Shown: positions 1-64,000 of the stretch, one piece after another
How positions within the stretch are numbered: the stretch's first letter is position 1
Layout of the letters: each line of letters begins with the position of its first letter
NCBI RefSeq assembly: GCF_027359355.1
Contig: NZ_CP114777.1
Coordinates: forward strand, 1,364,001-1,428,000
Origin: Prochlorococcus marinus str. MIT 1214
Lineage (GTDB): Bacteria > Cyanobacteriota > Cyanobacteriia > PCC-6307 > Cyanobiaceae
DNA length: 64,000 bases
Direction of reading: 5' to 3'
The notes under the pieces: generated by a model
Database searches by the model: none
Seen by the model: the letters and a program-made list of their open reading frames with translations, nothing else
What the model was told of the DNA's origin: nothing
Program-made: the position numbers and the translations under genes

Positions 1-665
1 AGAATAAAAAATTCTTCAGCTCTATTAATTGGTAAACCATCGTAAAAACCTTTTAATGAAAGATCTATAAATGCACCAGCTGTTAAAGGAGCATTATAAC
101 CATCGATAATTGCGCTCATATTTCCTTTTGATGTTTTTATTTCTACATTTGCTCTCCCTAAGAGTCTAGGTAAATTGTCATATTCACTAGGGATTGCATA
201 TGGAAAATCATTAGTGATTAAAAGAGATTCTAGATCATCAATTGTTTTTAAACTTTGACGTCTGACATCAAGAAATGAGACTTTATTTTTTTCGTTTGCT
301 ATTTGCCTTAATTCATCAAGCTCTTCATTTAAATTTGAGAGCAAATTAACTGCTTTTTCTTTATTTTCATCTGGCATTGAATCAAGAATTTGATTTTTTC
401 TATTACTTACTAAAAATTGACTTCTTGAGGTGGCTTTGCTGATAGCTGACCATCTACTTCCTCGAAGATCATCGCTCGTATCTTCAAGTTTGTTTTGTAA
501 TTCACGTAATTCTTTTTGGTCAATCGGTAAAGAATTTCTTAATATTGCATAAGGATCTTTTAGTCGATTACCATTTGGAAGGCTTGCAGCAGCAGGGTCA
601 ATCCATGGAGAACTCAAAGAAAATAGGATTGTTATCAGGGCAAGAATGCAAATCTTTTTTGCCAT
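1..665 (-). CDS. Cyclophilin-type peptidyl-prolyl isomerase, lumenal (partial, N-terminal part)
   Basis: The frame is open from an ATG at 665 to the window edge, so only the N-terminal 221 codons are present. The protein begins MAKKICILALITILFSLSS followed by an Ala-rich cleavage region, a clear signal peptide. A helical stretch rich in Glu, Lys and Asn follows (about residues 40-150), then EIKTSKGNMSAIIDGYNAPLTAG, which reads as the start of a cyclophilin domain. This layout matches cyanobacterial homologues of the thylakoid-lumen isomerase TLP40. The role is probably proline isomerisation in the lumen or periplasm. It is divergent from efp, with about 60 bp between the two starts for both promoters. 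The catalytic core lies outside the window, so activity cannot be judged. Confidence 0.82.
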   Translation of the reverse strand, partial: MAKKICILALITILFSLSSPWIDPAAASLPNGNRLKDPYAILRNSLPIDQKELRELQNKLEDTSDDLRGSRWSAISKATSRSQFLVSNRKNQILDSMPDENKEKAVNLLSNLNEELDELRQIANEKNKVSFLDVRRQSLKTIDDLESLLITNDFPYAIPSEYDNLPRLLGRANVEIKTSKGNMSAIIDGYNAPLTAGAFIDLSLKGFYDGLPINRAEEFFI

Positions 666-728
666 GTTAATTCTATGTTTTGCATGACTTTGGCACAGAC
701 TTATGATCGATTGGTATCTTTTGTGTGA

Positions 729-1292
729 ATGATTTCAAGTAACGACTTTCGCACTGGCACTACTATCGAGTTAGACGGTGCAGTTTGGCGTGTTATTGAA
801 TTTCTACATGTCAAGCCTGGTAAGGGTTCTGCGTTTGTCAGGACTAAATTAAAAGCTGTTGTGAGCGGTAGTGTTGTCGAAAAGACTTTTAGAGCTGGGG
901 AAATGGTTCCTCAAGCTCTTTTGGAGAAATCAAAGTTGCAACATACTTACATGGACGGAGATGATTTTGTATTTATGGATATGACTTCTTATGAAGAAAC
1001 ACGCCTAACTGCTGAACAAATTGGAGAAAGTCGGAAATATCTAAAAGAAGGGATGGAGGTTAATGTAGTGTCCTGGAATGAAAAACCACTTGAAGTTGAA
1101 TTGCCCAATTCAGTTGTTTTAGAAATAAAAGAAACTGATCCTGGGGTTAAAGGTGACACTGCTTCAGGAGGTACAAAGCCAGCAATCTTGGAAACAGGAG
1201 CTCAAGTTATGGTTCCATTATTTATTTCAATTGGTGAGAAAATTCGGGTAGATACTCGAAATGACACTTATCTAGGACGAGAAACACAATGA
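729..1292 (+). CDS. efp: Translation elongation factor P
   Basis: The 187-residue protein has the usual EF-P length and three-domain plan. The N-terminal KOW-like domain has the tip loop [12 protein letters not shown] with Lys near residue 32, the position modified in many bacteria. The C-terminal OB domain ends in [18 protein letters not shown], a family signature. EF-P enters the ribosome E site and relieves stalling at polyproline motifs. Its last codons overlap the start of accB (the ATG at 1289 lies within the last codon and stop), so the two are translationally coupled. This efp-accB pairing is common in cyanobacteria. Confidence 0.97.
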
Positions 1293-1783
1293 CAATGAAT
1301 CTTGATCACGAAGAGCTTCATCGCTTGTTGGCAAGTCTATCTGAGAGCGATATTCAAGAGTTTCGACTTGAGGGAGAAGACTTTTATTTGGAAGTTAAAC
1401 GTAATCTTGGGACTTCTTCAGATTCAATAACTTCTCAAAAGAAATCGACATCCGAAGAGATTGATCCACCACATCAACGCAAAATTGAGGCTTCACCAGT
1501 TCCAAGCACACCTCCTCCTTCAGTTCCAGGATCACGCTCTGATTTGGTTGAAGTTACTGCTCCCATGGTTGGGACCTTTTATCGGGCACCAGGGCCAGAA
1601 GAGCCTCCTTTCGTGGACATCGGATCGAGGATCAGTGTTGGGCAAGCAGTTTGTATTCTTGAGGCAATGAAATTAATGAATGAATTGGAGTCAGAGGTGA
1701 GTGGAGAAGTAATTGAAATTCTTGTTGAAAATGGAACTCCAGTTGAGTTTGGTCAAGTATTAATGAGATTAAAACCTTTATAG
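1289..1783 (+). CDS. accB: Biotin carboxyl carrier protein of acetyl-CoA carboxylase
   Basis: At 164 residues it has the usual AccB length. The biotinylation motif EAMKLMNE is present, with the acceptor Lys near residue 128, inside a C-terminal lipoyl/biotinyl domain (about 88-164: [21 protein letters not shown] ...). A low-complexity Ser/Pro/Lys linker (about 40-85) separates it from the N-terminal helix that binds the biotin carboxylase. It carries carboxyl groups between biotin carboxylase and carboxyltransferase in fatty-acid synthesis. The start overlaps the end of efp by 4 bp. It converges on pdxA with about 10 bp between the stops. Confidence 0.96.
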
Positions 1784-1792
1784 ATTTTTAAT

Positions 1793-2818
1793 TTATCGAG
1801 AAAGAAGCCAGGCATTATTAATTGCAGCAATCATGCTTTTTTCTCTGGCCTTGAACTTACCTGCAATATCTAGAGCAGTACCATGATCAGGAGATGTTCT
1901 TACAAATGGTAGTCCAAGAGTTGTATTTATAGCTTCGTCAAAGGCTATTAATTTGACTGGTATTAGACCTTGATCATGATATAAAGCAAGAATTCCGTCA
2001 GGCGCATTATTGGAAGTTGAGAGAGCATTCCATGCATTTGCTGATGAAATCCAGCAAGTGTCTGGAGGTATAGGTCCGCTTATTTTTACTTCTGGATTAT
2101 CTAATTTCCATTCATTTAAAATGGGAATCATTAAGTTTTGTTCTTCTATGCCAATCTTTCCTTCTTCTCCCGCATGTGGATTTAAGCCTGCTATGTGAAT
2201 TAATGGTTTTTCTTTGAACTGACGACAAAAATTCAATAAAGTATCTAATTTAAATCTAATTAATTCTTTTGTTAAATTATTTTTGATTTCATTAAGAGGT
2301 ATATGCGTTGTCGCTAGTAAAGTATTAAATCTCCATCCATTATTTGGTGATATTGCTGTAAAAAGCATTGATGTTTTTTTATTAGTTAACTTTCCTAATA
2401 ATTCAGTTTGACCTGCAAATTCATGCCCAGCTTTATGCCATGCTATTTTTGAAATAGGTGCTGTGACTAAAGCTTTTGCTTTTCCTTGTAAAAGTATATT
2501 TGTAGCATTTAAAAGCCATTTAAAGCTTGCTGCGCCAGTATACTTATCAACTTTTCCTGGTATTATTTCTTTTTCTAGAGGTATATCAATAATATCAAGC
2601 TTGTTTGGGTTAGGGATATTATATATTCCATGTTTAATTAGCTTTAAATAAGTTGTATAAATATTATTTTTGCATCCTACAAGTAAAGGCTTTATTTTCT
2701 CATTTAAGCATTTAGAGGCAAGAGCTTTTAATATTATTTCGGTCCCTATCCCTGCAGGGTCTCCCAATGCAATAATAAGAGTATTTTCGTTGTCTTTCGA
2801 TGTAGGAAATGTTTTCAT
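1793..2818 (-). CDS. pdxA: 4-hydroxythreonine-4-phosphate dehydrogenase (pyridoxal phosphate synthesis)
   Basis: This is a 341-residue PdxA. It shows the N-terminal GDPAGIGTEI motif, the central substrate region TAPISKIAWHKAG ... FAGQTELLG, and the metal-binding histidines in HIAGLNPHAGEEG and LYHDQGLIPVK. It oxidises 4-phosphohydroxy-L-threonine with NAD(P)+ in the DXP-dependent route to vitamin B6. The length is normal and all visible motifs are intact. The ATG at 2818 is followed by a slightly Lys/Asn-rich start before the conserved core. The next minus-strand gene (2963-3862) lies upstream with about 145 bp between them, which may hold a separate promoter. Confidence 0.95.
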   Translation of the reverse strand: MKTFPTSKDNENTLIIALGDPAGIGTEIILKALASKCLNEKIKPLLVGCKNNIYTTYLKLIKHGIYNIPNPNKLDIIDIPLEKEIIPGKVDKYTGAASFKWLLNATNILLQGKAKALVTAPISKIAWHKAGHEFAGQTELLGKLTNKKTSMLFTAISPNNGWRFNTLLATTHIPLNEIKNNLTKELIRFKLDTLLNFCRQFKEKPLIHIAGLNPHAGEEGKIGIEEQNLMIPILNEWKLDNPEVKISGPIPPDTCWISSANAWNALSTSNNAPDGILALYHDQGLIPVKLIAFDEAINTTLGLPFVRTSPDHGTALDIAGKFKAREKSMIAAINNAWLLSR

Positions 2819-2962
2819 GTTGTAATTTTGATCTGTTTTAGCGTGAGTAATGCTTCGTTGTTTTGAATTGGAATAAGTTTTTGATTATATTGGATTTTAT
2901 TTGGTTATATTTTAGTTATGTATTAAATTTGGATGAGTTTTTAAAAGAACATTGATTAAAGA

Positions 2963-3862
2963 TTATTCATTTATTTTTAATTTTGAGAAACAATTTTTTA
3001 AGCCAGATTTAAAATCTGGGTAAATTAGAGAATAACCGAGTTTTTTACATAATAAATTGTTATCAACTTTTCGATTTTCTTGCCAAAAAGATAGTGCCAT
3101 TGGACTCATTGTTTTTTTTGCAATTTCAAAAGGTACTTTTGATGGTAGAGATATTTTGGCTAATTTAGCTGCGTAATCAATCACTTCAAGATTATTGCTT
3201 GGTAAGTTATCAGCTACATTGACTACAGATGGATTGTTTCCTTGAGAATAGAGATTAATCAAAAATAAAACAGCTCCAGCAATATCATCCACATGAATTC
3301 TTGAAAATACTTGACCAGGCTTGTCGATCATTTTCGCTGTTCCTTTCAACAGGCTTTCATATGCAGATCTTCCAGGTCCATAGATACCTGGAATTCTAAG
3401 TATTTGAATAGGAAGCTGTGTTGCTAGCCATTGTTTTTCACAGGAAAATCTACGGATACTTCTTTCTTGTTGAGGATTAGGAGAAGTATTTTCATTTACC
3501 CATTCTCCTTGAGTGTCTCCATACACTCCAGTAGTAGATAAGTAACCCACCCACTTTAAATTTTTTGAATTTAGTAATTGACTCTTAAGTCTAAGTAGTA
3601 CAGGATCTTCTCCACTTAATAATGGAGGTATACAACTTAGGACATGCGTTGCCCCCTCGAGAATTTCATCAGACAGCTCTTGATCAACATTAAATGTGAA
3701 ATCAGCCCCCTTACTTTTTTCTTTTCTTCTACTGCACAAAACGTTTGCACCTAAATATCTTCCTGCACTTGCGACTCTTTGACCGCTATATCCACCTCCA
3801 AATATGATTAATTTCGATTTAGGCTCTAAAGGATCCAATTGCTTGACAATATCTTCAATCAT
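2963..3862 (-). CDS. NAD(P)-dependent epimerase/dehydratase family protein
   Basis: The protein has 299 residues and a Rossmann start IFGGGYSGQRVASAGRYLGA, a variant of the glycine-rich dinucleotide motif. Further on are YLSTTGVYGDTQGEWVNE and ILRIPGIYGPGRSAYESL, typical of atypical SDR proteins related to nucleoside-diphosphate-sugar epimerases. The usual YxxxK active-site pair is not obvious: the Tyr of GVYGD is there but the Lys three residues on is missing. The enzyme may therefore be non-canonical or act by another mechanism. Substrate is unknown. It is divergent from the small gene at 3871, leaving only 8 bp between starts. Confidence 0.82.
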   Translation of the reverse strand: MIEDIVKQLDPLEPKSKLIIFGGGYSGQRVASAGRYLGANVLCSRRKEKSKGADFTFNVDQELSDEILEGATHVLSCIPPLLSGEDPVLLRLKSQLLNSKNLKWVGYLSTTGVYGDTQGEWVNENTSPNPQQERSIRRFSCEKQWLATQLPIQILRIPGIYGPGRSAYESLLKGTAKMIDKPGQVFSRIHVDDIAGAVLFLINLYSQGNNPSVVNVADNLPSNNLEVIDYAAKLAKISLPSKVPFEIAKKTMSPMALSFWQENRKVDNNLLCKKLGYSLIYPDFKSGLKNCFSKLKINE

Positions 3863-3870
3863 TAGTACAA

Positions 3871-4119
3871 ATGTATTATGTTGATTATTTAGGAATGATT
3901 GCTTCTTGTTTAAAGCCTAGTCTGAATTCCAGCATAGGTGTTGTCAGAATAAGGAACGATAAAAGATTACCTTCTCAAAAGAAAAATCAAAATTTGATCA
4001 AGCCTTTGATTGCTGCAATTTGTTTTCTCTTTTGTATTGTAGTTGTTCCTGAGAAGCCCATGAATCTAGCTTCCATATGTGAAAAATATAATTCTTCAGA
4101 TGCCTGTCAAGTCTGGTAG
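3871..4119 (+). CDS. Small conserved-looking membrane-anchored protein, unknown function
   Basis: The reading frame gives 82 residues from the ATG at 3871; an internal ATG at 3895 (MIASCLKPS...) would give 74. Neither start has a strong ribosome binding site. A single hydrophobic segment (PLIAAICFLFCIVVVP, about residues 45-60) is followed by a short tail MNLASICEKYNSSDACQVW with two cysteines five residues apart from a conserved-looking motif, perhaps a lumenal or periplasmic disulphide. I do not recognise the family. It converges on the HNH gene with only 4 bp between stops, normal compact backbone spacing. Confidence 0.6.
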   Translation: MYYVDYLGMIASCLKPSLNSSIGVVRIRNDKRLPSQKKNQNLIKPLIAAICFLFCIVVVPEKPMNLASICEKYNSSDACQVW

Positions 4120-4123
4120 AAAT

Positions 4124-4525
4124 CTAAGCTGCTTGCCAAGAATAATCTTCATTCAATTGATCTTTTGATTTTTCATGTTGCTTAGGTTGAGCCCATTTTA
4201 GAAGTCTCAAAGCTAAGCGTATATCTCCTTCCGTCCAAGCTCTTATTGCCATAGAACGTCTTGGGTCATAAAAACGTTGTTTTCTGTACCATTCAAATGC
4301 ATTGCTATCTGTTTTCTTTCCATTGCATGAAAGACAGGCAGGTACACAATTTTCAGTAATGCTTAAACCACCTTGACTTCGTGGCAAAACATGATCAATT
4401 GATTCTGAAAGCTTCCCACAATATATACATTTTTTTCCTGTGAAATCATGTAATGATTTTCGCCATCTTCGATTGCGCAGCTTTGGGCAGAGATCTTCTA
4501 AGAAAACCGCATCCCTATTGTGCAT
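4124..4525 (-). CDS. HNH endonuclease family protein
   Basis: The protein has 133 residues. The HNH core spans about residues 30-75: CIYCGKLSESIDHVLPRSQGG, then ENCVPACLSCNGKKTDS. Two CxxC pairs (CIYC and CLSC) form the zinc knuckle, Asp-His gives the general base, and Asn and CNGKK complete the motif. This subtype is widespread in cyanobacterial chromosomes as a single-domain protein outside mobile elements. It may nick or cut DNA, but its biological role is not known. A basic N-terminus (KLRNRRWRKSLH) could contact DNA. No toxin-immunity or phage context is seen nearby. Confidence 0.88.
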   Translation of the reverse strand: MHNRDAVFLEDLCPKLRNRRWRKSLHDFTGKKCIYCGKLSESIDHVLPRSQGGLSITENCVPACLSCNGKKTDSNAFEWYRKQRFYDPRRSMAIRAWTEGDIRLALRLLKWAQPKQHEKSKDQLNEDYSWQAA

Positions 4526-4668
4526 AAGTAAAAATTATCTAGTAGAATTTTCCCTCGACAAAGAAATAAGTCAATGTATCGAAAATATCATTTTTCTATT
4601 TTGTAAGATATTTTTTATTTTTGATTGATTAAATTTATTTATATCTTTTTATATCAACATAAGCTTTA

Positions 4669-5091
4669 TCAATAGTTATAAGGATCTAAATATTTTCCTT
4701 TTGGACTTTTTTCTGGGTTCTGGATAGATGATTTTGTTTCATCTTTTAATTGCTGATCATCATCTATTTCTATTGAGATTGAGCCACCGGAATACATATC
4801 GCCTAAATAGCTAATGCAATCTTCATATTTTATTGGATCTAGAACTACTTCTTCAACAATTAGTGAGGCGGCTTGCTTAGGTGAAGTTTTGAATAGTCCT
4901 TGTTTTTTATTTTTTATAAATTGATACGCTGCTTGCCAGCTTGGCTCATGAGTATTACCTCCATTCCTCATAAAGCAATATATGTCTGCCCCGTTAGTGA
5001 CTGCTGCATTAGTTTTGACGCCTAAAGTAGTACTGCATACTAAACAAATTATTGAAATAGGTAAGAAGTTTCGACTTATCCCAATTGGCAT
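4669..5091 (-). CDS. Exported protein of unknown function
   Basis: The protein has 140 residues. The N-terminus MPIGISRNFLPISIICLVCSTTLGVKTNAAV looks like a signal peptide with cleavage near the Asn-Ala-Ala. The mature part has a compact region (AVTNGADIYCFMRNGGNTHEPSWQAAYQFIKNK) and a central Cys (EDCISYLGDMYSG), then an acidic, Pro/Ser/Lys-rich tail. The two cysteines could form a disulphide. Similar exported proteins with the order GA..YC..R.GG....SW.AAY are known from picocyanobacteria as conserved unknowns; I do not assign a family. Confidence 0.6.
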   Translation of the reverse strand: MPIGISRNFLPISIICLVCSTTLGVKTNAAVTNGADIYCFMRNGGNTHEPSWQAAYQFIKNKKQGLFKTSPKQAASLIVEEVVLDPIKYEDCISYLGDMYSGGSISIEIDDDQQLKDETKSSIQNPEKSPKGKYLDPYNY

Positions 5092-5336
5092 AATTTTTAA
5101 GAGAATTATCGATTTTAAAATATCTATTATTTTTTACTCTGTCTAGTTTTAGTTCGAATTAGTAATTCTTTGTTTTTATCTATTTTAATTATTTATGATT
5201 TAACCAAATATCGTATTTGAAAATCGATGAATTAAAATTTTACTGACGATTTCCCTTAGCCTTTATTCTACGAATTAACTAACTATCTTTTGATATAATG
5301 AATTGATAAAATCGTTTGTACTATTTAATTCTAATA

Positions 5337-5525
5337 ATGAATACGATACAAGTTAAGAAACAGGCATTTTTAAAAGAAGCTGGCTATTTTTTTAAGAATG
5401 CATCAGTATATGCTGATGAAGGCGATTTACAATCTTGCGCTGGTTTAATTTTGAAAGCACTTGACAAAGAAAGAATGGCAAGTGTAGTTGGGCCTCAAGT
5501 GCTTCATTTGATTAAAACTAGATGA
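5337..5525 (+). CDS. Small conserved-looking protein, unknown function
   Basis: The ATG at 5337 gives 62 residues (MNTIQVKKQAFLKEAGYFF...). A TTG at 5316 would add seven hydrophobic residues but is less convincing. The product is predicted to be mostly helical and soluble, with basic and acidic patches (KKQAFLKEAG, YADEGDLQSCAGLILKALDKERM). No domain is recognised. It stands alone on the plus strand between an exported protein and the aminotransferase gene. Codon use and composition look like the backbone, which argues for a real gene. Confidence 0.55.
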   Translation: MNTIQVKKQAFLKEAGYFFKNASVYADEGDLQSCAGLILKALDKERMASVVGPQVLHLIKTR

Positions 5526-5616
5526 TTATTCATAAATTTATTTAAGTTTATAAATATTAGTTTGTTTTTACAGACTTTTACATATAAGAATCGTAAAAGA
5601 TGAATAATTAAAATAA

Positions 5617-6774
5617 TTATTTTAATTGATTTAAGACTGAAATAGTTTTTGAAACCCCTGTTCCAGCTGGAGCTTGTAGTTTTCCCATTTTATCTAGAGT
5701 GCTTTCTAAAGCTGAAATTACACTCAGAATATCCCTATCGTTCACAAAGCCTAAATGCCCAATTCTAAAGATTTTTCCTTTTAAGTGATCTTGTCCTCCC
5801 GCTAGGAGTATATCGAAATCATTCTTTATGGATGTTCTGATGTTTTCTGCATCTATATTTTCAGGTTTAACAGCTGTTATTGCGGGGCTTCCAAAACCTT
5901 CTTTTGTGAATAAGGTTAAACCCATAGCTTTTATTCCTTCTTGCGTTGCTTTTTGATGACGAGCGTGACGCTTAAAAATATTATTTAGTCCTTCATTTTG
6001 CATCATTGTGAGTGATGCTTCCAAAGCAAAATATAAATTTATTGCAGGAGTGAATGGATTACTATTTTTATTTACTGTCTTCAAATATTGTCTTAAATCT
6101 AAATAGAATTTAGGTAAATCTGATAGAGAATTTGCTTCCCATGCTCTTTTGCTCATGGCTACAAAACTGAGACCGGGTGGGATCATATAACCTTTTTGAG
6201 AACCAGAGGCAATTACATCAATTCCCCATTCATCCATTGGAATATTATATGCACCAAGACTTGTTACACAATCAGCGATAGTTATAGCTTTGCCATGATT
6301 TTTTACTTCATCATTTATTGCTTTTAGATTATTAATCACTCCGGTCGAAGTTTCTGAGTGAGTTAAAATTACCGCCTTGATTTTTTTTTCCGTGTCGTTT
6401 TCGAGAATTTCCTTGAATTGATTTGGATCGAGAGGTTGGCCCCAATCAGCTTTTACCACTTTTACATCTAGTCCATATGCTTTTGCAACTTTTACCCATC
6501 TTTCTCCAAACTTTCCATTATCACCACAGATGACTTGATCACCTTTGCTTAAAGTATTTATAATTCCCGCCTCCATAGCAGCTGTCCCACTTCCTGTAAT
6601 TGTTAGTACATCCGCAGTTGTCTGGTGAAGCCATTTGAGTTGCTCAGTCGTCTTTTGAACAATGTCTTGAAAATCTCCACTCCTATGACCGATGGGGTGT
6701 TTACTCATGCAACTCAGAACATTTTCTGGAACCGGCGTTGGTCCAGGAATCATTAGATTGAGTTTGTCTTTCAT
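5617..6774 (-). CDS. Class V PLP-dependent aminotransferase (alanine/serine-glyoxylate type)
   Basis: The 385-residue protein starts LNLMIPGPTPVPENVLSCM, typical of the alanine-glyoxylate and serine-glyoxylate aminotransferase branch. The PLP phosphate loop TGSGTAAMEAG is near residues 60-70. The cofactor Asp lies in TIADCVTSLGAYNIP and the Schiff-base Lys in ASGSQKGYMIPPG (about residue 195). Cyanobacterial members were historically labelled as soluble hydrogenase 42-kDa subunit; the sequence supports an aminotransferase, probably in photorespiratory glyoxylate metabolism. The C-terminus is extended by a short Gly/Thr-rich tail. It is divergent from cbiD, with about 80 bp between starts. Confidence 0.9.
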   Translation of the reverse strand: MKDKLNLMIPGPTPVPENVLSCMSKHPIGHRSGDFQDIVQKTTEQLKWLHQTTADVLTITGSGTAAMEAGIINTLSKGDQVICGDNGKFGERWVKVAKAYGLDVKVVKADWGQPLDPNQFKEILENDTEKKIKAVILTHSETSTGVINNLKAINDEVKNHGKAITIADCVTSLGAYNIPMDEWGIDVIASGSQKGYMIPPGLSFVAMSKRAWEANSLSDLPKFYLDLRQYLKTVNKNSNPFTPAINLYFALEASLTMMQNEGLNNIFKRHARHQKATQEGIKAMGLTLFTKEGFGSPAITAVKPENIDAENIRTSIKNDFDILLAGGQDHLKGKIFRIGHLGFVNDRDILSVISALESTLDKMGKLQAPAGTGVSKTISVLNQLK

Positions 6775-6853
6775 TTACTTATTTAAATCTAGATTATTAT
6801 TATTTTAAAAAATTATTTAGGGAATTTCTTCTATCGTCAGCTCTTCGAATGAT

Positions 6854-7999
6854 TTGAATGAATATACTCTTCCAGTTTGGGTGGTTGCGGCTGCAAAGTC
6901 TGCAACAAATATTTTAGTTGGCAATAAATTTAAAAACAGAGAGAGAATTGCGCTACTAAATCAAGATGAGTCAATTACGGTACCGGTTTTTTCTGCAGCG
7001 CTACTTGATAGTGGTAACAGATCGTTATCAGTTAGTCATTGTCAGTCTGGATTGAGCCTTGACTTAACAAGAGGATTGGAAATTTGGGCTTATGTTCAAT
7101 TAATTAAAGTCAGTTCTAACTTTGAATCGAGAGTTCAAAATGACTTTCCTGATTGGCTTGATTTCCATGGTGGTTACGGAGTAGGTAAATATGAATCAAC
7201 TGGTCAGCCATGTATATCTAAGTTTACGCGTGATTTACTTTGTAAAAATCTTTATCCCTTATTACCCAAAGGTTTTTCAATCAAAGTAGAGATTGTTTTA
7301 CCTGAGGGGAAAGACCTAGCCTTAAAGACGAGTAATCAAGCATTTGGTGTTGTAGATGGCTTATCACTGATTGGGACTCAGGCAGAAGTTCAAATCAGTG
7401 CTTCTCCTGAGCAATTGAAAACATGCAAAGATATTCTGCAAGGTAAATGCTCTGAATCAACATTTGATGGATGTTTGACTTTTGTTATTGGAGAAAATGG
7501 AAGGGATTTAGCACTGAAATTTGGACTGCCTAAGCAGCAAATTATCAAAACAGGTAATTGGTTAGGGCCTCTTCTTGTTGCTGCTGCGGAAAATGGCGTG
7601 AAGAAACTTTTAATATTTGGTTATCATGGGAAATTGGTAAAACTTTCTGGCGGCGTTTTTCATACCCATCATCATCTTGCAGATGGAAGAATTGAAATAC
7701 TAACTTCCCTTGCAGTTAAAGAAGATGTCTCCTTTGATTTGATTAAATTAATAAGTCAATCAACTTCGGTGGAAAATGCGTTACTAGCCCTTGAGTTAGA
7801 TAACCCAGAAGATGTTGCGTTGATTTGGAGCAGGATGGCTAAAGAAATTGAACTTAAAAGCCAAAGTTATGTGAATCGATATTTGTCTTCATCGATGGAA
7901 ATAGGATCTGTTTTATTTGATCGTAAAAGACAAATTCGTTGGGCTGGTTCTCAGGGTTTAAAACAAATAAATTCTTTAGGCTTAATTCTTAATTCATAA
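6854..7999 (+). CDS. cbiD: Cobalt-precorrin-5B C1-methyltransferase
   Basis: This is a 381-residue CbiD-type protein. The conserved order includes YTLPVWVVAAAKSA at the N-terminus, the Gly-rich region FHGGYGVGKYESTG, an LPEGKDLALKTSN motif and the late LLIFGYHGKLVKLSGG ... HTHHHLADGR segment with clustered histidines. It transfers a methyl group from SAM to C-1 of cobalt-precorrin-5B in anaerobic-type cobalamin synthesis. The start is a TTG: nearby ATGs at 6849 and 6858 are in other frames, and one hits a stop at once. guaA follows with about 65 bp between them. Confidence 0.93.
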   Translation: MNEYTLPVWVVAAAKSATNILVGNKFKNRERIALLNQDESITVPVFSAALLDSGNRSLSVSHCQSGLSLDLTRGLEIWAYVQLIKVSSNFESRVQNDFPDWLDFHGGYGVGKYESTGQPCISKFTRDLLCKNLYPLLPKGFSIKVEIVLPEGKDLALKTSNQAFGVVDGLSLIGTQAEVQISASPEQLKTCKDILQGKCSESTFDGCLTFVIGENGRDLALKFGLPKQQIIKTGNWLGPLLVAAAENGVKKLLIFGYHGKLVKLSGGVFHTHHHLADGRIEILTSLAVKEDVSFDLIKLISQSTSVENALLALELDNPEDVALIWSRMAKEIELKSQSYVNRYLSSSMEIGSVLFDRKRQIRWAGSQGLKQINSLGLILNS

Positions 8000-8065
8000 G
8001 CATATTCCTATTCTCTTAATTAGTCTATTTGATAAGAGTGTTTTACAAGGATTCATCAAGTTGGT

Positions 8066-9652
8066 ATGGCTTCTATGATTTCAGATGAAAAACGTAATCC
8101 ATCAATCGTCATTCTTGATTTTGGGTCTCAATATTCAGAATTAATTGCTCGAAGGATTAGAGAGACAGAGGTTTACTCATTAGTTATGAGTTACACAATA
8201 ACTGCTGAGCAATTACGGGCTCTTAATCCCAAAGGCATAATTTTAAGCGGAGGGCCAGGATCTGTTTATGAAGAGGGTGCTCCATATTGTGATCCAGAGA
8301 TTTTTAATTTAGGTATTCCTGTCCTTGGCGTTTGTTATGGAATGCAATTAATGGTTCATCAGTTAGGAGGCCTTGTTACTCCTGCTATTGGCAAAGCGGA
8401 ATATGGAAAGGCTCCTTTAGAAGTTGATGATCCAACAGCTTTATTAACTAATGTTGTTAGTGGATCCACTATGTGGATGAGTCATGGAGATTCAGTTACA
8501 AAATTGCCAAATGGATTTATCACATTAGCTCATACGTCTAATACTTCAGCCGCCGCTATTGCTTTGCATCATAAGAGCTTTTATGGAGTGCAATTTCATC
8601 CTGAAGTTGTTCATTCAACTCATGGAATGATTATAATAAGAAATTTTGTTTATCATATTTGTTCGTGTGAACCAGATTGGACAACAAATTTATTCATAGA
8701 TGAAGCTATTGCTCAAGTACAACAACAGGTAGGAGATAAAAAAGTTTTATTAGCTCTATCGGGTGGTGTTGATTCATCAACTCTTGCATTTTTATTAAAC
8801 AAAGCAATTGGATCTCAATTGACATGCATGTTCATTGATCAAGGTTTTATGAGGAAAGGCGAGCCAGAATTTCTTATGTCTTTTTTTGATGAAAAGTTTA
8901 ATATTAACGTTCAATATATTAATGCCAGAGAAAGGTTTATTTCAAAATTAAAAGGTGTAACTGATCCTGAACTCAAGCGTAAAATTATAGGTAGAGAATT
9001 TATTAGGGTTTTTGAAGAAGAGAGTCTTCGTCTTGGCCCTTTTGATTACTTAGCACAAGGTACACTTTACCCAGATGTGATTGAAAGTGCTGGAACAAAT
9101 ATTGATCCCAAAACTGGTGAGAGAATAGCAGTAAAAATTAAAAGTCATCATAATGTTGGCGGTTTACCAAAAGATTTACAATTTAAATTAGTAGAGCCCT
9201 TGAGACGTTTATTTAAAGATGAAGTCAGAAAAGTTGGCAAATCACTTGGATTACCTGATGAGATTATTGGGAGACATCCATTTCCAGGCCCTGGCTTAGC
9301 TATAAGGATATTAGGGGAAGTTAATCATGAAAAACTCTCTTGTTTAAGAGATGCCGATTTGATTGTGAGAGAAGAGGTTAATCATGCCGGCTTGTATAAT
9401 CAAATCTGGCAAGCTTTTGCGGTTTTGCTGCCAGTATATTCAGTCGGCGTAATGGGAGATCAAAGAACTTATGCATGGCCCATTGTTCTTCGTTGCGTTT
9501 CAAGTGAAGATGGAATGACAGCTGATTGGTCTCGCTTACCGTATGACGTTTTAGAGAAAATTTCTAATCGAATAGTTAATGAAGTAGAGGGAGTCAACAG
9601 AGTTGTGTTAGACATTACAAGTAAACCTCCAGGTACTATTGAGTGGGAGTAG
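8066..9652 (+). CDS. guaA: GMP synthase (glutamine-hydrolysing); its 3' end is the island boundary
   Basis: The 528-residue enzyme is complete. The class I amidotransferase domain holds the nucleophile Cys in GVCYGMQLM (about residue 90) and the His/Glu pair in [11 protein letters not shown] (about 178-180). The ATP pyrophosphatase domain has the PP-loop [13 protein letters not shown] (about 230), and the dimerisation domain ends in PPGTIEWE. It converts XMP to GMP. The last 18 bp (9635-9652) are copied many times in the downstream spacers, so the gene's 3' end acts as, or derives from, an integration site. The coding sequence is not disrupted: the integration pattern regenerates the C-terminus. 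Confidence 0.98.
9635..9652 (+). repeat. guaA 3' terminal core, putative attachment site copy 1 (attB/attL)
   Basis: ACTATTGAGTGGGAGTAG codes the final residues TIEWE and the stop of guaA. The GGGAGTAG arm is followed after 9 bp by CTACTTTC (9662-9669), an imperfect inverted pair like the core site of a tyrosine recombinase. Thirteen further copies or near copies occur in the island in the same orientation. Attachment function is inferred. Confidence 0.7.
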
Positions 9653-9901
9653 CGGGAACGTCTACTTTCCAGTGATAACTTGATTTTTATGGTTTCACGT
9701 AGGTTTCACGTGAGAAGATTACTACCGATATAACTAGGGTTTTGATGGGTCGCTTTCACGTAGGTTTCACGTAGCACACTTTTACCGTCTCCATGGAGAA
9801 ATCGTAGAAAGATAATTTTCTCTACACTTTGTAGTCTTTTTTGATTTCTAAGAAATTGTTGTTTATGTATGATTTCTCTACAGATAATAAAAATTTGTAG
9901 A
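9653..9901 (+). repeat. Island spacer block with paired direct repeats (type A)
   Basis: No gene is seen. The block holds two copies of a paired direct repeat, TTTCACGTAGGTTTCACGTG at 9693-9712 and TTTCACGTAGGTTTCACGTA at 9754-9773. Next comes TGGAGAAATCGTAGAAAG ... TTTTCTCTAC (9792-9825), which can fold as a hairpin. The same order recurs at 24720-24905, where the segment GATATAACTAGGGTTTTGAT is also conserved. Paired direct repeats beside a core are typical of recombinase arm sites; that role is an inference. Confidence 0.6.
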
Positions 9902-11008
9902 TCAACCAAACCCAGTCATTTCAGTAAAGAGTGCTTTGTTTTCTGTGGATTCTGCAAACCCTAAAAGCAACTCATATCTCGTTTCTAAACCACTATTTAA
10001 ATTACCTAACCAATAGTTATAACCAGATTGGTCATAATCCCTACCTAAGACATTGACGTACAAAGTCTCAACATACTTAGCGTTAGAGACATCATCTCCA
10101 TATCTCTCTTTAAATTCATCAGAGACTAAAAATGAGGAAGCAACAGTCCTTGAATCATTTTCTCCTGAACTATATTTCCCAATCCAATAACGAAGTCCAT
10201 CTCCGTCGGGAAACCTTGCAAATGCTGCGTTATACAACCTGAACATCTTTCCAGAGTCAGTATTTAATCCCGTAACTTGATCAAAAACTCCTTTAATATC
10301 TGCTTCTATTGTCATAAATTTATCTACAAATTGAATCGAAGATAAACCTGTTAAAGGATCTATCGTGCCACCTGCATCTGGTCTGATTCCATACTCATTA
10401 TTGCCTAAGTCAAAAAATTGATAATCAAAACTATTTGTAGATAGAAATTTTCTATCACCCGAAGCAGGATTAATGACTGGACTATATTCTCGTAAGAAGT
10501 CGATATAAGACCCTCCATCCCAGGAAAATGGGTAAAGATTTAGATCTAAATCAATTGCATTCCAGCGAGTTTTGGAATTTACTGGTTGTAAAACTTGGTC
10601 AAGATGTTGAGGATATTTCTCATTAGTCAAATTATAACTTTGGAATTCTCCATTCGGTTTCTGAACAAATCTTTTAAGCAATGCTCCTTGATTATCCGTC
10701 AAAGAGAACTCATAAACATCATAATGAATAATCTTATCAGTGTTATTTTTATAATCTTTATTCGCTAATATAAATATCCCAGTATTATTAATCACTTCCG
10801 CATAATAAATATTCTTTGGATTATTATCATCTGGGTGACCAAAATAAACCTTATTTATAGTTTCCCAACCAACAGGAATTGAATAGTTTCCTTCTGGTAT
10901 AACGTACCAAAAGAGGTCAAATTCCTTATTATCATAATGTATAGTAACTCGATTTGTTGATCTATTAGCACTTAACTTTGTATTTCCTTGGTTATCAACC
11001 CAAGTCAT
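9902..11008 (-). CDS. DUF4214-like protein with unknown N-terminal region
   Basis: The protein has 368 residues. The last third (about 255-365) reads as DUF4214: LYNAAFARFPDGDGLRYWIGK, then FLVSDEFKERYG ... YVETLYVNVLGRDYDQSGYNYWLG, the repeated aromatic and Asp-rich pattern of that family, found in S-layer-like and exported repeat proteins. The first 250 residues (DLFWYVIPEGNYSIPVGWETI ..., then a WDGGSYIDFLREYSPVINP segment) have many Tyr, Asn and Trp residues and resemble extracellular beta-rich domains, but I cannot name them. No signal peptide is visible. It is the first gene of the island after guaA, with its 3' end facing guaA. Confidence 0.72.
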   Translation of the reverse strand: MTWVDNQGNTKLSANRSTNRVTIHYDNKEFDLFWYVIPEGNYSIPVGWETINKVYFGHPDDNNPKNIYYAEVINNTGIFILANKDYKNNTDKIIHYDVYEFSLTDNQGALLKRFVQKPNGEFQSYNLTNEKYPQHLDQVLQPVNSKTRWNAIDLDLNLYPFSWDGGSYIDFLREYSPVINPASGDRKFLSTNSFDYQFFDLGNNEYGIRPDAGGTIDPLTGLSSIQFVDKFMTIEADIKGVFDQVTGLNTDSGKMFRLYNAAFARFPDGDGLRYWIGKYSSGENDSRTVASSFLVSDEFKERYGDDVSNAKYVETLYVNVLGRDYDQSGYNYWLGNLNSGLETRYELLLGFAESTENKALFTEMTGFG

Positions 11009-11686
11009 AATACAAAAATCAAACTAGTAATGAGTTTATCATATCTTTGATCCGTATTTTTATATAGAGTCGTATTACTATGCTTTTCAATTGTTGATCT
11101 TTTTTGATAGTTAATATATTACATTTTGATCCAAATTCATTTAAGAGGATTATCTTATCTCATAGTAAAAAATCCATTCTCAAACAAGAAAGAATTACAC
11201 TAACTTATAATTACTTCTCTACAAAAGCATCATTGAGTATATTTTTACTTGTAATCTATTGGCACGACAGGGTTTCACGTGCTATATGTAAAGATGAAAT
11301 CCGTTTCTATGACTTGGGTTTGTGGGTGCTCTTTTGCGATTGACTATTGAGTGGGAATAGTTTAAGGCAGTATAACCCAGTCCACCACTCAAAGTGCTTG
11401 TTCCACGTGAGTTCCACGTAGAAATTTAAGTGACAGAGTGACAGGGATTTGAACAGTAAGTTCCACGCAAGTTCTACGTGTCACCTTGTCACCTTCTCTG
11501 TAAAGACATCGTAGATAGTTCATTTTCTCTACACTTGTTGTTTTAATGTCTAAGATTTAGTTGCTAAGAATTTATTAACGACTTCTCTACAAATTCATCT
11601 GTCCTGAGGATTTAAAAACGCACAAAAAAATTGCCCTATTAGAAATTCCTGAATCTAATTTTCTAATCACTAACCATAATCTATAG
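11009..11686 (+). repeat. Spacer with long direct repeat (copy 1 of the 11.2/18.1 kb pair)
   Basis: I see no convincing gene here. About 11220-11600 matches 18110-18420: shared pieces include TGTAAAGATGAAATCCGTT, the guaA-end core at 11343-11360, CAGTCCACCACTCAAA (partly an inverted repeat of the core), paired TTCCACGTGAGTTCCACGTA at 11401-11420, and CGTGTCACCTTGTCACCTTC near 11477-11496. The two copies bracket a segment of about 6.9 kb. The first 200 bp (11009-11210) hold nothing I can identify. Confidence 0.7.
11343..11360 (+). repeat. guaA-end core copy 2
   Basis: ACTATTGAGTGGGAATAG differs from the guaA end at one position. It lies 327 bp left of a small membrane-protein gene and inside the 11.2/18.1 kb direct repeat. 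Confidence 0.65.
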
Positions 11687-11872
11687 ATGTTGAATTTCAT
11701 TTATGCACTTGTTATCCCAGTACTGATCTTGGGATTGCTTTATCTATTCATCATTGAAAATAATGGTCTTCCAGATTGGATGGAACGTGTCTCAAGAAAT
11801 AGTGGTTCCGTTTGGACTTATGGAATTATTGCCATCGCCCTAGTTGGAATTCTTAGATATCTGATTCGATGA
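11687..11872 (+). CDS. Small two-helix membrane protein, unknown function
   Basis: The product has 61 residues. Two hydrophobic segments, about residues 3-23 (FIYALVIPVLILGLLYLFII) and 43-60, are joined by a short polar loop (NNGLPDWMERVSRNSG). The ATG at 11687 follows directly on AATCTATAG, with no strong ribosome binding site. It abuts the convergent gene at 11873 with no gap. No family is recognised; the composition and clear membrane pattern make a real small gene likely but not certain. Confidence 0.5.
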   Translation: MLNFIYALVIPVLILGLLYLFIIENNGLPDWMERVSRNSGSVWTYGIIAIALVGILRYLIR

Positions 11873-12148
11873 CTAAGCAGCAGAATCACTTATCTGATGT
11901 TCCATCAGTTCCCAATCTTGAGTTAAGAGTTCATGCCAAGTTTCCATAGCAGATTCGAGATCAATTCTTCTTGTATTTTTTAATTTGGTTGGAGTGCCAT
12001 CCTCAAGGCAATACCAGAGTTGTGTATACACTCTCGGAAATGCCATTTCGGATTTGGGATCACGAATAAAGAACATACAAAATTCTCTAGTGGGTGACAC
12101 TAACCATCCTGTTGGAGTTGGCAATGCTTCTCTAATTGCTTGATTCAT
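11873..12148 (-). CDS. DUF1651-like small protein
   Basis: The best start is the ATG at 12148 (MNQAIREALPTPTGWLVSP...), which has an AAAGAGAG ribosome binding site just upstream; a longer frame begins at 12175. The 91-residue product has TGWLVSPTREFCMFFIRDP, a middle region LWYCLEDGTPTKLKNTRRI and a C-terminal helix SAMETWHELLTQDWEL. This order (GW-L, R, then K-x-R and W-x-x-L-x-x-x-W) resembles DUF1651, a family of small proteins found almost only in Prochlorococcus and Synechococcus accessory regions. Function is unknown. A minus-strand hairpin (12175-12214) lies just upstream of the start. Confidence 0.6.
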   Translation of the reverse strand: MNQAIREALPTPTGWLVSPTREFCMFFIRDPKSEMAFPRVYTQLWYCLEDGTPTKLKNTRRIDLESAMETWHELLTQDWELMEHQISDSAA

Positions 12149-12172
12149 AATTCTCTCTTTAATTCGAGGCAT

Positions 12173-12214
12173 CAAAAAAGCACCTTGCTCACTGGTATTA
12201 CGCAGGTGCTTTAT
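12173..12214 (-). terminator. Hairpin terminator of a repeated island type
   Basis: AAAGCACCT and AGGTGCTTT form a 9-bp stem with a loop of about 17 nt. On the minus strand it is followed by a run of T. Similar AAGCACC ... GGTGCTT hairpins occur at 15662, 19029, 20826, 32193 and 58888. Confidence 0.6.
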
Positions 12215-12352
12215 GAGTTAGGACTGTTTGTGTGAGGAATGCCCTAGTACAGATATACTATTAAATCTTTTATAGGTCGTCAAGTATCCATAGGCAACTT
12301 CATCAAGATTTGCCTAACTTGTAAGCAATTCTATTTAAGTTAATAGGCAAAG

Positions 12353-13117
12353 ATGAATGAATTACGATTAAGAATCTATGAGCAGGTGATCAATAACACG
12401 CCAGGTGGAAGAACTTCTCTATTTAACAAAATCTGTGGAGTTACAATTTTTATCTCGATTTTCTTTGCAGTTATCGTTACTGAAAATTCAATTGATTATC
12501 AGTTTGGTGATCAGATAGACCTGTTGGATTGGATTATTGGTGCTTTGTTTTGTGTTGAATATTGTTGTCGTTTATGGGTTGCACCTTTAGATAAAAAGTA
12601 TGGAAAAGGTTGGAAGGGATTCTTACGTTATATGGTCTCACCAATGGCAATTATTGATTTCATTGCAATCATTCCATCTTTTATAGGTGTTCGAGCAGAA
12701 TTAAAAATTCTCAGGGTTATTCGTCTCTTAAGAATATTGAAGATTGGAAGAAGTGAAAAATTTAAGCAAAGTATCTATCACTTTAATTTCGCACTTCGAT
12801 CAAAGAGTCAAGAATTACAAATATCGACTTTTTATACAGTCTTACTTTTGTTGATCAGTAGCACTTGTATGTATCTTGCTGAATCTTCCATTCAACCAGA
12901 ATTGTTAGGGTCAATTCCAAGATGTCTGTGGTGGTCAATTACAACTGTAAGTGCTGTTGGTTATGGAGATTCAATACCTGTTACAGCAGTTGGAAAAACA
13001 ATTGCATCGATAACTTCTCTTATGGGTATTGCTGCCATAGCAATACCTACTGGAATACTTGCCTCAGGATTTAGCGAATCGATTGGTGTGAAAAACAAAA
13101 ATGAATTCAATGAATAG
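12353..13117 (+). CDS. Voltage-gated-type potassium/cation channel
   Basis: The 254-residue protein fits the six-helix Kv plan. S1 is near residues 27-45 and S2 near 60-80. An S4-like segment has regularly spaced arginines (ILRVIRLLRILKIGRSEKF, about 118-137). S5 is about 158-175, and the pore helix and filter read TTVSAVGYGDSIPVT (about 197-210), followed by S6. The filter motif VGYGD predicts K+ selectivity. There is no long cytoplasmic tail. The gene sits among island genes and is on the opposite strand from the TPR genes, so it is probably an independent insertion. Small bacterial channels of this type are scattered in marine cyanobacteria. Confidence 0.88.
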   Translation: MNELRLRIYEQVINNTPGGRTSLFNKICGVTIFISIFFAVIVTENSIDYQFGDQIDLLDWIIGALFCVEYCCRLWVAPLDKKYGKGWKGFLRYMVSPMAIIDFIAIIPSFIGVRAELKILRVIRLLRILKIGRSEKFKQSIYHFNFALRSKSQELQISTFYTVLLLLISSTCMYLAESSIQPELLGSIPRCLWWSITTVSAVGYGDSIPVTAVGKTIASITSLMGIAAIAIPTGILASGFSESIGVKNKNEFNE

Positions 13118-13269
13118 GAACTTCCTGGGAATACTGTATAAAAATGATATTCAAATCAGACAAAGGAAAATCCTTCACTAAAGAGGAAGCAATTTTACCG
13201 TCTCCCTGGAGAAAGCGTAGAAAGATGGTTGTCTCTACAAAATCAAATATTTTTATCCTCTGGATGTAG

Positions 13270-13359
13270 TTAGATTTTCGCTTTACAACCCCAGAACTGA
13301 TACATCCCTCTGAAGGTATTAGGATGCTTCTCTTCAAAACTTCTCCAATTCTGTAAGTT
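13270..13359 (-). pseudogene. Decayed C-terminal tail of a class I methyltransferase, copy 1
   Basis: Reading on from the stop of the sulfotransferase gene, in the same frame, gives NLQNWRSFEEKHPNTF then RGMYQFWGCKAKI and a stop. The intact methyltransferase gene (50117-52297) ends NLQNWARFEEKFPNTF, GGMYQFWVCKTRI, stop. The tail has no start and no upstream domain, so it is a leftover of a replaced 3' module. Confidence 0.85.
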
Positions 13360-15522
13360 TCATGAAATCAAGTCTCGGTATCTATCAGTTTGAGTAAGGA
13401 TTTTTATGGCAGGTCTCAGCATATTTTTGTAGTTCTTCCATCCACCAATTGATTTTGAATTGATTTGAAAACGCACTTGAACATTACTTGCTGTTGAAAC
13501 TGAGCGTGGATTTAGATGAGGTGATAGATATGAATCGTTCCATTCCCAACCTAACCAAGAGACCAAAGATTTAATTTCTTTACTAGGATTGCTCACTAAT
13601 AAATCATAATTTAAGTCGTATATTTTTGATCTAAACCTATTCTTATAATTAGTCATTAATTCTTCTTGATCTAAATAAACTCTTGCGCAATCAATTAGGG
13701 ATGAGGAATATTCATTCCCTTCAGAAAAATGTGTTCGATAAATTGAAAGAATATTATCTAAAGGATTTCTATAGCAGTGAATAATTTTGGCGTTCGGGAT
13801 TTGACAGGAGATAATACCTGCATATTGATAGTTATATAACCATTTATTTGTTGTGATCTTTAATTCACTTTTAAGACTATTTACTTTGTTCCAATATAAA
13901 ACGGCGAGAGGTGATTCTTGCTCATTCCTTTTTCGCTTTAGAAATGATTGCTCAAGTATGTTAATCTCCCCCAAATCATTAATATTAGGATTTATACTAA
14001 GAATAGATTCTACTAATGTGCTTCCACTTCTGGGCATCCCCACAATAAAAATATTCTCAGGCAAGTTTGTCTGTTCGATTTTCGTGATTTCATTTTTATT
14101 TGATTCAATAAGTAATGCATTTGATTTATTGATTAAAGTATCAGAGTTAGATGGATTAATATTAAGTTTAAGGTTATTTGCTAATTGAAGATATTTAGAA
14201 CTGTCTTCATATTTTTTTTCATTATGAAGAAAATTTGCTCTTGCAAAATAAATATTAACTTTGTCTGCCTCTGTTTTATTATTTAAGATGGTTTTAGAAA
14301 AAATTTGTTTTTTATATTCCTTTGTATTCTTAGATTTTTTGAATTTTGATAAAGTATAATAGACTATTGTTAAATTAGAGTTGATTTCTATTGCTTTATT
14401 TAGAGATAGTTCTGCTTCTTTTAATTTACCAAGATTAATCAATATGACTCCCCGATTGGAATGTGCCTCTGCGAAATCAGGTTTCAGTTCAATTGCTTTG
14501 CGAGTGGATATTTCTGCTTCTTGTAATTTGTCAATATCTTTCAATATGAGTCCTAGATTATAATGCGCCATTGCAAAATCAGGATTAATTTCAATTGCTT
14601 TGCGATATGAAAACTCTGCTTCTTGTAATTTGCCAAGATTTTTTAATGTGTTTCCTAGATTTAAATGCGCATTTGCGTAATCAGGATTAATTTCAATTGC
14701 TTTGCGATATGAAAACTCTGCTTCTTCTAACTTGCCAAGATCGTTCAATATATTTCCCAGATTGTAATTCGCCATTGAGTAATCAGGTTTAATTTCAATT
14801 GCCTTGCGGTAAGACATCTCTGCTTCTTGTAATTTGCCTATATCTTTCAATATGTTTCCCAGATTGGAATACGCCTCTGCGTAATCAGGTTTAATTTCAA
14901 TTGCTTTGCGAGTGGATATTTCTGCTTCTTGTAATTTGTCAATATCTTTCAATATGAGTCCTAGATTGTAATGTGCCATTGAGTAATCAGGTTTAAGTTC
15001 AATTGCTTTGCGAGTGGATATTTCTGCTTCTTGTAATTTGCCAATATCTTTCAATATGAGTCCTAGATTGGAATGCGCCATTGCGAAGTCAGGATTAAGT
15101 TCAATTGCTTTGCGAGTGGATATTTCTGCTTCTTGTAATTTGCCAATATCTTTCAATATGAGTCCTAGATTGTAATTCGCCATTGAGTAATCAGGTTTGA
15201 TTTCAATTGCTTTACGGTATGATATTTCTGCTTCTTGTAATTTACCAAGATCTCTCAATATTGTTCCATAATTAGAAAAAACTCTGTGATCATTAAAACC
15301 TTGATTTATACAATATTGATAAAGTTTTGCTGCTTCTGAAATGTTTCCTTGTGAATGTAAGTTAAATGCTTGATTAATTATTTGGTCTTTAGAAGGTGTA
15401 GAAGAAGTATTCGTATTAACAGTAATATTTTCTTTGATTTCTTCTAAGTCATATGGAACTGGGTATGTTTTTACTTCCGTGACTTTTTTCTTTCCTTTTT
15501 CTTCTTGATTAGAACTATTCAT
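13360..15522 (-). CDS. TPR-repeat protein with C-terminal sulfotransferase domain
   Basis: The protein has 720 residues. A leader (KTYPVPYDLEEIKENI, about 19-34) is followed by a helical pair and about ten TPR units (about 50-385). A helical linker comes next, and then a sulfotransferase domain: the PAPS 5'-phosphosulfate loop FIVGMPRSGSTLVES near 490-503 and the 3'-phosphate-binding region CYRNPLDNILSIYR near 584. The conserved end (LSPHLNPRSVSTASN ... GGWKNY) is shared with three other genes here. The enzyme should move sulfate from PAPS to an unknown acceptor in the cytoplasm or at the membrane. The first 1.0 kb, plus about 48 bp upstream, is identical to the neighbouring gene at 15997, but the 3' halves differ completely. 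A decayed methyltransferase tail follows the stop. Confidence 0.88.
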   Translation of the reverse strand: MNSSNQEEKGKKKVTEVKTYPVPYDLEEIKENITVNTNTSSTPSKDQIINQAFNLHSQGNISEAAKLYQYCINQGFNDHRVFSNYGTILRDLGKLQEAEISYRKAIEIKPDYSMANYNLGLILKDIGKLQEAEISTRKAIELNPDFAMAHSNLGLILKDIGKLQEAEISTRKAIELKPDYSMAHYNLGLILKDIDKLQEAEISTRKAIEIKPDYAEAYSNLGNILKDIGKLQEAEMSYRKAIEIKPDYSMANYNLGNILNDLGKLEEAEFSYRKAIEINPDYANAHLNLGNTLKNLGKLQEAEFSYRKAIEINPDFAMAHYNLGLILKDIDKLQEAEISTRKAIELKPDFAEAHSNRGVILINLGKLKEAELSLNKAIEINSNLTIVYYTLSKFKKSKNTKEYKKQIFSKTILNNKTEADKVNIYFARANFLHNEKKYEDSSKYLQLANNLKLNINPSNSDTLINKSNALLIESNKNEITKIEQTNLPENIFIVGMPRSGSTLVESILSINPNINDLGEINILEQSFLKRKRNEQESPLAVLYWNKVNSLKSELKITTNKWLYNYQYAGIISCQIPNAKIIHCYRNPLDNILSIYRTHFSEGNEYSSSLIDCARVYLDQEELMTNYKNRFRSKIYDLNYDLLVSNPSKEIKSLVSWLGWEWNDSYLSPHLNPRSVSTASNVQVRFQINSKSIGGWKNYKNMLRPAIKILTQTDRYRDLIS

Positions 15523-15570
15523 CTTTTCTTATCTTTTCTATCTTTTGCTTTTTCCGATTTTACTACTAAA
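14565..15570 (-). repeat. 1,006-bp segment apparently identical to 16947-17952
   Basis: Constant offset of 2,382 bp with no difference found by eye. It covers the upstream region, the leader and about 320 codons of the TPR array. It ends inside a TPR unit at 14565, after which the two genes diverge abruptly. Confidence 0.85.
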
Positions 15571-15839
15571 GAAAAGCGAATACTTGAAATTAATTAGTTT
15601 CCTAAAGTTACTTCAAGATCTAATCTTCCCAGTTCAAATCTAGGTCCTAGCAAAACTATTAAGCACCTTACAGGTGCTTTTTTAATACCAAAACGAAATA
15701 TAGTTGGGTTTTCAGATTTTTTAGTGCATAAAGATACAAATTGAGTATCCATAACAGCGGTTTGGAAATGTCATGGAATATTGATCTATCAGATTCATGA
15801 ATTATTACTGCCAAGATGTTCTCTGAATATTCGTAATAT
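15523..15839 (-). other. Spacer between two TPR genes
   Basis: No gene is seen. It holds the conserved upstream element at 15557-15570 and a perfect short hairpin AAGCACC TTACA GGTGCTT followed by six T (15660-15685, terminator on the plus strand). The remaining sequence shows nothing I can identify. Confidence 0.5.
15557..15570 (-). promoter_or_regulatory. Conserved upstream element of TPR genes (TAGTAGTAAAAT)
   Basis: On the minus strand TTAGTAGTAAAAT lies about 36 nt upstream of the ATG at 15522. The same or a close form precedes the genes starting at 17904, 24458, 29055, 34476, 52297 and 56862; a weaker variant (TAAGAGTAAGAT) precedes 40928 and 54528, and TAATAGTATAAT precedes 38567 and 47855. 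The position and A/T pattern suit a -10 box. No clear -35 is seen. Confidence 0.5.
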
Positions 15840-15996
15840 TCAGCTATTCATATTAGAAATCCAGAATTGATAAATACCTATGAACGTCGTGGGATATTGC
15901 TTTTCAAATTTTGTTCGTTTTTGTAAGTTTGTTTGCTTTTATCTTCTGGGAAATGCTTCCTATAAAGAGGGATTAAATTTTTGTATTCGAGGTTCG
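15840..15996 (-). pseudogene. Decayed C-terminal tail of a class I methyltransferase, copy 2 (longest)
   Basis: After the stop of the upstream gene the minus strand reads IQKFNPSL, stop, EAFPRR, stop, KQTNLQKRTKFEKQYPTTF, then IGIYQFWISNMNS and a stop. It aligns with the last 45-50 residues of the gene at 50117-52297 (IQQPIKSLYTKNFPQDTKQ ...). Two in-frame stops show that it is not translated. Confidence 0.82.
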
Positions 15997-17904
15997 TTAG
16001 GAATGAAATTCTCTGTTCAAATTCTGGAAAAATTTTGGTCCTTTTATTTGCTCATTAGTTATTTTAATGACACTTTCATCTCTTATTTTTTGCGCATATG
16101 CGACCCAGTTTCTCATTATTAGAAAGTTATTTAAATTAAACCCTTCTATACTTTTGCTGCTTTTACCCCAATTTTTACTACCTTGATCTATTTCTTTTTC
16201 GATAGTTCTCCAGTTTTCATTGTAATTCATTGGTTGATCACCAGACGTACTTATCTCTTTATATTGCGGGAATACAAGTGGATATTCAGAACATCCTCTT
16301 TTGACCTTAGAAATTAAATCAATTCTAATATTATTTTGAATATTAATATTTAACTTTTTAGATATTTTTAATGCTTCAGTTAGACTTAAACAATATATAA
16401 GTCCTTTATAAAATCCTGAGATATTAGGTCGGAGTTCGATAATAGATTTTCTAGTATTATTATTTTTAAGTTTTAACTGATTAAAAACTAAAAATAGTTT
16501 CATCAATTCAATTATTGAAACTACTTCAACTTGAACCTTATAACATCCAAAGCAGAATTCAGGAATTACTTTATGTTGATTGAATATTAGTTTATGCCTC
16601 TTACAATTTAAATTTACTTCATTCCTCCTATATATTTGTGATAAATTTGTTTCTAAGTTTAAATTATATTTTTTGTAAATTTTAAGTCCATCTTTATAAA
16701 TTCTTATCGCTTCATTGTCAGTTATTAGAATATTCTCTTTATGAAAAAGATTTACTTCTTTGAATTCCTCATTTATCATGTATAATAAGTTTGATTCAAT
16801 CTTTTTTGGTTTGTATATAGTTAGTAAATTTATTAAATGATTCTTAATAGATTCATTTTGAGGATTTAAGTCCAATGCTTTATTTAGAGATTTTTCTGCT
16901 TCTTCTAATTTTTTATATTCAACTAATATACCTCCCAGATTGGAATGCGCCATTGCAAAATCAGGATTAATTTCAATTGCTTTGCGATATGAAAACTCTG
17001 CTTCTTGTAATTTGCCAAGATTTTTTAATGTGTTTCCTAGATTTAAATGCGCATTTGCGTAATCAGGATTAATTTCAATTGCTTTGCGATATGAAAACTC
17101 TGCTTCTTCTAACTTGCCAAGATCGTTCAATATATTTCCCAGATTGTAATTCGCCATTGAGTAATCAGGTTTAATTTCAATTGCCTTGCGGTAAGACATC
17201 TCTGCTTCTTGTAATTTGCCTATATCTTTCAATATGTTTCCCAGATTGGAATACGCCTCTGCGTAATCAGGTTTAATTTCAATTGCTTTGCGAGTGGATA
17301 TTTCTGCTTCTTGTAATTTGTCAATATCTTTCAATATGAGTCCTAGATTGTAATGTGCCATTGAGTAATCAGGTTTAAGTTCAATTGCTTTGCGAGTGGA
17401 TATTTCTGCTTCTTGTAATTTGCCAATATCTTTCAATATGAGTCCTAGATTGGAATGCGCCATTGCGAAGTCAGGATTAAGTTCAATTGCTTTGCGAGTG
17501 GATATTTCTGCTTCTTGTAATTTGCCAATATCTTTCAATATGAGTCCTAGATTGTAATTCGCCATTGAGTAATCAGGTTTGATTTCAATTGCTTTACGGT
17601 ATGATATTTCTGCTTCTTGTAATTTACCAAGATCTCTCAATATTGTTCCATAATTAGAAAAAACTCTGTGATCATTAAAACCTTGATTTATACAATATTG
17701 ATAAAGTTTTGCTGCTTCTGAAATGTTTCCTTGTGAATGTAAGTTAAATGCTTGATTAATTATTTGGTCTTTAGAAGGTGTAGAAGAAGTATTCGTATTA
17801 ACAGTAATATTTTCTTTGATTTCTTCTAAGTCATATGGAACTGGGTATGTTTTTACTTCCGTGACTTTTTTCTTTCCTTTTTCTTCTTGATTAGAACTAT
17901 TCAT
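15997..17904 (-). CDS. TPR-repeat protein with an unknown C-terminal domain
   Basis: The protein has 635 residues. The leader and about eight TPR units (to about residue 355) are shared exactly with the gene at 13360. The last 270 residues match nothing I recognise. They contain RHKLIFNQHKVIPEFCFGCYKVQVE around 438-462 (two close Cys plus one upstream, CKRH, that might bind a metal) and an acidic/aromatic end (PMNYNENWRTIEKEIDQGS). The region is not a sulfotransferase, methyltransferase or glycosyltransferase by motif. It is the only copy of this module here. A long decayed methyltransferase tail lies just past the stop, suggesting that this module replaced a methyltransferase one. Confidence 0.78.
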   Translation of the reverse strand: MNSSNQEEKGKKKVTEVKTYPVPYDLEEIKENITVNTNTSSTPSKDQIINQAFNLHSQGNISEAAKLYQYCINQGFNDHRVFSNYGTILRDLGKLQEAEISYRKAIEIKPDYSMANYNLGLILKDIGKLQEAEISTRKAIELNPDFAMAHSNLGLILKDIGKLQEAEISTRKAIELKPDYSMAHYNLGLILKDIDKLQEAEISTRKAIEIKPDYAEAYSNLGNILKDIGKLQEAEMSYRKAIEIKPDYSMANYNLGNILNDLGKLEEAEFSYRKAIEINPDYANAHLNLGNTLKNLGKLQEAEFSYRKAIEINPDFAMAHSNLGGILVEYKKLEEAEKSLNKALDLNPQNESIKNHLINLLTIYKPKKIESNLLYMINEEFKEVNLFHKENILITDNEAIRIYKDGLKIYKKYNLNLETNLSQIYRRNEVNLNCKRHKLIFNQHKVIPEFCFGCYKVQVEVVSIIELMKLFLVFNQLKLKNNNTRKSIIELRPNISGFYKGLIYCLSLTEALKISKKLNINIQNNIRIDLISKVKRGCSEYPLVFPQYKEISTSGDQPMNYNENWRTIEKEIDQGSKNWGKSSKSIEGFNLNNFLIMRNWVAYAQKIRDESVIKITNEQIKGPKFFQNLNREFHS

Positions 17905-17952
17905 CTTTTCTTATCTTTTCTATCTTTTGCTTTTTCCGATTTTACTACTAAT
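16947..17952 (-). repeat. 1,006-bp segment apparently identical to 14565-15570
   Basis: Second copy of the duplicated 5' half of a TPR gene, with the identity ending in the same TPR unit. Identity at third codon positions implies a very recent duplication or gene conversion. Confidence 0.85.
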
Positions 17953-18441
17953 TTCAATCTATATGAATTCTCTTTGAAATTATTTGGGAACTGATAGAGC
18001 GAGAATAAAAAAATAGTTCTGTATATTATTTCTCTACTTAGAAGAGCAGGTGACAAGGTCAATGAAGCATTGCTGGTGACTAAAATTGAGTGTATTACTC
18101 TACAACTTTTCTGCAAAAGTATCATTCAGTGTGTTTTTCTTCGTGATCAATTGGTATGAGTAGGTTTTACGTGGGTTTTACGCGCTATGTGTAAAGATGA
18201 AATCCGTTGCTATAACAGGGGTTTAGGGGTGTTCTTTTGTGGTGGACTATTGAGTGGGAATAGTTTAGGGCAGTAAAACCAGTCCACCACTCAAAAACTC
18301 ACTTCCACGTGTCACCTTGTCACCTTCTCTGTAAAGACATCGTAGATAGTTCATTTTCTCTACACTCGTTGTTTCAATGTCTCTGATTTAGTTGTTAAGA
18401 ATCTATGAACGACTTCTCTACGCAATGAGAAATTCTTAGTA
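17905..18441 (+). repeat. Spacer with long direct repeat (copy 2 of the 11.2/18.1 kb pair)
   Basis: No gene is seen. It carries the TPR upstream element (17939-17951), TTTTACGTGGGTTTTACGCG at 18165-18184, the guaA-end core at 18246-18263, CAGTCCACCACTCAAAAACTC, and a CACGTGTCACCTTGTCACC block near 18305. About 18110-18420 aligns with 11220-11600 with few changes. Confidence 0.7.
18246..18263 (+). repeat. guaA-end core copy 3
   Basis: ACTATTGAGTGGGAATAG, same form as copy 2. It lies 179 bp beyond the 3' end of the minus-strand gene at 18442. Confidence 0.65.
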
Positions 18442-18687
18442 TTAAAAAAGTTCATTTTTTTCTATTACTAAATCGACTAATTGTTTTTTATTGAGTTTGG
18501 AAATTTTGTCTATGCCAACCAGCATTGCCCTCAATTCGCTATTGGTCTTTTGCATCAGTAGTGATTTCTGATCAACAAATATTCCTTTCTTTAGGATCGA
18601 AAGAAGAGTTGAGAAGGCATCAAAAATTGCCATTGAAGCGATGATGCAAAACATCATCACAGAATCAGCAGTGGTAGTTAAATTCAT
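18442..18687 (-). CDS. Small protein with one membrane helix and a SAP-like tail
   Basis: The likely start is the ATG at 18687 (MNLTTTADSVMMF...), giving 81 residues; the open frame itself extends further upstream into the next gene. A hydrophobic helix (SVMMFCIIASMAIFDAFSTLL, about residues 9-29) is followed by a basic/polar part. The end reads SELRAMLVGIDKISKLNKKQLVDLVI, resembling a short SAP-type helix-extended-helix motif (L..L....I..L.K..L...I). Function is unknown. It is probably co-transcribed with the Cys-rich gene just upstream (18716-19000). Confidence 0.55.
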   Translation of the reverse strand: MNLTTTADSVMMFCIIASMAIFDAFSTLLSILKKGIFVDQKSLLMQKTNSELRAMLVGIDKISKLNKKQLVDLVIEKNELF

Positions 18688-18715
18688 TGGTTTTGAGGAA
18701 ATAATTTTTGGTTTG

Positions 18716-19000
18716 TTATGCAACTTCTGGACACCATCCAATTTGTAATACCCTCTTCTTTTGCCAATTCAGGCAACGCTTTGTGAGATGTTCACCTTGA
18801 GGGATAAGACGTTGGTGAAGTGGACAAGTCAAAAGAGTGAAGCATGATTTATCGCACGTATAAGTGAAGTGTTCACATGTAAGACAAACGGAACTTCCTC
18901 TGGACTTCACCAGTTCCAGATTAGTGAAATAACTCCACTCTTCTGGATGCTCAAGTGCTTCAACTGGAGCAACAACTTTTGGTGTTTTAATTCGATCCAT
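18716..19000 (-). CDS. Small cysteine-rich protein, unknown function
   Basis: The start is the ATG at 19000 (MDRIKTPKVVAPVEALEHPEEW...), preceded by a good AAGGAG ribosome binding site 8 nt upstream; the longer open frame to 19084 runs through a hairpin and is unlikely. The 94-residue product has cysteines in SVCLTCEHFTYTCDKSCFTLLTCPLHQ and a further RCLNW and GWCPE, enough for one or two zinc sites. His and Cys spacing does not match a zinc-finger family I can name. The gene lies 28 bp upstream of 18687. Confidence 0.62.
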   Translation of the reverse strand: MDRIKTPKVVAPVEALEHPEEWSYFTNLELVKSRGSSVCLTCEHFTYTCDKSCFTLLTCPLHQRLIPQGEHLTKRCLNWQKKRVLQIGWCPEVA

Positions 19001-19025
19001 CTTGGTTCTCCTTGTGAGAAGAGGC

Positions 19026-19058
19026 AAAAAAAGCACGATGCTAACTTCGTGCTTCCTT
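19026..19058 (-). terminator. Hairpin terminator upstream of the Cys-rich gene
   Basis: AAGCACGA and TCGTGCTT form an 8-bp perfect stem (19031-19054) with an 8-nt loop. On the minus strand it is followed by seven T, so it should stop transcription coming from the right. Confidence 0.7.
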
Positions 19059-19142
19059 TGTCGGTTTAGTGATGGGGATAACACTAATACAAACGTACTA
19101 TATTTGTCTATTAGGTCAAGTCACCTATTTTTTCCATTAAAG

Positions 19143-19172
19143 AAGGGAGCGAGATTTTGGTCGCTCCCTTTG
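19143..19172 (+). terminator. Strong hairpin terminator
   Basis: GGGAGCGA (19145-19152) and TCGCTCCC (19161-19168) form a perfect GC-rich stem with an 8-nt loop, followed by TTT. It could act on either strand and separates the minus-strand pair on its left from the plus-strand ORF on its right. Confidence 0.72.
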
Positions 19173-19281
19173 AGTCAAGCACTCAACTGACTGAACTAAA
19201 TTTCCATCATTTATTTAACTTTGACCCACAGAAGGTGCTGTGACTCCTAATTCATTAATAACAAATCCAGATCAGGTGAAC

Positions 19282-19488
19282 ATGAGAAAAAACTCCTGTT
19301 TAACCAACCACCCAATAATCTTTGTGTTTTCTGAGAATGAGTTTGAGAAGATCGAGAATCATCATTTTTACCTCAATATTTCAACTGAAAGTAATAAGGA
19401 ACAAGGTGTGGAAGTGTTCCAAGTGAGATTAAAAGGACAGAAAACCAAAGAAAGATCGATGAAAGAGTATTCGACCCATTGGATCTGA
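19282..19488 (+). CDS. Small unknown protein with a partial copy at 41 kb
   Basis: The internal ATG at 19282 (MRKNSCLTNHPIIFVFSENEF..., 68 residues) is preferred over 19240, because the same N-terminal segment recurs at 41373 as MRINSFLTNNAKIFVD before being cut off by the next gene. Only the part from this Met is conserved. The product is basic towards its C-terminus (RLKGQKTKERSMKEYS). Function unknown. Confidence 0.45.
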   Translation: MRKNSCLTNHPIIFVFSENEFEKIENHHFYLNISTESNKEQGVEVFQVRLKGQKTKERSMKEYSTHWI

Positions 19489-19536
19489 AACTACGTGTTG
19501 CTTGCATAATTAGATCTCCTGTTAGTTCAATGTTTT

Positions 19537-19722
19537 TTAGTAGTCCATTGAGCAGTTGCCAAACTGCAAACATTCATTCTCGTAATCGACCTCATCAAAA
19601 TCAGTTTCATAATTCGAAACCAGATCGCACCAATCGTTCCCTTGCATAGGAACTCCACAAGATTTTGAGAATGTTTCCTTTACGTCTTCGATTGCATGTT
19701 TAAAAGGATTACCGCATGACAT
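19537..19722 (-). CDS. Small acidic protein with five cysteines, unknown function
   Basis: The 61-residue product MSCGNPFKHAIEDVKETF ... is preceded by a perfect AGGAGG seven nt before the ATG, the best ribosome binding site in this part of the window. It has Cys in SCGNP, SCGVP, DWCDL, NECLQ and NCSMD, and an acidic stretch (DFDEVDYENE). No family is recognised. The hairpin at 19026-19058 is oriented to end its transcript. Confidence 0.6.
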   Translation of the reverse strand: MSCGNPFKHAIEDVKETFSKSCGVPMQGNDWCDLVSNYETDFDEVDYENECLQFGNCSMDY

Positions 19723-19734
19723 GGTTTGACCTCC

Positions 19735-20177
19735 TAATAGTGCCTTGATTTATATCTACTCCTCCTAATTCAAAAAATCTATAGGACAAAAACCCTAAAG
19801 TATTAACTCTGATTACCGCACAAAGAAAGACCCCTGAAACTAATCAGGGGTTTGGGTTGTTCCGACCGTTGCAGAGACCGCACGAAAGGTGACTCTGTTC
19901 ACATCAGGAGGTGTGAGATTCCTCCTTAGAGTCAATGCACATTTCCCCTTTTTAATATCTTCGAGCGTGCGATGACTCTTGATTTATGTCTACTCCCCTT
20001 ATTAGAAAATATCTATACAGAGAACCCAAATGTAGAAATACTTTGGTGTTCTTACCCATAGCAATTTCCATTCAGTAGTAGTAAAACATTCTCAGGAGTC
20101 AACGCACTTCCTTAGGTCTGGAGTGATGGACTCTACGGGGGCAAACACATTGCCCTTACTTCATTGGAGGTATCTTT
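19735..20177. other. Non-coding stretch with hairpins
   Basis: No gene is seen. CCCCTGA (19831-19837) and TCAGGGG (19844-19850) form a perfect stem with a 6-nt loop, terminator-like. GGAGG and CCTCC pair near 19906-19924. Two similar segments, TTGATTTATATCTACTCCTCC and TTGATTTATGTCTACTCCCC (near 19745 and 19979), are direct repeats of unknown meaning. It could hold a small RNA or be the leader of the gene at 20178. Confidence 0.45.
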
Positions 20178-20348
20178 ATGACTAGAAAAAGAGACAAGAT
20201 TTGGACAGCAATGATTGCAACTAAACAATGGTTCACCAAACTTTTTACTAGTGAGGCAGATGCTTTAGTTGATAACTTCGGAAATAATCCACCACCAGAG
20301 ATAGGACCTCAATCTTATTCGGGAGATATTCACGATAAAGGAGACTGA
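20178..20348 (+). CDS. Very small unknown protein (56 aa)
   Basis: An ATG at 20178 has a GGAGGT ribosome binding site 8 nt upstream. The product begins MTRKRDKIWTAMIATKQWF and ends in a Pro/Gly/Asp-rich tail (NNPPPEIGPQSYSGDIHDKGD). Function is unknown. Its stop codon lies at the left end of the 620-bp duplicated block, so the block in the second copy (31710) has lost this gene. Confidence 0.5.
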   Translation: MTRKRDKIWTAMIATKQWFTKLFTSEADALVDNFGNNPPPEIGPQSYSGDIHDKGD

Positions 20349-20963
20349 TTTAACTCATTAAATTGCATTAAGAAAGGGACCCTGCTGCTTCAGCGACCTT
20401 GAGTCCCTCTCTTCAGTTACAGAACGAATTTTGGTAAGGAGTTGTTCTGCTTTTCCTTTTCTAATCAATTTCACAAAGGTTCTGCATCCGAAAAAATTCC
20501 TAATTAGATATCGTCCTCACTGTTTCCGAATGGGTTGTATCTGATATCAAAAATCAAAACCACTGCTGTGCTTAAAAGCAGTAATCCAAAAACAACTTGG
20601 GGAGATGGAAATATCATTCGACCACTCTAGAAAAGGCACAAAAAAACCGCCCAGTTCTGTTTGGACGGTTTCTTTGTGAGATCAGGCGCAAGTGTTTCCT
20701 TGTTTCCACTGCGGAGGATCTCAACTCCTCACAAAAATCAACTTAATCAATGTCACGCAAAGAGAAATGCTGAGTATTTGAGTTCTTCAACTGTCACATG
20801 TGCCAATTCTATAAAATCAACCATTAAAAAAGCACCCTACTTACTCGAAGTCGAGTGCCTTTTTACAACAGAACTATTGTGTGAGGAGTTGTTCTGTTAT
20901 TTCATTTCTACTCCTGTCTGCACCTTTTGTCACTAGGGAAACACAAACTGATGAGACCCTGCA
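20343..20963 (+). repeat. 620-bp duplicated non-coding block, copy 1
   Basis: It is nearly identical to 31710-32330 except for about 45 bp in the middle (near 20745-20790) and small indels. It contains three hairpins: GGGAC ... GCTGCTTCAGC ... GTCCC (20376-20407), ACCGCCCA ... TGGACGGT (20647-20672) with a T run, and AAAGCACCC ... GAGTGCCTTTTT (20830-20865). There is also a paired GAGGATCTCAACTCCTC. No coding frame is conserved; the 91-codon frame at 20661 runs through the hairpins and is not convincing. It may hold one or more small RNAs. Confidence 0.75.
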
Positions 20964-21031
20964 AAAAAGGAACAAGAACACATGAATAGATCTACAGTTC
21001 ACAAGATTGTTGAAAGAGAAGGAGTGGCAGC

Positions 21032-21235
21032 ATGACTAAAAAAAATAATTATGCAGGTGGATTATTTAATTACATTGTTTTGAAGGAAGAGAAGGAAGTT
21101 ATTTTTTATTTGCATAACCCTTATCTAGATTGCTTGGAAATTCCAGCAATCATGAAGGCACGCTTCCCTGAGGATTACAAGAGCATAGTTGTCAGTTCAT
21201 TGGATGAGTTTAAAAAATATGGAGGGAAAGCATGA
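21032..21235 (+). CDS. Small unknown protein, first gene of a coupled cluster
   Basis: The 67-residue product MTKKNNYAGGLFNYIVLK... has an AAGGAG ribosome binding site 9 nt before the ATG. It alternates hydrophobic and charged residues (EEKEVIFYLHNPYLDCLEI) and looks like a small alpha/beta fold. Function is unknown. Its stop overlaps the start of the next ORF (ATGA at 21232), the first of a series of overlapping starts, so these genes are probably translated together. Confidence 0.6.
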   Translation: MTKKNNYAGGLFNYIVLKEEKEVIFYLHNPYLDCLEIPAIMKARFPEDYKSIVVSSLDEFKKYGGKA

Positions 21236-21441
21236 GCACCAAATGGGATGACACCTCATGGCAAGAAGAGTTCTTAGAAATGAAGACACATAAACCTGAA
21301 GTAGTGAGACTGCTAATGGAAGGTTCAAGAGGATTCCGAGACGCATAGCAACTGGGTGCACTTCATGAGGAATACAAAAGATTGAAGAAGATATATGAGC
21401 AACTAAAACCGCAAAAAGAACAAAAGGAAGAACAGCAATGA
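21232..21441 (+). pseudogene. Small ORF interrupted by an in-frame TAG
   Basis: From the overlapping ATG at 21232 the frame reads MSTKWDDTSWQEEFLEMK ... GSRGFRDA, a TAG at 21346-21348, then QLGALHEEYKRLKKIYEQL ... EEQQ and TGA at 21439-21441. Both halves have the composition of a real helical protein, and the second half ends in the ATGA overlap with the next gene. This suggests a 69-codon gene broken by one substitution (CAG or similar to TAG). Alternatively only the 38-residue front part is made. Confidence 0.6.
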
Positions 21442-21704
21442 GAGAACAAATAGATTGGAAGCAAGAACTACTTGATTCAGCAAACTTCAATGGCAAACAA
21501 GAAAAGATATTGAAGCATGGTCACAAGTCTTTAACTGATAGTTGGTTATTAGGTGCGTTGTATACCTGTTGGAAAAAGATGGAAGGATATCGAGAACCTA
21601 CAACTTCTAATTGTCAGAGTTCATTTCTTGAATGGGAAAAGCGACTTGCAAAAAAAGAGTTTTATGTCCTTATTGAGGACGATGTTCTCTATCCAGATTG
21701 GTAA
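21438..21704 (+). CDS. Small unknown protein (88 aa)
   Basis: The start overlaps the previous stop (ATGA at 21438) and the stop overlaps the next start (TAATG at 21702-21706), consistent with translational coupling. The product is MREQIDWKQELLDSANF ... with a Trp-rich second half (SWLLGALYTCWKKMEGYREP, SFLEWEKRLAKKEFYVLIEDD). No family is recognised; such clusters of very small genes are usual in phage- and island-derived DNA. Confidence 0.6.
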   Translation: MREQIDWKQELLDSANFNGKQEKILKHGHKSLTDSWLLGALYTCWKKMEGYREPTTSNCQSSFLEWEKRLAKKEFYVLIEDDVLYPDW

Positions 21705-21850
21705 TGAGATTTCAAGTCACGATGATTGACAAGGAGAAGAAGACTTTTGAAGAAACAATCGTTGCAGGAAATATGGACGAAGCAAAAAAGATTGCAAAAG
21801 AAAGTAACCCAGAAGCAAAAATAGTTTCTGCTAACTGGGTTTATAAGTGA
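21704..21850 (+). CDS. Very small unknown protein (48 aa)
   Basis: MRFQVTMIDKEKKTFEETIV... starts within the stop of the preceding gene (TAATG). The fold looks like one beta hairpin followed by a helix (NMDEAKKIAKESNPEAKI) and a final strand, a complete small domain. Function is unknown. It is the last gene of the coupled series. Confidence 0.5.
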   Translation: MRFQVTMIDKEKKTFEETIVAGNMDEAKKIAKESNPEAKIVSANWVYK

Positions 21851-22217
21851 TTTATTTTTACGTTTTATGAGTCCCCACTTTTCCTTGGATAAACGTTCCA
21901 CGTGAGTTCCACGTGGTATAATGTGTTTAAGAAACCCTGTCTATAACTGCGTTTTGGCGCCCCATATATAGTGGGAACTTTTGAGTGGGAATAACTTGTC
22001 TACTAAAAGATAGATATAGTCTAAAAAATAGGGTTTGTCACAAGTTCACCTTCTGATATTAGTTGACGAAATAACAGGGATTTGAACCCCCGTGTTTGTC
22101 ACGGGTTTGTTTTTTGACCTTGTCAGCATATTCATGAAAAAATCGTAGAAAGATGGTTTTCTCTACAAAAATAAGTATTTTATGGCGCGGAAGTTGTCAA
22201 TTCTTCTTTTTAGAGCA
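21851..22217 (+). repeat. Island spacer with direct repeats and core
   Basis: No gene is seen. TTCCACGTGAGTTCCACGTG at 21896-21915 is the best paired direct repeat of the window. The guaA-end core variant is at 21977-21994. A GACCTTGTCAGC block and ATCGTAGAAAGATGG ... TTTCTCTACA (22140-22168) follow in the usual order. Confidence 0.65.
21977..21994 (+). repeat. guaA-end core copy 4
   Basis: ACTTTTGAGTGGGAATAA, three differences from the guaA end, 298 bp beyond the 3' end of the sulfotransferase gene at 22293. Confidence 0.5.
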
Positions 22218-22290
22218 CTAGAACTGATACATACCTGCGAAGGTGTTGGGATGTTTGTTGTTCTTCATACTTTGTCCAGTTTTATAAGTT
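22218..22290 (-). pseudogene. Decayed methyltransferase tail, copy 3
   Basis: Minus-strand reading gives NL, stop (CAG to TAA), NWTKYEE, a frameshift, HPNTFAGMYQF, then TAG in place of the Trp codon. Three separate lesions confirm decay. Confidence 0.8.
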
Positions 22291-22292
22291 TT

Positions 22293-24458
22293 TTAGGAGG
22301 CGATGTCTTCGTACTTATCAGTTTGAGTCAGGATTTCGATAGAAGGTTCAAGCATCTCTCTGTAGTTCTTCCATCCGCCAATTGATTTTGAATTGATGGG
22401 AGAACGAACTTGAATATTGCTTGCTGTTGAAACTGAGCGTGGATTGAGATGAGGTGACAGATATGTATCGTTCCACTTCCACCCTAACCAAGAGATCAAA
22501 GATTTAATTTCTTTATGAGGATTACTGACTAATGACTCATAATTTAAGTCATATATTTTTGATCTAAATCTATTCTTATATTCTGTCATTGTTTCTTCTT
22601 GATCTAGATAAACTCTTGCGCAATCAACTAAGGAAGAGGAATATCCATTTCCTCTTGCAGCAAAATGTGCTCTGTACATTGAAAGAATATTATCTAATGG
22701 ATTTCTATAAGAGTGAATAATTTTTGCATTCGTTATGTACTTCGCAATGATCCCTGTGTATTGATAGTTATATAACCATTTGTTAGTTATAATTTTTAGT
22801 TTATCATTTTTATTATTTATTTTCTTCCAATATAATTGAGAGAGGTTGGATACTTCATCTGCTTTTTGCCACTCTAAAAATGATTCCTCGAGGATATTAA
22901 TTTCTCCTAAGTCATTAACATTAGGATTCATACTAAGTATAGATTCAACCAGTGTGGAACCACTTCTCGGCATCCCTACAATAAAAATACTCTGAGGATA
23001 ATTTGCTTGTTCTTTTTCATTAATTTCTTTTTTATCAGATTCAATAAGTAATATTTTGGACTTATTGATTAAAGTATTAGGTTTAGATGGGTTAAGATCA
23101 AGTTTAAGGTTATTTGCTAATTGAAGGAATTTAGAACTTTCTTCGTACTTTTTTTCCTTATGTAGAATATTTGCTCTTGCGAAGTAAACATCAACCTTAT
23201 CTATTGGCAATTTGTTATTTAAGATGTTCTTAGAGAAGAGTTGATCCTTCCATATTTTACTTGTATTGGAGTATTGAAGAGTCGATAGCGAAAAATATGC
23301 TTTTGCGAAATCAGGATTAATTTTAATTGCTTTGCGGTATGAGATTTCTGCTTCTTTTAATTTGCCTAAATCACTCAATATGCCTCCCAGGTTTGAATGC
23401 GCTTTTGCGTAATCAGGTTTAATTTCAATTGCTTTGCGGTATGACAATTCTGCTTGTTCACTTTTACCAAGATCATTCAATATATTTCCCAGGTTGTAAT
23501 GCGCGTCTGCATAATCAGGTTTAATTTCAATTGCTTTGCGGTATGAGAATTCTGCTTGTTCACTTTTACCAAGATCATTCAATATATTTCCCAGGTTGTA
23601 ATGCGCGTCTGCATAATCAGGTTTAATTTCAATTGCTTTGCGGTATGACAATTCTGCTTGTTCACTTTTACCAAGATCATTCAATATATTTCCCAGGTTG
23701 TAATGCGCGTCTGCATAATCAGGTTTAATTTCAATTGCTTTGCGGTATGACAATTCTGCTTGGTCACTTTTACCAAGATCATTCAATATATTTCCAAGAT
23801 TGTAATGCGCGTTTGCATAATCAGGTTTAATTTCAATTGCTTTGCGGTATGAGAATTCTGCTTGGTCACTTTTACCAAGATCATTCAATATATTTCCCAG
23901 GTTGTAATGCGCTTCTGCCAAATCAGGATTTATTTCAATTGCTTTGCGAGTAGATAATTCTGCAGCTTGTAAATTGCCAAGATCTTTCAATATGTTTCCC
24001 AGATTGGAATGCGCGTTTGCATAATCAGGTTTAATTTCAATTGCTTTGCGGTATGACAATTCTGCTTGGTCACTTTTACCAAGATCATTCAATATATTTC
24101 CAAGATTGGAATGAGCATCAGCGAAATCAGGTTTAATTTCAATTGCTTTCAGAGTAGATAATTTTGCTTCTTCTAATTTGCCAAGACCTTGTAAAATCTC
24201 TCCATAATTTGAAAAAACCCTGTGATCTTTAAAACCTTGATTTATAAAACCTTGATAATATTTTGCTGCCTCTTGAATATTTCCTTTTAGATGAAACTGA
24301 ATTGCTTGATTGATTAATTGTTCTTTAGAAGTTTTAGAAGGAGGATTTGTATTAATAGTAAGATTTCGTTTAATTTCGCCTAAAGCAAATGGAACAGGGA
24401 ATGTTTTTACTTCAGTAATTTTCTTCTTTTCTTCTCCTTCTTGACTAGAGCTATCCAT
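22293..24458 (-). CDS. TPR-repeat protein with C-terminal sulfotransferase domain
   Basis: The protein has 721 residues. The leader TFPVPFALGEIKRNL precedes about ten TPR units, several of which (ILNDLGKSDQAELSYRKAIE / IKPDYADAHYNLGN) are nearly identical tandem copies of 102 bp, a sign of recent expansion. The sulfotransferase loop FIVGMPRSGSTLVES is near residue 495, and the second PAPS region SYRNPLDNILSMYR near 585. The last 60 residues are almost the same as in the gene at 13360. The SGRAHFAARG region has a two-residue insertion relative to other copies. A decayed methyltransferase tail follows the stop. Confidence 0.88.
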   Translation of the reverse strand: MDSSSQEGEEKKKITEVKTFPVPFALGEIKRNLTINTNPPSKTSKEQLINQAIQFHLKGNIQEAAKYYQGFINQGFKDHRVFSNYGEILQGLGKLEEAKLSTLKAIEIKPDFADAHSNLGNILNDLGKSDQAELSYRKAIEIKPDYANAHSNLGNILKDLGNLQAAELSTRKAIEINPDLAEAHYNLGNILNDLGKSDQAEFSYRKAIEIKPDYANAHYNLGNILNDLGKSDQAELSYRKAIEIKPDYADAHYNLGNILNDLGKSEQAELSYRKAIEIKPDYADAHYNLGNILNDLGKSEQAEFSYRKAIEIKPDYADAHYNLGNILNDLGKSEQAELSYRKAIEIKPDYAKAHSNLGGILSDLGKLKEAEISYRKAIKINPDFAKAYFSLSTLQYSNTSKIWKDQLFSKNILNNKLPIDKVDVYFARANILHKEKKYEESSKFLQLANNLKLDLNPSKPNTLINKSKILLIESDKKEINEKEQANYPQSIFIVGMPRSGSTLVESILSMNPNVNDLGEINILEESFLEWQKADEVSNLSQLYWKKINNKNDKLKIITNKWLYNYQYTGIIAKYITNAKIIHSYRNPLDNILSMYRAHFAARGNGYSSSLVDCARVYLDQEETMTEYKNRFRSKIYDLNYESLVSNPHKEIKSLISWLGWKWNDTYLSPHLNPRSVSTASNIQVRSPINSKSIGGWKNYREMLEPSIEILTQTDKYEDIAS

Positions 24459-24975
24459 CTTCTCTTATCTTTTCTCTCTTTTAGTTTTTCAGATCTTACT
24501 GCTAATCTGTTCCCTTATTAATTCTTGCTAAAATCATTTACTACTTATAGAGAAAGATTAATAAATATTTTCAATGAACTTTCTACGATTATTGAGAGCA
24601 TCAACTCACAGACTAGAACTAATTCTGTACATTTCTTAACTTTATCAGTTAGTCATGGGTTTGTCACGATCAAATAATCCTTGAGAATCCAGTTATATCT
24701 TTATTTTTTTTCGGTAGTGACTATTGAGTGGGAGTAGTGCTAACGTCTACTTTCTGGTGATAATTTGATTTATATGGTTTCATGAGAGAAGAATAATGCC
24801 GATATAACTAGGGTTTTGATGGGTTACTTTTACATAGGTTTCACGTGGCGTCTTGTATGTGTCTCTGTGGAGAAATCGTAGAAAGTTGATTTCCTCTACA
24901 CCTATATAAAATTAAAAGCAAGAATATATTTTTATGATTTCTCTATAAAATCAAATATTTTTTCTTTGGAAGTAG
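24459..24975 (+). repeat. Island spacer, second full type A block
   Basis: No gene is seen. The TPR upstream element is at 24493-24506. From 24720 to about 24905 it aligns with 9635-9830 next to guaA: core, CTACTTTC-N2-GTGATAA, GATATAACTAGGGTTTTGATGGGT, a CACGTGG arm and the GGAGAAATCGTAGAAAG hairpin. This is the closest copy of the guaA-flanking sequence in the island. Confidence 0.72.
24720..24737 (+). repeat. guaA-end core copy 5 (perfect)
   Basis: ACTATTGAGTGGGAGTAG is an exact 18-bp match to the guaA 3' end, with a further 150 bp of similar right flank. It lies 347 bp beyond the 3' end of the gene at 25084. Confidence 0.75.
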
Positions 24976-25064
24976 TTAACTGCCCTTGTTGAAAACCCAG
25001 AACTGATACATACCTGCGAAGATCGTAGGATGTTGTATTCAAACTTTGCCCAGTTTTGTAAGTT
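24976..25064 (-). pseudogene. Decayed methyltransferase tail, copy 4
   Basis: NLQNWAKFEY, a frameshift, then HPTIFAGMYQFWVFNKGS and a stop. It starts 20 bp past the stop of the TylF-type gene. Confidence 0.82.
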
Positions 25065-25083
25065 TTTTGTTATTGCCTTTTAG

Positions 25084-26676
25084 TTAAATACCTAACAATT
25101 TCAACGCAACTTGTCTTGTGTTGTAAGAAATAGCAAGCACTTCATAACTTAAATTATTTTCAGAGCAAAATTCATGGAGTGCTTTATATTCGTGCCTTTC
25201 CCAATTTTGATACATAATAAATTCATCAAATATTAAAATTGTATGCTCATCAATAATAGGCTTTGAATTAGTTAAAGCACAGATAGTTGAAGAATATAGG
25301 TCGGCATCAAAATTTATAATTGATGCTTTTGGTTGAGGTTTGGTAAAGAATTTTGGCAATGTTTCTTCGAAATTACCTGATATAAATGTTCCACCATTAA
25401 TTTGCGGAATGATTCCTTCTGTCGAAAATGTGCCTTTTTTCGCGGTGTTCCATTCTTCAGGTAAGCCTTCGAAAGTATCAAATCCATAACCTTTTTTGAA
25501 AGTATTAATTAGATATTGAAATGACGCTCCACGCCAAACACCAAATTCATAGAAAGGGCGTTCCTTTTTGCTTTCCTTAACCATATTGTCAAATAAAGTC
25601 CATTTATTAAAAAATAATTTCGGCAAATTTGGTAAAGTAGAAACCCATTTTAAGGAAGATATAGAGGGATCATTTTTATAAGTAGATTTTATTAACTTGT
25701 GAAAAAACTTTTGATCACCTTGATGGAATTGCAGTGCGCTGAAAGTGAATTTTGCTTTGAAGTTATTTTGATCAATTTCCAGGCATCGGAGTATCTGTCT
25801 TTCTGCTTCTTGAATATCATTTGAAAAGCTATGCAAATTCCAAGCAGCCTCAAAAAAATCTGGTTTTAGCTCAATAGCTTTTCTTAGTGATGATTCTGCC
25901 TCTTGAAGATTTCCAAAATTACTTAATACACTTGCCAAATTGAAGTTGGCCTCATAGGAATGAGGATTCAGTTCAATAACTTTTCTAAGGGGCTCAACTG
26001 CTTCTTGATATTTCCCAAGTTTATTTAATATGCTGCCGAGATTTTTATATGCTTCTGCGAAGTCAGGTTTAAGTTCAATTGCTTTGAGTATTGATATTTT
26101 TGCTTCTTTTAATTTGTTAAGTTGACTTAAAGTGATTCCAAGATTGTAATGAGCATTTGCGAAGTCAGGTTTGATTTCAATTGCTTTGCGGTGTGATGAC
26201 TCTGCTTCTTCTAACTTGCCAAGATCGTTCAATATATTTCCAAGATTGTAATGAGCATTTGCGAAGTCAGGTTTGATTTCAATTGCTTTGCGGTGTGATG
26301 ACTCTGCTTCTTCTAACTTGCCAAGATCGTTCAATATATTTCCAAGATTGGAATGCGCTATTACATAATCAGGTTTAATTTGAATTGCTTTGCGCTGTAA
26401 TAATTCTGCTTCTTCTAAATTGCCAATCTTTTTTAAGATTATCCCATAATTAGCAAACACTATTGGATCCTCAAACCCTTGATCCATAAAATATTGATAA
26501 TGTTTTGTCGCTTCTTCGATATTACCTTCTGAATGAAATTTAAATGCTTTGTGAATTAATTGTTCTTTAGAAGGTTTGGAAAAAGTATTAGTAGAAATAG
26601 AAACACTCTCTTTAATTTTTCCTAAAACCAATGGATCTGAAAATGTTTGTTCTTCTTCTTTGCTATACCCCTCCAT
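25084..26676 (-). CDS. TPR-repeat protein with TylF-like methyltransferase domain
   Basis: The protein has 530 residues. The leader is degenerate (LVLGKIKESVSISTNTFSK). About seven TPR units run to about residue 290. The C-terminal domain (about 340-530) is of the TylF/macrocin O-methyltransferase type: RPFYEFGVWRGASFQYLI (SAM loop, about 378-395), GYGFDTFEGLPEEW, and the metal-site region ASIINFDADLYSSTICAL near 455. The enzyme probably O-methylates a sugar or other hydroxyl group. The short upstream region lacks the conserved TAGTAGTAAAAT element, having instead an AT-rich run, so regulation may differ. A decayed methyltransferase tail lies past the stop. Confidence 0.85.
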   Translation of the reverse strand: MEGYSKEEEQTFSDPLVLGKIKESVSISTNTFSKPSKEQLIHKAFKFHSEGNIEEATKHYQYFMDQGFEDPIVFANYGIILKKIGNLEEAELLQRKAIQIKPDYVIAHSNLGNILNDLGKLEEAESSHRKAIEIKPDFANAHYNLGNILNDLGKLEEAESSHRKAIEIKPDFANAHYNLGITLSQLNKLKEAKISILKAIELKPDFAEAYKNLGSILNKLGKYQEAVEPLRKVIELNPHSYEANFNLASVLSNFGNLQEAESSLRKAIELKPDFFEAAWNLHSFSNDIQEAERQILRCLEIDQNNFKAKFTFSALQFHQGDQKFFHKLIKSTYKNDPSISSLKWVSTLPNLPKLFFNKWTLFDNMVKESKKERPFYEFGVWRGASFQYLINTFKKGYGFDTFEGLPEEWNTAKKGTFSTEGIIPQINGGTFISGNFEETLPKFFTKPQPKASIINFDADLYSSTICALTNSKPIIDEHTILIFDEFIMYQNWERHEYKALHEFCSENNLSYEVLAISYNTRQVALKLLGI

Positions 26677-26910
26677 TATTGTCTTTTCAATTATACAATT
26701 ATTATATCGTATATTTTGTATATATATGATATATATAAAAGATTAGCTTTTCATATGTTTTTTAATTTATTAGAAAAAGTAATTCTTTTGTGATTTCTCT
26801 ATATAGAGAACATAGGACAAGGGGACAAAATGATAATTCATATGCGTTGTATGAAGAGTTAGCAGGGCGTTTGCGTGTTGATCCTTTGCTGAACCTCCAT
26901 ACACCTACAA
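26677..26910 (+). other. Spacer with REHRTRGQ-type coding-like remnant
   Basis: An AT-rich alternating run (ATATATATGATATATATAA near 26718) is followed by plus-strand sequence reading SLYREHRTRGQN, DNSYALYEELAGRLRVDPLL and NLHTPTNA, stop (26796-26918). A related stretch is found at 34590-34690 (SPRREHRTRGQN, then broken) and weakly at 45478 and 49792. No start codon is present. It may be the end of a lost gene. Confidence 0.4.
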
Positions 26911-26918
26911 ACGCATAG

Positions 26919-27360
26919 ATCACGATAAAAAAACCTATTGAAGATCGTATTTGGCAAATAAGAGTTTCAATTCCTAAGTCAAAAGGTATTAGAAAATCCC
27001 TAAAAACTTCTGATAAAGAACTTGCTCTTGAACGCGCAGAAGAATTGATTCTTGAAGTCAAAGTAACGATGAAGCAAGGTGGTAGTGCTCTACTATTTCC
27101 AGTTGAAAAACTTGTCCGACTATTTTTAGAAAATAAATCAGGCAAGGTAAGAGGATCTTGGGAAGGAAAGGTTGATGCTGGTAAGAAAAGTCTTACTCAA
27201 GAACGATTTGGACTGATTGAAGGCAAGTTGAGGAATTATGTGATTCCTTTTTTAGGAGCGAAAACTGATGTTAGAAACATTCCATTTTCTAAGTGGGAGA
27301 CTTGTGCAAGTTGGAGGAAGGCGAATAACACAAGATCTGAAATGGGAACCCCTAAAGCGA
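26919..27360 (+). pseudogene. Truncated tyrosine recombinase (integrase) N-terminal fragment
   Basis: The plus strand reads KKPIEDRIWQIRVSIPKSKG, IRKSLKTSDKELALERAEEL, then KQGGSALLFPVEKLVRLFL, TQERFGLIEGKLRNYVIPFL and SKWETCASWRKANNTRSEMG TPKAI. This is the pattern of the arm-binding and SAM-like N-terminal domains of phage-type integrases. The catalytic R...H-x-x-R...Y domain is missing: coding similarity stops at about 27358, where the shared spacer sequence TTTTTCGTAGAGAAG begins. An in-frame TAG at 26916-26918 precedes the fragment, and no ATG start is available. It is inactive. It is the only recombinase-related sequence I see in the island. Confidence 0.75.
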
Positions 27361-27428
27361 TTTTTCGTAGAGAAGTTGTAGAAACCTATTTTGCTTTGAA
27401 TAATTAAAGATTTATTCTGGGGAAGTTG

Positions 27429-27537
27429 TCAATTTTCCTTTTTAGAAACCCAGAACTGATACATACCTGCGAAGGTCGTCGGATGTTTTTCATCAAACTT
27501 TTCCCAGTTTTGTAAGTTCGTTTGTGTCTTGTCTTTT
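27429..27537 (-). pseudogene. Methyltransferase tail, copy 5 (frame still open)
   Basis: KDKTQTNLQNWEKFDEKHPT then TFAGMYQFWVSKKEN and a stop: 35 codons with no lesion and clear similarity to the end of the gene at 50117. It has no start codon and lies 4 bp past the stop of the TylF-type gene. Confidence 0.85.
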
Positions 27538-27540
27538 TAG

Positions 27541-29055
27541 TTAAACTCCTATTAATTTCACAGCAACTTGCTTTGTGAAATATGAAATTGCCAAAACTTC
27601 ATAAGTTAAATTATTATTAGAGCAAAATTCATTGAGTGCTTTATATTCATCCTTCTCCCAATTTTTATTCATAATAAATTCATCAAATATTAAAATTGTA
27701 TGCTCATCAATGATAGGTTTTGAATAATTTAAAGCACAGATAGTAGAGGAATATAGATCAGCATCAAAATTGATAATTGATGCCATAGGTCTAGGTTTGG
27801 AATAAAAAGTTGGAAGGGTATCTTCAAATTTACCTGCTATAAATGTTCCGCCATCAATTTCAGGAATGATCCCGTCTGCTGAATATTTACCTTGCTTCTC
27901 GTGATGCCAATCTTCTGGTAATCCTTCAAAAGTATCAAATCCATAACCTTTTTTGAAAGTATTAATTAGATACTTAAAGGATTCACCTCGCCAAACACCA
28001 AACTCATAGAAAGGGCGATCTTTTTTGCTTTTATTAATCATACTGTCAAATAATGCCCATCTATGGAAAAATAATTCAGGTAAATTCGGCAAAGTAGAAA
28101 CCCATTTAATAGAACGTGTTTCAGGAAGATCTTTATGAGTTGATTTTATGAGATTATCAAATAATGATTGATCACCTTGATGTAATTTCAGAGCACTTTT
28201 AGTCAAGATTGCATTTAAGAAATTTTTGTCTATTTTCAAGCATTGGTTAATCCTTTCTTCTGCTTCCTTAATAGTATTTGCTAATCCAGATAAATTCCAA
28301 TAAGCAAGAGTGAAATTAGGATTGAGTTCAATTGCTTTGCGGTATGACAATTCTGCTTCTTTTAATTGACCAGGACCTCTCAATACATTTCCTAGATTGG
28401 AATGTGCTTCTGCGTAATCAGGTTTAATTTCAATTGCTTTGCGGTATGACAATTCTGCTTCTTTTAATTGACCAAGATCTCTCAATATGATTCCCAGATT
28501 GGAATGTGCTTCTGCGTAATCAGGTTTAATTTCAATTGCTTTGCGGTATGACAATTCTGCTTCTTTTAATTGACCAAGACCTCTCAATACATTTCCTAGA
28601 TTGGAATGTGCTTCTGCGTAATCAGGTTTAATTTCAATTGCTTTGCGGTATGACAATTCTGCTTCTTTTAATTGACCAAGATCTCTCAATATGATTCCCA
28701 GATTGGAATGTGCTTTTGCGTAATCAGGTTTAATTTCAATTGCTTTGCGAAACCACTTTTCTGCTTCTTTTAATTTACCAAGACCTTGTGAAATTGCTCC
28801 AAAATTAGAAAAAATTCTGTGATCTTTAAAACCTTGATTAATGAAATATTGATAAAGTTTGGCTGCTTCTGAAATGTTCCCTTGTGAATGAAATTTGAAT
28901 GCTTGATTAATTATTTCTTCTTTAGAAGGTTTAGAAGGAGTGTCCGTAGTAATGGTGATGTTTTCTTTGATTTCTCCTAAAGCAAATGGAACGGAGAATG
29001 TTTTTACTTCAGTGACTTTCTTCTTTCCTTCACCTTTTTGACTAGAACTATACAT
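27541..29055 (-). CDS. TPR-repeat protein with TylF-like methyltransferase domain
   Basis: The protein has 504 residues with the full leader (VKTFSVPFALGEIKENITI) and about seven TPR units to about residue 255. Four central units are near-identical 102-bp tandem copies in an alternating A-B-A-B order (IILRDLGQLKEAELSYRKAI, then VLRGLGQLKEAELSYRKAI), so they grew by duplication of a two-unit block. The TylF-type domain has FYEFGVWRGESFKYL near 350-365, YGFDTFEGLPEDW and INFDADLYSSTICAL near 430. The promoter-like TAGTAGTAAAAT element is at 29089-29102. An open methyltransferase tail follows the stop. Confidence 0.87.
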   Translation of the reverse strand: MYSSSQKGEGKKKVTEVKTFSVPFALGEIKENITITTDTPSKPSKEEIINQAFKFHSQGNISEAAKLYQYFINQGFKDHRIFSNFGAISQGLGKLKEAEKWFRKAIEIKPDYAKAHSNLGIILRDLGQLKEAELSYRKAIEIKPDYAEAHSNLGNVLRGLGQLKEAELSYRKAIEIKPDYAEAHSNLGIILRDLGQLKEAELSYRKAIEIKPDYAEAHSNLGNVLRGPGQLKEAELSYRKAIELNPNFTLAYWNLSGLANTIKEAEERINQCLKIDKNFLNAILTKSALKLHQGDQSLFDNLIKSTHKDLPETRSIKWVSTLPNLPELFFHRWALFDSMINKSKKDRPFYEFGVWRGESFKYLINTFKKGYGFDTFEGLPEDWHHEKQGKYSADGIIPEIDGGTFIAGKFEDTLPTFYSKPRPMASIINFDADLYSSTICALNYSKPIIDEHTILIFDEFIMNKNWEKDEYKALNEFCSNNNLTYEVLAISYFTKQVAVKLIGV

Positions 29056-29583
29056 TTTTTCTTATCTTTTATTCTTTTGGTTCTCGCTATTTTACTACTA
29101 ATTGGAATCCTTATTAATTCTTTCTCAAATCATTGTTGTTTCATTTTGGGTGGCATAAAGTAGTATTTTCTTAGAATAATTCCCTACTATATCTCTAAGT
29201 TAAAGTCGTCTGTGAGGAGTTTTTAGTTCATTATCGTCTCTTATTAGTTTCACCAAAGTTTCACTTAGAAGTTATTTATTATCAAATACTGTGACTTCTT
29301 CTGTTATAATTGATTATCCTGAACTTAGTGTTTGTAGAGTTGCTATTGAGTCGGAATAAACGTCTACAAAAAAGTAGCTATAGACTGAATACTTGAGTTT
29401 CACATGAGTATCACATGGAATATTGCTTATGTACCATCAAGGGTTTTGAGGTCAGTAGTTTCACAAGTCCCCTTTTTACCTTTTCCATGGAGAAATCGTA
29501 GAAAGATGGCTTTCTCTACAAAATTAAATCTTTTTATGTTCTTTAATTAGTTAGTTACTCATTTCTAAGGAGAAAGAGATTAG
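29056..29583 (+). repeat. Island spacer with core and arm-like repeats
   Basis: No gene is seen. It contains the upstream element (29089-29102), the core variant at 29342-29359, TTTCACATGAGTATCACATG at 29398-29417, and CCATGGAGAAATCGTAGAAAGATGG ... TTTCTCTAC (29484-29518). No methyltransferase tail is present here. Confidence 0.6.
29342..29359 (+). repeat. guaA-end core copy 6
   Basis: GCTATTGAGTCGGAATAA, followed by CGTCTAC. It lies 225 bp beyond the 3' end of the gene at 29584. Confidence 0.5.
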
Positions 29584-31437
29584 CTAACTATCACTTCTTT
29601 TCCCAAATAAGATCGTGACATTAATTCGACGATTTTCATATCCTTCTTTGAATTCATAATTATCAGTTTCATGAAATAAATTTGAATTGAATACAACAGC
29701 ACGGTTCTCCTTATAAGGAATAACTTTTGTATTCCCTTTGCTTTTTTTTAGTTCTTCTTTAATTCTCTTTTCATCATTATTATAAGTTTGAAAATCCCAT
29801 TCTTTTGGAGCTTCTACGTCGTAGACGATTAACCCACCAGAATCAGAATTCAAATTGGCCTCTTTAGGCGTGATCCAAAAATTGACATTTATTGCCGCGA
29901 AATCTGCATGAACATTGATCCCTTTGAGAGATGAATTTTTATTTTTAGCACGGCTATCGTACTTGTATGCCCATATTTGCCTGATTGGATGATTTCTAAA
30001 AATTTTGGGGAACTTTTTTCTTAATTCATTTGCTATTTGAATAATTAAGGGATTAGCTAAACCTTCTTTCAAATAAGCTCCAAGATAACCACCTTTTTTA
30101 ACATCAAACCAAATTGTACTTCCGAGTAAAAAATTACGAAGTGATTCCAGGGCTGTAGGACTTAATAAATCATCAATGTAAGTTAATCCGAACTCATGAT
30201 CGAAATAATCATTTGTAATTTTCGCGACATCTAATGAATTACTTATTGCTTCCTTTTTTAATTTAGGTGCTTCAATTTGATGTATTAATCGATTATAGCT
30301 ACCTTTGATAAGACTTTGATGATGATTGTCTAAAAAAATTGATTGAGTTTCAGACGGCCAATCAATTTCAGCGGCAACTTTTTTGTAAACCATAGCAAGA
30401 GCTGTAAATTTTTCACTCTCGTAACCTTTCGATACTAAATATTCATATTGTTCAATATCATGATCTATTTTGGCCTTACTAATTTGTGAGAGTCTTGAGT
30501 TAATAGATTCTTGCTTTTTTTGTCCTCTTAGTAACTCAGCACTTTCTAAAAAATATTTTAAGGATGCGTCATAGTCACCTTTTTCGAGAAGTATCAAACC
30601 TAAAATTTCATACGCTTTGGCTAAATCAGGATTAAGTTCAATAGCTTTGCGAGTTGAAAATTCTGCGTCTTGTAATTTCCCAAGATCTTTCAATATCATT
30701 CCTAGATTGGAATGCGCCGAAGCGAATTCAGGATTAAGTTCAATAGCTTTGCGAGTCGAAAATTCTGCGTCTTGTAATTTCCCAAGATCTTTTAAAATTG
30801 CTCCAAGATTGAAATGAGCCTGAAATAAATCAGGTTTGAGTTCAATTGTTGTGCGTAAAGGTTGTTCTGATTCTTGAAGTTTCTTTTGTCCGATGAGAAT
30901 GTTGGCAAGAAGGAAATGAGAGTTGAAGAGACTAGGATTAAGTTCAATTGCTTTGCGTATAGATACTTCGGCTTCTTTTACCTTTCGAAATTGAATATAA
31001 CCATTAGCAAGGTTTATCCAGGCAGGGGCTAAGTGTGGATCAGATTTAGTTGCTTTGCTTAATAAAGATAATGCTTGTATTTTATTGTTTGTATTGAGTT
31101 CAATACTCCCAAGATTTGTCAATGCTGGAGCATAAGAACTATTAATCTTAAGTGCTTTTTGATAATACTTTTTAGCATTATTAATATCCCCAATCATTTG
31201 ATAGGTATTACCTAGGTCTTTAATTGATTCATAATCATCTGGTTTAATATTGAGAGCTTTATTAAAATTTAACCGAGCATCATCTATCTTTCTAGTGGCT
31301 AAAAAAGATTTGGCTAATAATTTTAAAGCTTCTATTGAGTTTCTATCAGTAGATAATATTTGATTACAAGTATCAATAGTTTCTTGATATTTGTTTTGCT
31401 TAAAGAGAGATTGAGCGATTTCTAGATATGCTTCCAA
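29584..31437 (-). CDS. TPR-repeat protein with 2OG-Fe(II) oxygenase-like domain, divergent N-terminus
   Basis: The protein has 617 residues. It lacks the shared leader: the start MEAYLEIAQSLFKQNKYQET goes directly into TPR units, and the first five units are more diverse in sequence than in neighbouring genes. The C-terminal part (about 400-617) has INVHADFAAINVNFWI near residue 510 (HxD iron ligands), SGGLIVYDVEAPKEW, and NLFHETDNYEF with NRRINVTILFG near 590 (distal His and the 2-oxoglutarate Arg). This fits the prolyl-4-hydroxylase/2OG-Fe(II) fold. The substrate is unknown. The last 380 residues closely match the gene at 36741. The upstream TAGTAGTAAAAT element is not seen. Confidence 0.82.
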   Translation of the reverse strand: MEAYLEIAQSLFKQNKYQETIDTCNQILSTDRNSIEALKLLAKSFLATRKIDDARLNFNKALNIKPDDYESIKDLGNTYQMIGDINNAKKYYQKALKINSSYAPALTNLGSIELNTNNKIQALSLLSKATKSDPHLAPAWINLANGYIQFRKVKEAEVSIRKAIELNPSLFNSHFLLANILIGQKKLQESEQPLRTTIELKPDLFQAHFNLGAILKDLGKLQDAEFSTRKAIELNPEFASAHSNLGMILKDLGKLQDAEFSTRKAIELNPDLAKAYEILGLILLEKGDYDASLKYFLESAELLRGQKKQESINSRLSQISKAKIDHDIEQYEYLVSKGYESEKFTALAMVYKKVAAEIDWPSETQSIFLDNHHQSLIKGSYNRLIHQIEAPKLKKEAISNSLDVAKITNDYFDHEFGLTYIDDLLSPTALESLRNFLLGSTIWFDVKKGGYLGAYLKEGLANPLIIQIANELRKKFPKIFRNHPIRQIWAYKYDSRAKNKNSSLKGINVHADFAAINVNFWITPKEANLNSDSGGLIVYDVEAPKEWDFQTYNNDEKRIKEELKKSKGNTKVIPYKENRAVVFNSNLFHETDNYEFKEGYENRRINVTILFGKRSDS

Positions 31438-31709
31438 GTCTAAAAAAATAAGTATGAGAATATAACTCTAGTTTAAGCTATCTAAGCTAATTTAATTATG
31501 TTAAATAGTTCTTAATATGAAATTTGTATTGCTTTTACTGTTTGTCTAACTAGAGAAGTCGGTTAAGGAGGATAGAAGCACCAGATGTAAATAGGATGTA
31601 ATAAGATTTACGCAACCTCTAAATCAATATCTAAAACTACAAGATATTGTTTCTGATATGTCTCCTACATGTTTCCCACGAGAATTGAGGAAACATTACT
31701 TGAGGGAGG
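31438..31709 (+). other. Spacer with RELR-type coding-like remnant
   Basis: No complete gene. Plus-strand reading near 31640-31720 gives IVSDMSPTCFPRELRKHYLR, EGLI and a stop. Related tails occur at 40983, 45602, 48090, 49907 and 54725, where they end 14-28 nt before a guaA-end core. Here the core is missing and the tail runs into the 620-bp duplicated block. Confidence 0.45.
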
Positions 31710-32330
31710 GACTGATTTAACTCATTAAATTGCATTAAGAAAGGGACCCTGCTGCTTCAGCGACCTTGAGTCCCTCTCTTCAGTTACAGAACGAATTTTG
31801 GTAAGGAGTTGTTCTGCTTTTCCTTTTCTAATCAATTTCACAAAGGTTCTGCATCCGAAAAAATTCCTAATTAGATATCGTCCTCACTGTTTCCGAATGG
31901 GTTGTATCTGATATCAAAAATCAAAACCACTGCTGTGCTTAAAAGCAGTAATCCAAAAACAACTTGGGGAGATGGAAATATCATTCGACCACTCTAGAAA
32001 AGGCACAAAAAAACCGCCCAGTTCTGTTTGGACGGTTTCTTTGTGAGATCAGGCGCAAGTGTTTCCTTGTTTCCACTGCGGAGGATCTCAACTCCTCACA
32101 AAATCAACTTATTAGACGCAACTAGGGGTCTCAAGTGTTAGCAGATGAGTTTCTCAACTGTCACATGTGCCAATTCTATAAAATCAACCATTAAAAAAAC
32201 ACCCTACTTACTCGAAGTCGAGTGCCTTTTTACAACAGAACTATTGTGTGAGGAGTTGTTCTGTTATTTCATTTCTACTCCTGTCTGCACCTTTTGTCAC
32301 TAGGGAAACACAAACTGATGAGAACCTGCA
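31710..32330 (+). repeat. 620-bp duplicated non-coding block, copy 2
   Basis: It matches 20343-20963 almost base for base, with the same three hairpins (GGGAC/GTCCC at 31743-31774; ACCGCC/GGCGGT-like stem near 32014-32039; AGCACCC/GAGTGCC near 32197-32228). The region near 32108-32150 differs completely from copy 1. Decayed partial copies are also visible at 41270-41400 and 58745-59010. Confidence 0.75.
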
Positions 32331-32450
32331 ACGTAGGCATTAAAACAAAGGATCTAAGAATAAAAAGTGAGGACTTTTGACGAGTTCTATCAATCATTAG
32401 ATCCTGAATCAAATAAACTCTCTTAGTAGATTGAAGAAAAATAGAAGATT

Positions 32451-32813
32451 TTGGATGAAACTTGGTTAAAAGAACTCAATCAAAGAAATCTTGAGTTGGA
32501 AGGAGAAAATAGTTCGAAATGGGATTGTGTAACCGTTTCTGTTTCGTCCTCAGTTTTAAACAAATTAAGTCAGGCAGAACAAGGGAAATTTGAAATTACT
32601 GAATTCAAAAGAGCAACGAATGAAATTGAGCATTGGGCAAAAGTAGAAGAAATATGCGATTTCTTTGGAGTTGAAGATCCCGGTCTAGCAGGAGATGTCT
32701 ATGTTAGAAAGTTCAAAAACTTGACTGTAGATGAGGAGAATAGATGGATGGATTTAAAAGATATCAATGACGAGATACCTGAGGGTTTTGGCGTGAAAAT
32801 CGATCGTAGTTAA
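32451..32813 (+). CDS. Unknown acidic protein (120 aa)
   Basis: The frame opens with TTG at 32451; an in-frame TAG at 32442 excludes a longer start and no in-frame ATG exists nearby, so TTG is likely. The product MDETWLKELNQRNLELEG... is acidic and helical (AEQGKFEITEFKRATNEIEH, VEEICDFFGVEDPGLAGDVY) and has no domain I recognise. It stands alone between the duplicated block and the next spacer, on the strand opposite to the TPR genes. Confidence 0.55.
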   Translation: MDETWLKELNQRNLELEGENSSKWDCVTVSVSSSVLNKLSQAEQGKFEITEFKRATNEIEHWAKVEEICDFFGVEDPGLAGDVYVRKFKNLTVDEENRWMDLKDINDEIPEGFGVKIDRS

Positions 32814-33140
32814 GGAAAGGTAAATAATTGTTTGCTCCCTTGCTAATGCAACGGTTCCACGGGAGTTCCAAGTGGTAAAAAGGGAGCAAATCATTGTCCA
32901 ACACTCAATAATTTGATCAAGTGCTATTGAGTGGGAGCCGTGAAAACGCCTACTTTTTAGTGATAATTTATTCTTCGTATTTCACACGGATTTTATTTGC
33001 CAATCAATATTAGTGTTGACAAGCCTTTGAAGGAGTAGGTTTCATGTACATTTCACAAAAACTCTTTTTCATATCTCTAAAAAAAATTGTAGAAAAAGGC
33101 TATCTCCATAACACAAAATATTTTTATGCTTTTCAATGAG
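32814..33140 (+). repeat. Island spacer with core and arm-like repeats
   Basis: No gene is seen. TTCCACGGGAGTTCCAAGTG lies at 32855-32874 left of the core. CACTCAATAATTTGATCAAGTG just before the core at 32923 makes an inverted copy of its TTGAGTG. A degraded GTAGAAAAAGG ... hairpin is near 33070-33105. Confidence 0.55.
32923..32940 (+). repeat. guaA-end core copy 7
   Basis: GCTATTGAGTGGGAGCCG, followed by CGCCTACTTTTTAGTGATAA as at guaA. It lies 310 bp beyond the 3' end of the gene at 33250. Confidence 0.6.
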
Positions 33141-33229
33141 TCAGAATATCGTTTTACATATCCAGAACTAATACATTCCTTTGAAGGTATTTGGATGCTT
33201 CTCGCAAACCTTGCCAACTTTTGTACGTT
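33141..33229 (-). pseudogene. Decayed methyltransferase tail, copy 6
   Basis: NVQKLARF, a one-base deletion, EKHPNTFKGMY, TAG (Gln codon changed), FWICKTIF, stop. It starts 20 bp past the stop of the TylF-type gene. Confidence 0.8.
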
Positions 33230-33249
33230 TATTTGTTGTTGTCTTTTAG

Positions 33250-34476
33250 TTAAATAGCTATAAGCTTCACGGCTGTTTGATAGGTAGCATAAGAAACTGC
33301 TAAAACCTCGTAAGTGAAATTATTTTTTGAGCAAAATTCATTGAATGCTTTATATTCGTGTTGCTCCCAATTGTCGTGGACAATAAACTCATCAAAAATT
33401 AAAATTGTATCTTTATCGATTATTGGTTTTGAATAATTTAACGCACAGACAGTAGAAGAATATAGATCGGCGTCAAAATTTATAACTGACGCTATTGGTC
33501 TTGGCTGAGAAAAGAACGTAGGTAATGTGTCTTCAAACATTCCTGCTATAAATGTTCCTCCAATAATTTTTGGAATGGTTCCTTGTGTAGAAAATGCTCC
33601 TTTTTTAAAACGATCCCAATTTTCAGGCAAGCCTTCAAACGTATCAAATCCGTAACCTTCTTTAAATGTTTTAATTAAATACTTAAATGACGAACCTTTA
33701 TAGACACCAAATTCGTAAAAAGGGCGATTTTGAATGCTTTGTTTAATTACGGCATCATAAAAATCCGATCGCTGAAAAAATACTTCTGGTAGTTTGGCTA
33801 AACTTGACACCCATTTTAAAGAATTTAAAAAAGAATTATTTGATTGATTTGATTGATTTGATTGTATTACGTTATTTAATAATGAATTATCACCTTGGTG
33901 TAACTTTATAGCGCTGAGTGTTAGCTTTCCTTTTAAATGATTTTCATTCACTGTTAAGCATTGAACGATACTTTTTTCTCCTTCTTTTAATTTGCCTAGA
34001 CTATTTAATATATTACCAAGATTGTAATGAGCCTCTGCGAAATTAGGATTCAGTTCAATTGCTTTGCGAGTGGATAATTCTGCGTCTTTTAATTTGCCTA
34101 GACTATTTAATATATTACCAAGATTGGAATGAGCCTCTGTGAAATTAGGATTCAGTTCAATTGCTTTGCGATACATATTTTCTGCCTCTTCTAATTTGCC
34201 TAGACCTTCTAAAATTGCTCCATAGTTAGAAAAAACTCGGTGATCTTTAAATTCTTCGTTGATGAAATATTGATAATATTTTGTTGCTTCTGAAATGTTT
34301 CCTTGTTGATGAAACTTAAACGCTTGCTTAATTATTTGTTCTTTAGAAGGCTTAGAAAGAGTGTTAGTGGAAATAGAAATATTTTCTTTTATTTCGCCTA
34401 AAGCAAATGGAACTGAGAATGTTTTCACTTTAGTAACTTTCTGTTTTTCTTGCTTTTGTTCATCCGACTCCATCAA
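33250..34476 (-). CDS. Short TPR-repeat protein with TylF-like methyltransferase domain
   Basis: At 408 residues it is the shortest of the family, with the full leader (VKTFSVPFALGEIKENISI) and only about four TPR units. An imperfect repeat (NQSNQSNQSN) interrupts the linker at about 208-217, coded by a GATTTGATT trinucleotide-like run. The methyltransferase domain has FYEFGVYKGSSFKYL near 255 (Tyr-Lys in place of the Trp-Arg of its relatives), FDTFEGLPENW and INFDADLYSSTVCAL near 335. Catalysis should be retained. The conserved upstream element is present as TAGGAGTAAAAT near 34504. Confidence 0.86.
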   Translation of the reverse strand: MMESDEQKQEKQKVTKVKTFSVPFALGEIKENISISTNTLSKPSKEQIIKQAFKFHQQGNISEATKYYQYFINEEFKDHRVFSNYGAILEGLGKLEEAENMYRKAIELNPNFTEAHSNLGNILNSLGKLKDAELSTRKAIELNPNFAEAHYNLGNILNSLGKLKEGEKSIVQCLTVNENHLKGKLTLSAIKLHQGDNSLLNNVIQSNQSNQSNNSFLNSLKWVSSLAKLPEVFFQRSDFYDAVIKQSIQNRPFYEFGVYKGSSFKYLIKTFKEGYGFDTFEGLPENWDRFKKGAFSTQGTIPKIIGGTFIAGMFEDTLPTFFSQPRPIASVINFDADLYSSTVCALNYSKPIIDKDTILIFDEFIVHDNWEQHEYKAFNEFCSKNNFTYEVLAVSYATYQTAVKLIAI

Positions 34477-34763
34477 TTGTTGTTTCCCTTTAGAATTTCA
34501 ACTATTTTACTCCTAACTCTAACGCTTGTTCACATTGTTTGAAGCCATGTCTAAACTTGTAAATAGAGACTAAAAAGTAGATCTTTATATTATTTCTCCA
34601 CGAAGAGAACATAGGACAAGGGGACAAAATTACCGATTATGAAGAGTTAGAAAGCATATGCGTGTTGATTCTCAATATACCTTTAGTTAATTGTCCTTAT
34701 ATAAGAGAACTTTGCTTATTTTATGCGGTGTTTATTTCTAACTATCTAATTTTTGATGATGAT

Positions 34764-36722
34764 TCAAGAAAGTAAGTCTCGATATCTATTAGTTTTAGTC
34801 AGGATTTCAATAGCAGGTTTAAGCATTTCTTTGTAGTTCTTCCATCCACCAATTGATTTTGAATTGATTGGGGAACGAACTTGAACATTGCTTGCAGTTG
34901 AAACTGAGCGTGGATTTAGATGTGGCGATAGATATGTATCGTTCCATTTCCAATCTAACCAAGAGATCAACGATTTAATTTCTTTATAAGGATTCCTCAC
35001 TAATAAATCGTAATCTAAATCGTATATTTTTGATCTGAATCTATTTTTATACTTTTTCATTATTTTCTCTTGATCTAAATAAACTTTTGTGCAATCAATC
35101 AGGGAAGTTGAATATGTATTTCCTGTAGTAGAAAAATGTGCTCGATAAATTGATAGTATATTATCTAAAGGATTTCGATAACAGTGAATAATTCGAGAGC
35201 TTGATATATGATTGGCAATGATACCAGCGTATTGATAGTTATATAACCATTTATTTGTTGTGATATTTAATTGAGTCTTATTATTTACTTTTTCTCGATA
35301 TAATACACTAAGATTTTTCTCTCCTTTATACTTTTTATATTCTCGGAATGATTCCTCTAGAATGTTAATTTCACCTAGATCATATACATCATTGTTCATA
35401 CTAATAATTGACTCTAGTAAAGTAGAACCACTTCTAGGCATGCCTACAATGAAAATACTCTCTGGTGATTCTTTATAATTTTTTTTATTAATCTCTCTTT
35501 TATCAGATTCAATAAGTAATGTTCTAGATTTATTGATAAAAATATCAGAGTTCGATGGATTAAGATCAAGTTTAATCTGATTCGCTAATTGAAGATATTT
35601 AGAGCTTTCTTCGTAATTTTTCTCTTTATGAAGAACATTCGCTCTTGCAAAGTAAATATCAATCTTATCTTTTTGGGATTTGTTCTGTACAATATTTTGA
35701 GAAAAGAGTTGACCCCTCCATCTCATATTTTCATCTGAATATTTAAGTAAAGATAGTGAAAGGTATGCCTCTGTGCAATTAGGATTTAGCTCAATTGCTT
35801 TTCGAATAGATAATTCTGCGTTTTGTAAGTTGCCAAGACTTTTTAATATTATTCCTAGATTTAAATGTGCCTTTATGTATTCAGGCTTCAGTTCAATTGC
35901 TTTTCGAATAGATAATTCTGCTTCTTTTAAGCTGCCAAGATCTATCAATATGCTTCCCAGATTGGAATGTGCCTCTGCGAAATTAGGATTAAGTTCAATT
36001 GCTTTGCGGAAAGATAATTCTGCTTCTTTTAAATTGTCAATTTCTCTCAATATGTTTCCCAGATTGGAATGTGCTTCTGCGAAATTAGGATTAAGTTCAA
36101 TTGCTTTGCGGAAAGATAATTCTGCTTCTTTTAAATTGTCAATTTCTCTCAATATGTTTCCCAGATTGGAATGTGCCTCTACGAAATTAGGATTAAGTTC
36201 AATTGCTTTGCGGAAAGACAATTCTGCTTCTTTTAAATTACCAATATCTCTCAATATGTTTCCCAGATTGAAATGCGCTTCTGTGAGATTAGGATTTAAT
36301 TCACTAGCTTTGCGGAAAGATAATTCTGCTTCTTTTAAATTACCAATATCTCTCAATATGTTTCCCAGATTGAAATGCGCTTCTGCGAGATCAGGATTCA
36401 ATTCAATAGCTTTGCGAGTCGATAATTCTGCTTCTTGTAATTTACCAAGATTTTTTAATATGATGCCATAATTAGCAAAAACCGTGTGATCTTTGAATCC
36501 TTGATTTATGAAATCTTTATAATATTGTGCTGCTTTTACAATATTTCCTTGTGCATGATAGTTAATTGCTTGATTAATTAATTGTTCTTTAGAAGGTTTG
36601 GAAGAAATATTAGTAGAAATAGAAATATTCTCTTTAATTTCTTCTAAAGTAAATGGAACTGGAAATGTATGTACTTTATAGATTTCCCTCTTTCTTTGAT
36701 TTTTACCGCTAGATTTTTTCAT
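34764..36722 (-). CDS. TPR-repeat protein with C-terminal sulfotransferase domain
   Basis: The protein has 652 residues. A basic start (MKKSSGKNQRKREIYKVHTF) leads into the leader and about nine TPR units, of which five (ILREIDNLKEAELSFRKAIEL type) are near-identical. The sulfotransferase loop FIVGMPRSGSTLLES is near residue 430 and CYRNPLDNILSIYR near 518. The C-terminal 100 residues match the other sulfotransferase copies. Only 18 bp separate its start from the stop of the gene upstream (36741-38567), so the two are probably one transcript; the conserved promoter-like element is absent here, in agreement. Confidence 0.88.
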   Translation of the reverse strand: MKKSSGKNQRKREIYKVHTFPVPFTLEEIKENISISTNISSKPSKEQLINQAINYHAQGNIVKAAQYYKDFINQGFKDHTVFANYGIILKNLGKLQEAELSTRKAIELNPDLAEAHFNLGNILRDIGNLKEAELSFRKASELNPNLTEAHFNLGNILRDIGNLKEAELSFRKAIELNPNFVEAHSNLGNILREIDNLKEAELSFRKAIELNPNFAEAHSNLGNILREIDNLKEAELSFRKAIELNPNFAEAHSNLGSILIDLGSLKEAELSIRKAIELKPEYIKAHLNLGIILKSLGNLQNAELSIRKAIELNPNCTEAYLSLSLLKYSDENMRWRGQLFSQNIVQNKSQKDKIDIYFARANVLHKEKNYEESSKYLQLANQIKLDLNPSNSDIFINKSRTLLIESDKREINKKNYKESPESIFIVGMPRSGSTLLESIISMNNDVYDLGEINILEESFREYKKYKGEKNLSVLYREKVNNKTQLNITTNKWLYNYQYAGIIANHISSSRIIHCYRNPLDNILSIYRAHFSTTGNTYSTSLIDCTKVYLDQEKIMKKYKNRFRSKIYDLDYDLLVRNPYKEIKSLISWLDWKWNDTYLSPHLNPRSVSTASNVQVRSPINSKSIGGWKNYKEMLKPAIEILTKTNRYRDLLS

Positions 36723-36740
36723 TTATACTTTCGATACACA

Positions 36741-38567
36741 TTACCACTCATTATTTATCCTATTTCCAAATAACATGGTGATATTAATTCTACGATTCTC
36801 ATACCCTTCTTTGAATTCATAATTATCAGTTTCATGAAATAAATTTGAATTGAAGATAACAGCACGATTTTCATTATGTGGAATCACTTTAGTATTCCCT
36901 TTACTATTTTTTAGTTCTTCTCGGATTTTGCTCACATTACGATTATAAGTTTTAAAATCCCAATCTTTTGGTGCTTCTACGTCATAGACAACTAAACCAC
37001 CAGAGTCTGGATTTAAGTTGGCTTCTTGAGGAGTTATCCAGAAATTCACATTGACTGCTGCGAAATCTGCGTGAACATTGATACCTGTGATGGATGAATC
37101 TTCATGTTTCGCACGACTATCGTACTTGTAAGCCCATATTTGATTGATAGTATGATCTTTGAATATTTGAGGGAACTTCTTTTTTAGCTCATCTGCTATT
37201 TGAATAATTAATGGATTAGCCAAACCCTCCGTTAAATATGCTCCAAGGTAGCCACCCCCTTTGATATCAAACCAAATTGTGCTTCCAAGTAGAAATTGTC
37301 GAAGAGACTCTATTGCTTTAGCACTTAAGAAATCATCAATGTAAGTTAATCCGAACTCATGATCGAAATAATCATTTGTAATTTGCGCAACATTTAAGGA
37401 ATTATTGATTGCTTCGTTTTTAACTGTAGGTACCTTTATTTGATGTATGAGACGATTGTAACTACCATGAAGAAGACTTTGATGATGATTGCTTAGAGAA
37501 ATCAATTGAGTTTCAGATGGCCAATTAATTTCAGCGGCAATTTTTTTATACAGAATGATAAGAGCTATAAATTTTTTTCTCTCGTAACCTTGCGATGCTA
37601 AATATTCAAATTGTTCAATATCATGATCTATTTTGGCTTTACTTATTTGAGTGAATTTTGAGTTATTAGATTCTTGGTTTTTTTGTCCTCTTAGTAACTC
37701 AGCACTTTCTGAAAAATATTTTAAGGCTGAGTCATATTCACCTTTTTCAAGGAGTATGTATCCCAGACTCTTATGAGCTTCAATTAAATCAGGATTGAGT
37801 TCAATAGCTTTGCGAGTCGATAATTCAGCTTCTTGTAATTGACCAAGATCTCTCAATATATTTCCTAGATTAGAAAAAGCCTCTGCGAAATCAGGATTGA
37901 GTTCAATAGCTTTGCGAGTCGATAATTCAGCTTCTTGTAATTGACCAAGATCTTTCAATATATTTCCCAGATTAGAAAATGCTTCTGTAAAATCAGGAAT
38001 GAGTTCAATAGCTTTGCGAGTCGATAACTCAGCTTCTTGTAATTGACCAAGATCTTTCAATATGCCTCCCAAACTTGAATGTGCTATACCAAAATTAGGA
38101 ATGAGTTCAATGGCCTTGCGAGTAGACAATTCAGCTTCTTGTAATTGACCAAGATCTTTCAATATGCCTCCCAGATTGTAATATGCTTCTGCGAAATCAG
38201 GATTGAGTTCAATAGCTTTGCGAGTCGATAATTCAGCTTCTTGTAATTGACCAAGATCTTTCAATATGCCTCCCAGATTGTAATGTGCTTCTGCGAAATT
38301 AGGATTGAGTTCAATAGCATTACGGTATGAGATTTCAGCGTCTTTTAATCTGCCAAGATCTTTTAATATGACTCCATAATTACTAAAAACCCTGTGATCG
38401 TTGAATCCCTTATTTATAAAATATTGATAATATTTTGCCGCCTCTTGAATATTTCCTTGTGAATGAAATTTAAATGCTTGATGAATTATTTTTTCTTGAG
38501 AAAGCGTAGTATTATTTTTTCTTGCTTGTTTTTTTTGAGATGTCTGCTTTTCTCCAAATCCTTTCAT
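36741..38567 (-). CDS. TPR-repeat protein with 2OG-Fe(II) oxygenase-like domain
   Basis: The protein has 608 residues. The N-terminus is a short Lys/Gln-rich tail (MKGFGEKQTSQKKQARKNN) in place of the usual leader; it is almost the same as in the gene at 45930, which ends in a different enzyme. About eight TPR units (GILKDLGQLQEAELSTRKAI type) follow. The oxygenase part has INVHADFAAVNVNFWI near 499, SGGLVVYDVEAPKDW, NLFHETDNYEF near 578 and NRRINITMLFG. A region between TPRs and oxygenase (about 310-400, AELLRGQKNQESNNSKFTQI...) is shared with the gene at 29584. Likely first gene of a two-gene transcript with 34764. Confidence 0.84.
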   Translation of the reverse strand: MKGFGEKQTSQKKQARKNNTTLSQEKIIHQAFKFHSQGNIQEAAKYYQYFINKGFNDHRVFSNYGVILKDLGRLKDAEISYRNAIELNPNFAEAHYNLGGILKDLGQLQEAELSTRKAIELNPDFAEAYYNLGGILKDLGQLQEAELSTRKAIELIPNFGIAHSSLGGILKDLGQLQEAELSTRKAIELIPDFTEAFSNLGNILKDLGQLQEAELSTRKAIELNPDFAEAFSNLGNILRDLGQLQEAELSTRKAIELNPDLIEAHKSLGYILLEKGEYDSALKYFSESAELLRGQKNQESNNSKFTQISKAKIDHDIEQFEYLASQGYERKKFIALIILYKKIAAEINWPSETQLISLSNHHQSLLHGSYNRLIHQIKVPTVKNEAINNSLNVAQITNDYFDHEFGLTYIDDFLSAKAIESLRQFLLGSTIWFDIKGGGYLGAYLTEGLANPLIIQIADELKKKFPQIFKDHTINQIWAYKYDSRAKHEDSSITGINVHADFAAVNVNFWITPQEANLNPDSGGLVVYDVEAPKDWDFKTYNRNVSKIREELKNSKGNTKVIPHNENRAVIFNSNLFHETDNYEFKEGYENRRINITMLFGNRINNEW

Positions 38568-38771
38568 TTGGACCTTTACGTCTTTTCTGTTTCTTAGATT
38601 ATACTATTAGCTTAGAGAACTTAAAAAAGATGGATAAAATTATTTCTTTTCTGTTTTCTAATTTATTCAAATGTTACTAATAACTACTAAAAATTGCTGA
38701 GGTTTACTTGTTTCAATGTACAAATCTGTACCATCGCCTACATTTGATTGATAGGGGGGTTAAAGTGGTTG

Positions 38772-40928
38772 TTATGAGGGGGAGATTCCACTCTCATCAA
38801 TAGATCTGTAAGATTTTGTTGTGAGGGATATTTCTGATTTAAGTGCTCTTGAAACTCTTTCCATCACTTCTTGCCAATTATGTCGTTCGTGTTGTCGGAA
38901 TAATCTCATAGACGGATACCAAAATGTAGTTTCTCGTTCTAATCCCCAAGTCCAAAAAGGGATATATCTTAAGAGTAACCAAACTTTTTTTCCCATCCCT
39001 CCCGCCAAATGAGCAATAGAAGTATCGCAAGTAATAATTAAATCACAGTTCTCAATGATGGCAGCATTTTCAAGGAAATCCCAGGTGGAATCTATTTGAG
39101 GTTGGCATTCAACAAAATTCTTTTTAAATGAGCAACTATCTAATTGCTCTGAACCAAATCCTTTTTGGAGCGAAAGCATTTTGATGTTTTGTAGATCAGA
39201 GAGTATTGAAAAAGTTTCTAAAGGAATTGATCGTCCTTGATAACCCTTTTCGGTTTCTAGACCTCCTTGCCAATTAATAGCAATTATTGGTTTTTTTTCT
39301 TTAGATAGTATTCTTTGCCATTTATTTTTTAGTGCCTCTGTTGTCTTGATATATGGACCAGAGACAATTGAATTCGCTGGGGTTACTTTTAGATATTTAG
39401 GCAAAGATAATAGTGGAATCCATTGACGTGCTGAAACTTTTTCTACTTGTTCTGGAGTTAATGGATTTTGATCAATGGCTGAAGATTGGATCAATGAATG
39501 TAGTTTTGTTTGAGCAGAAAAAGAGACATCAAGACCTTTCTTTCTTAAATAAGGTATGTACCTCATATATTGAAGTGTGTCTCCTAAACCTTGCTCACTA
39601 ATAACTAAAAGTTTTTCTCCTTTTTGAAATTCTTTATTATCTTTTCTTTTGATTTTTGGCTTGCCGTGAATACGAGCAGGTCTCTTTTTTTTAAATCTAA
39701 ACTCATAGTTCTCTAGACCATCTTTATAATTTCCTTTTATGAGTTGTATGAGAGATAGATTAAAAAAAGCTTCTGCGAGATTAGGATTTTGTTCACTAGC
39801 TTTGCGAGTAGATACTTCTGCTTCTTGTAAATTACCAAGATCACTCAATATGCTCCCCAGATTGAAATGAGCATCAGCGAATTGAGGATTGAGTTCAATT
39901 GCTTTGCGAATGGATATTTCAGCTTCATGTAAGTTTCCAAGTTCTCGCAAAACGGTTCCAAGGTTGGAATGTGCTTCTGCTAAATCAGGATTCAGGTCAA
40001 TCGCTTTGCGAATTGATAATTCTGCTTCTTGAAAGTTTTCAAGATTTTTTAAAATGATTCCAAGATTGGAATGAGCCATTGCCAAATTAGGATTCAGTTC
40101 AATTGCTTTGCGAGTTGATAATTCTGCTTCTTGTGATTTTTCTAGGTCAGTTAAAACTACCCCAAGGTTTAGATGTGCCTCTGCGATATTAGGATTGAGT
40201 GCAATGGCTTTGCGACTAGATATTTCTGCTTCTTTAAGCCTCTTTTGCTCAATAAGTATATTGGCAAGAAGGAAATGAGAGTTAAAAAGATTGGGTTTAA
40301 GTTCTATTGCTTTACGAGCCGATAATTCTGCTTCTTGAAAGTTTTCAAGATCTTTTAATGTGTTTCCTAAATTTAAATGAGCCTCTGCGAAATCAGGATT
40401 GAGTTCAATAGCTTTGCGAGTAGACACCTCTGCGTCTTGTAATTGATCAAGATCTTTCAATATGATTCCCAGATTGTAATGAGCATCAGGGAATTGAGGA
40501 TTGAGTTCAATAGCTTTGCGAGTAGACACCTCTGCGTCTTGTAATTTGCCAAGATCTTTCAATATGATTCCCAGATTGTAATGAGCATCAGGGAATTGAG
40601 GATTGAGTTCAATGGCTTTGCGTGTAGATACTTCTGCGTCTTGTAATTTGCCAAGATCTTTTAAAATAATTCCATAATTAGAAAAAACCCTGTGATCTTT
40701 GAATCCTTGATCAATAAAGGATTGATAATATTTGGCTGCTTCTTTTATGTTCCCTTGTGAATGAAAATTAAATGCTTGATTAATTATTTGCTCTTTAGAA
40801 TGTTTAGATGCAGTGCTGGTAGTGATCGTAATATTTTCGTTGATTTTTTCTAAAGTAAATGGAACTGAGAATGTTTTAATTTCAGAGACTTTGCGCTTAC
40901 CTGGTTCTTGCTTCTCAGGCCTCTCCAT
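38772..40928 (-). CDS. TPR-repeat protein with GT9-like glycosyltransferase domain
   Basis: The protein has 718 residues with the leader (IKTFSVPFTLEKINENITI) and the longest TPR array here, about eleven units (about 45-420). The C-terminal domain begins KLLVISEQGLGDTLQYMRYI near 446 and has the nucleotide-sugar region CDLIITCDTSIAHLAGGMGKK near 638, the pattern of GT9 (heptosyltransferase-like) enzymes in GT-B fold. It is the most divergent of the four GT9-like copies, yet the 189 bp at 39413-39601 are almost identical to the others, as expected from gene conversion. The small variable patch reads GGLETEKGY. Start and upstream sequence match the gene at 52621. Confidence 0.86.
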   Translation of the reverse strand: MERPEKQEPGKRKVSEIKTFSVPFTLEKINENITITTSTASKHSKEQIINQAFNFHSQGNIKEAAKYYQSFIDQGFKDHRVFSNYGIILKDLGKLQDAEVSTRKAIELNPQFPDAHYNLGIILKDLGKLQDAEVSTRKAIELNPQFPDAHYNLGIILKDLDQLQDAEVSTRKAIELNPDFAEAHLNLGNTLKDLENFQEAELSARKAIELKPNLFNSHFLLANILIEQKRLKEAEISSRKAIALNPNIAEAHLNLGVVLTDLEKSQEAELSTRKAIELNPNLAMAHSNLGIILKNLENFQEAELSIRKAIDLNPDLAEAHSNLGTVLRELGNLHEAEISIRKAIELNPQFADAHFNLGSILSDLGNLQEAEVSTRKASEQNPNLAEAFFNLSLIQLIKGNYKDGLENYEFRFKKKRPARIHGKPKIKRKDNKEFQKGEKLLVISEQGLGDTLQYMRYIPYLRKKGLDVSFSAQTKLHSLIQSSAIDQNPLTPEQVEKVSARQWIPLLSLPKYLKVTPANSIVSGPYIKTTEALKNKWQRILSKEKKPIIAINWQGGLETEKGYQGRSIPLETFSILSDLQNIKMLSLQKGFGSEQLDSCSFKKNFVECQPQIDSTWDFLENAAIIENCDLIITCDTSIAHLAGGMGKKVWLLLRYIPFWTWGLERETTFWYPSMRLFRQHERHNWQEVMERVSRALKSEISLTTKSYRSIDESGISPS

Positions 40929-41424
40929 TGTTTATTTTCTTTTGAATTTTAAACATCTTACTCTTAAATCTAGTCAGTTTATGCCTTCCCCATAAGTTTT
41001 GCATGAGAATTGTTGGGGAAATTGGTTGTATTAGTGAAAGGGATTACAAGGAATATTTGGGCTGGTAACTATTGAGTGGGAGTGATAATGACTACTAAGA
41101 GGTAGTTATAGATTGAAAGTTGTAGTTCCACGTGCCCTCTTCTCTATTGAGAAATCATAGAAAGTGTTTTTCCTACAATTGTAGTTAAATTTCTAAGATT
41201 TAGTCACTAAGAATTGATTGACGAATGCCCTACAAATTATTTTTTCCTGAGGATATAAAAGATACCAAAAAGGCGGCCCGCTCTAAAGCAGGTCTTTTTG
41301 ATGATTAGTTGCAAATGTGTCTTTGTCTCTACTGTGGAGGATCTCACCTCCTCTTAAACCAAACCTACTCAACATGAGAATAAACTCCTTCTTAACCAAC
41401 AACGCAAAAATTTTTGTTGATGAT
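40929..41424 (+). repeat. Spacer with RELR-type remnant, core and degraded hairpin block
   Basis: No gene is seen. The plus strand near 40983-41040 reads YAFPISFA, stop, ELLGKLVVL, a frameshifted form of the RELR tail; GATTACAAGGAATATTTGGG follows, then the core at 41068-41085. A decayed part of the 620-bp block (TGTGGAGGATCTCACCTCCT near 41332) is next, then a truncated copy of the small gene at 19282 (MRINSFLTNNAKIFVD, 41373-41420). Confidence 0.55.
41068..41085 (+). repeat. guaA-end core copy 8
   Basis: ACTATTGAGTGGGAGTGA differs from the guaA end by two bases; TAATGACTACTAA follows. It lies 340 bp beyond the 3' end of the gene at 41425. Confidence 0.62.
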
Positions 41425-42996
41425 TTATGAAATCAAGTTTCGATATCTATCCGTTTGAGCAAGGATTTCTATAGAGGTTTTAAGCATTTCTTTGTAGTTC
41501 TTCCATCCACCAACTGATTTTGAATTGATTTGGGAGCGGACTTGAACATTACTTGCTGTTGAAACTGATCTTGTATTGAGATGTGGTGATAGATATGAAT
41601 CATCCCATTCCCAATCTAGCCAAGAGACTAAAGATTTAATTTCTTTATTAGGATTGGTCACTAATAAGTCATAATTTAAGTCGTATATTTTGGATCTAAA
41701 ACTCTTTTTATACTCTGTCATTATGTTTTCTTGATCTAAATAAACTCTTGCGCAATCAACCAAGGAAGAGGAATAATCATTTCCCTTAAGAAAATGAGCT
41801 CGGTATATTGAAAGAATATTATCTAAAGGATTTCTATAACAGTGAATAATTTTTGCGGTTGGTATTTTCTTGGCAATGATACCTGTGTATAGGTAATTAT
41901 ATAAGTTTTTATTAGTTGTTTTATTCGCTTTTTGATTAAGATCTTTGATTTTTTTCCAATATAATTCAGCAAGTGTTAATTGTTGATCAACTTGCTTACT
42001 TTCTAGAAATGATTCTTCGAGGATCTGACTCTCTCCCAAATCCTTAATATTAGTATTCATAGTAATAATTGATTCTAATAATGTAGAACCACTTCTTGGC
42101 ATACCTACAATGAAAATACTCTCTTGTGATTCTGTATATTCTTTTTGATTATTTTCTTTTTTTTCTGATTCAATAAGTAATTCTTTAGATTTATTGATTA
42201 AATTATCTGCGTTTGAGGGGTTAAGTATAAGTTTTAATTGATTTGCAAATTTGAAATGTTTAGCACTTTCCTTATAATTCTTTTCCTTATGAAGAATATT
42301 TGCTTTTGCGAAGTAAATATCAACTTTCTCTCTTTGTGATTTGTTTTTTAAGATACCTTCAGAAAAGAGTTGATCCCTCCATATCATATCTTTATTGGAG
42401 TATTTAAGTAACGATAGTGAATAGTATGCTTTTGCGTAATGAGGATTGAGTGCAATTGCTTTGCGAGTAGATAATTCTGCTTCTTTTAATTTGCCCAGAT
42501 CTATCAATATGTTTCCCAGATTGAAATGCGCCTTTGCGTAATGAGGATTGAGTGCAATAGCTTTGCGAGTAGATAATTCTGCTTCTTTTAATCTGCCCAG
42601 ATCTATCAATATGCCTCCAAGATTGAAATGCGCCTTTGCGTAATCAGGATTGAGTGCAATTGCTTTGCGAGTAGATAATTCTGCTTCTTTTAATTTGCCA
42701 ATATTTTTTAAGATGACTCCATAATTTGAAAAGACTCTGTGGTCATTACAACCTTGCTTAATTAACTGTTTATAATATTTCCCTGCTTCTGCAATATTAC
42801 CCTCTGTATGAAACTTTATTGCCTGATTAATTATTTGTTCTTTAGAGGCTTGAGAAAGAGTCTTTGTATTAAGAGTAAGATTTTCTTTGATTTCTCCTAA
42901 TTTAAATGGAACTGGGAATGTTTTTATATCATAGATATTCTTGCTCCCATGATCTTTGTTACCAGATTGTTCCATCTTCATATCCTTTGATGCCAA
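41425..42996 (-). CDS. TPR-repeat protein with C-terminal sulfotransferase domain
   Basis: The protein has 523 residues. The leader (IKTFPVPFKLGEIKENLTL) is followed by only about five TPR units, three of which are near-identical (KLKEAELSTRKAIALNPHYA). The sulfotransferase loop FIVGMPRSGSTLLES is near residue 300, and CYRNPLDNILSIYR near 390. It differs from the other three copies in the NTRSVSTASN segment (Thr for Pro) and NKNLYNYLYTG. The start could be the first ATG (MASKDMKMEQ) or the one at codon 6; neither has a strong ribosome binding site. No methyltransferase tail follows. Confidence 0.87.
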   Translation of the reverse strand: MASKDMKMEQSGNKDHGSKNIYDIKTFPVPFKLGEIKENLTLNTKTLSQASKEQIINQAIKFHTEGNIAEAGKYYKQLIKQGCNDHRVFSNYGVILKNIGKLKEAELSTRKAIALNPDYAKAHFNLGGILIDLGRLKEAELSTRKAIALNPHYAKAHFNLGNILIDLGKLKEAELSTRKAIALNPHYAKAYYSLSLLKYSNKDMIWRDQLFSEGILKNKSQREKVDIYFAKANILHKEKNYKESAKHFKFANQLKLILNPSNADNLINKSKELLIESEKKENNQKEYTESQESIFIVGMPRSGSTLLESIITMNTNIKDLGESQILEESFLESKQVDQQLTLAELYWKKIKDLNQKANKTTNKNLYNYLYTGIIAKKIPTAKIIHCYRNPLDNILSIYRAHFLKGNDYSSSLVDCARVYLDQENIMTEYKKSFRSKIYDLNYDLLVTNPNKEIKSLVSWLDWEWDDSYLSPHLNTRSVSTASNVQVRSQINSKSVGGWKNYKEMLKTSIEILAQTDRYRNLIS

Positions 42997-43209
42997 GCAT
43001 TGTAATACTAATGCTGAAATTATTTAATTTTTATATTTAGCTAAATAAAGTAGTAGTTGACTTGAATGATTGCCTATGACATCTCTAAGTTAATTTCCTT
43101 TTGAGAAGTTTAACTTTCTCGTATTGATTTCATATGAGATGCCAACATTACCAAATTCTATGATTTATATAGATATAATTAGAGATCTTGATCTTAGTAT
43201 ATTTGGGGT
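42997..43209 (-). other. Spacer with no recognised gene
   Basis: AT-rich sequence with no conserved upstream element. The end (from 43199) belongs to the block shared with 54782 onward. Confidence 0.4.
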
Positions 43210-43227
43210 TTCATTGAGTGGGAATAG
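43210..43227 (+). repeat. guaA-end core copy 9
   Basis: TTCATTGAGTGGGAATAG, with GACTACTACTTTGTAG just after it. It lies only 37 bp beyond the 3' end of the gene at 43264. Confidence 0.6.
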
Positions 43228-43263
43228 TAAAGACTACTACTTTGTAGTTATAAAGTTAAAACC

Positions 43264-45042
43264 TTACTTACATATTTCTTTTTTAAGTGCGATTGATACT
43301 CTTTCCATCACTTCTTGCCAATTATGTCGCTCGTGTTGTCTGAATAATCTCATCGATGGATACCAAAATGTTGTTTCTTCTTTTAGTCCCCATGTCCAAA
43401 AGGGTATATCTCTTAAAAGTAACCAAACTTTTTTTCCCATTCCTCCAGCTAAATGAGCAATTGATGTATCACAAGTAATAATCAAATCGCAGTTCTGGAT
43501 GATGGCAGCATTTTCAAGAAAATCCCAAGTGGAATTAATTTGTGGTTGGCATTCAACAAACTTATTTTTAAATGAGCATTGTTCTAATTGTTCTGAACCA
43601 AACCCTTTTTGTAGAGAAAGTATTGATAGTTCATTCTGCTTAAAAAGAAGCGAGAAAGTTTCTAAAGGAATTGATCGTCCTTGATAAGTTTTTTCAAGTC
43701 TTGTACTTCCTTGCCAATTAATCCCAATGATTGGTCTTTTTTCTTTAGAAAAAATATTTTTCCATTTTTGAGTGAATTGATCTGTTGAAAATATGTATGG
43801 TTGAGAAATGATTGGATTTTTTGGACTGATTTTGAGATATCTAGCTAAAGATAATAGTGGAATCCATTGACGTGCTGAAACTTTTTCTACTTGTTCTGGA
43901 GTTAATGGATTTTGATCAATGGCTGAAGATTGGATCAATGAATGTAGTTTGGTTTGAGCAGAAAAAGAGACATCAAGACCTTTCTTTCTTAAATAAGGTA
44001 TGTACCTCATATATTGAAGTGTGTCTCCTAAACCTTGCTCACTAACGACTAAAATCTTGCTTTCTTGGTTTGATAGTTGATTGTCGATTCGTTTAAGTTT
44101 TGTCTTGCCGTGAATAAGAGCAGGTCTCTTTTTTTTTAATCTAAACTCATAGTTCTCTAGACCATCTTTATAATTTCCTTTTAGGAGTTGTATGAGAGAT
44201 AGATTAAAAAAAGCTTCTGCGAGATTAGGATTGAGTGCAATGGCTTTTCGCGTAGACACTTCTGCTTCTTGTAAGTTACCAAGATCTCTCAATATATTTC
44301 CTAGATTTGAATGAGCCTCGGCGAAATTAGGTTGAAGATCAATAGCTTTGCGTTGTGATAATTCTGCGTCATGTAATTTGCCAAGATCTTTCAATATGTT
44401 TCCCAGATTTAAATAAGCATTTGCGAAATTAGGTTGAAGTGCAATGGCTTTGCGAGTTGATAATTCTGCTTCTTTTAAGTTACCAAGATCTCTCAAAATA
44501 TTTCCTAGATTTGAATGAGCTATTGCGTAATCAGGTTTAAGTTCAATGGCTTTTCGAGTCGATAATTCAGCTTCTTCTAATTTTCCAAGATCTTTTAAAA
44601 TATCTCCCAGATTAGAATGAGCTTTAGTGAAATTGGGATTGAGTTCAATGGCTTTTCGAGTCGATAATTCAGCTTCTTTTAATTTTCCAAGATCTCTCAA
44701 AATCACTCCAAAATTTAAAAATATTCTGTGGTCATTAAAACTTTTATTTATACAGTATTGATAATATTTTACTGCTTCTGAGGTGTTTCCTTCTGCATGA
44801 AACTTAAATGCTTGATCAATTATTTCTTCTTTAGAAGATTTAAAATCACTATTCTTAGCTGATTCTAAAATATTATCATTTGAATGTGCTTGAAATGCTT
44901 TCGCGATTATTTCGTCTTTAAAATTATTAGTTAAAATATTTATATTTTCATGGATTTCACTCAATGAAAATGGAACGGAATAAATATCTAAGTCATTATT
45001 TTTCTCAATATTCCCATCATCTGGATCGAAGTCAATACTCAT
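43264..45042 (-). CDS. TPR-repeat protein with GT9-like glycosyltransferase domain
   Basis: The protein has 592 residues. The N-terminus is unusual: the leader (YSVPFSLSEIHENINI) is followed by two partial copies of the first helical pair (KDEIIAKAFQAHSNDN, then KEEIIDQAFKFHAEGN), as if the pair had been duplicated. About seven TPR units follow. The GT9-like domain starts ILVVSEQGLGDTLQYMRYI near 334 and has CDTSIAHLAGGMGKK near 529. Its variable patch reads GSTRLEKTY. The domain is almost the same as in the genes at 52621 and 54847. Confidence 0.87.
   Translation of the reverse strand: MSIDFDPDDGNIEKNNDLDIYSVPFSLSEIHENINILTNNFKDEIIAKAFQAHSNDNILESAKNSDFKSSKEEIIDQAFKFHAEGNTSEAVKYYQYCINKSFNDHRIFLNFGVILRDLGKLKEAELSTRKAIELNPNFTKAHSNLGDILKDLGKLEEAELSTRKAIELKPDYAIAHSNLGNILRDLGNLKEAELSTRKAIALQPNFANAYLNLGNILKDLGKLHDAELSQRKAIDLQPNFAEAHSNLGNILRDLGNLQEAEVSTRKAIALNPNLAEAFFNLSLIQLLKGNYKDGLENYEFRLKKKRPALIHGKTKLKRIDNQLSNQESKILVVSEQGLGDTLQYMRYIPYLRKKGLDVSFSAQTKLHSLIQSSAIDQNPLTPEQVEKVSARQWIPLLSLARYLKISPKNPIISQPYIFSTDQFTQKWKNIFSKEKRPIIGINWQGSTRLEKTYQGRSIPLETFSLLFKQNELSILSLQKGFGSEQLEQCSFKNKFVECQPQINSTWDFLENAAIIQNCDLIITCDTSIAHLAGGMGKKVWLLLRDIPFWTWGLKEETTFWYPSMRLFRQHERHNWQEVMERVSIALKKEICK
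43685..43710 (-). other. Variable patch in the GT9-like domain (GSTRLEKTY form)
   Basis: Within about 770 bp of near-identity to the 52621 gene, nearly all differences fall in this 26-bp window; the counterparts are 53046-53070, 55264-55296 and 39239-39264. Confidence 0.7.
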
Positions 45043-45929
45043 ACCCAGTACAACAAAAAATGTCGTATATGTTTCATTAATGACAATATTTTATTACATC
45101 AGATGGTAATAATTGCTTTTAATGCAAATAGCTTTAATTTCTATTAAGAAACAAAATCTTAGAAGCAGATCTCAACGATTTCAAAAGTAGGGTTTAGAGC
45201 AGTCTGAATGCTTGAAAAGCGAGTCAGACCTTAGATTAAAAGGTAGTAAGAGAACTATTTTCTTTAGTTTCATTTAGTGCAAATGCAATTGTCTATGTTT
45301 TTATTTCAGCGACTGTTTTTTTCCTTTTTTCTCTTGCACAGATTTCTTGGTCCTTGCCTGTGTTGGGCTTAGATGTGAATATCCGACTATTTTATTTATT
45401 TTTACTAGTTTAAGTCGCGCCTCTTGCTTCTATCCGAACTAGATTTTCTGCCTTTCAAGTTTAGCTTCGTATAATTTTTCTACCCAGAGATAGGACAAGA
45501 GGACAAAATTTCAATACTAAACTAGGATTTATAATCCTTTACGCTATTTTTAAAGTAATGTCCTAATAAGAAAGTCATAAGGTTAAAAACGTCTTCTAAA
45601 CGTTTACGCTCGAGAATTAAGGAGAAACTGTTTCCGAGATGGACTTGGATTATAAGGCATATTTGGGGTAGGAACTATTTAGTGGGAATAGTATCGACAA
45701 CTGAACTGTAGTTATAGAATCAAAATATTACTTTCAAATGATGAAGTCACCTTTTATTACTCAAAAAAATCCCTTCTGAATCAATTCGATTTGATATCTT
45801 GTTATCTGGTTTATAGAGCAAATTTAGAGAATTGACTTCTCTTCCTTTTTAAATATTTAGCTCTTTGAATTTTGAGAGAAATAAAATATATAAGGTAGAT
45901 ATATTTTCAGCAATTTATTGGATAAAACT
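45043..45929 (+). repeat. Long spacer with REHR/RELR-type remnants and core
   Basis: No complete gene is seen. Plus-strand remnants read FLPRDRTRGQN (45480-45515) and VYARELRRNCFRDGLGL, stop (45602-45655), in the same order as elsewhere. AAGGCATATTTGGGGTAGG follows, and then the core at 45674-45691. The first 400 bp (45043-45440) show nothing I can identify. Confidence 0.5.
45674..45691 (+). repeat. guaA-end core copy 10
   Basis: ACTATTTAGTGGGAATAG, two changes, 239 bp beyond the 3' end of the gene at 45930. Confidence 0.55.
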
Positions 45930-47855
45930 TTAAGGTTCGTATAGGTGATTCGTAAACAAAATAGAGAGACATTTTGGAGATAGGTGCGTGTGATCACACA
46001 TATGAATATTATTATTTTCTCCATTTTTATCGGATGTTAAATCATAAACGTCTAAGAAATATGCTCCTCTAGATAAGACATTTTTTTTAAAAATTGAATT
46101 GTATATTTTGATCATTTCTACCCTTTTTATATCTAATTCATCAATTAATTCTTTTTGTTTTGTTGGCGCTGGAATACCAAAGTAATATCTTTTGGCGTAA
46201 TGTGGAGCAAGAATAAACTCCATATAATTTAAATAATTATTGATAGTTTTTTCACAAGTTCCTACAATGTCTTTATTATTTTTGATCGAGTAAGGCAAAA
46301 TACCTTCCTCTTTTCGGCAATCTATCTCTCCAAAAGAGATAAATATTTTATCACTATAATTATGTTTTTTTATCTGTTGATTTAATGAACTTTTCCATTG
46401 ATTATTTTGATCACTAGCAAAATGCCATGCTTTAGCACCTGTAATTAAAACGGGTTGAATTTGTTGTGATTTTGAGTGAATTGATAGCATTTGGTGGGCG
46501 AACGAAAGACAATGACTTTCACCTATATGAGGTATGGTGTCTGAATCATGTATGTCATTTTCTTTGTCGAGCAGAGGATAAAGTAAAGTAATAAATCTAG
46601 AAAAAGATAATGTATAGTTTCTATTTTTTATATCTTCAATAGTATTAGCTACTCCTTTATCGATTAATTTATTGACTTTTTTGATGTTCAAAGACGTTCC
46701 TCTAAAATCTTTTTCTATTAAATTAGCGATTGTAATTCGTAATAGAGCGAGTAACTTATAACTTTCATTGATTGATTTTGACTCAAGTGTTGATTTTGAT
46801 AAAAGAATTAATTCCTTCAAATTGCCAAGATCTCTCAAAATATTGCCTAGATTGGAATGTGACATTCCGAGATCAGGATTGAGTTCAATTGCTTGACGAG
46901 TAGATACTTCTGCTTCTTTTAGTTTGCCAAGATCCCTCAAAATACTTCCCAGATTTGAATGTGCCATTGCGAAATCAGGCTTGAGTTCAATCGCTTTGCG
47001 AGTCGATAACTCTGCTTCTTGTAATTTCCCAAGATCTCTCAATATGTTTCCTAGATTGGAATGAGCCATTGCGAAATCAGGATTGAGTTCAATCGCTTTG
47101 CGAGTCGACAATTCAGCTTCTTGTAAGTTTCCATGATTTCTCAATATTATGCCAAGGTTTGAATGAGCCATTGCGAAATCAGGATTGAGTTCAATCGCTT
47201 TGCGAGTTGATAATTCAGCTTCTTGTAATTGACCAAGATCTTTCAATATATTTCCCAGATTAGAAAATGCTTCTGCATAGTCAGGCTTGAGTTCAATCGC
47301 TTTGCGAGTCGATAATTCAGCTTCTTGTAATTGACCAAGATCTTTCAATATGTTTCCCAGGTTTGAATGTGCCATGGCGAAATTAGGCTTGAGTCCAATA
47401 GCTTTGCGAGTCGATAATTCAGCTTCTTGTAATTGACCAAGATCTTTCAATATGCCTCCCAGATTGTAATGTGCTTCTGCGAAATCAGGCTTGAGTTCAA
47501 TAGCTTTGCGAGTCGATAATTCAGCTTCTTGTAATTGACCAAAATCTTTTAAAATTGCTCCTAAGTTATAATGAGCTTGTAGGTAATTAGGCTGAAGTTC
47601 AATAGCATTACGGTATGAGATTTCAGCGTCTTTTAATCTGCCAAGATTTTTTAATATGACTCCATAATTACTAAAAACCCTGTGATCGTTGAATCCCTTA
47701 TTTATCAAATATTGATAATATTTTGCCGCTTCTTGAATATTTCCCTGTGAATGAAATTTTAATGCTTGATGAATTATTTTTTCTTGAGAAAGCGTAGTAT
47801 TATTTTTTCTTGCTTGTTTTTTTTGAGATGTCTGCTTTTCTCCAAATTCTTTCAT
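45930..47855 (-). CDS. TPR-repeat protein with SGNH-hydrolase-like domain
   Basis: The protein has 641 residues. The Lys/Gln-rich N-terminus (MKEFGEKQTSQKKQARKNN) and first TPR units are nearly identical to the 2OG oxygenase gene at 36741. About ten TPR units (to about 375) follow. The C-terminal domain has HIGESHCLSFAHQ near 440 (block I-like Ser), VLITGAKAWHFAS, FISFGEIDCRKEEG near 507, and HMCDHTHLSPKC near 622 (block V-like Asp-x-x-His). This is the pattern of GDSL/SGNH esterase-like domains that accompany glycan-modifying systems. The family assignment is tentative because block II and III are weak. Confidence 0.72.
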   Translation of the reverse strand: MKEFGEKQTSQKKQARKNNTTLSQEKIIHQALKFHSQGNIQEAAKYYQYLINKGFNDHRVFSNYGVILKNLGRLKDAEISYRNAIELQPNYLQAHYNLGAILKDFGQLQEAELSTRKAIELKPDFAEAHYNLGGILKDLGQLQEAELSTRKAIGLKPNFAMAHSNLGNILKDLGQLQEAELSTRKAIELKPDYAEAFSNLGNILKDLGQLQEAELSTRKAIELNPDFAMAHSNLGIILRNHGNLQEAELSTRKAIELNPDFAMAHSNLGNILRDLGKLQEAELSTRKAIELKPDFAMAHSNLGSILRDLGKLKEAEVSTRQAIELNPDLGMSHSNLGNILRDLGNLKELILLSKSTLESKSINESYKLLALLRITIANLIEKDFRGTSLNIKKVNKLIDKGVANTIEDIKNRNYTLSFSRFITLLYPLLDKENDIHDSDTIPHIGESHCLSFAHQMLSIHSKSQQIQPVLITGAKAWHFASDQNNQWKSSLNQQIKKHNYSDKIFISFGEIDCRKEEGILPYSIKNNKDIVGTCEKTINNYLNYMEFILAPHYAKRYYFGIPAPTKQKELIDELDIKRVEMIKIYNSIFKKNVLSRGAYFLDVYDLTSDKNGENNNIHMCDHTHLSPKCLSILFTNHLYEP

Positions 47856-48191
47856 TTGGACCTTTAAATTCTTTCTGTTTTTAGATTATACTATTAGCTT
47901 AGAGATCTTAAAAAAAGATTGATAAAAGTATTTTTTACTATAGTTAACCGCATGTTTTAATAGGAAAAAGAAGTGGTTACAATTTTTCCCTCCTATGAGA
48001 CAAGCAGAAGGGCCAAATTTTCATATAGATAAAGGAGAAAGAATTTCTATGTAATCTATATATCAATTTCTAAAAGGGAAATATCAACGGGAGAATATGT
48101 CTTTTATGTCATTCCTACATTTTGCCCTCGTGAATTAATGAAAAACTTTTTCAGTGAGGGAATCTGATTACAAGGAATTTATGGTGTATTA

Positions 48192-48209
48192 ACTATTGAG
48201 AGGGAGTCA
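48192..48209 (+). repeat. guaA-end core copy 11
   Basis: ACTATTGAGAGGGAGTCA, followed 6-8 bp on by AACATCTAATTTC and GATAATTTGCTTTATATGG, the same right flank as guaA and 24720. Confidence 0.58.
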
Positions 48210-48328
48210 TGGAAACATCTAATTTCTTTCGATAATTTGCTTTATATGGCTTGATAAAGGTTTTACATATTATGTGTAAAGATAAAATCGTTTACTATGT
48301 TTTGGCTTAAAGGGTCTTTTTATGAAAG

Positions 48329-48347
48329 TTTTATTGAGTGGGAATAA
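48329..48347 (+). repeat. guaA-end core copy 12
   Basis: TTTTATTGAGTGGGAATAA, 18 bp beyond the 3' end of the gene at 48365. Confidence 0.55.
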
Positions 48348-48364
48348 TACGACTAAATAATAAA

Positions 48365-49675
48365 CTATAAGTTTATTATTTTAACTGCTACTTGGTTTGT
48401 CATATAGGAAATGGCAAGTACTTCGTAGGTGAAGTTGTGATTAGAGCAAAATTCATTCAGTGCTTTATATTCGTCTTGCTCCCAGTTTTGATTAATAATA
48501 AATTCATCAAATATTAAAATTGTATCTTCATCTATTATATTCTTTGAATAATTTAAAGCGCAGAGCGTAGAAGAATAAAGATCGGCATCAAAATTTATAA
48601 TTGATGCTCTAGGTTTAGGCTTTGCAAAAAAATTTGGAAGTGTATCCTCAAATTTACCTTCTATAAATGTACCGCCATCAATTTTAGGAATTACGCCTTC
48701 TGCTGAATAGCTTCCTTTTTTCTGTCCATACCAATCTTCAGGTAAGCCTTCAAAAGTATCAAACCCATAACCATTTTTGAAAGTATCAATTAAATACTTA
48801 AATGAGGCACCACGCCAAACACCAAACTCATAAAAGGGGCGGTTCTTTTTACTTTTTTTAATCATACTGTCAAATAAAGCCCATCTATGAAAAAATAATT
48901 CTGGTAAATAGGGTAAAGATGAAACCCATTTGATGGAACTCATATAAGGATGATCTTTGAGAGAAGTTTCTATTAACTTATTAAATAATGATTTATCTCC
49001 TTGATGTAACTTTAAAGCACTAAGAGTCAGTTTTGCTTTTAAAAAATTTTTATCAATTCGAAGACATTGATTTATTCTTTCTTCTGCTTCTTTAATATTA
49101 TTAGATATGGCATATAAATTCCAAAAAGCTTCAACTAAAGTAGGATTAATTTCAATTGCTTTGCGTAGTGATAATTCTGCTTCTTTTAATCTTCCAAGAT
49201 CACTCAATATATTCCCCAGATTGGAATAAGCATTTGCGAAAGCAGGATTAATTTCAATTGCTTTGCGTTGTGATAATTCCGCGTCTTTTAATTTGCCAAG
49301 ATTTTTTAATATTATTCCAAGATTAAAGTGACCATCAGCGAATTTAGGATTAATTTCAATGGCTTTCCGAGTTGATAATTCTGCGTCTTTTAATTTTCCT
49401 AACCCTTGAAGAATTGCTCCATAATTAGAAAAAACCCTGTGGTCATTACATTCTTGATTGATTAAAAATTGATAATATTTTGCGGCTTCTAAAGTGTTTC
49501 CTTCTGAATGCAAACTAAACGCTTTATCAATTAATTGTTTTTTAGAAGATTTAGAAGGAGAATTTGTATTAATAGTAAGATTTTCGTTTACCTTTCCTAA
49601 ATCAAATGGAACAGAGAATATTGTGACTTCAGAAAAATTCATCTTTCTTGTTTTATTTTGATTAGATTCCTTCAT
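48365..49675 (-). CDS. TPR-repeat protein with TylF-like methyltransferase domain
   Basis: The protein has 436 residues with a leader (VTIFSVPFDLGKVNENLTI) and about five TPR units. The methyltransferase domain has FYEFGVWRGASFKYL near 285, GYGFDTFEGLPEDW, and INFDADLYSSTLCAL near 362, all expected positions for a TylF-like O-methyltransferase. A good GGAGAAAAAATATG ribosome binding site precedes the start. The linker WNLYAISNNIKEAEERINQC is shared with the genes at 25084 and 27541. No methyltransferase tail follows, unlike the other three TylF-type genes. Confidence 0.87.
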   Translation of the reverse strand: MKESNQNKTRKMNFSEVTIFSVPFDLGKVNENLTINTNSPSKSSKKQLIDKAFSLHSEGNTLEAAKYYQFLINQECNDHRVFSNYGAILQGLGKLKDAELSTRKAIEINPKFADGHFNLGIILKNLGKLKDAELSQRKAIEINPAFANAYSNLGNILSDLGRLKEAELSLRKAIEINPTLVEAFWNLYAISNNIKEAEERINQCLRIDKNFLKAKLTLSALKLHQGDKSLFNKLIETSLKDHPYMSSIKWVSSLPYLPELFFHRWALFDSMIKKSKKNRPFYEFGVWRGASFKYLIDTFKNGYGFDTFEGLPEDWYGQKKGSYSAEGVIPKIDGGTFIEGKFEDTLPNFFAKPKPRASIINFDADLYSSTLCALNYSKNIIDEDTILIFDEFIINQNWEQDEYKALNEFCSNHNFTYEVLAISYMTNQVAVKIINL

Positions 49676-50116
49676 ATTTTTTCTCCTTTGATGATTAGCA
49701 CTTTATTCATAATTATAAGTCTTGTTGATTGCTTCTCTAATGACAAATGAAATCATCGATGGAACAATAATCATATTTTGCATATTATTTCTCTACTTAG
49801 AGATTTAAGACAGGAGGACAATCTTACTAAACCTAAACAGGGTGTCATATGATTGACGTGATCTCTAAGATGGGTATATAAAAGGGTAAAAATTTTTCTT
49901 ACACATATCTCACGAGAAGTGAGTGGAAATTCTTTGTTTGATGGACTCGGATTGTAAGAATATTTAGGGTATGAACGATTCATTGGGAATGCCATCGACT
50001 ACGAAAAGCTAGTTATAAAATTAAAAAAACACTTCGACTTGTAACCATTACTCTATAAAAGTTTCAGCAAGATGGTTGTCTCTGCAAAATCACATATTTT
50101 CAAGATTTTGAAATAC
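49676..50116 (+). repeat. Spacer with REHR/RELR-type remnants and weak core
   Basis: No gene is seen. Plus-strand reading gives SLLRDLRQEDNLT (49792-49830) and ISREVSGNSLFDGLGL, stop (49907-49957). A degraded core and a GCAAGATGGTTGTCTCTGCAAAATC hairpin relic (50063-50090) follow. Confidence 0.5.
49975..49993 (+). repeat. guaA-end core copy 13 (weak)
   Basis: ACGATTCATTGGGAATGCC with CGACTACG after it, recognised mainly by its flanks. 124 bp beyond the 3' end of the gene at 50117. Confidence 0.4.
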
Positions 50117-52297
50117 TTAGATCCTTGTCTTACAAACCCAGAACTGATACATTCCTCCGAAGGTATTGGGAAATTTTTCTTCAAATCTTGCCCAGTTTTG
50201 TAAGTTTATTTGCTTTGTATCCTGTGGGAAATTTTTTGTATAGAGAGATTTAATTGGTTGTTGGATTAAGAAACCAAGAAATTCTAATCCATTAGATTTA
50301 AAAGTTTTTTGCAGGCGGTTAATTGTGAATCTATGTTCTTTTGTATGAAAGCAAAGATCACGGCATTCAGACATCGTAAAAAAATCACCGCTATTTCTAA
50401 GATTACTTATTTGTTTAATCTTGTCAGAAAATATATTCTCTCTAAAAGCTCGAATGTCTTGATCATTGGATTGAAGATTGTTAGTGCTGATATACTCTCT
50501 TGCTTGAACAATATTTTTTCTTGCTAGTTCACTATATAAGCCTAATTTCAGAAAACCATTATTCTTTAAAACATCTAATAAAGCTCTCAAGCCTCTTGAA
50601 GGATCATTCATATGGTGTAACACGCCGCTACATTCAATAATGTCAAACTTTTCCTTTAGTAAACTAATTTCTAAGATATCCATCTGAATTAATTCCACAT
50701 TATTAATTCCAAGTTCATTTATTTTCCGTTGGGCGTAGGAAAGACTAGATAAGCTTATATCTATACCAATTATTTGAGCATTCGTATACTTCTGTGATTG
50801 CAAGATTTGATTACCTGTTCCACATCCAGCAATAAGAATTTTGATTTCTTTATTATAGAAATTCAGTCCTATTGAATTGGGTTTAATCTCATTGTTAATT
50901 ACTTGTATACTTGAGAACTTCTTTTCATTAAATATATTTCCATACCGCCATCTAGGATATGGACTTTGCTCATATTGAGATTTTACCTGCTTAGAAATAT
51001 CATCAGTTATAATGCCTAACTTTTTTATGCTTTTAGATAAATTAATTTCTTTTAGAGGTTCTGATACTTGTAATATTATTAGTTCATTAAAACTTGGATT
51101 AGAAGAATTAAAATTTTTTAAGGATGGCAGTTGATCAAGAATTTTATATAGTGGATAATAACAAGCTATTATTGCAATATTTTGTTCATTTATTTCTCCA
51201 TTTATACATAGTTGGATAATTTTATTAATAGATAACTCTTCTTCTTTTGAAAATGAATAAATATATTCATTAAGGAAGCATTGCTCGGCTAGAGCAAAAA
51301 TAAATTCCAATTCATAGTCATTTAATTCAACTTTATTTTTCTCAATCTGATCGCATGTATTTTTCCTAATACTTGTTAGTAACATCTCTAATCTATAATC
51401 TTTAAATATAATTTTTTTAAGAGCATTTATGAAGACTCTTTCACTTGAAAACAATCCATTTTTGCTATATTCTAAATTTAATTTTCCTTGATTATTTTCT
51501 ATTTTATTTATATAAGAAAATTTAAAAGCATTAAATAATTCTTTATGTGGAATATCATTCCTTTTCAGTAGATCATTTAAAATAATTTTTAACTTTGTTT
51601 GATTTAATAAAGATGGATTTGATTCGTTTAAAAATCTTGTGATGAATGGGTAAAAATTAGGATAATTTGGATCAATTTCAATTGTTTTAAGGTAACAATC
51701 AAATGCTTCTTTTAAGTTACCAAGATCTCTCAATATATTTCCAAGATTGAAATGTCCTACTGCGTAATCATGGTCCAGTGTGATTGCTCTTCTAAAAGAT
51801 AGTTCTGCTTCTTTTAAGTTACCGAGATCTCTCAAGATATTTCCTAGATTGGAGTGAGATATTGCTAAATTAGGATTGAGTTCAATTGCTCTTCGAATAG
51901 ATAGTTCTGCTTCTTTTAAGTTACCAAGATCTTTCAATATATTTCCTAAATTGGCATGAGCATTTGAATAATTAGGATCGATGGCAATGGATTTTCGGTA
52001 ATAGCTTTCTGCTTCTTTTAAATTGCCACGATTTTTTAAAATGATTCCAAGATTAGAATAAACTCTATGATCCTCGAATCCTTGATTGATGAAATCTTGG
52101 TAATATTTTGCTGCTTCTAAAATGTTACCTTGTGAATGAAATTTAAATGCTTGATTAATTAGCTCTTCTTTAGAGATTTGACCTGCTGTATTACTATCAA
52201 TATTTGCTTTTATTTTTCTTAAAGCAGATGGCACTTGTAATCTGCTCACTTCAACCGTTTTATTTTTTTTGTGCTCTCGTTTCTCAGACCCCTCCAT
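50117..52297 (-). CDS. TPR-repeat protein with class I SAM methyltransferase domain (intact parent of the tails)
   Basis: The protein has 726 residues. A leader variant (SRLQVPSALRKIKANID) and about five TPR units reach about residue 215. A middle region (about 230-430) is helical and unassigned. The segment YEQSPYPRWRYGNIF (about 444) leads into the Rossmann methyltransferase with IKILIAGCGTGNQIL near 488, IIGIDISLSSLSYAQ, and FDIIECSGVLHHMNDPSRG near 559. This kind of TPR-methyltransferase is common in cyanobacteria. Its last 26 residues, NLQNWARFEEKFPNTF and GGMYQFWVCKTRI, are found as decayed tails after six other genes. The upstream element TTAGTAGTAAGGT lies near 52325. Confidence 0.86.
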   Translation of the reverse strand: MEGSEKREHKKNKTVEVSRLQVPSALRKIKANIDSNTAGQISKEELINQAFKFHSQGNILEAAKYYQDFINQGFEDHRVYSNLGIILKNRGNLKEAESYYRKSIAIDPNYSNAHANLGNILKDLGNLKEAELSIRRAIELNPNLAISHSNLGNILRDLGNLKEAELSFRRAITLDHDYAVGHFNLGNILRDLGNLKEAFDCYLKTIEIDPNYPNFYPFITRFLNESNPSLLNQTKLKIILNDLLKRNDIPHKELFNAFKFSYINKIENNQGKLNLEYSKNGLFSSERVFINALKKIIFKDYRLEMLLTSIRKNTCDQIEKNKVELNDYELEFIFALAEQCFLNEYIYSFSKEEELSINKIIQLCINGEINEQNIAIIACYYPLYKILDQLPSLKNFNSSNPSFNELIILQVSEPLKEINLSKSIKKLGIITDDISKQVKSQYEQSPYPRWRYGNIFNEKKFSSIQVINNEIKPNSIGLNFYNKEIKILIAGCGTGNQILQSQKYTNAQIIGIDISLSSLSYAQRKINELGINNVELIQMDILEISLLKEKFDIIECSGVLHHMNDPSRGLRALLDVLKNNGFLKLGLYSELARKNIVQAREYISTNNLQSNDQDIRAFRENIFSDKIKQISNLRNSGDFFTMSECRDLCFHTKEHRFTINRLQKTFKSNGLEFLGFLIQQPIKSLYTKNFPQDTKQINLQNWARFEEKFPNTFGGMYQFWVCKTRI

Positions 52298-52620
52298 TTC
52301 TTATCTCTAGCTTTTATATCTGCTACCTTACTACTAATGTCAATCTTTTTTCCATATTAGATTTCAAGAATTTTACTATTAGCTCTAATCTGTATTCACC
52401 TTGTCTGAACTGATTCAGGATGGCTTTAATTCCCACTGTTGGGAAGCCTTCGAATAGTGTTTTTCGTGTAATCAGGGGCGTGATTGTGATCGATCCTTTG
52501 AGTTCAGACCTTGTTTGTCTCACTTAACATTTCACATCTTCAACTAAAAACCATGCTCTTTATTATATCTACTAAGAAATTGCAAAGCAATTATTCGATA
52601 AGGTATTAGTGTTTCAGTAA
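52298..52620 (-). other. Spacer with no recognised gene or core
   Basis: It holds the upstream element of the gene on its left (52325-52338) and a second, partly repeated ATTTTACTATTAGC (52371-52384). The 66-codon frame 52323-52523 on the minus strand is not convincing. No guaA-end core is seen, one of the exceptions to the cassette pattern. Confidence 0.45.
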
Positions 52621-54528
52621 TCAGTTTGTTGCGATTTCTTTTTTAAGTGCGATTGATACTCTTTCCATCACTTCTTGCCAATTATGTCGCTCGTGTTGTC
52701 TGAATAATCTCATCGATGGATACCAAAATGTTGTTTCTTCTTTTAGTCCCCATGTCCAAAAGGGTATATCTCTTAAAAGTAACCAAACTTTTTTTCCCAT
52801 TCCTCCAGCTAAATGAGCAATTGATGTATCACAAGTAATAATCAAATCGCAGTTCTGGATGATGGCAGCATTTTCAAGAAAATCCCAAGTGGAATTAATT
52901 TGTGGTTGGCATTCAACAAACTTATTTTTAAATGAGCATTGTTCTAATTGTTCTGAACCAAACCCTTTTTGTAGAGAAAGTATTGATAGTTCATTCTGCT
53001 TAAAAAGAAGCGAGAAAGTTTCTAAAGGAATTGATCGCCCTTGATAACGCTTTTCTGCCTCTCGATCCCCTTGCCAATTAATCCCAATGATTGGTCTTTT
53101 TTCTTTAGAAAAAATATTTTTCCATTTTTGAGTGAATTGATCTGTTGAAAATATGTATGGTTGAGAAATGATTGGATTTTTTGGACTGATTTTGAGATAT
53201 CTAGCTAAAGATAATAGTGGAATCCATTGACGTGCTGAAACTTTTTCTACTTGTTCTGGAGTTAATGGATTTTGATCAATGGCTGAAGATTGGATCAATG
53301 AATGTAGTTTGGTTTGAGCAGAAAAAGAGACATCAAGACCTTTCTTTCTTAAATAAGGTATGTATCTCATATATTGAAGTGTGTCTCCTAAACCTTGCTC
53401 ACTAATAACTAAAAGTTTTTCTCCTTTTTGAAATTCTTTATTATCTTTTCTTTTGATTTTTGGCTTGCCGTGAATACGAGCAGGTCTCTTTTTTTTAAAT
53501 CTAAACTCATAGTTCTCTAGACCAGAATGGTAATTTCCATGTAACAGCTCTAAGTATGAAAGGTTGGAATACGCCTCAGCTAAATCAGGATTCAATTCAA
53601 TAGCTTTGCGAGTGGATAATTCTGCGTCATGTAATTTGCCAAGATCTTTCAATACGGTTCCGAGATTTAAATGAGCCTCGGCGAAATTAGGTTGAAGATC
53701 AATAGCTTTGCGTTGTGATAATTCTGCGTCATGTAATTTGCCAAGATCTTTCAATATATTCCCCAGATTTGAATGAGCTATTGCGTAATCAGGTTTAAGA
53801 TCAATGGCTATGCGTTGTGATAATTCTGCGTCATGTAATTTGCCAAGATCTTTCAATATATTCCCCAGATTTGAATGAGCTATTGCGTAATCAGGTTTAA
53901 GATCAATAGCTTTGCGTGCATATAATTCTGCGTCATGTAATTTGCCAAGATCTTTTAATACGGTTCCGAGGGTTAAATGAGCCTCAGCGAAATTAGGTTG
54001 AAGATCAATGGCTTTGCGTTGTGATAATTCTGCGTCATGTAACTTGCCAAGGTCTCTTAATATATTTCCCAGATTGTAATGCGCCATTGCGAAGTTAGGT
54101 TGAAGATCAATGGCTTTGCGTTGTGATAATTCTGCGTCATGTAACTTGCCAAGGTCTCTTAATATATTTCCCAGATTGGAATGATTTTCAGCAATATGAG
54201 GTTTAAGATCAATGGCTTTGCGTGCATATAATTCTGCGTCATGTAACTTACCAAGATTTTGTAAGATTACCCCATAATTCGAGAAAACCCTTTCATCCTT
54301 GAAGTCTTGATTTATCAAATATTGATAGTATTTTACTGCTTCTTTTATGTTCCCTTGTGAATGAAAATTAAATGCTTGATTAATTATTTGTTCTTTAGAA
54401 TGTTTAGATGCGGTGTTGGTAGTAATTGTAATATTTTCTTTGATTTTTTCTAAAGTAAATGGAACTGAGAATGTTTTAATTTCAGAGACTTTACGCTTAC
54501 CTGGTTCTTGCTTCTCAGGCCTCTCCAT
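52621..54528 (-). CDS. TPR-repeat protein with GT9-like glycosyltransferase domain (mosaic)
   Basis: The protein has 635 residues. Start, leader and upstream region match the gene at 38772. About eight TPR units follow with an unusual Asp/His-rich consensus (DLGKLHDAELSQRKAIDLQP). The GT9-like domain starts KLLVISEQGLGDTLQYMRYI near 376 and has CDTSIAHLAGGMGKK near 570. The join is visible in DNA: 52635-53405 match the genes at 43264 and 54847, whereas 53406-53520 match 38772. The variable patch reads GDREAEKRY. The gene is therefore a recombinant of at least two relatives. Confidence 0.86.
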   Translation of the reverse strand: MERPEKQEPGKRKVSEIKTFSVPFTLEKIKENITITTNTASKHSKEQIINQAFNFHSQGNIKEAVKYYQYLINQDFKDERVFSNYGVILQNLGKLHDAELYARKAIDLKPHIAENHSNLGNILRDLGKLHDAELSQRKAIDLQPNFAMAHYNLGNILRDLGKLHDAELSQRKAIDLQPNFAEAHLTLGTVLKDLGKLHDAELYARKAIDLKPDYAIAHSNLGNILKDLGKLHDAELSQRIAIDLKPDYAIAHSNLGNILKDLGKLHDAELSQRKAIDLQPNFAEAHLNLGTVLKDLGKLHDAELSTRKAIELNPDLAEAYSNLSYLELLHGNYHSGLENYEFRFKKKRPARIHGKPKIKRKDNKEFQKGEKLLVISEQGLGDTLQYMRYIPYLRKKGLDVSFSAQTKLHSLIQSSAIDQNPLTPEQVEKVSARQWIPLLSLARYLKISPKNPIISQPYIFSTDQFTQKWKNIFSKEKRPIIGINWQGDREAEKRYQGRSIPLETFSLLFKQNELSILSLQKGFGSEQLEQCSFKNKFVECQPQINSTWDFLENAAIIQNCDLIITCDTSIAHLAGGMGKKVWLLLRDIPFWTWGLKEETTFWYPSMRLFRQHERHNWQEVMERVSIALKKEIATN

Positions 54529-54846
54529 TGTTTATTTTCTTTTGAATTTTAAACATCTTACTCTTAATTCTAGTCAATCTATGCTTTGTTGACTCTTTCT
54601 GAAATCATGTTTGAACTCATAGAGGGATCTAAACAGTTGATCTTTATATGACTTCTCAATCTTTAAATCAATGTCTAAAATGGAAATTTAAAAGGGAGAA
54701 AATCTCTTCTATGCCTTCCCCATATGTTTTGCACGAGAATTGAGGGGAAATTGGTTGCATACGGGAAAGAGATTATAAGGAATATTTGGGGTTTCATTGA
54801 GTGGGAATAGTAAAGACTACTACTTTGTAGTTATAAAGTTAAAACC
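54529..54846 (+). repeat. Spacer with RELR-type remnant and core
   Basis: No gene is seen. FYAFPICFARELRGNWLHTG, KRL, stop runs from about 54705 to 54778; AAGGAATATTTGGGG and the core follow. From 54782 the sequence is the shared block with 43199. The element TAAGAGTAAGATG for the gene on the left lies near 54555. Confidence 0.55.
54793..54810 (+). repeat. guaA-end core copy 14
   Basis: TTCATTGAGTGGGAATAG, the same as copy 9 at 43210, 37 bp beyond the 3' end of the gene at 54847. It is the right-most core I found. Confidence 0.6.
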
Positions 54847-56862
54847 TTACTTACATATTTCTTTTTTAAGTGCGATTGATACTCTTTCCATCACTTCTTG
54901 CCAATTATGTCGCTCGTGTTGTCTGAATAATCTCATCGATGGATACCAAAATGTTGTTTCTTCTTTTAGTCCCCATGTCCAAAAGGGTATATCTCTTAAA
55001 AGTAACCAAACTTTTTTTCCCATTCCTCCAGCTAAATGAGCAATTGATGTATCACAAGTAATAATCAAATCGCAGTTCTGGATGATGGCAGCATTTTCAA
55101 GAAAATCCCAAGTGGAATTAATTTGTGGTTGGCATTCAACAAACTTATTTTTAAATGAGCATTGTTCTAATTGTTCTGAACCAAACCCTTTTTGTAGAGA
55201 AAGTATTGATAGTTCATTCTGCTTAAAAAGAAGCGAGAAAGTTTCTAAAGGAATTGATCGTCCGTGGTAAGAACGCTTTTCCATCTCCGGGTTTCCTTGC
55301 CAATTAATCCCAATGATTGGTCTTTTTTCTTTAGAAAAAATATTTTTCCATTTTTGAGTGAATTGATCTGTTGAAAATATGTATGGTTGAGAAATGATTG
55401 GATTTTTTGGACTGATTTTGAGATATCTAGCTAAAGATAATAGTGGAATCCATTGACGTGCTGAAACTTTTTCTACTTGTTCTGGAGTTAATGGATTTTG
55501 ATCAATGGCTGAAGATTGGATCAATGAATGTAGTTTGGTTTGAGCAGAAAAAGAGACATCAAGACCTTTCTTTCTTAAATAAGGTATGTATCTCATATAT
55601 TGAAGTGTGTCTCCTAAACCTTGCTCACTAACGACTAAAATCTTGCTTTCTTGGTTTGATAGTTGATTGTCGATTCGTTTAAGTTTTGTCTTGCCGTGAA
55701 TAAGAGCAGGTCTCTTTTTTTTTAATCTAAACTCATAGTTCTCTAGACCATCTTTATAATTTCCTTTTAGGAGTTGTATGAGAGATAGATTAAAAAAAGC
55801 TTCTGCGAGATTAGGATTTTGTTCAATAGTTTGGCGAGTAGATACTTCTGCTTCTTGTAAGTTACCAAGATCACTCAATATGCTTCCCAGATTGCAATGA
55901 GCTTGTGCATGGTCAGGTTTGAGTTCAAGTTCAATAGCTTTGCGAGTAGATACTTCTGCTTCTTGTAAATTACCAAGATCACTCAATATGCTCCCCAGAT
56001 TGGAATGAGCTATTGCGTAATCAGGTTTAAGTTCAATGGCTTTTCGAGTCGATACTTCAGCTTCTTCTAAGTTACCAAGATCACTTAATATACTTCCCAG
56101 ATTTGAATGCGCTTCTGCATAGTCAGGCTTGAGTCTAATCGCTTTTCGAGTCGATAATTCAGCTTCTTGTAAGTTACCAAGATTACTGAATATACTTCCC
56201 AGATTTGAATGCGCTTCTGCATAGTCAGGCTGGAGTCCAATCGCTGTTCGAGTCGATACTTCAGCTTCTTGTAAATTACCAAGATCTTTTAATATGCTTC
56301 CCAGATTGGAATGAGCCATTGCAAAATCAGGTTTAAGTCCAATCGCTGTTCGAGTCGATACTTCAGCTTCTTCTAAGTTACCAAGATCTTTTAATATGTT
56401 TCCCAGATTTGAATGCGCTTCTGCATAGTCAGGCTTGAGTCTAATCGCTGTTCGAGTCGATACTTCAGCTTCTTCTAAGTTATCAAGATCTTTTAATATG
56501 TTTCCCAGATTTGAATGCGCTTCTGCATAGTCAGGCTTGAGTTCAATCGCTGTTCGAATCGATAATTCTGCTTCTTTTAATTTTCCAAGATTCTTTAAAA
56601 TGATTCCATAATTAGAAAAAACTCTGTGGTCTTTGAATCCCTCATTTATAAAATGTTGATAATATCTTAATGCTTCTAATATATTTCCTTGTGAGTGAAA
56701 TTTGAATGCTTGATTAATTATTTGTTCTTTAGAATATTTAGAAGGGAGTTGAGTAGAAATAGTAAGATTTTCTTCAATTTTATCTAAAGCAAAAGCAAGT
56801 GGAAATGCTTTAACCGCTTTAAATTTATTGTTTTCCTGCTCTTTTTTATCAGAACTTTCCAT
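54847..56862 (-). CDS. TPR-repeat protein with GT9-like glycosyltransferase domain
   Basis: The protein has 671 residues with a leader (VKAFPLAFALDKIEENLTI) and about nine TPR units. Several units (ILKDLGNLEEAEVSTRTAI) are near-identical 102-bp copies. One has an extra two residues (IELELKPDHAQ), a small in-frame duplication. The GT9-like domain starts ILVVSEQGLGDTLQYMRYI near 412 and has CDTSIAHLAGGMGKK near 607. The variable patch reads GNPEMEKRSYH, one residue longer than in the other three genes. The upstream TAGTAGTAAAAT element is at 56892-56905. It is the first TPR gene on the right edge of the array. Confidence 0.87.
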   Translation of the reverse strand: MESSDKKEQENNKFKAVKAFPLAFALDKIEENLTISTQLPSKYSKEQIINQAFKFHSQGNILEALRYYQHFINEGFKDHRVFSNYGIILKNLGKLKEAELSIRTAIELKPDYAEAHSNLGNILKDLDNLEEAEVSTRTAIRLKPDYAEAHSNLGNILKDLGNLEEAEVSTRTAIGLKPDFAMAHSNLGSILKDLGNLQEAEVSTRTAIGLQPDYAEAHSNLGSIFSNLGNLQEAELSTRKAIRLKPDYAEAHSNLGSILSDLGNLEEAEVSTRKAIELKPDYAIAHSNLGSILSDLGNLQEAEVSTRKAIELELKPDHAQAHCNLGSILSDLGNLQEAEVSTRQTIEQNPNLAEAFFNLSLIQLLKGNYKDGLENYEFRLKKKRPALIHGKTKLKRIDNQLSNQESKILVVSEQGLGDTLQYMRYIPYLRKKGLDVSFSAQTKLHSLIQSSAIDQNPLTPEQVEKVSARQWIPLLSLARYLKISPKNPIISQPYIFSTDQFTQKWKNIFSKEKRPIIGINWQGNPEMEKRSYHGRSIPLETFSLLFKQNELSILSLQKGFGSEQLEQCSFKNKFVECQPQINSTWDFLENAAIIQNCDLIITCDTSIAHLAGGMGKKVWLLLRDIPFWTWGLKEETTFWYPSMRLFRQHERHNWQEVMERVSIALKKEICK

Positions 56863-57457
56863 TTATTTTATCATGACTGTCTATTGAAATATATTTTACT
56901 ACTAATGTACAGATTACTTGGCTTTATATTTCTTCAGCGAGATAAAGCAGTAGCCTTGTGATTGCTTCGCCAAGAGATCTTTATTTTATGTGACATTTGA
57001 GAGTTGCTCTTGCATTGACTTCTCTAAAAAGTTATTGAGAACTATTTATACAGTCTTTCGTGTATATGATTTCATACCAGTATCTAGTTATTGGTGAGTT
57101 CAAATGAATTATCTTTGAAATGTCTTGTAGAGAAGCTAATGATTGGGGAGGAAGATCTAAACTGAAGAAATTCCCATAGATGAGTTTCAGCAAGTCTTTT
57201 ACTAGGTCTAAAATAAATAATTAATTTGATGAATTTACTTAAGTATTTGATTGAGGAAATAGTTCGTTTAAAAAATAATTAATTATTACATTTAATCTTA
57301 TGGAGTGAAAATATTTGTTTATAAAAAGTAGATGAATAATCAAATTTGTCACTTTTTTATTCTTTGGATCTTTCTTTGCATTTCAAACAAGCAAATTAAT
57401 TGTGGCCAGAGTTCGAAAAAGGCGTGATCATTTAATAACAGAGAGTTTTAGCATCTA
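56863..57457. other. Right flank of the TPR array, no gene recognised
   Basis: AT-rich, with the upstream element of the last TPR gene at 56892. No core, arm repeat or hairpin of the island type was found here. Confidence 0.45.
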
Positions 57458-58186
57458 ATGTCATTCGAAGTTACTTACAACGGGGATATTCAATACATTA
57501 AGGTTTTCTACTCAACTGATAAAACCAGAGATGGAAAATATTATGGCCATTTCTACAAAAAAATGGATGCACTTGCGAGTGACTTAAAACGCTTAAAACA
57601 GGAACTTGATGAAGATAGTAAAAAGGCAGCGATGATTGCTAAAGATGCTGCTAATAAAGCACTTTCTGAGAGATTTGGATCACTCAGATACATTATTGAT
57701 GAGCGTCATTGGGACGAAGATATGGTTATCAGTAAGATTCTTGATGATAGAAAAGAGGAAATGTTGGCACTAGCACAGAAGACCTTTAATAACGAGGTTC
57801 TTCTGGAAGAGGACGGAGCAGAAGAATATCAAATCCACTTGGATGAAGGAGTAATAGAAGTTGATGGCGAGGGTGTAGAGACATCGATAATGGATTTTTT
57901 TGATTCTGACGATTATCACGCATTGAATGAAGCAAAATTAGAAAAATTGGAACAACTTGATTGGTTTATTATTTGGTCGAGAACAGAGGCAGGTGAGTTT
58001 AAGACAGAGGGTGGACAGCACCAGGGTAATTATTCATCGAAGGAATTAAACATGAAAAATTGCTTACTTACTTATAGAAATTTACCTCTTGTTATTCCCT
58101 CTAACGGCACGGATATCTTTAGTAATGAACTTGAAATCCATTTTGCAGATGAAACCAGAACTAGCATTGAAATTCGTGATGCTTAA
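57458..58186 (+). CDS. Unknown acidic protein (242 aa)
   Basis: MSFEVTYNGDIQYIKVFYST... begins with an amphipathic beta-rich segment. A Lys/Glu/Ala-rich helix or coiled coil follows (KMDALASDLKRLKQELDEDS ... MIAKDAANKAL, about 31-70), and then a strongly acidic middle (LLEEDGAEEYQIHLDEGVIE). No motif or domain is recognised. The ATG is preceded by AACAGAGAG at a reasonable distance. Its codon use is less AT-extreme than that of the TPR genes. A hairpin with GGGTG and CACCC arms lies about 150 bp past its stop. Confidence 0.65.
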   Translation: MSFEVTYNGDIQYIKVFYSTDKTRDGKYYGHFYKKMDALASDLKRLKQELDEDSKKAAMIAKDAANKALSERFGSLRYIIDERHWDEDMVISKILDDRKEEMLALAQKTFNNEVLLEEDGAEEYQIHLDEGVIEVDGEGVETSIMDFFDSDDYHALNEAKLEKLEQLDWFIIWSRTEAGEFKTEGGQHQGNYSSKELNMKNCLLTYRNLPLVIPSNGTDIFSNELEIHFADETRTSIEIRDA

Positions 58187-58337
58187 GCTTTATCAGCATT
58201 GAGCGCAACCAAAATCAATTTAGAGAGAAAATGGAAAGGTTACCTTAATCAAATAAAATCATCTGTGTTTACTTCGAATACAAATTAAGAGCATGGTGAA
58301 CGCAATGAACACTGGAAAATTTCAAGAAATAAAAAAT

Positions 58338-58363
58338 GGGGTGAGAGTTCTTGCACCCTATTT
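58338..58363 (+). terminator. Possible terminator of the acidic-protein gene
   Basis: GGGTG (58339-58343) and CACCC (58354-58358) form a short stem with a 10-nt loop, followed by TATTTA. Weak T run, so only moderately convincing. Confidence 0.45.
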
Positions 58364-58421
58364 ATAATCTTGATTATTAGTGAAATTTAGTGAATTAATC
58401 TTTTTCCTTATTGACTTATAT

Positions 58422-58661
58422 TTACTTACCACCATTGCAGAAGCGAACTGAATTGGAAGTACTCTTTCCAGTCGCTTGAACCTCTGCAACACATTCGTTG
58501 AATACTTTAGACTCTTGTTTGACAGAACAAAAACCAACGGCTATTACAGCAAGAGCAACAGCAGAAACGACACTAGAACCTAGTTGAATTATGCCATAGG
58601 CAAACATCGCTTTGCCTTTTCCACCGCAATTTTTTTTGTTTATTTTATTTTCTTCAGTCAT
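58422..58661 (-). CDS. Small membrane protein, unknown function
   Basis: The 79-residue product starts with a charged tail (MTEENKINKKNCGGKGK), followed by one hydrophobic helix (YGIIQLGSSVVSAVALAVIAVGFC, about 22-45). A soluble end has two Cys (FNECVAEVQATG ... VRFCNGGK) that could form a disulphide on the outer side. No family is recognised, though small proteins of this plan are frequent in picocyanobacteria. Confidence 0.55.
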   Translation of the reverse strand: MTEENKINKKNCGGKGKAMFAYGIIQLGSSVVSAVALAVIAVGFCSVKQESKVFNECVAEVQATGKSTSNSVRFCNGGK

Positions 58662-59060
58662 TTGATTGTAGTTAATAATTTATTTTAATTTAATCGTAGC
58701 TTCATTCATGTAAAAACTTGTAGAGAATACCGTTCACATTTAATTTTTTGAGATCAGGTGGAAATGTTTCCTTGTTTGCACCGTGGAATATGTCAATTTC
58801 TCACAAAGACATCTTTACTCATCTGATGGAAAACTCAAATATGAGCAGGTGTGTTTATTGACAATCATGTTAGATAATTCAAAAATTATTTATTAAAAAA
58901 ACACTCTTCTTACAAGAAGTTAGGTGCTTTTTTTAACAGAACGATTGTGTGAGGAGTTGGCCTGTCACTTTATTTCTACTCCTCTGAGGACTTTTTATCA
59001 CTATTACAAATCAAAATGACTTAGAGCATGAGGCTAAATTGTTTTATGGCCTGCAGATTC
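58662..59060 (+). repeat. Decayed partial copy of the 620-bp block
   Basis: 58745-59010 keeps TTTGAGATCAGG, GTTTCCTTGTTT, a hairpin ACTCTTC ... GAAGTTAGGTGC with a T run, and TTGTGTGAGGAGTTG in the same order as 20680-20935. It lacks most of the stems. No gene is seen. Confidence 0.55.
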
Positions 59061-59378
59061 TTAGTCTTCCGCATTTTCAAATTGTTTTGCTAATCTAAAA
59101 CCTTTTCTAAGAATTAAATATATTCCATATAAACCTGCTAACAGCGGAAGAACTATTAGAGGGTTTGGACTGTAGTTGGAAGAGTTTTTTACACCATCGA
59201 CGTATTCTATACCTGAGCATTTGAAATATAGAAAACTTGTGAATACAATTCCCCATCCAACGATTGATAGAATGCCTCCTTTTTTGTCACCTTCATAAAA
59301 TCTATCTAAACCCCATCCCCAACCGATAGCAAGGATTACTCCTCTTGTGACAGCATTTTTTTCTTGCTTACGTAGCAT
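59061..59378 (-). CDS. TM2-domain-like membrane protein
   Basis: The preferred start is the ATG at 59378 (MLRKQEKNAVTRGVILAI..., 105 residues); the open frame extends to 59519 but the extra N-terminus is rich in low-complexity residues. The first helix GVILAIGWGWGLDRFYEGDK with the following KKGGILSIVGWGIVFTSFLY fits the TM2 pattern (Gly-rich helix, D-R-F-Y-x-G loop, second helix). A third hydrophobic stretch is near the end (LIVLPLLAGLYGIYLIL). The function of TM2 proteins is mostly unknown. Confidence 0.65.
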   Translation of the reverse strand: MLRKQEKNAVTRGVILAIGWGWGLDRFYEGDKKGGILSIVGWGIVFTSFLYFKCSGIEYVDGVKNSSNYSPNPLIVLPLLAGLYGIYLILRKGFRLAKQFENAED

Positions 59379-59687
59379 TGCCTTGTGTGAGTATGTTCGC
59401 AATGAACATAACTGAAAAATTGTTGTTTTGCATGAATAGATTAAAGAAGATACTTGTTCCTGTAAAAATTTGGATTTCGCTTGTTGAGAAAATTCGTACG
59501 AAATCAAGTCTGAAAGCATCCTTACTCAAATTTATTATTTGAGAGTTAAATAGACATTGATCAAAATAATTCTATCTGCACTTTTTGAAGTTAGACCAAT
59601 TTGAATATTCTTAAGTTGAGCAATCATATGTCAGGGGGTGGTCTCTTTCAACAAAAAAAGATAACTTAGTTCAATGGCTGATTACTT

Positions 59688-60299
59688 TTGACAGTTGCAC
59701 AACAGACTGATTCTCATTTAAGCCGAAGGCTTCAGAATGATAGTATTACTATTTCTGGAAAGGTTATTTATATTAATCCTTTTCTATATTGGCGACGATT
59801 CGACAACAATACTGATAGATGGTTGAGAGAGCCTGGCCAGTTAGGGGAGGAGCAAATCAATCTTAATAGAACTCGCTTTTATCCTGAAGTTGATTGGACT
59901 TTTCTTACAGACGAAGAGCGTGTTATTAAAGATGCTGCAGTTGAAATGTTTTTAAAAACACTTGAATTAATAGGAACTTTTCACCCTCATCTTACTGCTG
60001 GACAATTGTTAGAAGTAGAGAGAAAAATGGCAGTAACTAAAAAAAAGTCTTTTGAGCGTTGGGTAGAAAAGTCTTTTAGAAAAAAAATTAATCAAGCTTC
60101 AAAAGAGCGTAATAGGTTTGCTAGAGAACGTTTTATAAGAGGTTGGAGAGAATGGTTAACTCTAGAAACCACCCATCAAGCTTTTCTTCCATTCGCAGCA
60201 GCCATTGTAATGTCAATCTTTGCGGGTTGGTCCATAGGTATTTCTAATAATAGTTGTACCCCTTACTTCTCAACATCAGAAACAGGTATTCTGAAGTAG
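59688..60299 (+). CDS. Conserved-looking protein with C-terminal membrane helix, unknown function
   Basis: The frame opens with a TTG at 59688; the ATG at 59674 is in another frame and stops after five codons. The 203-residue product has a conserved-looking start (VIYINPFLYWRRFDNNTDRW LREP...), a basic helical middle (KKSFERWVEKSFRKKINQAS, RNRFARERFIRGWREWL) and one helix near the end (FLPFAAAIVMSIFAGWSIGI). It marks the return of backbone genes right of the island. No domain assigned. Confidence 0.65.
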   Translation: MTVAQQTDSHLSRRLQNDSITISGKVIYINPFLYWRRFDNNTDRWLREPGQLGEEQINLNRTRFYPEVDWTFLTDEERVIKDAAVEMFLKTLELIGTFHPHLTAGQLLEVERKMAVTKKKSFERWVEKSFRKKINQASKERNRFARERFIRGWREWLTLETTHQAFLPFAAAIVMSIFAGWSIGISNNSCTPYFSTSETGILK

Positions 60300-60315
60300 C
60301 GTTTATAAAGCCATT

Positions 60316-60690
60316 ATGGCTCAAGATCAATTAAAGGATTTTCATTTATTTGCAATAGAGTCTGCTTTACCTTTTGGTATGGGTATTATTCAAAATGCTA
60401 AAACCGGTGGACTTCAAAAAATAATGGATGTAATCAAATCAAAAGATCCATTTACAGAGTTCCAAGTTGATGGTGAGCCCTCTGCAAAGAGAGTGAGGGA
60501 AAAGATTGATCAATTGATTCCCGGCTTAGGTTATCCAGTCGTTTCAGTTGATGTAACAGTTGAAGAGAATTATCCTGATTATGAAATCAATGATCACGAT
60601 TCTTTAGTCTCAACTTTAAATAGAATTGACACTAAATTAGATGAATTGAGACGTTGTTTGAACAATGACTCATTAAAAATAGATAATTAA
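60316..60690 (+). CDS. Small soluble protein, unknown function, upstream of the PBP2 gene
   Basis: The 124-residue product MAQDQLKDFHLFAIESALPF... has a compact N-terminal part, PGLGYPVVSVDVTVEE in the centre and a C-terminal helix (LVSTLNRIDTKLDELRRCL). It probably belongs to a cyanobacteria-specific family of unknown function. It lies between the TTG-start gene (17 bp gap) and the PBP2 gene (22 bp gap), so the three may be co-transcribed. Confidence 0.7.
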   Translation: MAQDQLKDFHLFAIESALPFGMGIIQNAKTGGLQKIMDVIKSKDPFTEFQVDGEPSAKRVREKIDQLIPGLGYPVVSVDVTVEENYPDYEINDHDSLVSTLNRIDTKLDELRRCLNNDSLKIDN

Positions 60691-60711
60691 TAAATATTCT
60701 TACTTTTCTTA

Positions 60712-62547
60712 ATGAAGAAAAAAGAAAAATTATATTTAAGTTCTAAGAAGCATGTAGGTGCTTTTAATCAACCCCTGATTTTCTTTTTGTTTATTTGTTT
60801 AATTTTTTCAGTTACAGGTGTGCGTCTTTTTTGGATACAAATAATGAATGGATCATATTATAAAAAACTATCAGAAGAAAATAGAATCAAGCTAATTGCT
60901 AATCCACCAATAAGAGGAAGATTATTAGATCGTAATGGTGTAGTTCTTGCTGATAATAAACTCTTTTATTCATTATCTATTCAACCTAGACTTTTAACTA
61001 ATAGTGCATGGATTGATCTGAGAAAATCTTTATCTGATTTGTTAAATGTTTCTACTGATGAATTAGAGTTTGCATTTAATAGAAGTCATTCTGACACTCC
61101 TTATAAAAAGGTACTATTAACTGATTTATCAGAGGAGCAAGTTATAAGGTTTAAAGAACAAGAGAATAACTTGTATGGTGCTCAAATTGATATTGGTTTA
61201 GTTAGAAACTATCCTTATAAGTCTTTAGCTGCTCATGCTTTGGGTTATACACAGTTAGTAACGCAAAATGAGTTCTCTAAGCTTTCAGAAAGAGGTTATA
61301 AATTATCTGATCGAATTGGACGTAAAGGTATAGAAGCAGCTTTTGAATCTGAATTGCGAGGTGAATGGGGAGGTGAAATGCTTGAGATTGATTCAATAGG
61401 TGCGGTTCAACGGAGCCTGGGGTTAAAGTTGCCTAAAGCTGGTAAGGATATCAAATTAACTCTTGATCTGGGCTTACAACTCACTGCAGAAAAAGTTTTG
61501 TCCGATAAAATTGCTGGAGCAATTGTAGCGATGGATCCACGTACAGGTGCAATTAGAGCAATTGCTAGTAAACCTACTTTCGATCTTAATTTTTTTTCTC
61601 AACCTTTTACAAATAAACAATATGACAATCTTTTTGTGTCAACTAATCTTCCTCTTTTGAGTAGAGCATTTAATGCGTATGATCCAGGAAGTACATGGAA
61701 ACCTGTTACTGCTATAGCTGGTATGGAAAGTGGGAAATTTCCTGCTAATCAAAAATTAAAGACGGTTCCTTGTATTACATATGGGAGTCATTGTTTTCCA
61801 GAACATAATAAAAGAGGTTTTGGGTGGATAGGCTATGAAGATGCATTCAGAGTCTCAAGTAATACTTTCTTTTACCAAGTTGGAGTTGGTTCTGGTTCGA
61901 AGGCTTTATATGATGCCGCAATCAAACTTGGCTTCGATAATTATAGTGGGATAGAAACTTATCTTGATGAAAATAAAGGCTTAGTAGGGAATAAGAAATG
62001 GGCTGATGAGGGTCGTGGCTTGGGTAAGCCTGGAGAAACCCCTTGGATCGTAGAGGACATGGCTAGTGCATCTATTGGTCAATCTGTTGTTCTAGTTACT
62101 CCATTGCAATTAGCAAGAGCATATGCAGTTTTTGCAAATGGTGGTTATTTGATTACTCCTCATTTAGTTGATGCCAATATAAATTGGAGATCAGAGAAAT
62201 ATTTAGAAAAAGTAGATATTCATGATACGACACTCGATACAATTCGTCGCGGTCTTCGAAAAGTAGTAACTAGTGGTACAGGCATGGGAATAAATAAAGA
62301 TACCTTTACTCTCCCTCCAGTCGCTGGTAAAACTGGAACGGCTGAAGATAGTAGTGGAGGTGCTGATCATGCATGGTTTGCTGGTTTTGCACCTTATGAA
62401 TCTGGAGAAATAGTTATTGTTGCATTTGCGCAGAATACTCCTGGTGGTGGTTCAGTGCATGCTCTACCTATGGCAAAAAAAGTGTTGCAGACATGGTATG
62501 AGTTGCAGTCTAATAACCAATCAAGTAGTGGTAAAGATGAGGAATAG
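60712..62547 (+). CDS. mrdA: Penicillin-binding protein 2 (peptidoglycan transpeptidase)
   Basis: The 611-residue class B PBP has a single N-terminal membrane helix (about 20-42). A pedestal domain with RGRLLDRNGVVLADN follows. The transpeptidase motifs are S-x-x-K in DPGSTWKPVTAI (Ser about 327), S-x-N in VSSNTFFYQVG (about 382-384) and KTG in PVAGKTGTAEDSSG (Lys about 540). It cross-links peptidoglycan during elongation, usually with RodA. The N-terminus and length match PBP2 better than FtsI. It converges on the FMN reductase gene with 2 bp between stops. Confidence 0.93.
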   Translation: MKKKEKLYLSSKKHVGAFNQPLIFFLFICLIFSVTGVRLFWIQIMNGSYYKKLSEENRIKLIANPPIRGRLLDRNGVVLADNKLFYSLSIQPRLLTNSAWIDLRKSLSDLLNVSTDELEFAFNRSHSDTPYKKVLLTDLSEEQVIRFKEQENNLYGAQIDIGLVRNYPYKSLAAHALGYTQLVTQNEFSKLSERGYKLSDRIGRKGIEAAFESELRGEWGGEMLEIDSIGAVQRSLGLKLPKAGKDIKLTLDLGLQLTAEKVLSDKIAGAIVAMDPRTGAIRAIASKPTFDLNFFSQPFTNKQYDNLFVSTNLPLLSRAFNAYDPGSTWKPVTAIAGMESGKFPANQKLKTVPCITYGSHCFPEHNKRGFGWIGYEDAFRVSSNTFFYQVGVGSGSKALYDAAIKLGFDNYSGIETYLDENKGLVGNKKWADEGRGLGKPGETPWIVEDMASASIGQSVVLVTPLQLARAYAVFANGGYLITPHLVDANINWRSEKYLEKVDIHDTTLDTIRRGLRKVVTSGTGMGINKDTFTLPPVAGKTGTAEDSSGGADHAWFAGFAPYESGEIVIVAFAQNTPGGGSVHALPMAKKVLQTWYELQSNNQSSSGKDEE

Positions 62548-62549
62548 AT

Positions 62550-63074
62550 TTAATTTGTATGATTTAGTTGTAGTAGTTGATTTAGAATGGCGTTGATTGA
62601 TTGATCCTCAGCAATTTTTGATTTATTCGTAGCTAATTGACGACCTAATACTAATGCACCAAGGTGGGTTAATTGAATTCGCATCGAAAGTAATAACTCC
62701 ATACATCCTCCTCCTGAAAAACTTGCAATTGCAATGGGACGTTCGTTGAATAAACTTCGAAAATCTGTTCCTTGCACAGACAGCCAAGCTATTGCATTTG
62801 TAAGAATTGGAGGAATTGAGCCGTTATATTCAGGCGCACAAATGACCCAGTGTGAGTGCCTCTCCATTTGCGAATTGATCGACTTAAGATTTTCTGGTGC
62901 TTTATCTTTTGAATTTTGACGTGGATTAAATATAGGTAAATCATTTTTTGATTCGGTCAAATCAAGTAATTCGCATGAGTAATTTAGTTCCTTGCCTGAG
63001 ATTAGAAATCTTTTGGCTAGTTTGAGATTTTCACCATTACTAGCAGCTATAACAAGAAGCTTTTTATTAGACAT
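62550..63074 (-). CDS. NAD(P)H-dependent FMN reductase family protein
   Basis: The 174-residue protein has the flavodoxin-like fold of the NADPH-dependent FMN reductase family. The signatures are AASNGENLKLAKRF (phosphate loop), WVICAPEYNGSIPPILTNAI (FMN site, about 78-97) and IASFSGGGCMELLL. It may reduce FMN or quinones. It lies next to the flavodiiron protein gene, on the same strand with about 50 bp between them, so both may serve oxygen or redox protection, as is common in cyanobacteria. Confidence 0.88.
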   Translation of the reverse strand: MSNKKLLVIAASNGENLKLAKRFLISGKELNYSCELLDLTESKNDLPIFNPRQNSKDKAPENLKSINSQMERHSHWVICAPEYNGSIPPILTNAIAWLSVQGTDFRSLFNERPIAIASFSGGGCMELLLSMRIQLTHLGALVLGRQLATNKSKIAEDQSINAILNQLLQLNHTN

Positions 63075-63124
63075 TGTTAATCAAAAGGGAAGTGTAAATG
63101 GATGTCGTCGTTTATGTAATGGAT

Positions 63125-64000
63125 CTAGTAGTTCGCTCCGGTTTTTCGATGATGAACTGCTGTGACTCCATCTTTTTTAATGACTTTTCCATGTTTAATC
63201 TCAGCATATATCAGCCAATGATCCCCACACTCCATTCGTTGACTAACTGTACCCTCTAGCCAAGCTAAAGCTTCGTTGAGTAATGGCTGATTGCTTGGAC
63301 TTAATTTGATCTCAAGATCGGTAAATCTATTATCTCCAGGTTTGAATGATTGAAGAAATTGCTTAAGGAGGCTTTGGTGATTGTTTTGCTCTAAAATGTT
63401 CAAAGCAAAGTTATCTCCTGTATGAAGTAAGTTTTCTACAGCTCTTTCTTTAGCGACTGCAATCGTAATACCAGGAGGAGAAAAGCTTGCTTGACTAACC
63501 CAACTTGCAACCATAGCTCCGCTGATCAGATTATCTTCATCTCCTTTTTGAGCAGTCAATATACATAGTGATCCGACGACCCTTCCTAGTGCATTAATTG
63601 TTGGATCACTTTTACTTGTATTTAAACCAACATTAGCCTTTCTTTGTTGACGTAATTTTGCATTAATTAATTGCTTACCAAATTGGATACCTGTTTCTTC
63701 AAGTTTTTTAATCATTAAAGGATCAGGACTGAATTTGATTTTTATAGGTTTGAATCCAAATTTAAAGCCTCCATCTTTTAATTTTTTTTCAAGTAAATCA
63801 AGAGCTTCCCCACTCCACCCATAACTTCCAAATACTCCAGCCGGCTTTCCTCTGTCTCCCTCAGCCAAAAGCGAGCCAAGTGCTGAAACAATCGGGGTGG
63901 GTGCATGTCCTCCTAATGTTGGCGATCCGATTAAATATCCATCTGCTTTACGAATTTCAGTGACTAAACTATCTGATGGGGTGAATTCACAATTAATAAT
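63125..64000 (-). CDS. Flavodiiron protein, C-terminal part (partial)
   Basis: The frame stays open to the window edge, so only the last 291 codons are present. The right part, INCEFTPSDSLVTEIRKADG then YLIGSPTLGGHAPTPIVSAL and KPAGVFGSYGWSGEALDLL, is the flavodoxin domain. The left part (about 100-291: NALGRVVGSLCILTAQKGDE ... LISGAMVASWVSQASFSPPG) is the NAD(P)H:flavin reductase domain that marks cyanobacterial class C Flv proteins. The missing N-terminal diiron domain should lie outside. Flv1/Flv3-type proteins reduce O2 to water at photosystem I. Which paralogue this is cannot be told from the visible part. Confidence 0.9.
   Translation of the reverse strand: MINCEFTPSDSLVTEIRKADGYLIGSPTLGGHAPTPIVSALGSLLAEGDRGKPAGVFGSYGWSGEALDLLEKKLKDGGFKFGFKPIKIKFSPDPLMIKKLEETGIQFGKQLINAKLRQQRKANVGLNTSKSDPTINALGRVVGSLCILTAQKGDEDNLISGAMVASWVSQASFSPPGITIAVAKERAVENLLHTGDNFALNILEQNNHQSLLKQFLQSFKPGDNRFTDLEIKLSPSNQPLLNEALAWLEGTVSQRMECGDHWLIYAEIKHGKVIKKDGVTAVHHRKTGANY

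Follow-up and report, generated by a model that had tools for sequence, protein, structure and literature searches.

The window analysed in this work is the 64,000-bp stretch 1364001-1428000 of the genome of Prochlorococcus marinus str. MIT 1214 (G000), which is assembled as one contig of 1,934,849 bp. Near its start lie two adjacent genes, A and B, both on the minus strand, which have their 5′ parts in common and differ in their 3′ parts. The features of the locus, in window coordinates, are as follows:

13360..15522 (-), gene A, 720 aa: a leader, nine TPR units and a sulfotransferase module; probable donor.
13360..14373 (-), sulfotransferase module of A, 337 aa, starting after the last profile-called TPR.
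14562..15569 (-), tract in A, 1008 bp, equal to 16944-17951, made up of 961 nt of coding sequence and the 47 bp upstream.
15570..15996 (-), spacer between B and A, with a hairpin at 15661-15679.
15997..17904 (-), gene B, 635 aa: leader and TPRs as in A, followed by a last TPR of its own and module B; probable recipient.
15997..16857 (-), module B, 286 aa, without a Pfam match; Cys85, Cys102, Cys105, Cys156 and Cys189 are invariant in 17 homologues.
16944..17951 (-), tract in B, 1008 bp.
17952..18250 (-), upstream of B, matching the upstreams of module-B genes in two relatives (G007 and G020) at 80-84%.
22293..56862 (-), remaining array: 15 further TPR genes with sulfotransferase, TylF-type methyltransferase, GT9-like and other modules.
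43264..56862 (-), genes 43264, 52621 and 54847: the reciprocal case, in which 3′ module tracts are nearly identical and the leaders have diverged.

The original prediction had placed a 1,006-bp identity at 14565-15570 and 16947-17952, and the pairwise alignment proposed along with it upheld the identity. The offset of 2,382 between the copies was given correctly, while the last base of each interval (15570/17952) proved to be a mismatch, the only one, and the maximal exact match is in fact 1008 bp long (14562-15569 = 16944-17951, zero differences). It runs from 47 bp before the ATGs through the first 961 nt of each CDS and, as the coordinates and the TPR calls confirm, breaks off inside a TPR unit, after which A continues with about two more TPR units and the sulfotransferase module, and B with one TPR unit and module B. 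Apart from these two, the closest copy of the tract in the genome is 83% identical; at that level some 170 differences per 1008 bp would be expected, where none were found, and the identity of A and B is far beyond chance. A separate 60-bp exact repeat, part of a 119-bp match at 93%, lies at 11476-11535, near the start of the array, and at 18307-18366, upstream of B.

An exact identity of 1 kb exceeds the length of a short read, and it could in principle be an assembly artefact, in which the two scaffolds truly differ and reads of one were used for both. However, the genome is a single contig with a completeness rating of 100%, relatives of the flanks exist elsewhere for both copies, and like tracts are found in four other genomes. 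Several of these are 97-99.9% identical, which speaks against read merging, since merging would give 100%. We therefore consider an artefact of this kind most improbable.

As the original prediction held, the 3′ halves are unlike. A carries a predicted sulfotransferase module, its C-terminus matching Pfam Sulfotransfer_3 (PF13469; E 1.2e-26, 94.7 bits against a curated cut-off of 27). The complete B protein matches only TPR or TPR-like models in Pfam, and module B alone has no match there, nor in a PDB sequence search at E 1 or better; its AlphaFold2 model (mean pLDDT 77) has no Foldseek match at E 0.001 or better in the library of solved structures (PDB). The best VIA-align superposition, on eIF4E chains (Z 5.9, rmsd 5.8 over 128 residues), was too weak to place the fold. 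Module B is kept across phyla, together with TPRs, and the named relatives of B in the genome collection come from 18 loci: 12 in Prochlorococcus single cells, two each in SUP05 and Pelagibacteraceae, and one each in a Magnetococcales and a Rhodospirillales bin. No relative of either module B or the scaffold was found on a viral contig, the scaffold scan being a single-protein query that reaches close relatives only, and transport of either part by phages was rejected within that scope. Gene B ends 7-12 residues before the eight relatives compared (window 15997-16020), and its tail may be truncated.

The 34-residue repeats exceed the TPR cut-off, and NCBIfam returns TPR families, mostly under their cut-offs, with no specific name. 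The N-terminal parts of A and B match TPR and TPR-like Pfam models only, with no secretion or trafficking domain among them, and the 474-bp spacer between the two genes holds no ORF of at least 100 aa, the only size considered. In Pfam, A and B do not show the N-terminal secretion part of a polymorphic toxin or two-partner secretion system.

In regard to the origin of the pair, the original prediction had left duplication and conversion side by side, and it is the flanks that decide for the latter. Tandem duplication or unequal crossing over could have made A and B from one gene, with subsequent replacement of one module; the two genes are indeed adjacent and co-oriented with common 5′ ends, and several other 5′ tracts likewise connect neighbours. 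However, the identity ends 47 bp upstream, and no clear similarity was found between the spacer (15570-15996) and the upstream of B, while unequal crossing over would carry the spacer along. Two unlike flanks around an identical core thus favour conversion. In addition, 5′ tracts comparable to this one link genes 22-404 kb apart, one such pair being on opposite strands.

The module-B gene was further compared part by part in eight relatives. In the module, four of them reach 89-91% nucleotide identity and the remaining four 81-83%, while the TPRs before the last one are 78-82% identical in all eight, against 0.755 for unlike family members. Past the first 48 bp, the upstream of B is 84% identical to that of the B locus in G020 and 80% to that in G007, with 66-73% in the other six and a background of 0.686 for this measure. 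These alignments indicate that the module and upstream of B belong to an old B locus, whose scaffold now matches its relatives only at family level. In several relatives the module-B gene already stands near a sulfotransferase gene, there with a different scaffold: over the first 600 nt, the two are 71-80% identical in six other genomes, and G006 holds the only near-identical scaffold pair among the seven relatives measured. On these sequence comparisons, plain duplication of A and B is disfavoured, and we regard it as very unlikely.

Taken together, the A/B identity lies far above the family background, its ends fall in homologous sequence or at unlike flanks, and the B locus was in place beforehand and kept its own flanks. 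It is highly probable that the pair records an ectopic gene conversion with two ends, as part of a recurrent recombination across the whole family. The direction was probably from A to B, a reading that comes from TPR number and from flank similarity of modest strength. Gene B has 8 TPRs here, its four closest relatives 4-5 and the other four 5-8, and the upstream of A resembles that of a sulfotransferase gene with 8 TPRs in G002 and that of a scaffold-only gene at 1720863, whose leader is the closest to that of A and B (0.904). The class of the upstream is only weakly informative about the donor, as genes with B-class upstreams have leaders that are no worse: eight with a B-like upstream average 0.814 against A/B, and the sole gene passing the A-like cut 0.775.

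Both genes belong to a large family. At least 44 TPR ORFs, a lower bound because they were counted within genome stretches around matches, occupy 80.6 kb, or at least 4.16% (~4.2%) of the 1.93-Mb genome, and 17 of the 44 lie in the window, every one encoded on the minus strand. For 40 of the 44, the C-terminal parts sort into twelve groups. The largest, with 11 genes, is GT9-like, although its Pfam GT9 score of 19 bits is below the cut-off of 22; it is followed by a GT41-like group (six genes, the single member scanned matching PF13844), the sulfotransferases (five), a group without Pfam match that gives us the impression of an oxygenase (four) and the TylF-type methyltransferases (four). Smaller groups are a second one without Pfam match (two genes), two groups of 2OG oxygenases (three genes altogether), radical SAM with SPASM (two), and single genes for FkbM methyltransferase, Methyltransf_31 and, in this genome, module B. 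A PF13640 match among the modules, at 20.9 bits, is below its curated cut-off of 27, and the five PF13469 genes of the genome are all TPR genes. Three genes are scaffolds with hardly any module (18-51 residues), at 1720863-1721855 (L019 8863-9855), 1091065-1091952 (L015) and 815126-816025 (L013), and could possibly be remnants or scaffold donors.

Sequences outside the coding regions are partly common to the family as well. An AGTAGTA-like element is found mostly 31-50 bp before the start codons, with one of three variants present in 43 of 122 upstreams against 9 when each was shuffled once. A sigma-70 scan gave fewer promoter-like sites than shuffled sequences (13 against 25.3). Of the 3′ flanks, 83 of 122 match another at E 1e-5, and about 150-170 bp past the stop are common to genes with unlike modules, for example at 13190-13359. 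Two intergenic blocks (20343-20956 and 31710-32323), each with a Cyano-1 small RNA (RF01701), agree at 97.9% over 607 bp, an instance of similar recent copying beyond the genes.

Across 123 TPR genes of six genomes, with tracts defined by at least 250 bp and at least 97% identity, 23 were found within the stretches fetched around matches (one genome, G003, contributing one gene). All are within-genome; the lack of tracts between genomes is partly expected, as each genome represents another species. Nine cover 5′ scaffolds and 14 cover modules or 3′ ends. Among the nine 5′ pairs, the modules are non-homologous in six and weakly similar in two (45% and 27% aa), and in the last one partner is almost module-less. 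The 14 3′ tracts come from twelve gene pairs with leader identities of 0.63-0.81 and, in one case, 0.90. The distance between partners ranges from 1.8 to 930 kb, and they may be on either strand. The 5′ tracts favour neighbours, as six of nine pairs are within 4 kb compared with 77 of 1847 overall (P 3e-7), while the 3′ tracts show no such preference (1 of 12, P 0.40); in one GT41-like pair (L020 8372-10912 and L013 11498-13663), 930 kb apart, 1279 bp of the module are 99.6% identical and the leaders only 0.63. In G006, a module-B gene (485319-487013) and the sulfotransferase gene next to it (487145-489223) share 752 bp at 99.9%. Since their scaffold differs from that of MIT 1214 (0.66 in the TPR part), this pair of like composition records a separate, independent event.

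The tract, both of its ends, the older separate flanks and the recurrence are direct observations, and a recombination of the RecA type could account for them. According to such a model, A and B would be two old, distinct members of a large TPR-scaffolded enzyme family of low-light Prochlorococcus, and one recent non-reciprocal homologous recombination event would have copied about 1 kb, most likely from A onto B, from just 5′ of the start codon into the TPR array. Of the two ends, one lies within the conserved 5′ flank, the other among the 102-bp TPR repeats, and with the ends so placed neither gene lost its module, its outer flanks or its reading frame. Such copying probably acts on the whole family in both ways, with 5′ tracts, mostly between neighbours, altering the scaffold, and 3′ tracts copying the module. 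The view of the pair as a snapshot of shuffling, put forward in the original prediction, thus suits the wider family; in A and B themselves a scaffold was copied and no module moved, both having stayed in place.

In 74 of 110 TPR genes from MIT 1214 and its relatives, those with a leader and a module of more than 200 aa, leader similarity is unrelated to module class: leader identity is 0.769 among like modules (308 pairs) and 0.772 among unlike ones (2393 pairs), a difference at least as large as the observed one arising in 489 of 1000 permutations. Of all leader pairs in the 74 genes, the eight closest each join unlike modules within one genome. An orthologue comparison kept 57 of 74 reciprocal best hits, in which both genes have a leader, at least three TPRs and a module of more than 200 aa. 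In the 26 pairs whose modules are reciprocal best hits at 80% or more, mean identity is 0.841 in modules, 0.785 in leaders and 0.791 in TPRs, over backgrounds of 0.757 (leader) and 0.755 (TPR); the number of TPRs agrees in only two, and the best leader is that of the orthologue in four, with 1.7 expected. Scaffold and module are thus nearly uncoupled, with a slight link persisting in orthologues.

Concerted evolution of all scaffolds in each genome was not supported, because mean leader identity within genomes (0.761, 1226 pairs; 0.749 in MIT 1214 itself) is barely above that between genomes (0.756, 4063 pairs), even though values of 0.90 or above occur in 16 of the 1226 within-genome pairs and in 1 of the 4063 between-genome pairs. 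Conversion thus does not keep scaffolds uniform genome-wide, and a strictly shared docking surface becomes less plausible. It is also possible, with a likelihood only a little short of even, that the exchange is a purely neutral recombination of repeat-rich DNA in which scaffold sharing plays no role, an explanation compatible with conversion. TPR repeats and conserved flanks provide homology throughout the family, and the scarcely raised within-genome leader mean and the unlike TPR number in 24 of 26 close module pairs fit it as well. The recipient B does have an intact, in-frame module, but selection against broken genes would alone suffice for this, so the point carries little weight.

Several known systems show partial resemblance. 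In meningococcal tpsA/tpsC, 3′ domains are exchanged by homologous recombination, with gene conversion among the authors' keywords, and as in the TPR family one part of the gene is conserved and the other exchanged; there, as reported, shorter cassettes recombine with one secreted growth-inhibiting protein (PMC3848433). The TPR family differs in having full genes, many unrelated enzyme modules and exchange of both 5′ and 3′ parts, and A and B show neither a secretion part in Pfam nor an immunity gene among ORFs of at least 100 aa in their spacer.

O-GlcNAc transferase (GT41) joins an N-terminal TPR array to a C-terminal modifying enzyme. The family described here has the same order of parts, and six of its genes are GT41-like, but it combines one scaffold type with about a dozen module classes in one genome.

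TPR proteins have been described as enriched in low-light Prochlorococcus, with a proposed role in photosystem II (PMC11357015), and as one of the frequent annotations of unique or strain-specific genes in Cyanorak (PMC7779031). These papers concern the same organism group and domain, and their available portions do not describe modules, mosaicism or conversion. A literature search for Prochlorococcus, tetratricopeptide and sulfotransferase, covering open-access journal papers, found no paper, nor did one for tetratricopeptide, sulfotransferase and Pelagibacter. Among the matches listed for Prochlorococcus and tetratricopeptide, none concerned a modular TPR-enzyme family by its title or the start of its abstract, and among those listed in related searches no title treated one.

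The module repertoire, with sulfation, glycosylation, hydroxylation, methylation and radical SAM chemistry, suggests modification of surface glycans or proteins. The TPR half may serve to bring modules that sulfate, glycosylate, hydroxylate or methylate to a partner or substrate that they have in common, on which they would dock. A further-reaching proposal, which we put forward tentatively and consider rather unlikely, is a combinatorial enzyme system in which the TPR docking half is copied between neighbours and catalytic modules between distant genes, so that new enzymes would be directed to one shared surface glycan or carrier protein. With tracts present in several related genomes, the exchange of scaffolds and modules can be measured directly, and such exchange may explain why orthologue clustering splits these genes into strain-specific ones. 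If the scaffold is the docking part, the family would represent a large, so far unexplored repertoire of modification enzymes in a phototroph that ranks among the most abundant in the ocean, and the combinatorial system, if true, would amount to a mix-and-match modification kit in a free-living cell that is among the most streamlined.

Follow-up and report, generated by a model that had tools for sequence, protein, structure and literature searches.

In the O-GlcNAc transferase-type enzymes of family GT41, a TPR superhelix precedes a GT-B catalytic domain. Concerted evolution of paralogues in which a selected site is exempt from gene conversion is known from opsins, MHC and NLR genes. The GT9 heptosyltransferases WaaC and WaaF, together with the autotransporter heptosyltransferase TibC, have a GT-B fold and a catalytic Asp placed after a G-x-GD type motif. 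In WaaC, the substitutions D13A, K192A and D261A lose about 4700-, 930- and 2000-fold activity, respectively, and K192 adjoins the anomeric carbon of the donor (PMC5713226). In TibC, T226 and K230 bind sugar (PMC4358343). A literature search found no published description of the gene family or of the pattern reported here.

GT9-like domains behind TPR arrays

The window, meaning the whole stretch of 64,000 nucleotides analyzed, corresponds to positions 1364001 to 1428000 of the single-contig 1.93 Mb genome of Prochlorococcus marinus str. MIT 1214. Nine genes lie on its minus strand between 36741 and 56862, each with a TPR array built of 102-bp units and, at its C-terminus, a part resembling an enzyme. 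A GT9-like domain ends four of the nine, all read from the minus strand and named here A (43264..45042), B (52621..54528), C (54847..56862) and D (38772..40928). Genes A, B and C were recognized from their ORFs and from TPR Pfam matches, along with the GT-B/GT9 fold for A and codon alignment for B and C, while D was identified by ORF and alignment as a diverged paralogue. A fifth copy, X (L038, genome positions 771192-772109), lies about 640-650 kb from the copies in the window.

The domain was modeled as GT-B with AF2 (mean pLDDT of 94), and its nearest solved structures are GT9 enzymes, namely WaaF (1psw, Z 17.8 over 247 residues, 3.3 A) and 3tov (Z 17.7), followed by WaaC (Z 16.0) and TibC (Z 15.9). 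Matches from the sequence profile against PDB and from hhalign to WaaC were only weak or local, so we relied on the fold comparison and on a MAFFT alignment with E. coli WaaF and WaaC. In this alignment, D55, R171 and D240 correspond to WaaC D13, K192 and D261; D55 is invariant and the other two are nearly so, with Arg replacing the Lys of WaaC. The domain shares the GT-B fold of WaaC, WaaF and TibC (Z 16-18), as well as a catalytic Asp that follows a G-x-GD type motif, a basic residue ahead of an [RHS]-x-P motif and a D-T/S-G/S-x-x-H motif. Unlike these enzymes, it is fused to a TPR array and has a longer loop before the basic residue. Since it scored 20.3 bits with Pfam PF01075, below the gathering cut-off of 22.0, we call the domain GT9-like and do not file it as GT9. 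The TPR superhelix ahead of a GT-B catalytic domain recalls GT41; however, the fold search ranked GT9 first with no GT41 enzyme among the matches listed, a result compatible with a distant relation.

Homogenized tracts and a divergent patch

Pairwise walks along the copies delimited a homogenized tract at 43274..44045 in A, 52634..53405 in B and 54857..55631 in C, all on the minus strand. A preliminary description of this DNA had noted about 770 bp of near-identity in these three domains; the length was accurate (772 bp in A), and all three do have the tract, but the carriers are four with the addition of X. Gene D has only the upstream part of the tract in common; from about +188 relative to the QGLGD anchor onward, it is a diverged paralogue. 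The neighbors of the tract on its 5' and 3' sides, as well as its breakpoints, differ between A/C and B/X/D, which indicates that the copies were homogenized by ectopic recombination and did not arise through one simple tandem duplication. Near-identical tracts within unlike flanks at dispersed loci, as seen here, are what gene conversion or concerted evolution predicts, and such tracts recur in other genomes of the genus (L090, L093, L067, L086, and L094 pairs). Downstream of their stop codons, A and C (43199-43264 and 54782-54847) have about 65-75 bp in common before diverging abruptly, and this break marks a 3' end of the duplicated or converted unit.

Inside the tract, just after the codons for GINWQG (43708..43725, minus strand, in A), the copies differ in a patch of 27 to 30 nt. 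On the minus strand, it occupies 43681..43707 in A (27 nt, STRLEKTYQ), 53041..53067 in B (27 nt, DREAEKRYQ), 55264..55293 in C (30 nt, NPEMEKRSYH, with one extra codon) and 39237..39263 in D (27 nt, GLETEKGYQ), the four peptides being as first described. The 30 nt of C are repeated exactly in X. In B, the edge glycines are also encoded by GGG and not GGA. Compared pairwise, the patches of A, B and C have 12-17 differences per 27-30 nt. Between A and C, 17 of 30 patch nucleotides differ compared with none of the 342 neighboring ones; between A and B, the counts are 13 of 27 and 2 of 342. At the codon level, 8 of 11 patch codons differ between A and B versus 2 of 242 outside (Fisher 2e-11), and 9 of 12 versus 1 of 242 between A and C (Fisher 2e-13). 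What is unusual is that identical flanks enclose a patch unrelated from copy to copy. The concentration of differences first reported is thus upheld: in these copies, the domain does not vary evenly along its length, and the pattern is indeed unlike neutral drift.

Tracts present in several copies are difficult to assemble, and assembly or polishing might have removed minor differences between their flanks. Such an artefact is extremely improbable here, as the tracts end in unique and different contexts, the pattern is found in two different single-contig genomes, and the error would not create three patch haplotypes.

Age and family-wide behavior of the patch

Synonymous sites were used to date the patch relative to its surroundings. 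Over the 11-12 patch and edge codons, we counted 3 (A-B), 2 (A-C), and 3 (B-C) synonymous codon differences, compared with 1, 1, and 0 in the 242 codons outside (Fisher p of 2e-4, 6e-3, and 8e-5, respectively). Among patch codons encoding the same amino acid, 2-3 of 5-6 differed synonymously in each pair, giving 8 of 16 when the pairs are pooled. This level equals that of random family pairs, in which 47% of such codons differ. Because synonymous differences in the patch are at the family average and the outside has 0-1 in 242, the patch is old and its flanks are young. Judged on these sites, the patch is a family-deep, old block that was either kept within a recently homogenized domain or placed in it.

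These counts bear directly on the idea that ordinary point mutations in the patch, arising after duplication, were driven by rapid positive selection. The differences are mostly non-synonymous, and very large populations could quickly fix many selected changes. Recent selected mutations should nevertheless leave synonymous sites of the patch as identical as those of the flanks, whereas 2-3 synonymous differences were found in about 6 conserved patch codons versus 0-1 in 242 outside, and divergence in the patch is already saturated at the family level. This explanation is unlikely, and we rejected it on the clustering of synonymous changes and their family-level divergence in the patch.

A survey of the genus yielded 92 domains, or 133 once other loci were added. 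Across this family, the loop is moderately variable, with 28 of 297 windows having more entropy, and indels inside the domain are common at this site alone. Its pN/pS was 0.60 versus 0.36 for the core (uncorrected and saturated values), with 33 of 296 windows higher, so that the non-synonymous excess expected in the patch exists but is modest family-wide. The loop is surpassed in variability by several other segments, and no clear positive selection was found across the family. From these two ranks, we rejected the proposal that the loop is exceptionally variable family-wide. The phylogeny of the patch correlated with that of the rest of the domain at 0.49, a value like that of other variable windows, which says little about any discordance between the two. 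The 15-nt GINWQ window just before the patch is the most conserved of the domain at the DNA level (90 family members). Searches of viral contigs returned no relative.

The patch stands out among recent duplicates. In a scan of 9-codon windows over pairs with near-identical flanks (3% threshold), it ranked first with a mean of 0.204 versus 0.016 for the next separate window, although pairs from the source genome are not independent of one another. A second, independent case is the pair L090_1002/L090_8678 of another genome (G004), where two genes with an overall nucleotide identity of 78%, clearly diverged elsewhere, share a tract at codons 134-246. Only 4 of 102 flank codons differ in this tract, whereas in the patch 7 of 11 do. 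If a block were dropped randomly into the L090 tract, it would overlap the patch as well about 7% of the time, so this coincidence by itself is no more than suggestive. Six further pairs of recent copies (L065/L067, L067, L086, L094, L093, L046) have patches that are identical or one nucleotide different, from which it follows that the loop is not constantly rewritten. In the L046 pair (1020-1934 and 8809-9720, genome G005; 99.5% identical), the few differences include a non-synonymous patch change, NPKMETT/NPKIETT.

The preliminary description had suggested a local mutagenic or conversion process. Diversity-generating retroelements offer the obvious model for the former, with focused variation in a gene that is otherwise constant, and targeted mutagenesis of this or another hypermutation type, rewriting the patch after duplication, would account for its very sharp edges and for its top rank among near-identical pairs. 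Unlike in these retroelements, the variation is not adenine-directed. Reverse transcriptase (PF00078) had no match in the source genome, although control genomes gave matches in the same search. When up to 3 mismatches are allowed, the A and B patches each occur once in the genome, leaving no second near-copy of either as a template repeat. Moreover, the changes are of all types and include an in-frame codon indel, a Glu and the edge glycines are preserved, and patch residues are mostly natural to the family. Taken with the identical patches of most other recent duplicates, these results make targeted mutagenesis very unlikely, and of the process first proposed, it is the conversion part that stands.

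Recombination and the cleft loop

In two genomes, the flanks have been recently homogenized and the divergence of the patch is old and block-like. We consider the best explanation, with a probability of roughly 0.6, to be that ectopic gene conversion homogenizes the catalytic scaffold and that distinct cleft loops are either kept by selection or imported by short-tract recombination. Conversion would overwrite stretches of roughly 340-770 bp of the catalytic domain between dispersed copies of TPR plus GT9-like genes, and one loop of 9-10 codons, lying between the first C-terminal Rossmann strand and the conserved R171, would escape or be replaced. By the retention route, selection would remove conversions that wipe out the old loop of a copy, which thereby keeps it. 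By the import route, a copy would acquire another loop through recombination over a very short tract, with the conserved GINWQG and GRSIP motifs at its two ends. The pattern is seen in no more than about three independent events, namely A, B and the L090 pair.

Several observations bear on these two routes. Searches of the genome and of the sampled relatives turned up no donor for either the A or the B patch. The best outside match to the A patch (28 of 33 nt) is in L052_5213, from another genome and with a domain of only 63% protein identity; this match is compatible with import but is not proof of it. In L048/L070, an exact run has an end close to the patch (at codon 159), and L043/L047, from different genomes and otherwise 83% identical, have an exact match of 65 nt through the patch. 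The conservation of GINWQ and the L043/L047 match fit short-tract exchange, and retention under two-sided conversion fits as well. Family-wide, no enrichment of recombination breakpoints was seen at the patch, and long exact runs end throughout the domain.

The patch fills the stretch from the strand that opens the C-terminal Rossmann half up to R171, the equivalent of WaaC K192, and by this position it is expected at the donor-acceptor, inter-domain cleft. The mapping on the GT-B model agrees with the cleft location first anticipated: the patch is a loop that follows the first C-terminal Rossmann strand beside the K192 equivalent. It was also modeled as ordered (pLDDT of about 81, with a short helix at 162-167) and near the active site, and not as a disordered loop far from it. 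T226 and K230 of TibC come soon after the C-lobe begins and on this ground would lie in the equivalent loop. The place of the patch beside the K192-equivalent residue leads us to infer that this loop determines which acceptor or donor is preferred. Such a functional choice is plausible, and selection would be the reason for which the loop escapes.

The same escape could occur in an ordinary variable surface loop devoid of functional meaning, where conversion tracts were halted by heterology blocking strand exchange. Long heterologies can limit conversion, and the loop, only moderately variable across the family, is its sole common internal indel site. Under this explanation, A, B and the L090 pair would each require two tracts whose ends coincide precisely with the two edges of the patch. 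Other, equally variable segments within the tracts, such as codons 175-185, were homogenized. The model also places the loop at the catalytic cleft and not on a distal surface. We therefore regard a meaningless loop as rather doubtful, and conversion of the scaffold with selected or imported loops as the preferred reading.

Conversion with an exempt loop resembles the situation of opsins, MHC and NLR genes in having a homogenized body and a divergent, specificity-determining segment. Unlike in those genes, the case described here involves bacterial glycosyltransferases, a patch of only 27-30 nt and essentially zero divergence in the flanks. A bolder and tentative proposal, itself somewhat unlikely, is that the patch acts as an exchangeable specificity cassette. 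Loops of 27-30 nt would move between diverged members by short-tract recombination, anchored on the highly conserved GINWQG DNA and on the GRSIP motif, with conversion over longer stretches maintaining uniform scaffolds. Picocyanobacteria would in this way hold a combinatorial repertoire of specificities among their surface glycosyltransferases. If the loop sets specificity, the copies amount to a natural loop-swap experiment in which near-identical enzymes differ in about ten cleft residues. They would reveal the substrate-choosing residues in a large uncharacterized glycosyltransferase family of a phototroph that ranks among the most abundant in the ocean, and also the way in which surface chemistry, possibly including phage receptors, can diversify by recombination and not by mutation.

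In the TPR cluster as a whole (36741-56862, minus strand), the nine consecutive genes have N-termini and TPR arrays that are interchangeable and C-terminal parts that differ. Besides the four GT9-like domains, these parts are a sulfotransferase (41425), methyltransferases (48365, TylF-like, and 50117) and an end that is unassigned (45930). By eye, the gene at 36741 may end in a 2OG-oxygenase-like domain. The genes at 36741-38567 and 45930-47855, both on the minus strand, are near-identical over their first ~60 residues and their TPR units and have unrelated C-terminal domains, which suggests that domains have been shuffled behind a TPR front that the genes share.
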